Positions 1-33,726 of a stretch of 33,726 bases of DNA are shown piece after piece. The notes under the pieces were generated by a model, which ran no database searches, had not been told where the DNA came from, and worked only from the letters and a program-made list of their open reading frames with translations. A program made the translations under genes and the position numbers. Within the stretch, counting starts at the first letter, position 1. Each line of letters opens with the position of its first letter. The DNA comes from Actinomycetes bacterium (lineage in GTDB: Bacteria; Actinomycetota; Acidimicrobiia; Acidimicrobiales; RAAP-2): assembly GCA_021786095.1 (NCBI GenBank), contig JAJYNX010000004.1, positions 1 through 33,726 of the forward strand, written 5' to 3'.

Positions 1-1
1 C

Positions 2-1045
<1,044 letters not shown>

Positions 1046-1056
1046 CGCGTAGTCAC

Positions 1057-1062
1057 TAGGGT
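1057..1062 (+). promoter_or_regulatory. Putative -10 element of the PASTA pseudokinase gene
   Basis: TAGGGT fits the actinobacterial TANNNT -10 pattern and lies 11 bases before the ATG at 1074, between the ligA stop and the next gene. A start near 1069 would leave almost no 5' leader. No convincing -35 is seen. Confidence 0.4.
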
Positions 1063-1073
1063 GAGACGTAGCC

Positions 1074-2972
1074 ATGAGTGCCGCCACGTTTGCACCGGAT
1101 CACGAGGTCGTCGGTCGCTACCGGATCGTCGAGTTGCTCGGTGTGGGCCGCACCGCCGAGGTCTACCGGGCCGAGGACCGGTCCCTGCACCGGACGGTCG
1201 TCGTGAAGGTCCTGTTGGCGGATCTGGCGGCGCACGAGGACGTACGGCGCGCCTTTCGCGACAACATCGTGCGTGCGGCCACGCTGAGCCACCCCCACCT
1301 CGCGCGCGTCTACGACGGGGGACAGGAGTCGGGGTCGATCTTCGTCGTCAGCGAGTACTTGAGTGGCGGCTCGCTCGAGGACGTTCTGGCGTCCGGGCGG
1401 CGCTTCAGCCCCGACGACGCCGCGCGTCTCGGCCGCGACATCGCCAGCGCCTTGGCGTACCTGCACGCGAACGGGATCGTCCACGGCGCCCTCTCACCGA
1501 CCAAGCTCCTCTTCGACGAGGAGGGGCGCGTGCGCATCACCGACGTCTCGCTGGCCGGGCTGGCGGAGCAGTACCGTGGACGACCCACGCTCGACCAGGT
1601 CCGCTACTTCAGTCCCGAGCAGGCGCTCGGCGAGCCCGCGGGACCGGCGAGCGACGTGTACGCGCTCGCGCTCATCCTCTTCGAGGCGGCGACGGGAACG
1701 GTACCCTTCGACGGGCTCACCACCGAGGCGATGGCTCAGGCCCGAGTTGGCGCACCGCTGCCGGTGCGTGCCGAGTTGGGCACCCTCGACATGCTCCTCG
1801 CCCAGGCCGCGATTCCCGACCCGTTGCTGCGACTGGACGCCGAGCAGTTCTCCACGCGGCTGAACGCGGTCGTCAAGGAGTCCGCACCCCTCAGCGTGGC
1901 GCCGGGCAACCGCGCCGCACCGCTGCTCGCGAACTTCGCGCCCCCCGAACCGCGTACGTCGATCGGCTTCCGGCCGTCTCCGGACCAGATCGCCGGGGGA
2001 ACCGGTCCGGTGCCGCGAGTGACCTCGCGGCCGCTGATCTCGGAGTCGGCGCCGCTCGCGCGCTCGCGCTCGCGCTCGCGCGCCACCCCGCGCGCGGGCC
2101 GGCCCCGCCACGCGCAGGACTTCGATGTGGAGCCGCTGCCCGAGGAGCCGCGCCGCCGCCGTATCGCGTTCCTCGTCGCCGCGGTGGTCCTGGTCGTCGC
2201 GGCCGTCGCGGCGGCCGCGGTCTGGAAGTCGGGCCTCCTCGACCAGCCCCAGACGGTGCCCTCGCTGGTCAGCCTCGACTACCAGCAGGCGGCTCAGGTG
2301 ATCAGGAACGACGGGTTCACGCTGCGTGTCGGCGCGCACGCCTACTCGTCGAGCGTCCGCGCCAACACCATCGTGTCGCAGTCGCCCCCGCCGGGTACGC
2401 GCGAGAAGGCGGGCCACGTGATCAGCGTGACCGTGTCCGATGGACCGCGCATGGTGGCCGTGCCGACGGGACTACTCGGTGAGGACTGCGCGACCGCCTC
2501 GGCGCGGCTGCAGGGTGCGCGCCTCACCGGTCAGTGCCCCTCGTCGGACGCGGTGGCGAGTGCCACGGTTCTCGTGGGTCGCGTCGTGCGCTATCGCGTC
2601 GGTGCGCGGGTGAACCCCACGAGCGTGCCGGTGGGCTCCATCGTGACCCTCGTGCTCAGCTCCGGTCCGCCCGCGACGTCGCCGACGACCACCGTACCGT
2701 CGGTGTCGACCACGACCGTGCCCCCCGCCACGACCACGACGACGGCGCCCACGACGACCACCACGGTGGCGGGAGAGGGCCCACGACCCGTGCCGAACGT
2801 GGTCGGCATGGACCAGGCGCAGGTCTTCGCGGCCATGCGCAAGGCGCAGCTGTACTTCACGACGCGCGGGCCCCACGCCGGGACGTCACAGTGGACGACA
2901 GCCGTGTCCACCCAGCCGTCTCCTGGCACGTCGGTCCCCTGGCACTCCACCATCATCGTGAACGTGCGCTGA
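1074..2972 (+). CDS. PASTA-domain membrane protein with a degenerate Ser/Thr kinase domain (predicted pseudokinase)
   Basis: The protein has 632 residues. A PknB-like kinase fold occupies about residues 15-265, followed by a disordered Arg/Ser-rich stretch (SRSRSRS near 331), one transmembrane helix (about 363-384), and three PASTA-like repeats outside the cell (about 393-458, 459-532, 571-632). A Thr-rich linker (about 533-566) separates the second and third. PASTA domains usually bind peptidoglycan fragments or lipid II. The ATP lysine is kept (K45), but the catalytic loop reads HGALSPTK (137-144) instead of HRDLKPxN, so the catalytic Asp is Ala139, the loop Lys is Ser141 and the Mg-binding Asn is Lys144. 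DFG is DVS (157-159), and the helix-C Glu appears to be Asn64. I infer an inactive sensor or scaffold for cell-wall control rather than a working kinase. The second PASTA repeat carries two cysteines (471, 488). The ATG follows a TAGGGT element by 11 bases. Confidence 0.9.
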   Translation: MSAATFAPDHEVVGRYRIVELLGVGRTAEVYRAEDRSLHRTVVVKVLLADLAAHEDVRRAFRDNIVRAATLSHPHLARVYDGGQESGSIFVVSEYLSGGSLEDVLASGRRFSPDDAARLGRDIASALAYLHANGIVHGALSPTKLLFDEEGRVRITDVSLAGLAEQYRGRPTLDQVRYFSPEQALGEPAGPASDVYALALILFEAATGTVPFDGLTTEAMAQARVGAPLPVRAELGTLDMLLAQAAIPDPLLRLDAEQFSTRLNAVVKESAPLSVAPGNRAAPLLANFAPPEPRTSIGFRPSPDQIAGGTGPVPRVTSRPLISESAPLARSRSRSRATPRAGRPRHAQDFDVEPLPEEPRRRRIAFLVAAVVLVVAAVAAAAVWKSGLLDQPQTVPSLVSLDYQQAAQVIRNDGFTLRVGAHAYSSSVRANTIVSQSPPPGTREKAGHVISVTVSDGPRMVAVPTGLLGEDCATASARLQGARLTGQCPSSDAVASATVLVGRVVRYRVGARVNPTSVPVGSIVTLVLSSGPPATSPTTTVPSVSTTTVPPATTTTTAPTTTTTVAGEGPRPVPNVVGMDQAQVFAAMRKAQLYFTTRGPHAGTSQWTTAVSTQPSPGTSVPWHSTIIVNVR

Positions 2973-2982
2973 GCCCTCGTAC

Positions 2983-3030
2983 GGCCCCGGCGAGGGGCCG
3001 CCGTCGCGGGGCGCCACGCGGCGACGGCGG
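2983..3030 (+). terminator. Two adjacent GC-rich hairpins after the PASTA gene
   Basis: GGCCCC (2983-2988) pairs with GGGGCC (2994-2999) around a 5-base loop. Next to it, a 10-bp stem pairs 2998-3007 with 3021-3030. The two hairpins share bases 2998-2999, so they may be alternatives. There is no T-run, so this is at best an actinobacterial-style terminator without a U tract. The rest of 2973-3190 shows no gene. Confidence 0.35.
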
Positions 3031-3177
3031 GCGCACGGAATCAGGTCACGCGCACGCCCGGCCCACGGTGTCACGCGGCGTTGCTCGCGGCGTCACGACG
3101 GATCCGAGTGGGGAGGTGGCGTTTGCGGGGGCGACGCCGCGGGTCGTGACGCACCCGGGACGGTCGAGCGTGGCCGG

Positions 3178-3183
3178 TAGTGT
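3178..3183 (+). promoter_or_regulatory. Putative -10 element for the esterase-gatCAB operon
   Basis: TAGTGT sits 7 bases before the ATG at 3191, so transcription probably starts at or next to the start codon. No Shine-Dalgarno sequence is seen before that ATG. Confidence 0.45.
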
Positions 3184-3190
3184 GGCCCCT

Positions 3191-3943
3191 ATGACCACAG
3201 CACTGATGGCGGGCGCCGAGCCGTACTCGGCGACCGGCGGGCCGGGGGGCGTCCTGGTCCTGCACGGCTTCACGGGTAACCCCTCCTCGATGCGCTCGCT
3301 GGGCGAGGCCCTGGCGCGTGAGGGGTGGGCGGTGGAGTTGCCGCGACTCCCGGGACACGGGACCTCGGTCGAGGACATGATGACGACCCGGTGGTCCGAC
3401 TGGACGGGCGCCGCGCTCGACGCCTACGACGCCTTGGCGGCGAGCCACCCGCGAGTCGCCGTCGTCGGGTTGTCCATGGGGGGTGGTCTCGCGGCGTACG
3501 TGGCGACCCAGCGGCCCGTGGCGGGCTGCGTCTTCATCAACCCCCTCGTCAAGGCACCCGCCCCCGAACTGGTCGCCGGAGTGGACGAACTGCTGGCGTC
3601 GGGCGTCGCGTTGGTCGACGCGATCGGCTCGGACGTGAAGAAGGAGGGGGTGAGCGAGTCCTCCTACGCCTCGACGCCGCTGGTGTGCGCCCAGAGCCTC
3701 TTCTCCGGGGTCGCCCAGCTGTACGACGACCTCGTCTCGGTACGCGCGCCGAGCCTGCTGCTGCAGAGTCGCGAAGACCACGTGGTGAGCGCCGACAACG
3801 GTGAGGATCTCTTCGCGAGGGTGTCGGGTCCCATCGAGCGGATCTGGCTGGAGGACTCCTACCACGTGGCGACGCTCGACAACGACCGCGAACTGGTCGA
3901 GAACGAGGTCGTGGCCTTCACGCACCGGGTGCTCGGGGAGTGA
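3191..3943 (+). CDS. Alpha/beta-hydrolase, Est30-like carboxylesterase / monoacylglycerol lipase type
   Basis: This 250-residue cytoplasmic serine hydrolase probably cleaves short- to medium-chain esters or monoacylglycerols. The oxyanion-hole motif HGFTGNP starts at H25, the nucleophile elbow GLSMGG gives Ser95, the acid is Asp196 (SREDHVV), and the base is His225 (SYHVATLD). Spacing and length closely match the Est30 carboxylesterase family. The frame stays open far upstream through the pseudokinase gene, but that part is antisense-like noise: the family's N-terminus begins at the ATG at 3191, which has a -10 element 7 bases before it. The stop codon overlaps the GTG start of gatC (GTGA), so the gene is translationally coupled to tRNA amidation for no obvious metabolic reason. 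The natural substrate is unknown. Confidence 0.88.
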   Translation: MTTALMAGAEPYSATGGPGGVLVLHGFTGNPSSMRSLGEALAREGWAVELPRLPGHGTSVEDMMTTRWSDWTGAALDAYDALAASHPRVAVVGLSMGGGLAAYVATQRPVAGCVFINPLVKAPAPELVAGVDELLASGVALVDAIGSDVKKEGVSESSYASTPLVCAQSLFSGVAQLYDDLVSVRAPSLLLQSREDHVVSADNGEDLFARVSGPIERIWLEDSYHVATLDNDRELVENEVVAFTHRVLGE

Positions 3944-4239
3944 GCGTGCTACGCCGAGAGGACGTCGCCCACGTGGCTCGCTTGGCTCGCTTGACCCTGA
4001 GCGATGAGGAGCTCGATCTGTTCACCGACCAGTTGGCGCAGGTGCTGGAGCACGCCAGCGACGTCGCCGCCCTCGATCTCGAGGGGGTCGAGGCGACCGC
4101 CCACCCGTTCGGTCTCGTGAACGTCGTGCGCGCCGATGAGCCCCAGCCGTCCCTGGATCGCGACGAGGTGCTCGCCATGGCGCCCGACGTTGAGGATGGC
4201 CGCTTCGCGGTGCCCCGCATCCTGGGCGAAGACCAGTGA
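3940..4239 (+). CDS. gatC: Asp-tRNA(Asn)/Glu-tRNA(Gln) amidotransferase subunit C
   Basis: GatC (99 residues) is the small subunit that holds GatA and GatB together in the GatCAB complex. The complex converts misacylated Glu-tRNA(Gln) and/or Asp-tRNA(Asn) to the correct amide form. The N-terminal segment [20 protein letters not shown] is the family signature, and the C-terminal half has the usual acidic tail with R-A-D-E near residue 64. The GTG start at 3940 overlaps the esterase stop by 4 bp, and the gatC stop overlaps the gatA start in the same way. This implies indirect glutaminylation and/or asparaginylation in this organism. Confidence 0.95.
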
Positions 4240-5660
4240 GGTCGGCGGGAGAGATCGCGCGCGACGTGCGCGAGGGGGCTAGTTCGGCCGGTCGCGAGCT
4301 GGAGATCGCCCTCAGCGCCATTCGCGCGCGCAACGACGAGCTCAATGTGTTCCTGTACGTGGACGAGGCGGGAGCGCGCCTCGCGGCGCAGCGGGTGGAC
4401 GAGGCGGTCGCCCGCGGTGAGCGGACCGGCCCCCTGGCGGGCGTGCCGGTGGCCCTGAAGGACAACCTGTGCCAGCGGGGCATCCCCACCACGTGCTCGT
4501 CGCGCATCCTGGAGGGGTGGCGACCGCCCTACAACGCGACGGTGATCGATCGCCTCGTGGCCGCCGGTGCGGTGCCCGTGGGCAAGACGAATCTGGACGA
4601 GTTCGCGATGGGCTCGTCGACCGAAACCTCGGCCTTCGGGCCGACGCGCAACCCTCTGGACCCCACACGGGTCCCCGGCGGCTCGTCGGGCGGCTCGGCG
4701 GCCGCGGTGGCGGCCGACATGACGCCCCTCGCGCTGGGCAGCGACACCGGCGGATCCATCCGCCAGCCGGCCGCGCTGTGCGGGATCGTCGGGGTGAAAC
4801 CCACCTACGGCCTGGTCTCGCGCTACGGGTTGATCGCCTTCGCCAGTTCCCTGGACCAGATCGGGCCGCTGTCGCGCTCGGTGGCCGACGCCGCCCTGCT
4901 ACTCGAGGTCATCGCCGGTCACGACCCCCGCGACTCGACGTCCCTGCCCGAGCCGGCCCCCTCGTTGCGTGACCACCTCGACGACGGGGTGGTGGGTCGG
5001 CGCATCGGCGTCGTGCGCGAGTTGATCGACGGCGCCGATCCGGAGGTCGTCGCGTCGGTGGACCGTGCGGCCGAGGTGCTGCGCGCGGCCGGGGCGGAGC
5101 TGGTCCCGCTCTCGATACCCGAACTGCGTCTCGGGCTGAGCGCGTACTATCTGATCGCCCCGGCCGAGGCGTCGAGCAATCTGGCGCGCTTCGACGGCGT
5201 GCGCTACGGGCTGCGCGTGGACGCCGACGACGTGGCCGCGATGAACGAGGCGACGCGCACGGCGGGCTTCGGCGCGGAGGTCAAGCGTCGTATCATGCTG
5301 GGCACCTACGCGCTCTCCGCCGGCTACTACGACGCCTACTACGGTCAGGCCCTCAAGGTGCGCACCCAGATGATCGAGGCGTTTCGTCGCGCCTATCGCG
5401 AGGTGGACCTGTTGTTGGGGGCGACGACGCCGACGGTCGCGTTCCCCTTCGGGTCCAAGACGGCCAACCCGATGTCGATGTACCTCTCCGACGTCTTCAC
5501 GATTCCGACCAACCTCGCGGGCGAGGCGGCGATCTCGGTCCCCTTCGGTGTCGGCGAGGGTGGCCTGCCGGTGGGGGTGCAACTCCTCGGACCGGGTCGC
5601 AGCGAGGCGCGGCTGCTGGCGGCGGGTCGGGTCCTCGAACTCGCGGAGGGACGCCCGTGA
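4236..5660 (+). CDS. gatA: Asp-tRNA(Asn)/Glu-tRNA(Gln) amidotransferase subunit A
   Basis: GatA (474 residues) is the amidase-signature glutaminase subunit. It releases ammonia from glutamine and channels it to GatB. The Ser-cisSer-Lys triad is visible as Lys75 (PVALKDN), Ser150 (VPGGSSGGS) and Ser174 ([10 protein letters not shown]). Each position is 4 lower than in the Staphylococcus aureus enzyme, so the alignment has no gaps up to that point. Full length for the family. The GTG at 4236 overlaps the gatC stop by 4 bp, and its own stop overlaps the GTG of gatB, giving a strictly coupled C-A-B order. Confidence 0.97.
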
Positions 5661-7078
5661 CACTGCCAGACGGGTGGGAGATGGTGGTGGGCCTGGAGGT
5701 GCACACCGAGCTCAAGACCCGCACGAAGATGTTCTGTGGCTGTCGCAACGAGTTCGGCGCGCCGCCCAACACGCACGTCTGTCCGGTCTGCCTAGGGCTG
5801 CCGGGATCCTTGCCGGTGCTGAACGAGCGGGCGGTGGAGTTGGCCATGGCCATCGGTCTGGCACTGCACTGCACGATCGCGCCGTCCACGTTCCATCGCA
5901 AGAACTACTTCTATCCCGACATGCCCAAGGACTTCCAGATCTCCCAGTACGACCGTCCCATCAACGCGAACGGCTACCTCGACCTGATCGATCACAGCCG
6001 GGTGGGGATCGAGCGCGCGCACCTGGAGGAGGACACCGGCAAGTCGACGCACCTCGGGGGCTCGGGGCGCCTGCACGGGGCCGATCGGTCGCTGGTGGAC
6101 TACAACCGCTCCGGGGTGCCGCTCGTGGAGATCGTGTCCGCGCCCGACATCCGCTCCTCGGCCCAGGCCCGGGCGTACGCCTCGGAGTTGCGCGCCATCC
6201 TGATCGCCACGGGCGCGTCGGACGGGCGCATGGAGGAGGGGTCGATGCGCGTGGACGCGAACGTGTCGGTGCGTCGCGCGGGCCAGCCGTACGGCACGCG
6301 CTGTGAGATCAAGAACCTCAACTCGCTGCGCTCGCTGCAGCGAGCGATCGACTACGAGGCCGAGCGTCAGGTGGCTCTGGTGGAGAGCGGCGAGGTGGTG
6401 CGTCAGGAGACCCGGCACTGGGACGAGGCGCGGGGCGTCACGGCGACGATGCGCGTGAAGGAGGAGGCCGACGACTACCGGTACTTCCGCGAGCCGGACC
6501 TGGTGGACCTGGCCCCGGATGCGTCGTGGGTGCAGCGCGTGCGATCCGGACTGGGCCCGCTGCCCGCCGAACGTCGCGCGGCGCTGCTGGCGCGCGTGGG
6601 CGAGGTGAGCGAGGCGCAGCGCGACGCGGTCGCCACGGTGATCGACGCCGGTCGCGACGAGGTGGTGCGCGGCGCGATCGATCGGGGTGTCGATCCGGCT
6701 CTCGCGCTGGCGCGCGCGGCCAACGAGCTCGAGTCCGAGGGGCCAGCCGTCTCGGTGGACGCCTTCGCCGAGACCCTGCTCATGGAGCAGCGTGGCGAGC
6801 TCTCGGCCACGCAGTCCAAGGCGGTGCTGGCGGCGCTGGCGCAGGAGGGCGGGGACCCGCACGCGATCGCCGCCCAGCGCGGCTTCGAGCGGCTCTCGTC
6901 GAACTCGCTCGGCGCGACGCTCGACGAGGTCATCGACCAGCACCCGGACGAGTGGCGGCGCTACCGCGACGGCGACGACAAGCTCGCGCAGTTCTTCGTG
7001 GGCCTGGTCATGAAGGCCACGCGCGGCCAGGCTGACGGCAAGGCGGTCATCGCGGAGTTGGCGGCGCGTCGCGGCTGA
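5657..7078 (+). CDS. gatB: Asp-tRNA(Asn)/Glu-tRNA(Gln) amidotransferase subunit B
   Basis: GatB (473 residues) binds the misacylated tRNA, phosphorylates the Glu/Asp side chain with ATP and amidates it with ammonia from GatA. The N-terminal [23 protein letters not shown] and the four zinc-ligand cysteines C27, C29, C42 and C45 are present. The C-terminal third is the GatB/YqeY tRNA-binding tail, ending in the usual [16 protein letters not shown]. The GTG start at 5657 overlaps the gatA stop by 4 bp. It is the last gene of the esterase-gatCAB unit. Confidence 0.97.
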
Positions 7079-7095
7079 CCAGTGCCGTGCGCGGT

Positions 7096-7115
7096 CTCGA
7101 CGGAGGGCCGTCGAG
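7096..7115 (+). terminator. Hairpin after gatB
   Basis: CTCGACGG (7096-7103) and CCGTCGAG (7108-7115) form a perfect 8-bp stem with a 4-base loop. There is no T-run. It lies 17 bases after the gatB stop and just before the ilvD -10, so it may end the gat transcript. Confidence 0.45.
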
Positions 7116-7123
7116 CGAGTCTC

Positions 7124-7129
7124 TAGTAT
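7124..7129 (+). promoter_or_regulatory. -10 element of ilvD, leaderless promoter
   Basis: TAGTAT is followed by exactly 6 bases and then the ATG at 7136, so transcription should begin on the start codon. No Shine-Dalgarno sequence is present. The same -10-N6-start arrangement recurs at 8843, 19583, 21397 and 30820. Confidence 0.6.
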
Positions 7130-7135
7130 CGATCC

Positions 7136-8815
7136 ATGACATCGCACCCCACCCCCCGCAGCTCCGAGGTCACGATCGGCAAGAGCCGGGCACCCGCGCG
7201 CGCGATGCTGCGCGCCATGGGCCTCGGCGACGACGACATGGTCAAGGCGCAGATCGGCCTGGCGACGAGCTGGAACGAGGTGACGCCGTGCAACCTCCCG
7301 CTCGGCCGTCTGGCGACGCGCGCCAAGGTGGCCGTGCGCGACGGGGGTGCGGTGCCCTTCGAGTTCGTGACCATCGCGGTCTCGGACGGGATCTCGATGG
7401 GTCACGAGGGGATGCGGGCGTCCCTGGTCTCGCGTGAGGTCATCGCCGACTCCGTGGAGACCGTGATGCACGCCGAGCGCTTTGACGCCATGGTCACCTT
7501 CGCGGGTTGCGACAAGTCCCTGCCGGGCATGCTGATGGCGGCGGCCCGCCTCGACGTGCCCAGCGTCTTCCTCTACGGTGGGACGATCCTGCCGGGCGAG
7601 CTGAACGGTCAGGCGCTGGACATCGTCTCGGTCTTCGAGGCCGTCGGTGCCAACGCGGTGGGGGCCATGAGCGACGAGGACCTGGGTGCCATCGAGCGTG
7701 CGGCGTGCCCCGGTGAGGGGAGTTGCGCGGGCATGTTCACCGCGAACACGATGGCCAGCGTGGCCGAGGCACTCGGGATGTCGCTGCTCGGCAGCGCCTC
7801 GGTCCCCTCGGTGGACCCGCGCCGCGACCAGTACGCCTACGAGTCGGGCCGGGCCGTGCTCACCCTGCTCGACCGCGGCATCACCGCGCGCGACATCATG
7901 ACCCGCGAGGCCTTCGAGAACGCGATCGCTGTGGTGATGGCCCTGGGTGGCTCGACCAACGCGGTGCTCCACCTGTTGGCGATCGCGCACGAGGCCCGGG
8001 TCCCCCTGGCGCTCGACGACTTCAACACGATCGCGCGGCGCGTGCCGCACCTGGCCGACATGAAGCCCCACGGGGTGTACCACATGAGCGACCTCGATCT
8101 CGTGGGCGGGGTGCCGGTGGTGCTCGCGCACCTGTTGGAGCGCGGCCTGGTGCACGGCGACACGATGACCGTCAGTGGCCAGACGCTCGCCGAGAGTCTG
8201 GCGGCCTACCAGGCCGCAGCGCCCGACGGGCGGGTGGTCCACGACCTGGACCACCCCATCCACGAGCGGGGCGGCATCGCCGTGCTGAGTGGATCGCTGG
8301 CGCCCAAGGGCTCGGTGGTGAAGGTCGCGGGAATCGACGAGTTGCACTTCACCGGCACGGCGCGGGTCTTCGACGGCGAGGACGCCGCGATGACGGCCAT
8401 CCTGGCCGGGGAGATCGAGCCGCGCACGGTGGTGGTGATCCGTTACGAGGGTCCGCGGTCGGGACCGGGGATGCGCGAGATGCTGGCGGTCACCGGGGCG
8501 ATGAAGGGTGTCGGGCGCGGCAGCGACAGCGCGCTGGTCACCGACGGGCGCTTCAGCGGCGGGACGCACGGCTTCTGCGTGGGCCACGTGGCGCCCGAGG
8601 CCCTCGACGGCGGACCGATCGCGCTGGTCGCCGACGGCGACACGATCGAGATCGACGTGATGAGCAACACGATCAACCTCCTGGTGGACCCCGAGGTCCT
8701 GGAGAAGCGCGCTCGCGAGGTTCCCCCGTTCGCGCCTCGCTACACCACCGGCGTGCTCGAGAAGTTCGCTCGCCTGGTCCAGGGCGCGGAGACGGGGGCC
8801 GTCACCTCGCGCTAG
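7136..8815 (+). CDS. ilvD: Dihydroxy-acid dehydratase
   Basis: IlvD (559 residues) dehydrates 2,3-dihydroxy-isovalerate and 2,3-dihydroxy-3-methylvalerate to the 2-keto acids, the third common step of valine/isoleucine synthesis. Three conserved cysteines that hold the Fe-S cluster are visible: C52 (TPCNLPL), C125 (GCDKSLPG, with D126/K127 for Mg) and C197 ([10 protein letters not shown]). This pattern fits the [2Fe-2S] type. The C-terminal [18 protein letters not shown] motif is intact. The ATG is set by the leaderless promoter just upstream. It lies directly before the ilvB attenuator and ilvBNC but has its own promoter. Confidence 0.96.
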
Positions 8816-8842
8816 CTCTTGTGCGAGCACGGCCCCGTGTGC

Positions 8843-8848
8843 TTAGAT
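8843..8848 (+). promoter_or_regulatory. -10 element of the ilvB leader
   Basis: TTAGAT is followed by 6 bases and then the GTG of the leader peptide. A weak -35 candidate TTGTGC (8819-8824) stands 18 bases upstream. The surrounding bases closely resemble those of the leuA leader promoter. Confidence 0.5.
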
Positions 8849-8854
8849 GGTCGG

Positions 8855-8905
8855 GTGACGACGGTGTCCCTGATTCTGGTAGTAGTAGGAGTGAGGCACC
8901 GGTAG
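8855..8905 (+). CDS. ilvB leader peptide (branched-chain attenuator peptide, 16 residues)
   Basis: A short open frame starts with GTG, exactly 6 bases after a -10 element, and reads MTTVSLILVVVGVRHR before a TAG. Seven of its 16 residues are Leu, Ile or Val in a nearly continuous run (LILVVV-V), including three consecutive GTA valine codons, which are unusual in DNA this GC-rich. It is followed by competing hairpins and a strong terminator ahead of ilvB. Established precedent: ilvB leader peptides controlling transcription by attenuation in enterobacteria and corynebacteria. I infer that scarcity of charged branched-chain tRNAs stalls the ribosome here and lets transcription continue into ilvBNC. 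Confidence 0.85.
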   Translation: MTTVSLILVVVGVRHR

Positions 8906-8933
8906 TCGCACGTACTCGAACACCGGAGGCCTC
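8893..8933 (+). promoter_or_regulatory. Predicted antiterminator hairpin of the ilvB attenuator
   Basis: GAGGC (8893-8897) can pair with GCCTC (8929-8933), and CCGG (8899-8902) with CCGG (8923-8926): 9 bp with a small internal loop. The right arm is also the left arm of the terminator, so the two exclude each other. A ribosome that reaches the stop codon at 8903 would cover the left arm and favour termination. No folding energies were computed. Confidence 0.55.
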
Positions 8934-8959
8934 CCCAGTAGGGGAGGCCTTTTTTGTTT
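8927..8959 (+). terminator. Rho-independent attenuator terminator before ilvB
   Basis: AGGCCTCCCC (8927-8936) and GGGGAGGCCT (8941-8950) form a perfect 10-bp stem with loop AGTA, followed by TTTTTTGTTT (8950-8959). It lies between the leader peptide and ilvB rather than after a gene, which is the mark of an attenuator. Confidence 0.93.
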
Positions 8960-9007
8960 GGGCGACGAGCCAACAGAGGAACACCCAACTAGAGCAGAGA
9001 GGGACTC

Positions 9008-10723
9008 GTGCAACTCACCGGAGCGCAAGCACTCATCAAGAGCCTGGAGCAGCAGGGCGTGGAGACGATCTTCGGGCTGCCTGGTGGGGCGATCCTGCCG
9101 GTCTACGACCCGCTGCTGGACTCGCCGATCCGACACATCCTGGCTCGCCACGAGCAGGGGGCCGGGCACATGGCCGAGGGCTACGCCCTGGCGACGGGCC
9201 GCCCCGGCGTGGCGATGGTCACGAGTGGGCCGGGGTCGACCAACATCGTGACGCCCATCGGCAACGCCCACATGGACTCGACGCCGCTGGTGGTGATCAC
9301 GGGTCAGGTGGCGACGACGTCGATCGGCACCGACGCCTTCCAGGAGTGCGATATCACGGGTATCACGATGGGCATCACCAAGCACAACTTCCTGGTGCAG
9401 TCCGCCCAGGAGCTGCCGCGCGCGGTGGCCGCGGCGTTCCACCTGGCCACGACCGGGCGCCCCGGCCCGGTGCTGATCGACGTGCCCAAGGACGTCAGCC
9501 AGTCGATGATGGAGTGGTGGTACCCCGAGACGCTCGAGGAGCTCGATCTGCCGGGATACCACCCGACGCGCGACCTGGACGAGGAGGCCGTGGCGCGTGC
9601 GGTGCAGTTGATCAGCCGCGCCGAGCGGCCCGTACTCTACGTGGGCGGCGGGACGCTGAAGTCGGGGGCGTCGGCGGCGCTGCTGGCCTTCGCGGAGGCC
9701 ACCCGCATGCCGGTCGTCACCACCCTGATGGCGCGCGGGGCGTTTCCCGACTCCCACGACCAGCACCTGGGGATGCCGGGCATGCACGGGACCTACGCCG
9801 CGGTGACGGCGCTGCAGCGCAGCGACCTCCTGGTGGCGCTCGGGGCCCGCTTCGACGATCGGGTCACCGGGAGGGTGTCCGCCTTCGCACCCGGCGCGTC
9901 GGTGATCCACGTGGACATCGATCGGGCGGAGTTCAACAAGATTCGCCACGCCGACGTCACCCTGCAGACCGACGTGGGCACCGCCCTGGCGGCGCTGGGC
10001 GACGCCGGCGCCACGCCGGCGCCACTCGATGCGTGGTGGCGTGAGATCCGCGCGTGGCGCGCGCAGTACCCGCTGACCTACGACGAGCCCGTAGTCGACG
10101 GCCCGCTGCGCCCCCAGCACGTCATCGAGGCCATCGCGCAGCGCGCCGAGCCGGGGACGATCGTGGCCTCGGGCGTCGGCCAGCACCAGATGTGGACGTC
10201 GCAGTTCTGGCGCTTCGACGAGCCCCGCACGTGGGTGAACTCGGGGGGAGCCGGCACGATGGGCTTCGGCGTCCCGGCGGCGATCGGGGCCAAGGTCGGT
10301 CGTCCCGACCGCGCGGTGTGGTGCATCGACGGCGACGGGTGCTTTCAGATGACCGCCCAGGAGCTGGTCACCGCACGCGCGGAGCGCATTCCGATCAAGG
10401 TCGCCATCCTCAACAACGCCTACCTCGGCATGGTGCGCCAGTGGCAGGAGATGTTCTACGACGAGCGCTACAGCGAGGTCTACCTGTCGGCAGACCTGCC
10501 CGACTACGTGAAGTGGGCCGAGGCGATGGGTTGCGTGGGCCTGCGCGCGACGAACGTCAAGGAGATGGCCGACGTGATCGACGAGGCCAACGCCATCAAC
10601 GACGTGCCGGTCGTGATCGACTTCCGTACCGACACCTCCGAGAAGGTCTTCCCGATGGTGGCGGCCGGAGCGAGCAACGATGACATCATGGTTCACCCCT
10701 CGCAGCGCGGCGGCGCGCGATGA
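9008..10723 (+). CDS. ilvB: Acetolactate synthase, large catalytic subunit
   Basis: IlvB (571 residues) is the ThDP- and FAD-dependent enzyme that joins two pyruvates, or pyruvate and 2-ketobutyrate, in the first common step of branched-chain synthesis. The catalytic Glu49 ([17 protein letters not shown]) and the ThDP/Mg motif [12 protein letters not shown] are present, and all three domains are full length. The GTG at 9008 is preceded by AGAGGGA (8998-9004), a good ribosome-binding site. Transcription depends on the attenuator at 8843-8959. The stop overlaps the ilvN ATG (ATGA), giving equal synthesis of both subunits. Confidence 0.97.
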
Positions 10724-11265
10724 CGCCCCCCGAGCCCTTCGCGGCGGAGATCGTCCACACGCCGGTGCGTCACCACATCTTGTCGGTGCTGGTGGAGAAC
10801 AAGGCCGGCGTGCTGGCACGCATTGCGGGGCTGTTCGCGCGCCGTGGCTTCAACATCTACTCGCTGGCGGTGGCGCCGGCCGAGAGTGACGCTCGCTTCT
10901 CGCGGGTGACCATCGTCGTAGACGCCGAGTCGGCCCCGCTGGAGCAGATCGTGGGCCAGCTGGACAAGTTGGTGAACGTGGTGGCGATCAGCGACCTGGC
11001 GCCGCGCGACGCGCTGGAGCGCGAACTGCTGCTGGCGTCGGTGCCGGTGCTCGACAGTGACACCCGCGCTCGGCTGCTCGACACCATCGCGAACGCCGGC
11101 GCCGCCATCGTCGACGTGGACGCCAGCGCAGTGACGGTCATGCTGACCGGCACGCCCAGCGCCTGCGATGACCTCGAGCGAAGCCTCGAGTCGTTCCCCG
11201 GCGTGGAGTTGCACCGGACTGGTCGCGTGGCCCTCCCTAGACTTGGGCGAACGGCCACGGCCTAG
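10720..11265 (+). CDS. ilvN: Acetolactate synthase, small regulatory subunit
   Basis: IlvN (181 residues) binds valine and adjusts the activity of IlvB. An N-terminal ACT domain ([22 protein letters not shown], then [10 protein letters not shown]) is followed by the C-terminal ALS small-subunit domain. Length is at the upper end of the usual range. The ATG overlaps the ilvB stop by 4 bp. A TAGACT near the 3' end (about 11237) could be an internal promoter for ilvC but is unproven. Confidence 0.95.
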
Positions 11266-11286
11266 GAGAGAAGAGGAACGATTCCG

Positions 11287-12321
11287 ATGACCACGATGTA
11301 CTACGAGAAGGACGCCGATCCCGAGGTTCTCCGGGGCCGCAAGATCGCGGTGCTGGGCTACGGCTCCCAGGGCCACGCCCACGCCCTGAACCTTCACGAC
11401 AGCGGCTTCGACGTACGCGTCGGGCTGCGTCCCGAGTCGTCCTCGGTGCTGAAGGCGGAGGAGGCCGGCCTGCGGGTCCTGGGAATCGCGGACGCGACTG
11501 CCGAGGCTGACGTGATCATGGTGCTGCTGCCCGACACCGAGCAGCAGCGGATCTACGACCTGGAGATCGCGCCGCACCTGTCGGCGGGCAAGTGTCTGCT
11601 CTTCGCGCACGGCTTCAACATCCGCTTCAACCTGATCACGCCGCCGGCCGACGTCGACGTGGCGATGGTGGCGCCCAAGGGACCGGGTCACCTCGTGCGT
11701 CGCACCTACCTCGAGGGTGGGGGCGTGCCCGCACTGATCGCCGTGCACCAGGACGCCACCGGCCACGCCCACGCCCTGGCTCTGGCCTACGCGCACGGCA
11801 TCGGCGCCACCCGGGCCGGCGTCCTGGAGACCACCTTCACCGAGGAGACCGAGACGGATCTGTTCGGCGAGCAGGCGGTGCTCTGCGGTGGCGTGAGCGC
11901 CCTGGTGACCGCGGGCTACGAGACGCTGGTCGAGGCCGGCTACCAGCCCGAGAGCGCCTACTTCGAGTGCCTGCACGAGTTGAAGCTCATCGTCGACCTG
12001 ATGTACGAGGAGGGGATCACCGGCATGCGCTTCAGCGTCTCGGACACCGCCGAGTACGGTGACTTGACCCGCGGTCCGCGCATCATCACCTCCGCCGTGA
12101 AGGACGAGATGAAGAAGGTCCTCACCGAGATTCAGGACGGGACGTTCGCCGCGGAGTGGATCGAGGAGAACCGCATCGGCCGGCCCCGGTACCGCGAGTT
12201 GCGCGACGCCGGCAAGCGCCACCCGATCGAGGCGATCGGTACGCGGCTGCGCGCCATGATGCCCTTCGTGTCCGCCGGCAAGCAGAAGGTGAGCGAGGTC
12301 TCGGGGGGCGACACCGATTAG
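11287..12321 (+). CDS. ilvC: Ketol-acid reductoisomerase
   Basis: IlvC (344 residues, class I short form) isomerises and reduces acetolactate or acetohydroxybutyrate using NADPH and Mg. The nucleotide-binding [10 protein letters not shown] begins at G24, catalytic His108 lies in FAHGFNI, and the metal-binding [10 protein letters not shown] is intact. It begins 21 bases after ilvN with a GAGAGAAGAGGAA purine-rich binding site, so it is the third gene of ilvBNC. A small lipoprotein gene starts about 35 bases after its stop. Confidence 0.97.
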
Positions 12322-12355
12322 CTCCCGCTTCGGGCGGCTGCACCGCCTGGTCGCC

Positions 12356-12792
12356 GTGGCCGCCGCGGGGGTGGCGCTGTCGGGGTGCGGCGTCGCGGCG
12401 CCGCGCGCGGCCCCGCCACGGCGCGACCCGCGGACGCTCGCCGCGCTGGTGCGCGTGGCGCGCGCGTTCAACCGGGACTACCAGGAGAACCGCGACGGTC
12501 CGGTCTACGATCGCTGGGACCGCGCCAGCCGGGCGATCATCAGCCGACGCGCCTACGTGCGCCGCCACCGGGAGTGTCCGAGTGCGCCGGGACCGGCGGT
12601 CGTGGAGGGCGCTAGTTCGGCGGCTCACGGCTACTGGATCGTGCGCTACGAGATCGGCGGCGTGGCCCTGACGGACTACTGGCACTACCAGGACGGCCGG
12701 TGGGTCTTCAACCTCGCGCGTAGCAACCCGAGCGCCGTGGCCCTCTACCGGCTACCGTTCGCCGCGTACGCTCGCGCGGTGGGGTGCCACCC

Positions 12793-12796
<4 letters not shown>
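12356..12796 (+). CDS. Predicted small lipoprotein of unknown function
   Basis: I do not recognise this protein (146 residues from the GTG). Its N-terminus has a hydrophobic stretch ending in the lipobox LSGC, so it is probably an exported lipoprotein. The rest is mixed and Trp/Tyr-rich in the C-terminal half (YWIVRYEIGG, DYWHYQDGRW), like a small beta-rich fold. The start is uncertain. The frame is open back to about 12293 and encodes a basic stretch ([15 protein letters not shown]) that would complete a normal signal peptide, but it holds no ATG or GTG there, only CTG codons (12338, 12347). It follows ilvC on the same strand. Its TAG stop overlaps the stop of the convergent gene. Confidence 0.72.
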
Positions 12797-16628
<3,832 letters not shown>

Positions 16629-16629
16629 C

Positions 16630-16635
16630 TAGCCT
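16630..16635 (+). promoter_or_regulatory. Putative -10 element of serA
   Basis: TAGCCT lies 31 bases after its first base to the GTG at 16662, in the 45-base gap after aspC. A start near 16642 would give a leader of about 20 bases holding the AAGGGAG ribosome-binding site. Confidence 0.4.
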
Positions 16636-16661
16636 GAGGGGATCAAATGAAAGGGAGATCA

Positions 16662-18236
16662 GTGTCGAGAGTTCTGGTGACCGAGGAGATAGCCGAGTCC
16701 GGACTGGCCCAGCTGCGCGAGGCGGGACACGAGGTTGACGTTCGTCTGGGGCTCTCGCCCGAGGAGTTGCTCGGCGCGGTGCGCGGCGCGCACGCGCTGA
16801 TCATCCGCTCGGCCACCCAGGTCGACGCGGCGACGCTGGAGGCCGGTACCGACCTCGTGGTGGTCGGTCGCGCCGGCATTGGCCTGGACAACGTGGACGT
16901 GACGCGGGCGACCGAACTCGGGATCATGGTCGTCAACGCCCCGCAGTCGAACATCGTCTCGGCGGCCGAGCACACGATTGCGTTGCTGCTCGCTCAGGCG
17001 CGCAATATCCCGCAGGCCAACGCGGCGCTGCGCGCCGGCAAGTGGGAGCGCTCGAAGTGGGGCGGAGCGGAGATCTACGCCAAGACCCTCGGCATCATCG
17101 GGCTGGGCAAGATCGGCGCCCTGGTCGCCCAGCGGGCGTTGGCCTTCGGGATGAACCTGATCGCCTACGATCCCTACGTCACCGAGGAGCGCGCTCGTCG
17201 CATGGGGGTGACGCTCACCGACCTGGACACGCTGCTCGCGCAGAGCGACTTCATCACGATCCACCTGCCCAAGACCAAGGAGACCCTCAACCTCCTGAGC
17301 GCGGAGCGACTCGCTCAGACCAAGGTGGGCGTGCGGATCATCAACGCGTCGCGGGGTGGACTGATCGATGAGGACGCGCTGGCCGACGCGATCAACCGCG
17401 GTCACGTGCAGGGAGCCGCGCTGGACGTCTTTGCGGTCGAGCCGGCGACCGGCTCGGCGCTGGTGGCGTTGCCCTCGGTGGTGGCGGTGCCGCACCTCGG
17501 GGCGTCGACGACCGAGGCGCAGGACAAGGCTGGCGTCACCATCGCGGAGCAGGTGCAGCTGGCGCTCGAGGGGGACTTTGTCCCCTTCGCCGTCAACGTC
17601 GCGGCCGGCGAGGTGTCGAACGTGGTCCGACCGTTCATGGGGGTGGCCGAGATCCTAGGGCGCTTCATCGGTGGTCTGCTCGACGGACAGCCAGCGGACC
17701 TCGAGGTGATCTACCAGGGAGAGCTGGCGGGCGCGGGGACCAAGATCCTGACGCTCTGCGCGCTGAAGGGTCTGCTGAGCTCGACCGGTCACGACGGGGT
17801 GTCCTTCGTCAACGCTCCCCAACTGGCCACAGAGCACGGCCTGACCTGGGGCGAGGCCTCGACGGTGGAGTCACCGGAGTACGTGAACCTCATTACCGTG
17901 CGCTCGGGGGATCACGCGGTGTCCGGCACGCTGATGACGATCGGCACTCGGGTGGAGACCCGCATCGTCTCGGTCGACGGCCACAGTGTGGAGATCCCGC
18001 CCACGACGTCGATGCTGGTCGTGCGCAACGACGACCGGCCCGGAATGATCGGTGTGGTCGGCGTCGCTCTCGGTGAGGCGGGGGTCTCGATCGCGTCCAT
18101 GGCCGTGGGACCCGATCCCCGACTGGGCACGGCTCTGATGGTTCTCTCGACGACCTCGCCGACGCCCGCGTCCGTGATCGACCGACTGCGTGACACCGAC
18201 GGCATTGCCGACATCCACTTGATCACCCTGCGCTGA
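16662..18236 (+). CDS. serA: D-3-phosphoglycerate dehydrogenase
   Basis: SerA (524 residues from the GTG) oxidises 3-phosphoglycerate with NAD, the first step of serine synthesis. It is the long form: substrate/NAD domains (GIIGLGKIGALVAQ; catalytic His in VPHLGASTTEAQ), an allosteric substrate-binding domain, and a C-terminal ACT domain (SMLVVRNDDRPGMIGVVGVAL) that usually binds serine. An ATG at 16647 is in frame, but the ribosome-binding site AAGGGAG (16651-16657) lies downstream of it and 4 bases before the GTG at 16662, so I take GTG as the start. A TAGCCT at 16630-16635 is a likely -10. The last codon and stop lie in a tandem repeat. Confidence 0.95.
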   Translation: MSRVLVTEEIAESGLAQLREAGHEVDVRLGLSPEELLGAVRGAHALIIRSATQVDAATLEAGTDLVVVGRAGIGLDNVDVTRATELGIMVVNAPQSNIVSAAEHTIALLLAQARNIPQANAALRAGKWERSKWGGAEIYAKTLGIIGLGKIGALVAQRALAFGMNLIAYDPYVTEERARRMGVTLTDLDTLLAQSDFITIHLPKTKETLNLLSAERLAQTKVGVRIINASRGGLIDEDALADAINRGHVQGAALDVFAVEPATGSALVALPSVVAVPHLGASTTEAQDKAGVTIAEQVQLALEGDFVPFAVNVAAGEVSNVVRPFMGVAEILGRFIGGLLDGQPADLEVIYQGELAGAGTKILTLCALKGLLSSTGHDGVSFVNAPQLATEHGLTWGEASTVESPEYVNLITVRSGDHAVSGTLMTIGTRVETRIVSVDGHSVEIPPTTSMLVVRNDDRPGMIGVVGVALGEAGVSIASMAVGPDPRLGTALMVLSTTSPTPASVIDRLRDTDGIADIHLITLR

Positions 18237-18286
18237 CCACACGGCGCTGACCACACGGCGCTGACCACACGGCGCTGACCACACGG
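18231..18286. repeat. Four perfect tandem copies of a 14-bp unit
   Basis: The unit CGCTGACCACACGG is repeated four times without a mismatch (18231, 18245, 18259, 18273). The first copy contains the last sense codon (CGC) and the TGA stop of serA. The array fills most of the gap to the convergent aldo/keto reductase gene. Confidence 0.98.
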
Positions 18287-18325
18287 CGCGTCGCGGTCTT
18301 CGAGGGACGTCGCTGGACTCGGGTG

Positions 18326-19312
18326 CTACGCCGTCTGCAGGGTGATGAGGTCGAGCCGCTCCATGACGTCCGGGGTGAGCAGCGCCATGGCGTCGAGAGC
18401 TGTCATGTTCTCGTGAACCTGAGCTGCGCTCGACGCGCCGGTGATGACCGTGGACACGTGGGGGTTCTTGGCGCACCACGCCAACGAGAGTTGGGTGAGG
18501 GTGATGCCCAACTCGTCAGCGATGACCTTGAACTGGGCGACCTTGTTGTTGCGCCCTTCGTCGGTGAGCATCTCGCGCAGCCACTCGTATCCCGGCAGCG
18601 TGGCCCGTGAGCCTTCGGGCACCCCGTGGAGGTACTTCCCGGTCAGCAGGCCCGAGGCCAGCGGCGACCAGATGGTCGTGCCCAGACCGATGTCCTCGTA
18701 GAGTCGGCGGTACTCCTGCTCGACGCGCGTGCGCCAAAGCAGGTTGTACTGGGGCTGTTCCATCACCGGCTTGTGGAGGTGGTGGCGCTCGGCGATGTCG
18801 TAGGCGGCACGAATCTCGTCCGCGCTCCACTCCGAGGTGCCCCAGTAGAGAGCCTTACCGGCGCTCACCATGTCACTCATCGCCCAGACCGTCTCCTCGA
18901 TCGGCGTGTGCGGGTCGGGTCGGTGGCAGAAGACGAGGTCGACGAAGTCGAGACCGAAGCGCTCCAGCGAGCCGTCGATCGCCTGGGCCAGGTACTTTCG
19001 GTTCAGTGTGTTCTTCATGTTGACCTGGTCGTGCAGGCCCCAGAACAGTTTGGTGGACACCACGTACTCGTGGCGGGCCCATCCGAGATCGCGCAGGGCC
19101 GCTCCCATGACACGCTCCGACTCGCCACCGGCGTAGGCCTCGGCGTTGTCGAAGAAGTTCACCCCGGCGTCCTTGGCGGCACTCATGCACTCGGCGGCGA
19201 GCGCGGCGTTGGCGATCTGGTCTTCGTTGGCGAAGGTCACCCAACTGCCTAGAGAGAGGACGCTGACCCGCAGGCCCGAGCGTCCGAGGTGCCGATACTC
19301 CATCGTGGTCAT
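18326..19312 (-). CDS. Aldo/keto reductase, Kv-beta-like (AKR6-type)
   Basis: This 328-residue NADPH-dependent oxidoreductase has the full catalytic tetrad: Asp55 and Tyr60 (FFDNAEAY), Lys88 (VVSTKLFW) and His130 (LVFCHRPD). The opening [21 protein letters not shown] and the C-terminal cofactor region place it with the potassium-channel-beta-like bacterial reductases, which reduce small aldehydes. The physiological substrate is unknown. The ATG at 19312 has AAGGA 8 bases upstream; an ATG at 19303 is an alternative. A small membrane-protein gene lies 67 bases upstream on the same strand and may share the transcript, although a hairpin (19355-19371) lies between them. Confidence 0.92.
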
Positions 19313-19354
19313 GATGCCATCCTTGGTTGTCGATCTGGTGGTGAGAGGTGGTCG

Positions 19355-19371
19355 CGCCGCGGCTCGCGGCG
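19355..19371 (-). terminator. Hairpin between the small membrane gene and the reductase gene
   Basis: CGCCGCG (19355-19361) and CGCGGCG (19365-19371) form a 7-bp stem with a 3-base loop and no T-run. It may weaken read-through, or it may just be GC-rich chance. Confidence 0.25.
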
Positions 19372-19379
19372 ACTCGGGG

Positions 19380-19532
19380 CTAGGCGGCCGAGTTCTCCGG
19401 CACGTCGGGCCACTGGTCGAACGAGATGGTCTCGTCATCGCGCGAACGACGCGCCATGGTCACGAGTCCGGCGACCGCCGCCCCCACGAGCAGGATGATC
19501 ATCAACTTGAACAGGGTTTTGAAGAGGCTCAC
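19380..19532 (-). CDS. Small single-pass membrane protein (50 residues), unknown
   Basis: This is a short gene that size filters would miss. From a GTG start it encodes [20 protein letters not shown] and onward: a basic N-terminus, one transmembrane helix (about residues 9-25), a short basic stretch (ARRSR), then an acidic tail ending [19 protein letters not shown] -10 element (19546-19541) stands 8 bases before the GTG, so the message is probably leaderless. The coherent membrane topology and placed promoter support a real gene. It sits back to back with the leuA attenuator and upstream of the reductase. Function unknown. Confidence 0.7.
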
Positions 19533-19560
19533 GTTGACCAACCTTAGCGGCTGGCCCCAC

Positions 19561-19588
19561 TGGACATTCCAGGAGAAGGCGATAGAAT
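19561..19588 (+). promoter_or_regulatory. Promoter of the leuA leader (-35 and -10)
   Basis: TGGACA (19561-19566) and TAGAAT (19583-19588) are separated by 16 bases, the best-looking promoter in the window. The leader-peptide GTG starts 6 bases after the -10, so transcription should start on it. Confidence 0.7.
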
Positions 19589-19594
19589 GGTCGT

Positions 19595-19633
19595 GTGACT
19601 ACTGGAATCTACGACGGGCTGCTGCTGGAATAG
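19595..19633 (+). CDS. leuA leader peptide (leucine attenuator peptide, 12 residues)
   Basis: A GTG exactly 6 bases after the -10 opens a 12-codon frame reading MTTGIYDGLLLE, followed by TAG. Three consecutive Leu codons (CTG) lie just before the stop, with one Ile earlier. It is followed by a competing stem and a strong terminator before leuA, as in known leu leaders. Its first bases closely match those of the ilvB leader, and both peptides begin MTT. I infer that leucyl-tRNA shortage stalls the ribosome on the Leu run and prevents termination. Confidence 0.85.
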   Translation: MTTGIYDGLLLE

Positions 19634-19659
19634 GGCGGGTCGTCGTGACGCCGCCGCCC
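19633..19659 (+). promoter_or_regulatory. Predicted antiterminator hairpin of the leuA attenuator
   Basis: GGGCGG (19633-19638) can pair with CCGCCC (19654-19659), a 6-bp stem whose right arm overlaps the left arm of the terminator (19657-19664). The left arm begins at the last base of the leader stop codon, so a ribosome finishing the peptide would mask it and allow termination. Confidence 0.5.
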
Positions 19660-19684
19660 CCGCGTACGCGGGGGTTTTTTGTTT
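19657..19684 (+). terminator. Rho-independent attenuator terminator before leuA
   Basis: CCCCCGCGTACGCGGGGG (19657-19674) is a perfect palindrome forming a stem of 7-8 bp, followed by TTTTTTGTTT (19675-19684). The same T-tract sequence ends the ilvB attenuator. It lies between the leader peptide and leuA. Confidence 0.92.
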
Positions 19685-19686
19685 AG

Positions 19687-21387
<1,701 letters not shown>

Positions 21388-21396
21388 CGCCGACCA

Positions 21397-21402
21397 TAGT
21401 CT
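21397..21402 (+). promoter_or_regulatory. -10 element of the PQ-loop gene, leaderless
   Basis: TAGTCT is followed by 6 bases (GGAGAG) and the GTG at 21409. The purines are too close to the start to act as a usual ribosome-binding site. Confidence 0.5.
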
Positions 21403-21408
21403 GGAGAG

Positions 21409-22029
21409 GTGAGCTTCGCTCTGGTGAGTCTGTGGCTGGGGTGGATCGCGGCGGCGGCCGGAGTGGTGAGCGCCATCGTGCAGTATCGGCGCGTCCTGCT
21501 ACGCGGCGTGGAGGGCGTCTCGCTCGGAACCTGGCTGATTTTCGCCTACATGGGCGTCTTTTGGATCGTGTATGGCGTCGACGTGCGCTCGTGGGTTCTG
21601 GTGGTGGGCAGTGCGCTCCTGCTGCCGCTGCAGCTGGGGATCGTGGCGCGGCTCGCCCCCGGGCGACACGCGGGAGTGCTGTGGCGCGCCGCGTTGTTCG
21701 TGGCGGCCTTCGGGGTCGCGCCGGCCCTGGCCTGGGGATGGGTCGCCGGCGTGTACGGGATGGGCGCGGCCATGGTCGTGACGCGCGTGCCCCAGCTGTG
21801 GGATCTCGTGCGCACGCCCGGGTCGACGGGCGTGTCGGCTGGATCGTGGCTGGTCAGCGCGTCTGGCTCGGCTCTGTGGGTCGCCTACTACGTGGGTGCG
21901 CACCTGTGGGCCGCGCTGGTTGGCAGTGCGCTGTCGGCGGCCGCGAGCACCGCGATCGCGGCGTTGGCCGGCTGGCGACACCGCCGAGCGCGCGCCGAGG
22001 ACGTGCGCGAGGACGTGCTGGTCGCCTGA
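21409..22029 (+). CDS. PQ-loop / SWEET-like membrane protein with two repeats
   Basis: This 206-residue integral membrane protein has about seven hydrophobic segments and two copies of a PQ-loop-like unit. The first has VQYRRVLLRGVEGVSLGTWL (Q25, with Val in place of Pro); the second has PQLWDLVRTPGSTGVSAGSW (P128-Q129). Each repeat has the PQ-loop order of motif, basic loop, G-V-S-x-G/S-x-W, and an aromatic helix. The family includes SWEET/SemiSWEET sugar carriers and lysosomal amino-acid exporters. Substrate unknown; its place after leuA might hint at amino-acid export, but that is only inference. Its end lies 14 bases from the stop of the convergent dehydrogenase. Confidence 0.8.
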   Translation: MSFALVSLWLGWIAAAAGVVSAIVQYRRVLLRGVEGVSLGTWLIFAYMGVFWIVYGVDVRSWVLVVGSALLLPLQLGIVARLAPGRHAGVLWRAALFVAAFGVAPALAWGWVAGVYGMGAAMVVTRVPQLWDLVRTPGSTGVSAGSWLVSASGSALWVAYYVGAHLWAALVGSALSAAASTAIAALAGWRHRRARAEDVREDVLVA

Positions 22030-22043
22030 TCAGCCCCGCGCCA

Positions 22044-23273
22044 TCAACCCTGCAGTGAGAAGTCGGGCTGGTGCTTCATGATCTCGCGGCGTGCGATGGT
22101 CATCTTGTGCACTTCGTCGGGACCGTCGGCGATGCGCAGCGTGCGCTGGTGGGCGTACATCTGGGCGAGCGGGTAGAACTGCGTGACCCCCGCCGCGCCG
22201 TGGACCTGGATGGCGCGATCGATGACCCGCAGCGCCATGTTGGGGACCGCGACCTTGATCCCCGCGATGGCCGTGGCCGCCGCACGGTTGCCCACGGTGT
22301 CCATGAGGTGGGCGGTGTGCAGGACGTACTCGCGCGCCATGTCGATCTCGATTCGCGACTCGGCGATCCAGTCCTGGATCACCCCCTTGCGCGCGAGGCT
22401 GGAGCCGAACGTGGACCGCTCGAGCGAGCGCGTGACCATGAGTTCCAGGGCCCGCTCGGCGACGCCGATCGACCGCATGCAGTGGTGGATGCGACCCGGC
22501 CCGAGACGGGCCTGGGCGATCGCGAAGCCGCCGCCCTCCTCCCCGAGCAGGTTGTCGACGGGCACCCGTACGTCGCGGTAGATGATCTCGGGGTGGCCAC
22601 CGCGCTCGGCGTAGCCGAAGACGTGGGGGTCCATGCCGAGCTCGACGCCCGGGGTGTCGCGGGGCACGACGACCATCGACTGCTGGAGGTGGCGCGACGC
22701 GGCGGGATTGGTCTTGCCCATGACGATGAGCACGCGGCAGCGTTGTGCGCGCGCGCCCGAGGAGAACCACTTGCGCCCGTTGAGGACGTACTCGTCGCCG
22801 TCGCGCTCGATCGTCAGCCCGATGTTGGTGGCGTCGGACGAGGCGACGTCGGGCTCGGTCATCGAGAACGCGCTGCGGATCTCGCCGGCCAGCAGGGGTT
22901 CCAGCCACTGCGCCTTGACTCGCTCGGACCCGTAGAGGCTCAGGATCTCCATGTTGCCGGTGTCGGGGGCGTTGCAGTTGAGCACCTCGGGGGCGAAGCC
23001 GACCCGGCCGAGCAGTTCGGAGACCGGGGCGTAGTCCAGGTTCGAGAGTGGGGTGCCGGGGCTGTCGGCCCGCAGGTGGGGCAGGAAGAGGTTCCAGAGC
23101 CCCCGTTCCAGCGCCGCCGACTTCAACTTGTCGAGGATGGGGGGGTAGCCGTCGGCACCCACGTCCTCCAGCTGGGCGTAGTAGGTCTCCTCCGCCGGGT
23201 AGATGACGTGCTCCATGAATCGTCGCACGGCGTCGTGGATCTCGACTCCCCGGTCACTGAACTGGTAGGGCAT
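22044..23273 (-). CDS. Acyl-CoA dehydrogenase, FadE2/ACAD11-like
   Basis: This 409-residue flavoprotein belongs to the acyl-CoA dehydrogenase fold. The FAD/substrate motif TEPDVASSDATNI and the run GPGRIHHCMRSIGVAERALELM are typical of the FadE2/ACAD10-11 subgroup. Where medium-chain enzymes have the catalytic Glu (YEGT), this protein has Asp383 (IADGPDEVH), also a mark of that subgroup. Known ACAD10/11 relatives act on 4-hydroxy/4-phospho-acyl-CoAs rather than on plain acyl-CoAs. The ATG at 23273 has GAGGAG 4 bases upstream. It starts 26 bases after the FGGY kinase stop and is the last gene of that operon. Confidence 0.9.
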   Translation of the reverse strand: MPYQFSDRGVEIHDAVRRFMEHVIYPAEETYYAQLEDVGADGYPPILDKLKSAALERGLWNLFLPHLRADSPGTPLSNLDYAPVSELLGRVGFAPEVLNCNAPDTGNMEILSLYGSERVKAQWLEPLLAGEIRSAFSMTEPDVASSDATNIGLTIERDGDEYVLNGRKWFSSGARAQRCRVLIVMGKTNPAASRHLQQSMVVVPRDTPGVELGMDPHVFGYAERGGHPEIIYRDVRVPVDNLLGEEGGGFAIAQARLGPGRIHHCMRSIGVAERALELMVTRSLERSTFGSSLARKGVIQDWIAESRIEIDMAREYVLHTAHLMDTVGNRAAATAIAGIKVAVPNMALRVIDRAIQVHGAAGVTQFYPLAQMYAHQRTLRIADGPDEVHKMTIARREIMKHQPDFSLQG

Positions 23274-23299
23274 GGCACTCCTCGTGGTGGCCTCGCGTC

Positions 23300-24844
23300 T
23301 CACGATACGCCTCTCCCCGCACGCTCGCGCCGCCGTCGGGCGTGGCGCGCCGACGCGCGTAGCGCGACCACGCGTTCGCGGCTGCGCTCGGCCTCCTCGG
23401 GATTGGGCTCGAAGAGGTCGTCGCTCACCGAACGGGCGATCTCGCGCGCGTCGCCTCCGATCAGGGCGGCCGCAGCCAGTCGCGTGACGCCGCGCACCTG
23501 AGCCAGCAGCGGCGCGTGCACGCGCCGCACGCGCCGCTCGAGGGTGTCGGCGTAGATCTGGCACCACAGGTCACTCTGCGCCCCGCCGCCCAGCAGGCGC
23601 ACGTCGTCCAGGCGCCGGCCGGCGAAGCGCTCGACGTGGGAGAAGAGCCACGCGCTGTTCGTCGCGACGCCTTCCAGGACGGCCCGGATCAGGTCGGCCG
23701 AGGTGCAGGACGTGGTCAGGTGGGCGAACCCCCCGCGTAGGCCCTTGTCGTCGACCGGCGAGCGCTCGCCGGCCAGCCACGGCGTGAAGCGCACGCCGTG
23801 GGCGCCGCTGGGCGAGCGGGCGGCGAGCTCGGTGAGGTCCGCGAGACTCGACGGCGTAGGCCCTCCCGCGGCCGCCTGGAACCACTCGAGGGCGCGCGCG
23901 CCGGTCTCCTGGTTGTCGGCGACGAGGTAGGAGTCGTTGCTGAGGCCGGGTACCGCGGCGATGGCGTGGAGCACGTCGGTCTTCTTGGTGGGCACGGGGC
24001 AGCTGATCCACGAGGTCGTGGACAGTGCGAGGTGCGTCTCGTAGTCGCGTGTCGCCCCGGTGCCCAGAGCGGCGGCGTGCAGGTCGGGTACGCCGGTCAC
24101 GACGAGGGCGTCGGCGGTCAGCCCGCAGGCTCGTGCGGCCTCGGGGCAGACGGTGCCCACGACGTCGCCCAGGCGCAGCAGTGGCGGCAGGCGCGCGGCG
24201 TCGAGGCCCACGCTGGCCACCAGCCCCTCGTCGTAGGCGAGGCGCGTGAGGTGGCGGTTGTCGGTGAGCCACGACGCCAGGCGCGACGCGTGCGTCGCGC
24301 TGGCGGTGGCGCTGAAGCGCATGGTCAGGTAGTCCACGGGTTCCATGAACCAGCGCGTCGCCGCCGTGATCGCGGGTCGCTCGTGGCGTAGGAAGAGCAT
24401 CTGACCGATCGGGTCCGCCCCCGAGGTCGCCGGCGCGCCGCCGCTACGGCGCACGAATCGCACGATCGCGCGGGGGTCGTAGCCGAGCAGTGCACCGCCT
24501 ACCGCGCGGCGGCTGTAGGGCCCCCCACGCGTGTCGAGCCAGGTGAGGCACGGACCCGTGGGCGTGCCGCGGGCGTCCACGGGCACGGTCGAGGCGTACT
24601 GCCCGGTCACCGCGACCGCTCGGACGCGTCCGCGCGTCACGGCGTGGCGTTCGACCAGGCGTCGCGACGACGCGCTGATGAGTCGCCACCACTCGTTGGC
24701 GTCCTGCTCCGCGGCGCCGCGGTCGTCGAGCAGGGTGCGCAGGGGGTGGGTCTCGTGACCGAGCACGGCCCCCTCGAGCGTGACGAGGGCGACCTTGAGC
24801 CCACTGGTGCCCAGGTCCACCCCCAGGCAGAGCTCGTCGCTCAT
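23300..24844 (-). CDS. FGGY-family carbohydrate kinase (xylulokinase-like, substrate unknown)
   Basis: This 514-residue ATP-dependent kinase has the actin-like FGGY fold. The phosphate loop DLGTSGLK starts at D10, the TWLDTRG motif (W102, D104, R106) marks the sugar site, the catalytic base is probably Asp254 (VTGVPDLHAAALGTG), and LLGGGAQSDLWCQIYAD is the adenine-site motif. Family members phosphorylate polyols and keto-sugars. The substrate-side GQYASTVPVD differs from the GQMHG of xylulokinases, so I would not name a sugar. The ATG at 24844 overlaps the stop of the S1P-lyase-like gene (ATGA), meaning tight coupling. Confidence 0.9.
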   Translation of the reverse strand: MSDELCLGVDLGTSGLKVALVTLEGAVLGHETHPLRTLLDDRGAAEQDANEWWRLISASSRRLVERHAVTRGRVRAVAVTGQYASTVPVDARGTPTGPCLTWLDTRGGPYSRRAVGGALLGYDPRAIVRFVRRSGGAPATSGADPIGQMLFLRHERPAITAATRWFMEPVDYLTMRFSATASATHASRLASWLTDNRHLTRLAYDEGLVASVGLDAARLPPLLRLGDVVGTVCPEAARACGLTADALVVTGVPDLHAAALGTGATRDYETHLALSTTSWISCPVPTKKTDVLHAIAAVPGLSNDSYLVADNQETGARALEWFQAAAGGPTPSSLADLTELAARSPSGAHGVRFTPWLAGERSPVDDKGLRGGFAHLTTSCTSADLIRAVLEGVATNSAWLFSHVERFAGRRLDDVRLLGGGAQSDLWCQIYADTLERRVRRVHAPLLAQVRGVTRLAAAALIGGDAREIARSVSDDLFEPNPEEAERSRERVVALRASARHARRRRERAGRGVS

Positions 24845-26220
24845 GGTGCGGGTAGGGCCGTCTGGTGGTCCATGAGATCGGCCATGAAGAAGCGCACCAC
24901 GTCGTCGACGTCCTCGCTCGGCCCCTCCGGGGCACCGCCGTAGATCGCGCCACTGCGGGCGGGCTCGTCACGATGGTGCTGTGCGTACTCCACCGCGTCG
25001 GCGAGGTCGCGCCGCCAGCGCTCGAGGACGCCGGGCTGGGTCTGGGGTCGGGTCACGGCGAGGTGCAGGGCGTTGGGATACTGCTGGCCGTTGAGCCGCC
25101 AGCCGCGCGTGGCCAGGAAGTCCTGGACGTGGTAGACGTCGAACTCGTCGGACGTGAAGGAGAAGAGGAACGTCGGCCGCCCCATCACGCGAAGTGACGG
25201 GTGCTCGTCGAGCGCGGCGCGCATCGACGCCGCGGTGGCGAAGATGTCGGCGGCGTAGCGCCGGTAGCCGTCACGGCCGAGGTGCACCATGGCCGCCCAG
25301 GTGGCCGCGAGCAGCCCCCCCGAGCGCGATCCGTCCATGCCCGGCGAGCAGTACTTCCCGCCCGACCAGTCACTCTGGTAGAAGTACTGGGCGTTGCGCA
25401 GCGCGCGGTCCGCGAAGCAGACCACGCTCGTCCCCTTGAGGGCGTAGCCGTACTTGTGGGTGTCGGCCGAGATCGAGGTGACGCCGGGCACGCTCAGGTC
25501 GAAGGGCGCGATGTCGTAGCCGAGCTCGCGACCGAAGGGCAGGATGAAGCCGCCCAGGCAGGCGTCGACGTGCAGGCCGATGCCGTGGCGCAGCGCGAGG
25601 GCTCCGAGCTCGCCGATCGGGTCGATCGTGCCGTAGCCGTAGTTGGTGGCTGATCCGATCAGCGCGACGGTGTCGGCGTCGATGTGCTCGGCGACCCAGT
25701 CGAGGTCCACCTGGGTGGTGATCGGATCGACCGGCGCGACGCGCATGGCGACGCCGAAGAGGTGCCCGGCCTTGGCGAAGGCCGGGTGGGCCGTCTCGGG
25801 CCTGATCATGACGGGGTGGGCGACGTCGGGGTTCGCCTCGCGATAGGCGAGCACCGCGTGGGCGATCGAGGCCGATCCGCCCGACGTCACGAGCCCGACG
25901 GGCGTCGTGTCGTGACGCTCCCCGGCGCCCAGGAGGTCGAGCGTCATCGCGATGATCTCCGCCTCGAACTTGGTGGCACTCGGGCACATGTCGCGCTGCA
26001 GGGCGTTCACGTGGGAGAAGTACGAGAACGCCTCGTTCAAGAAGTCGTAGTGATCGTGATCGCCGCAGTACATCGTTCCCGAGCACTGCCCGGACTCCCA
26101 GATCGGGTCCTCGGCGCGGGCCATCGTCGTCAGTGCCTCGCGGATGGTCGCCCGGTCGAGGCCGGACTCGGGCAACCGACGGTGGACGGCTAGGCGGTCG
26201 GCGTAGGGAAAGTCGCTCAT
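24841..26220 (-). CDS. Sphingosine-1-phosphate-lyase-like PLP enzyme
   Basis: This 459-residue fold-type I PLP enzyme belongs to the group II decarboxylase superfamily. The segment GVTSISADTHKYGYALKGTS (PLP lysine K256) and HVDACLGGFI (D219) match sphingosine-1-phosphate lyase almost word for word, as do DWSGGKY and GSRSGG further on. S1P lyases cleave phosphorylated 2-amino-1,3-diols to phosphoethanolamine and an aldehyde. There is no transmembrane anchor, as in other bacterial homologues. The ATG at 26220 has GAGG 4 bases upstream and a TACTGT -10 (26248-26243). It is followed, with a 4-bp overlap, by an FGGY kinase, which could supply the phosphate such a lyase needs. A glutamate-decarboxylase-like activity is the main alternative. 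Confidence 0.85.
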   Translation of the reverse strand: MSDFPYADRLAVHRRLPESGLDRATIREALTTMARAEDPIWESGQCSGTMYCGDHDHYDFLNEAFSYFSHVNALQRDMCPSATKFEAEIIAMTLDLLGAGERHDTTPVGLVTSGGSASIAHAVLAYREANPDVAHPVMIRPETAHPAFAKAGHLFGVAMRVAPVDPITTQVDLDWVAEHIDADTVALIGSATNYGYGTIDPIGELGALALRHGIGLHVDACLGGFILPFGRELGYDIAPFDLSVPGVTSISADTHKYGYALKGTSVVCFADRALRNAQYFYQSDWSGGKYCSPGMDGSRSGGLLAATWAAMVHLGRDGYRRYAADIFATAASMRAALDEHPSLRVMGRPTFLFSFTSDEFDVYHVQDFLATRGWRLNGQQYPNALHLAVTRPQTQPGVLERWRRDLADAVEYAQHHRDEPARSGAIYGGAPEGPSEDVDDVVRFFMADLMDHQTALPAP

Positions 26221-26242
26221 GGCACCTCGCTCTCGTGTCACG

Positions 26243-26248
26243 ACAGTA
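26243..26248 (-). promoter_or_regulatory. Putative -10 element of the lyase-kinase-dehydrogenase operon
   Basis: On the minus strand TACTGT lies 22 bases before the ATG at 26220, in the 54-base gap after leuD. This leaves a short leader carrying a GAGG ribosome-binding site, and suggests the operon is independent of greA-leuCD. Confidence 0.4.
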
Positions 26249-26274
26249 CGACACGGCGCGCGGCGCCGCCAGGG

Positions 26275-26877
26275 TCAGGGGGCGAAGCGGGTGGGCACGC
26301 GCGGCGTCCAGTGCGTGGACTCGAAGCGGGCGATCTCGTCGTCGTGACGAAGGGTCAGGCCGATGGTGTCCCACCCGTGGAGCAGGCGCTCGCGGGTCAG
26401 CGCGTTGAGCGTGAAGGGGTGCTGCCATGTGGCGTCGGGCACCTCGACCAGCAGTCGCTCGACGTCGACGACGACCAGCCTCGAGGGATCCGCCTTCACG
26501 AGTCGGGTCAGCTCCTCGAGTGCGTCGGCGGGCAGGGTCACGGTCACGAGGCCCTGGGACGCCGCGTTGTTGGCGAAGATGTCGCCGAAGGAGGACGCCA
26601 CGACGGCGGTGAAGCCGTAGTCCATCAGCGCCCAGACGGCGTGCTCGCGCGAGGACCCCGTGCCGAAGCGCGCCTGGGCGACCAGGATCGTGGCCCCGGC
26701 GTAGGCGGGCTGGTTGAGGACGAAGTCGGGGTCGTCGCGCCACTCACTGAACAGGCCTCGCCCGAAGCCGGTGCGCTCCACTCGCTTGAGCCACTCCGAG
26801 GGGATGATCTGGTCGGTGTCCACGTCGGAGCGCTCCAGGGGGACGGCTCGACCCTCGACCACGCGCACGGGGTTCAC
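26275..26877 (-). CDS. leuD: 3-isopropylmalate dehydratase, small subunit
   Basis: LeuD (200 residues) pairs with LeuC to isomerise 2-isopropylmalate to 3-isopropylmalate. The swivelling-domain motifs are present: [14 protein letters not shown] near the N-terminus and [14 protein letters not shown] for substrate binding. The frame is open upstream, but the family begins at the GTG at 26877, which overlaps the leuC stop by 4 bp (GTGA). Last gene of greA-leuC-leuD. Confidence 0.95.
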
Positions 26878-28274
26878 GCGTCCACCTCGGTGGGCGAGGC
26901 GAAGCGGCCCATCAGAGCCGTCGCGGCGGCGACGGCCGGCGAGACGAGGTGGGTGCGCCCGCCGCGTCCCTGGCGACCCTCGAAGTTGCGGTTCGAGGTC
27001 GACGCGCTGCGTTGGCCGGGTCGTAACTGGTCCGGGTTCATCCCCAGGCACATCGAGCAGCCCGGCTCGCGCCACTCGAAGCCCGCGTCGAGGAAGACGC
27101 GGTCGAGGCCCTCGGACTCGGCGTGGCGCTTGACGGCGTGCGATCCCGGCACGACCAGGGCGCGGACTCCGTCGGCGACCCGGCGCCCGCGCACCACCTC
27201 AGCGGCCGCCCGGAGATCCTCTAGTCGGGAGTTGGTGCACGAGCCGATGAACACGACGTCCACCGTGACGGCACGCATCGGCGTGCCCGGCTCGAGGCCC
27301 ATGTAGGCGAGGGCCCGCGCGGCGGCCTCGGCCTGGGCCGGGTCGGGCTCGTCCTGCGGCGAGGGGACCACGCCGTCGAGGGCGACGACCTGGGCCGGGT
27401 TCGTGCCCCAGGTCACCGAGGGGACCAGGTCCTCGGCGCGCAGGGTCACCTCGCGGTCGAAGGGCGCGTCGTCGTCGCTGACGTAGGTGCGCCAGCGAGC
27501 GGCGAGCCGGGCGAACTCGTCGGCGTCGACGATCACGTGCTCGCGCAGGTAGTCGATCGTCGTGTCGTCGACCCCGATCAGTCCGGCGCGGGCTCCGGCC
27601 TCGATGCTCATGTTGCAGATCGTCATGCGACCCTCCATCGAGAGGTCGCGGATGGCCTGGCCCCGGTACTCGATGACGTGGCCGGCACCGCCGCCCGTGC
27701 CCAGGCGCGCCACGATCGCGAGCACGATGTCCTTGGCGCTCACCCCGGGCGGCACAGTCCCGTCGATGGTCACCGCCATCGTGCGGGCGCGCTGGTGGGG
27801 CAGAGTCTGGGTCGCCAGGACGTGCTCCACCTCACTGGTGCCGATGCCGAACGCCAGAGCGCCGAACGCGCCGTGGGTGGAGGTGTGCGAGTCACCGCAC
27901 ACGATCGTCATGCCCGGTTGGGTGGCGCCGAGCTCGGGTCCGATCACGTGGACGATCCCCTGGTGCTCGTCGCCGCGCGGGAACAGGGTGATGCCGAACT
28001 CGCGACAGTTCTCGTCCAGGGCCTCGAGCTGACGGCGCGAGATCGGGTCGCTCACGGGGGTCGACGGCGGGTCGGTCGGGACGTTGTGGTCGGCGGTGGC
28101 CAGGGTGCGCTCGGGACGACGCACGCGTCGCGAGGCCAGCCGCAACCCGTCGAAGGCTTGGGGGCTCGTCACCTCGTGGATCAGGTGCAGATCGATGTAG
28201 AGCAGGGGCGCCTCGTCGGGCGGCGACGCCACCAGGTGCTCGTCGAAGAGCTTCTCGTACAGTGTGCGAGGCAT
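26874..28274 (-). CDS. leuC: 3-isopropylmalate dehydratase, large subunit
   Basis: LeuC (466 residues) is an aconitase-family enzyme. The three [4Fe-4S] cysteines are C346 (GSCTNSR), C406 and C409 ([10 protein letters not shown]), at nearly the same positions as in Escherichia coli LeuC. The N-terminal [12 protein letters not shown] and [30 protein letters not shown] motifs are intact. The ATG at 28274 begins only 2 bases after the greA stop, so it is probably translated by coupling or from a site within greA. It overlaps leuD by 4 bp. Confidence 0.97.
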
Positions 28275-28276
28275 CG

Positions 28277-28753
28277 TCAGCGCAGTCCCACGATCCTCAC
28301 GCGCAGCGTGCCCGAGGGAGCCTCGTACTCGACCACGTCACCCACCGCTCGGTCGAGCAGCGCGGCTCCCAGCGGCGATGTGGGCGACGCCACGAGGACT
28401 CCGTCGGGCTTCTCCTCGATCGAGCCCACGAAGAACTCCTGGATGTCGTCCTCGGGATCGCCCTCGTAGACGACCTGCACGATCGAGGCGTGGTGCACGA
28501 CACCAGTGTGCACGTCGCGCTCGACCAGCTCGTGGTTGCGCAGCACGTGGTCGATCTGTCGGATGCGCGACTCCATCTTTCCCTGCTCGTCCTTCGCGGC
28601 GTGGTAGTCGCCGTTCTCCGACAGGTCACCGAGCAGGCGTGCGGCCTCGATGGTGCGGGCAATCTCCGTGCGTCCCACGGTGGTGAGGTAGTCGTACTCC
28701 TCGCGCAGCTTCTCGAGGGTCTCTCTCGTGATGCGATGAATTTCCCCGGCCAT
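28277..28753 (-). CDS. greA: Transcription elongation factor GreA
   Basis: GreA (158 residues) rescues backtracked RNA polymerase by stimulating transcript cleavage. The N-terminal coiled coil spans about residues 5-75, with the two acidic tip residues D43 and E46 ([15 protein letters not shown]) that coordinate the catalytic Mg. The C-terminal FKBP-like domain ends in [21 protein letters not shown]. The frame runs on upstream, but the ATG at 28753 matches the family start. It heads the operon greA-leuC-leuD, with only 2 bases to leuC, and is divergent from leuB. Confidence 0.95.
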
Positions 28754-28787
28754 GCCGCTACCCCGTGTACGAAGTGGTGAAGTTCTG

Positions 28788-28797
28788 AGTGTACAGT
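28788..28797. promoter_or_regulatory. Overlapping divergent -10 elements between greA and leuB
   Basis: AGTGTACAGT contains TACAGT (28792-28797) pointing to leuB and, on the other strand, TACACT (28793-28788) pointing to greA. The two share bases 28792-28793, so one polymerase at a time could use them. Confidence 0.4.
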
Positions 28798-28865
28798 GCG
28801 GGCTCGTCGCCGTGCGCGTGCTTGGGCCGCCCGGCGCCGAGCAGACGGGACGGCAAGGAGGGCGA

Positions 28866-29882
28866 GTGCAGCACAACTATCGGGTGGCGGTCATCGGTGG
28901 GGACGGTATCGGGCCGGAGGTGACCGCAGCGGCCCTGGGGATCGCGCAGGCGGCGGGCGTCGCGCTGGACACCACCACCTTCGACCTGGGTGCGCAGCGC
29001 TACCTGCGTGACGGGACCGTGCTCGACGACACGACGTTGGAGGAGTTGCGCGGGTTCGACGCGATCCTGCTCGGGGCGATCGGCCCGGCGATCGGCGACA
29101 CGCGCATCCCCGGCGGGGTGCTGGAGCGCGGACTGCTGCTGCGTCTGCGCTTCGCTCTGGACCTGTACGTGAACTACCGGCCGTTCCACGCGGTTCCCGG
29201 CTCGATCGCCCAGGGGAGCTCGTTCGCGATCGTGCGTGAGAACACCGAGGGGCCCTACGTCGGCGAGGGCGGCGTGCTGCGCCGCGCCACACCCCAGGAG
29301 GTCGCGACGCAGGGATCGGTGAACACGCGCTTCGGCGTCGAGCGCTGCGTGCGCTACGCCTTTGCTCGGGCCGCGGAGCTGACACGGCCGCGGCTGACCC
29401 TCGTCCACAAGACCAACGTCCTGACCTTCGCCGGGGACCTCTGGTCGCGGGTGACGACCGAAGTGGGCCAGGAGTACCCGGACGTCGAGGTGGACTACCA
29501 GCACGTCGACGCGGCCTGCATCTACCTGGTCGAGGATCCGCGGCGTTACGGGATCATCGTGACGGACAATCTCTTCGGCGACATCCTGTCCGATCTCGCG
29601 GGCGCCGTCACCGGCGGTATTGGCTACGCGGCCAGCGCCAACCTCAATCCCGCGCGCACCGGACCGTCCATGTTCGAGCCGGTGCACGGGGCGGCTCACG
29701 ACATCGCCGGGACCGGGCGGGCGAACCCGCTGGCGGCGATCTCGTCGGTCGCGCTGCTGGTCGAGTTCCTCGGGGAACGCGACGCCGCCGCACGCATTGC
29801 GCGGGCCGTGCAAGACTTCGAGGGAGACGCCCCCACCATGGGGACGGCCGCGATCACTGAAGCCGTTCGAGAGAGGTTGTAA
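28866..29882 (+). CDS. leuB: 3-isopropylmalate dehydrogenase
   Basis: LeuB (338 residues from the GTG) oxidatively decarboxylates 3-isopropylmalate with NAD, the last dedicated step to 2-ketoisocaproate. Catalytic Tyr131 ([12 protein letters not shown]) and Lys182 ([11 protein letters not shown]) are present, with the Mg aspartates in [12 protein letters not shown]. The frame is open upstream to a GTG at 28812, but the family begins at [12 protein letters not shown], and AAGGAGGG (28855-28862) lies just before the GTG at 28866. The TAA stop overlaps the ilvE ATG by one base (TAATG). Confidence 0.95.
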
Positions 29883-30808
29883 TGCCCATCACCCCCACCA
29901 AGAAGATATGGATGGACGGCGTCCTGGTCGACTGGGACCAGGCTCGCCTGCACGTGCTGAGTCACGGGCTGCACTACGGCACGGGGGCCTTCGAGGGCAT
30001 TCGCGCCTACAAGACACCCTCAGGCGTCGCCATCTTCCGGCTGCGCGAGCACATGGAGCGGCTGGTGCGCAGCTGTCGGATCCTGATGATGGAGATCCCT
30101 TACACCGTCGATCAGCTGTGTGACGCGGCCCTCGAGGTCGTGCGGGTCAACGAGCTGTACGACGGTTGCTACCTTCGTCCACTCGTCTACCTGGGCTACG
30201 GCGAGATGGGCGTCAACCCCATGGGGGCTCCCGTGAACGTCGCGATGGCCGCGTGGCCGTGGGGGGCGTACCTGGGTGACGAGGGTGTGGCGCACGGAGT
30301 GCGCATGAAGATCTCGTCGTGGCGCCGCCACGACCCCAACGCCATGCCGACTGCGGCCAAGGGGACGGGGATGTACGTCAACTCGGCGTTGGCCAAGGTC
30401 GAGGCGGTGAAGGCCGGCTACGACGAGGCGATCCTGCTGGGTCCGGACGGCCGGGTGTCCGAGTGCACCGGGGAGAACATCTTCGTGGTGCGCGACGGGG
30501 TCGTGCTCACCCCGCCGCCGTCCGAAGCCGGCGCGCTGGCCGGCATCACTCAGGCGACGGTGGTCCAGATCGCGCGTGACCTGGGCTACGAGGTGCGCTT
30601 CGAGTCGCTCGTGCGCACCGACCTCTACCTGGCTGATGAGGCCTTCCTGACCGGGACGGCGGCCGAGGTGGTGCCCATCGCCTCGGTCGACGACCGGGCG
30701 GTCGGCGTCGTTACGCCGGGTCCCGTGACGTCGGCCCTGCAGTCCACCTACCACCACGCCGTGCGAGGGGAGCTGCCCCGGTACGAGGAGTGGCTCGCGA
30801 GGGTGTGA
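29882..30808 (+). CDS. ilvE: Branched-chain amino acid aminotransferase
   Basis: IlvE (308 residues) is a fold-type IV PLP enzyme that transfers the amino group from glutamate to the three branched-chain keto acids, the final step of the pathway. The PLP lysine is K160 (PTAAKGTGMYVNSALAK), the same number as in Escherichia coli IlvE, and HGLHYGTGAFEGIRAY and VSECTGENIFVV are in place. It is translationally coupled to leuB. A D-amino-acid transaminase or ADC lyase of the same fold is unlikely given this context and motif set. Confidence 0.95.
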   Translation: MPITPTKKIWMDGVLVDWDQARLHVLSHGLHYGTGAFEGIRAYKTPSGVAIFRLREHMERLVRSCRILMMEIPYTVDQLCDAALEVVRVNELYDGCYLRPLVYLGYGEMGVNPMGAPVNVAMAAWPWGAYLGDEGVAHGVRMKISSWRRHDPNAMPTAAKGTGMYVNSALAKVEAVKAGYDEAILLGPDGRVSECTGENIFVVRDGVVLTPPPSEAGALAGITQATVVQIARDLGYEVRFESLVRTDLYLADEAFLTGTAAEVVPIASVDDRAVGVVTPGPVTSALQSTYHHAVRGELPRYEEWLARV

Positions 30809-30819
30809 GTACGCGGCGG

Positions 30820-30825
30820 TAAGGT
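30820..30825 (+). promoter_or_regulatory. -10 element for the unknown gene at 30832, leaderless
   Basis: TAAGGT is followed by 6 bases and the GTG at 30832, the same geometry as the leaderless starts of ilvD and the PQ-loop gene. It lies 11 bases after the ilvE stop. Confidence 0.5.
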
Positions 30826-30831
30826 CGACGT

Positions 30832-31323
30832 GTGACTCAGCCCACCTTTCAACCAGTGCCGATGGCGGGCGTGGTACGCCCGTCGATGACGACCCACACG
30901 CCCGAACTCGGTCGCCCGAAGAAGCCCGGCCTCCAACGCTCGCCCCATCGCGTCAACGCCCGAAACCTCGGGACTCCCGCGCCCGACGAGGGCTACGCGC
31001 TGACGTTGGCGCACCACGAGATCGCGCGGGTGAACTTCGCACACGATCACGATCGTCACGACGTCGAACTGGGGGTGGGACTGGTGGCGGCGAAGCGAGC
31101 GAGTCTGATCGGTCGTGGACCGACCCTCGGCGATGTGCGTGCGGCGATGGCCGTTCTCGGCCTTGACCGTGTCGAGGTCGTCGACGCGCGAGCGGCCGCG
31201 CCGTTCGCGGGACTGGCGCACAGCTACGTCGCGCAGCGCCGCTTCGTGGACGCCGTGGCGGACGACCGTTTGGTGGCCGAGACACCCGTTGCGGGTGCGA
31301 CATCAAGGGAGGACGGGCGATGA
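30832..31323 (+). CDS. Conserved-looking protein of unknown function, coupled to an acyl-CoA dehydrogenase
   Basis: I cannot assign a family to this 163-residue protein. It is soluble, with no signal or membrane segment. The N-terminal third is proline- and basic-rich (PVPMAGVVRPSMTTHTPELG, RPKKPGLQRSPHR), probably extended. The centre has a histidine/aspartate cluster (NFAHDHDRHDVELGVG) that could bind metal, followed by a helical C-terminal part (GDVRAAMAVLGLDRVEVVDARAA). The GTG start is supported by the -10 six bases upstream. Its stop overlaps the ATG of the dehydrogenase gene (ATGA), so the two are made together and may act together. Confidence 0.7.
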   Translation: MTQPTFQPVPMAGVVRPSMTTHTPELGRPKKPGLQRSPHRVNARNLGTPAPDEGYALTLAHHEIARVNFAHDHDRHDVELGVGLVAAKRASLIGRGPTLGDVRAAMAVLGLDRVEVVDARAAAPFAGLAHSYVAQRRFVDAVADDRLVAETPVAGATSREDGR

Positions 31324-32465
31324 CCTACCAGTTGACCGACGAGCAGCGAGCGTTTCGCGACGTGCTGCGTAGTTTCGTCGACGAGCGCATCGCGCCGCTC
31401 GCCGCGCAGTACGACCGCGAGCAGGTGTTTCCTCAGCAGAGCTTCGAGGCGTGCGTGGAGATGGAGTTGCCCGCCCTGTGGGTCCCCACCGCCTACGGTG
31501 GCGCGGGGGCGGACATGGTGACTCAGGCCATCATGGCCGAAGAACTGGCCCGAGGGTGCGCCTCCACGTCGGTCACCATGCTGATCTCCAAGCTCGGCAT
31601 GCTGCCCATCATGAACTTCGCCTCCGAGGAGATCCGCCAGGCCTACCTGCCGCGCATCGCCACGGGCGAGATCCAGGCCAGTTACTGCCTGTCCGAGGCG
31701 GACGCGGGCTCCGACGTGGCGTCGATGCGCACGCGAGCCGTGCGTGACGGCGACGAGTACGTGCTCAATGGGTCGAAGTACTGGATCACGAACGCGGGCG
31801 TCTCGCAGACCTACACGGTGTTCGCGAGCACCGACCCGTCCAAGCGCAGTCACGGAATCTCCTGCTTCCTGGTCGAGAAGGACTGGCCGGGTGTGTCGTT
31901 CCCCAAGCACGAGGACAAGTTGGGGCTGCGCGCCTCGCCCACCGGTGAGGTGGTGTTGCGCGACGTGCGCGTCCCCGTGAGTCACCGGATCGGCGCCGAG
32001 GGGGAGGGCTTCATGATTGCCATGCACACCCTGGATCGGTCACGCCCCACCATCGGAGCCCAGGCCGTCGGCATCGCGCAGGGGGCGATCGACTACGCCG
32101 GGAACTACATGCGGGGCCGTCAAGCATTCGGCGGGCCGATCAGCAACCTCCAGGGCCTGCGCTTCATGCTCGCCGACATGGCCATTCGCACCGAGGCGGC
32201 GCGCGCGCTCGTTTACCACGCGTGCGCGACCATCGACGCGGGCGATCCCGATCACAGCCTGAGCTACCTGGGTGCCGCCGCCAAGTCGTTCGCTTCGGAT
32301 ACCGCGATGAGTGTCACGGTGGACGCGGTGCAGTTGCTCGGCGGGTACGGGTTCACCAAGGACTTCCCGGTCGAGCGATTCATGCGCGACGCCAAGATCA
32401 CCCAGATCTACGAGGGAACCAACCAGGTTCAACGCGTCGTCGTGGCCAAGCACCTGCTGAGGTAG
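31320..32465 (+). CDS. Acyl-CoA dehydrogenase (short/branched-chain, FadE25-like)
   Basis: This 381-residue flavoenzyme introduces a 2,3 double bond into an acyl-CoA and passes the electrons to electron-transfer flavoprotein. The signatures are CLSEADAGSDVASMRTRA (FAD contact), YWITNAG, and the catalytic base Glu365 in QIYEGTNQVQRVVVAKHLL. This is the normal short-chain/isovaleryl arrangement, unlike the Asp-type dehydrogenase at 22044. Being downstream of branched-chain genes, it could act on isobutyryl- or isovaleryl-CoA, but chain length cannot be decided from sequence. The ATG overlaps the stop of the unknown gene. Confidence 0.93.
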   Translation: MTYQLTDEQRAFRDVLRSFVDERIAPLAAQYDREQVFPQQSFEACVEMELPALWVPTAYGGAGADMVTQAIMAEELARGCASTSVTMLISKLGMLPIMNFASEEIRQAYLPRIATGEIQASYCLSEADAGSDVASMRTRAVRDGDEYVLNGSKYWITNAGVSQTYTVFASTDPSKRSHGISCFLVEKDWPGVSFPKHEDKLGLRASPTGEVVLRDVRVPVSHRIGAEGEGFMIAMHTLDRSRPTIGAQAVGIAQGAIDYAGNYMRGRQAFGGPISNLQGLRFMLADMAIRTEAARALVYHACATIDAGDPDHSLSYLGAAAKSFASDTAMSVTVDAVQLLGGYGFTKDFPVERFMRDAKITQIYEGTNQVQRVVVAKHLLR

Positions 32466-32911
32466 GTCAAAACCCGAGAATAGCAGGCGATCCGGAGCCG
32501 AGTGCGACGGAGCCGTCGTCGGGCAAACGGCCCCGGACATGGCGGCCAGCGCCATTCGTGGTGCCATTCGTGGTGCCATTCGTGGTGACGGTCGCGATGC
32601 CAGCGCAGGAGGCGGCGCGTCACCGGTCGCCATACCGCCTTCATCCGGCCCATGCTGCTCACGGCGAAGGGTGCCGCTGGTGAGCCTCGCGACGCGGATG
32701 GGCCACGATGAAGTCACTGGTTTTGATTTGCTGACTTCGGCAGCGCGATGAGATGACATGGGTATTAATCCGATGTAGCGAGAATCCGTTCGATAGCTGA
32801 GGCACGGAGTCTCAAGCGCCCTGACGTACACATCGTGGTCGTTGATCCTTGACCTGCCGCCTCGGGCTTGAGGCGCTGGCCTCCCGAGCTCGATGGCGAA
32901 GTATTGAGTGG
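32466..32911. other. 446-base stretch without a convincing gene
   Basis: It holds a short hairpin CGACGGAGCCGTCG (32505-32518) soon after the dehydrogenase stop, which may act as a terminator, and a 12-bp tandem repeat (32551-32586). The open frame at 32539-32751 runs through that repeat and does not look like a real protein. From about 32700 the sequence is clearly less GC-rich. No tRNA or known RNA is recognised. Confidence 0.6.
32551..32586. repeat. Three perfect tandem copies of a 12-bp unit
   Basis: The unit GCCATTCGTGGT is repeated at 32551, 32563 and 32575 with no mismatch, in the non-coding region after the dehydrogenase gene. Confidence 0.97.
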
Positions 32912-33448
32912 TCAGCCCCCTGTTCGAAAGGCACCTCGGAACGTCTGATTGCTGGCATTCTTCAACCCCATCGCGTTCCCGAGGAGCCGGTAGAAGGCGA
33001 TGGAGGACATGGCCTCACGCACCGTTCCGAGACCCGTGACCGACTGGCAACCAGTTGGGTTCACGTCGATGGCTTCGCCGCCCATACCCTTTTCTCCTCG
33101 CACCGCAAAAACGAGGTGATACGAGACGGCGAACTCGACGTGGCACGCTTGGGCACCCTTCGGCGCGTCGGGCAGCGCACAGGCGGAGGCGGCAACTGCT
33201 CGAGCGGCCGCGGCATTTGTCACCGTCACCACGGCGGGGAATGTGAAGTGGAACTGGTTTCCCGGTGCGTGACGAGTGACTATCAAGCGGTCGACCCGTG
33301 GGATGACTTGGCAGAGGTAGGCAACTTGGTTCGACGGTGCGGTTGAGGTGGTCGTTGGAGTCCCCGACTGCGAACTGCCGCACGCTGCCAACCCCAGGCC
33401 GGTGACCAGCGACACCGGAACGACAGCACAGCGTCTGAACCACTTCAT
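32912..33448 (-). CDS. Predicted small lipoprotein of unknown function
   Basis: The N-terminus of this 178-residue protein is a textbook lipoprotein signal: basic MKWFRR, a hydrophobic core (VVPVSLVTGLGL) and the lipobox LAAC with Cys23. A Ser/Thr-rich linker (GTPTTTSTAPS) follows. The mature part is a compact domain with four further cysteines that could form disulfides. I do not recognise the family. The ATG at 33448 is preceded by GGGAA. Its codon use is less GC-biased than that of the genes to the left. Confidence 0.75.
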   Translation of the reverse strand: MKWFRRCAVVPVSLVTGLGLAACGSSQSGTPTTTSTAPSNQVAYLCQVIPRVDRLIVTRHAPGNQFHFTFPAVVTVTNAAAARAVAASACALPDAPKGAQACHVEFAVSYHLVFAVRGEKGMGGEAIDVNPTGCQSVTGLGTVREAMSSIAFYRLLGNAMGLKNASNQTFRGAFRTGG

Positions 33449-33726
33449 CGGATTCCCATTGTCATCACAAGTTTCTGCGTCTCTTGCTTACATGCTGTCC
33501 GGCCAGTGGCTGCATTTACGCGCACCTCGGGGGAACGCCTCCGATAACCCGAGTGCGACAGAAACTTGGGCATCATCTGTCGAGATGAAGGCCCGAATTG
33601 AGGGTCTTGAGGCATGAATGTGGGTTTCGCGACGGAGTAATCGGGCGCTTCTACTTGCAGGACATGGGTTTTAGTCGCGGATGGACGCCCCGGTGATTTG
33701 TACTCGTTTCGCGGGGACTTTCACGA
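33449..33726. other. End of window, no gene seen
   Basis: This stretch is less GC-rich than the rest and has no supported reading frame. A frame at 33348-33617 is antisense to the lipoprotein's signal peptide and looks like noise. Probably an intergenic region continuing beyond the window, or gene remnants too decayed to name. Confidence 0.4.

Follow-up and report, generated by a model that had tools for sequence, protein, structure and literature searches.

A putative leucine attenuator upstream of leuA in Acidimicrobiia and related leaders before other genes

Described attenuators and the leuA leader

In textbook attenuation two RNA folds compete for the same bases. The trp and leu leaders of E. 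coli combine this with a choice between ribosome stalling and completion of the leader peptide and with a terminator before the gene; their antiterminator takes most of the terminator left arm. The element reported here would follow the same stall-versus-completion logic and also has its terminator before the gene, but its control codons lie 28 nt from the terminator, compared with 54 nt in trp and 70 nt in leu.

The actinobacterial ilvB attenuators are more similar. The leader of C. glutamicum ilvBNC (IlvL; ilvB-II motif) is described as a near-leaderless short ORF with branched-chain codons, followed by a hairpin whose base adjoins a terminator located before the gene (PMC11857589; PMC10272879), and the arrangement found here, with a probably leaderless ORF, is alike. 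According to these descriptions, the C. glutamicum hairpins have three bases in common, with the Val run six codons before the peptide end (PMC11857589; PMC10272879), whereas most copies of the leuA family share no base, with a gap of 0-5 nt, and have 0-1 codon after the control codons; the genes also differ, ilvBNC there and leuA here. For M. tuberculosis ilvB1, a uORF with LVVI codons and a terminator about 126 nt from the start are reported, and a ribosome at the stop codon is said to mask the antiterminator (PMC13236596); this is similar in layout and in logic, although the gene and the codons are different. By analogy with these published accounts, the leuA element may be expected to work like the actinobacterial ilvB attenuators (PMC11857589; PMC13236596; PMC10272879).

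Leader peptides bearing a Leu run have already been described before leuA in this phylum. The LEU element has this run inside the peptide and is described without a typical terminator and with a proposed conserved pseudoknot, whose base stem is placed between the Leu codons and the ribosome-binding site of leuA (PMC1262725); LeuL1 of Streptomyces lividans is reported to be leaderless and, in its description, likewise has no typical terminator (PMC8079986). In the leader considered here the Leu run is at the end of the peptide and a terminator is present. Our searches of open-access literature gave no description of the present element.

The window, by which we mean the whole stretch of 33,726 nucleotides that was analysed, comes from a draft assembly that totals 2.1 Mb in 117 contigs. 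Among named relatives, the nearest are Acidimicrobiaceae and Actinomycetes assembled from metagenomes. All parts of the leader are on the forward strand. The promoter TGGACA-N16-TAGAAT (19561-19588) has 10 of 12 consensus matches and is the only match in 18500-20800, where shuffles give 0.2 on average. Six bases past the -10 box, a GTG at 19595 opens the leader ORF VTTGIYDGLLLE* (19595-19633, with TAG at 19631-19633), and the control codons CTG CTG CTG (19619-19627) are separated from the stop codon by one Glu codon. The intrinsic terminator (19656-19680), which is supported by the sequence scan and by covariation, consists of the stem-loop 19656-19675, GCCCCCGC-GTAC-GCGGGGGT, then TTTTTGTTT with the U-tract; in 18500-20800 two terminator-like sites are observed for 0.9 expected. 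The upstream neighbour gene (18326-19438) is on the opposite strand, so the terminator does not serve it. The gene presumably controlled is leuA (19711-21387), which encodes 2-isopropylmalate synthase (NCBIfam TIGR00970, 793.5 bits at a cut-off of 697.4). The first-pass annotation had described the promoter, the GTG six bases after it, the palindromic terminator and the compactness of the whole, about 125 bases from the promoter to the end of the U-tract, and all of these are present; it had put the three Leu codons directly before the stop, which is not quite exact, as the one Glu codon stands in between.

Between the stop codon and the terminator the RNA can fold into a hairpin of two forms. 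The non-overlapping form (19634-19655) abuts the terminator; it is the fold obtained when a ribosome occupies the first Leu codon, and the homologous helix covaries in relatives. The alternative form (19633-19659), whose left arm begins at the G of the stop codon (19633), takes 4 bases of the terminator left arm and is the lowest-energy fold as long as the right arm is unmade. Positions 19595-19684 fold with -41 kcal/mol (z -2.57), and 2 of 200 shuffles are equally good. Rfam 15 gives no match in the window at or above the gathering score; seven sub-threshold matches fall in 19400-19800, the best with E 0.3. Much of the branched-chain amino acid pathway is encoded in the window: the genes ilvD, ilvB, ilvN, ilvC, leuA, leuC, leuB and ilvE, plus serA, gatA and gatB, are found at 7136-12318 and 16647-30805.

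Conservation of the peptide, the helices and the control codons

Among 110 leuA loci collected, 89 were distinct, and 73 of these had a LeuA identity of at least 64% and 150 nt of upstream sequence. The 16 excluded loci are 13 below 64% identity (L090, L091, L102 and ten mycobacterial-type loci of Mycolicibacterium, Mycobacterium, Rhodococcus, Gordonia and Antrihabitans) and three cut by a contig end (L079, L099, L109); L048 and L066 contain masked bases. A short ORF ending in Leu-Leu-Leu plus 0 or 1 codon is found at 69 of the 73 loci, so that the check proposed in the annotation, conservation of the peptide upstream of leuA, turned out in its favour. Control codons next to the stop, to which it had drawn attention, are not peculiar to this leader but usual in the class. 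Outside the Leu run the peptide is variable. At the first Leu position all six codons occur (CTG 35, CTA 12, CTT 9, CTC 8, TTG 3, TTA 2) and at the other positions three or four of the six; since synonymous codons vary, what is conserved is the residue and not the RNA sequence. Models of how codon position influences sensitivity exist for other attenuators (PMC1183508). It can also be observed that contigs titled Saccharibacteria, Acidobacteria, Deltaproteobacteria or Chloroflexi (L051, L053, L072, L090, L091, L109) carry a leuA 64-83% identical to that of the window; these are perhaps mislabelled or mixed assemblies.

The distance between the -10 box and the start codon suggests that the window leader is probably transcribed as a leaderless RNA. 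A TANNNT box precedes the start by 5-8 nt in 67 of the 69 leaders (by 6-7 nt in 64), in a count whose start codons were selected with knowledge of the -10 box; if the nearest start is taken blindly, a -10-like box is at 6-7 nt in 60 of the 69 relatives. Each of the other offsets from 0 to 49 has at most three occurrences of TANNNT among 68 leaders, and TGGACA at the 16-nt spacing is present in 38 of the 67 relatives having a -10-like box. For class- and phylum-wide copies, the box is 4-9 nt before an in-frame start in 76 of 181 (the background is about 0.02), and for short-type leuA copies in 14 of 60. Considering that only 76 of the 181 wider copies have the box, leaderless starts are not established class-wide.

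The alignment A1 comprises 63 leaders, 61 of them distinct; the six of the 69 that lacked a strict terminator call were omitted. In A1, 97.4% of cells pair, and two-sided changes are found in 8 of 16 pairs, a number reached by 3 of 500 shuffles. The covariation score is 0.227 compared with 0.128 in shuffles (none of 500 is as high) and does not exceed 0.075 when the structure is slid; unconstrained RNAalifold selects the same two helices, the hairpin and the terminator. The covariance model R1 was made from these 63 leaders, the window copy included, and contains the Leu codons. A search of the whole genome with R1 returns the window leader at E 1.8e-10 and nothing else above noise (the next match has E 0.46); only leuA bears the R1 element in this genome. 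In the window's genus, 12 of the 14 sampled genomes, its own included, have an R1 match at E 0.001, and in the class 100 of 296 do. The gene directly downstream of the 104 R1 matches is of the LeuA type in 93 cases (57 long-type and 36 short-type), cimA in three, ilvB in three and leuS in one; four have none assigned.

The annotation had named loss of the peptide with the terminator kept as evidence against attenuation. This situation is only approached in a few copies: L032, L055 and L068 keep two of the three Leu codons, and R1 matches all three loci, while L133 (genome G181) keeps both hairpins and has one Leu codon near the stop. Upstream of leuA in L030 (genome G022) there is no such leader, and R1 gives no match there; in the close relatives L133 and L030 the switch seems to decay. 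Below 64% identity, L091 carries the element according to R1, and the leuA upstream regions of L090 and L102 contain no such leader.

Some R1 hits had other codons and other genes, and for this reason a second model, R2, was derived from 85 sequences of R1 hits (alignment A4); it starts at the stop codon and does not include the control codons. Two-sided changes are found in 15 of the 16 pairs of A4, and no shuffle of 500 is as high on all five measures. R2 matches 169 of the 296 class genomes at E 0.01, in 112 of 148 genera, and 51 of 346 phylum-sampled genomes at E 0.001, of which 29 belong to other classes; the genomes are mostly draft metagenome assemblies, and related sequences are not independent. 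Of the 34 R2 matches from other classes, 12 lack an assigned branched-chain gene behind them and resemble chance matches. The window's own copy, which has a divergent hairpin, is missed by R2; the best R2 match in that genome has E 0.55.

The Leu codons are a part of R1, and claims about codons therefore rest on the R2 hits, though R2 itself was derived from R1 hits. We fetched 63 hits in the class, hand-picked among the matches listed and mostly not given by R1, and all 34 outside it, and scored the three codons before the last one in distinct hits. Before leuA these are LLL in 48 of 48 fetched hits (27 of 27 short-type, 21 of 21 long-type), and three codons further upstream LLL occurs in none of the 48. 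Before cimA (citramalate synthase) two or three Ile codons are found in all 8 fetched hits, and before ilvB only Val, Leu or Ile in 15 of 17, the exceptions being one hit without an ORF and one with VVD. The five fetched hits before leuS have LLL (two), LLR (two) and LGL (one), and those before leuB-like genes are all Val/Ile in 6 of 7. Representative cimA and leuS fragments match best TIGR00977 and TIGR00396, and ilvB fragments match acetolactate synthase models, with scores below the whole-protein cut-offs because the fragments are partial; the leuB-like genes were named by eye from an IDH/IPMDH-like start. These last are L257, L263, L265, L266, L293, L294 and L346, where Val/Ile codons on the same chassis stand before a start resembling isopropylmalate or isocitrate dehydrogenase.

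One RNA chassis with different codons before leuA, cimA, ilvB and leuS amounts to a natural codon-swap experiment. As far as comparison of sequences can tell, the codon run follows the gene, and this is the strongest evidence that the peptide codons are the sensor. With the Leu residues kept, the hairpin and the terminator covarying and the codons changing with the gene, the original reading of a leucine attenuator gains support: we regard the window element as a real, putatively leucine-responsive attenuator, and we are highly confident that attenuation would depend on the leucine codons.

Spacing and a proposed mechanism

The Leu run is separated from the stop by one codon in 50 leaders and by none in 19, and this state changed at least six times on the LeuA tree (FastTree). 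A distance of 6 nt from the Leu run to the start of the hairpin core is found in 36 of the 50 one-codon leaders (12 at 7 nt, 2 at 5 nt) and in 13 of 18 no-codon leaders (4 at 5 nt, 1 at 3 nt), and the distance from the stop to the hairpin differs by 3 between the two kinds. Judged by these distances, the position of the hairpin is set relative to a ribosome on the Leu codons and not to the stop codon. Hairpin and terminator are separated by 0-5 nt in every one of the 181 copies from the class and the phylum, and this also holds for all 67 leaders gathered without a spacing requirement. The set of 181 combines R1 and R2 hits, those of R2 in the class being picked among the matches listed; it excludes the spurious R1 hits L180, L208 and L212, a further 13 distinct hits for which no gene was assigned, and an ilvB hit that lacked a short ORF. 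The parts, their conservation, covariation and spacing and the match of codons and genes are read from the sequence; we infer the leaderless start, the stalling, the direction of the response and a blocking by abutment rather than by shared bases.

On the assumption that a ribosome covers the RNA to about +15 from its P-site, one awaiting tRNA at the first or second Leu codon would not reach the hairpin, and one at the stop codon would cover the left arm of the hairpin; the hairpin would be what leucine controls. We presume that transcription starts at or beside the GTG and that ribosomes bind the 5' end of the RNA. Under a shortage of charged tRNA-Leu they would stall on the Leu codons, the RNA would be free from about the stop codon on, and the post-stop hairpin could form directly at the foot of the terminator, at a distance of 0-5 nt across the family. 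A second helix at this distance upstream could not follow the terminator stem into RNA polymerase; the stem would not be fully closed there, and leuA would be read. In the window copy the hairpin may additionally take four terminator bases, and this overlap would add ordinary competition. Closure of the last 2-3 terminator pairs is reported to be essential (PMC4824070); a point against the role of abutment is that pairs of adjacent hairpins have themselves been described as sites of intrinsic termination (PMC8355165). That the hairpin blocks closure of the terminator by abutting it is our best explanation of this step, at odds just short of even; the full statement of a leucine-responsive transcription attenuator with such blocking is the one we favour, with reservations.

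Alternative explanations and related leaders

The post-stop stem could instead be a textbook antiterminator pairing with the terminator left arm, as in E. coli trp and leu. We assessed this by counting the left-arm bases held by the upstream fold while the right arm is unmade. The controls behaved as expected (5.0 of 7 bases in trp, 6.0 of 9 in leu, 6.4 of 11 in the window's ilvB leader), and the window leuA leader loses on average 3.4 of 8, or 4 of 8 in the lowest-energy fold; four relatives, in contrast to the controls, lose 0 to 1. Similarly, two or more bases are common to the hairpin and the terminator in 51 of the 181 copies, and in C. glutamicum ilvBNC termination reportedly hinges on a boundary overlap of three bases (PMC11857589), but no base is shared in 123 of the 181. 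The competing stem of the first-pass annotation is thus found in the window copy, where the hairpin and the terminator overlap by 4 nt and the competition is marginal, and not in most relatives. Ordinary competition may be enough in this one copy; as the explanation of the element, we consider the textbook mechanism rather unlikely. The completed terminator, moreover, wins in all ribosome states examined. Over the 63 leaders its pairs have a mean probability of at least 0.74 in each state, and opening costs at least 15.8 kcal/mol; since it is always stable, equilibrium folding (energies at 37 C, co-transcriptional kinetics being outside the calculation) does not predict read-through. A search for a classical competitor of the terminator in the 63 leaders and four ribosome states gave none. 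In the window RNA without a ribosome the leader pairs with the hairpin region, and the terminator is kept. A copy of the S-E-L codons (GCGAG) was considered as a rival partner of the hairpin right arm and rejected, as the N-D-L-L-L and G-L-L-L leaders, inspected by eye, are without it. With the ribosome at the stop, weak folds are predicted to hold 2.1 left-arm bases in the window leader and 0.8 to 3.1 in the four relatives, which is a point against a clean switch.

The hairpin might also act as a pause signal that synchronises the ribosome with RNA polymerase, so that the distance of the ribosome decides termination. A nearby ribosome is reported to suppress the terminator, and in E. coli the efficiency of termination rises with the stop-terminator distance up to about 27 nt (PMC4824070), while here the stop codon and the terminator stem are 19-30 nt apart, mostly 22. 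However, leucine excess, with the ribosome at the stop, would then favour read-through, which is the wrong direction for a biosynthetic gene, and the constant distance from the hairpin to the Leu codons would be left unexplained; we consider this very improbable. Still less credible is that we are dealing with a form of the LEU element acting on translation or via a bound protein. LEU is reported before leuA in most Actinobacteria, and the gene, the phylum and a leader peptide with a Leu run are the same (PMC1262725), but a terminator is present here, whereas attenuator parts are reported missing there (PMC1262725), and in the ten mycobacterial-type leuA loci LLL is in the middle of the peptide and R1 gives no match up to E 1. 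By the position of the Leu run, the terminator and the R1 matches, the window element is, as far as tested, not the LEU element.

Returning to attenuation with an abutting hairpin, we tentatively propose a modular cassette of Acidimicrobiia and some other actinobacteria, in which a stall-dependent hairpin disables the terminator at the polymerase exit channel with no need of shared bases, and in which the sensing codons, two to four positions ahead of the stop, switch among Leu, Ile and Val mixes to suit leuA, cimA, ilvB, leuS or a leuB-like gene. In many genomes of this one class, the two hairpins seem mostly to have no base in common and yet to keep closely to set distances from each other and from the control codons, so that one can test directly how a hairpin lying upstream might disable a terminator. 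Such leaders might also supply parts of about 125 bases for the reporting of single amino acids.

Two further observations concern related leaders. Before ilvB (9008-10720) the window has a second leader, the ORF VTTVSLILVVVGVRHR* at 8855-8905 followed by a terminator at 8925-8952, in which the promoter scan gives no -10 box; in the above count its stalled stem takes most of the left arm, which gives it the appearance of a textbook attenuator akin to C. glutamicum IlvL. The motif CAUA is found in the hairpin loop of 41 of the 181 copies (kinship uncorrected), before long-type and short-type leuA, ilvB and cimA alike.
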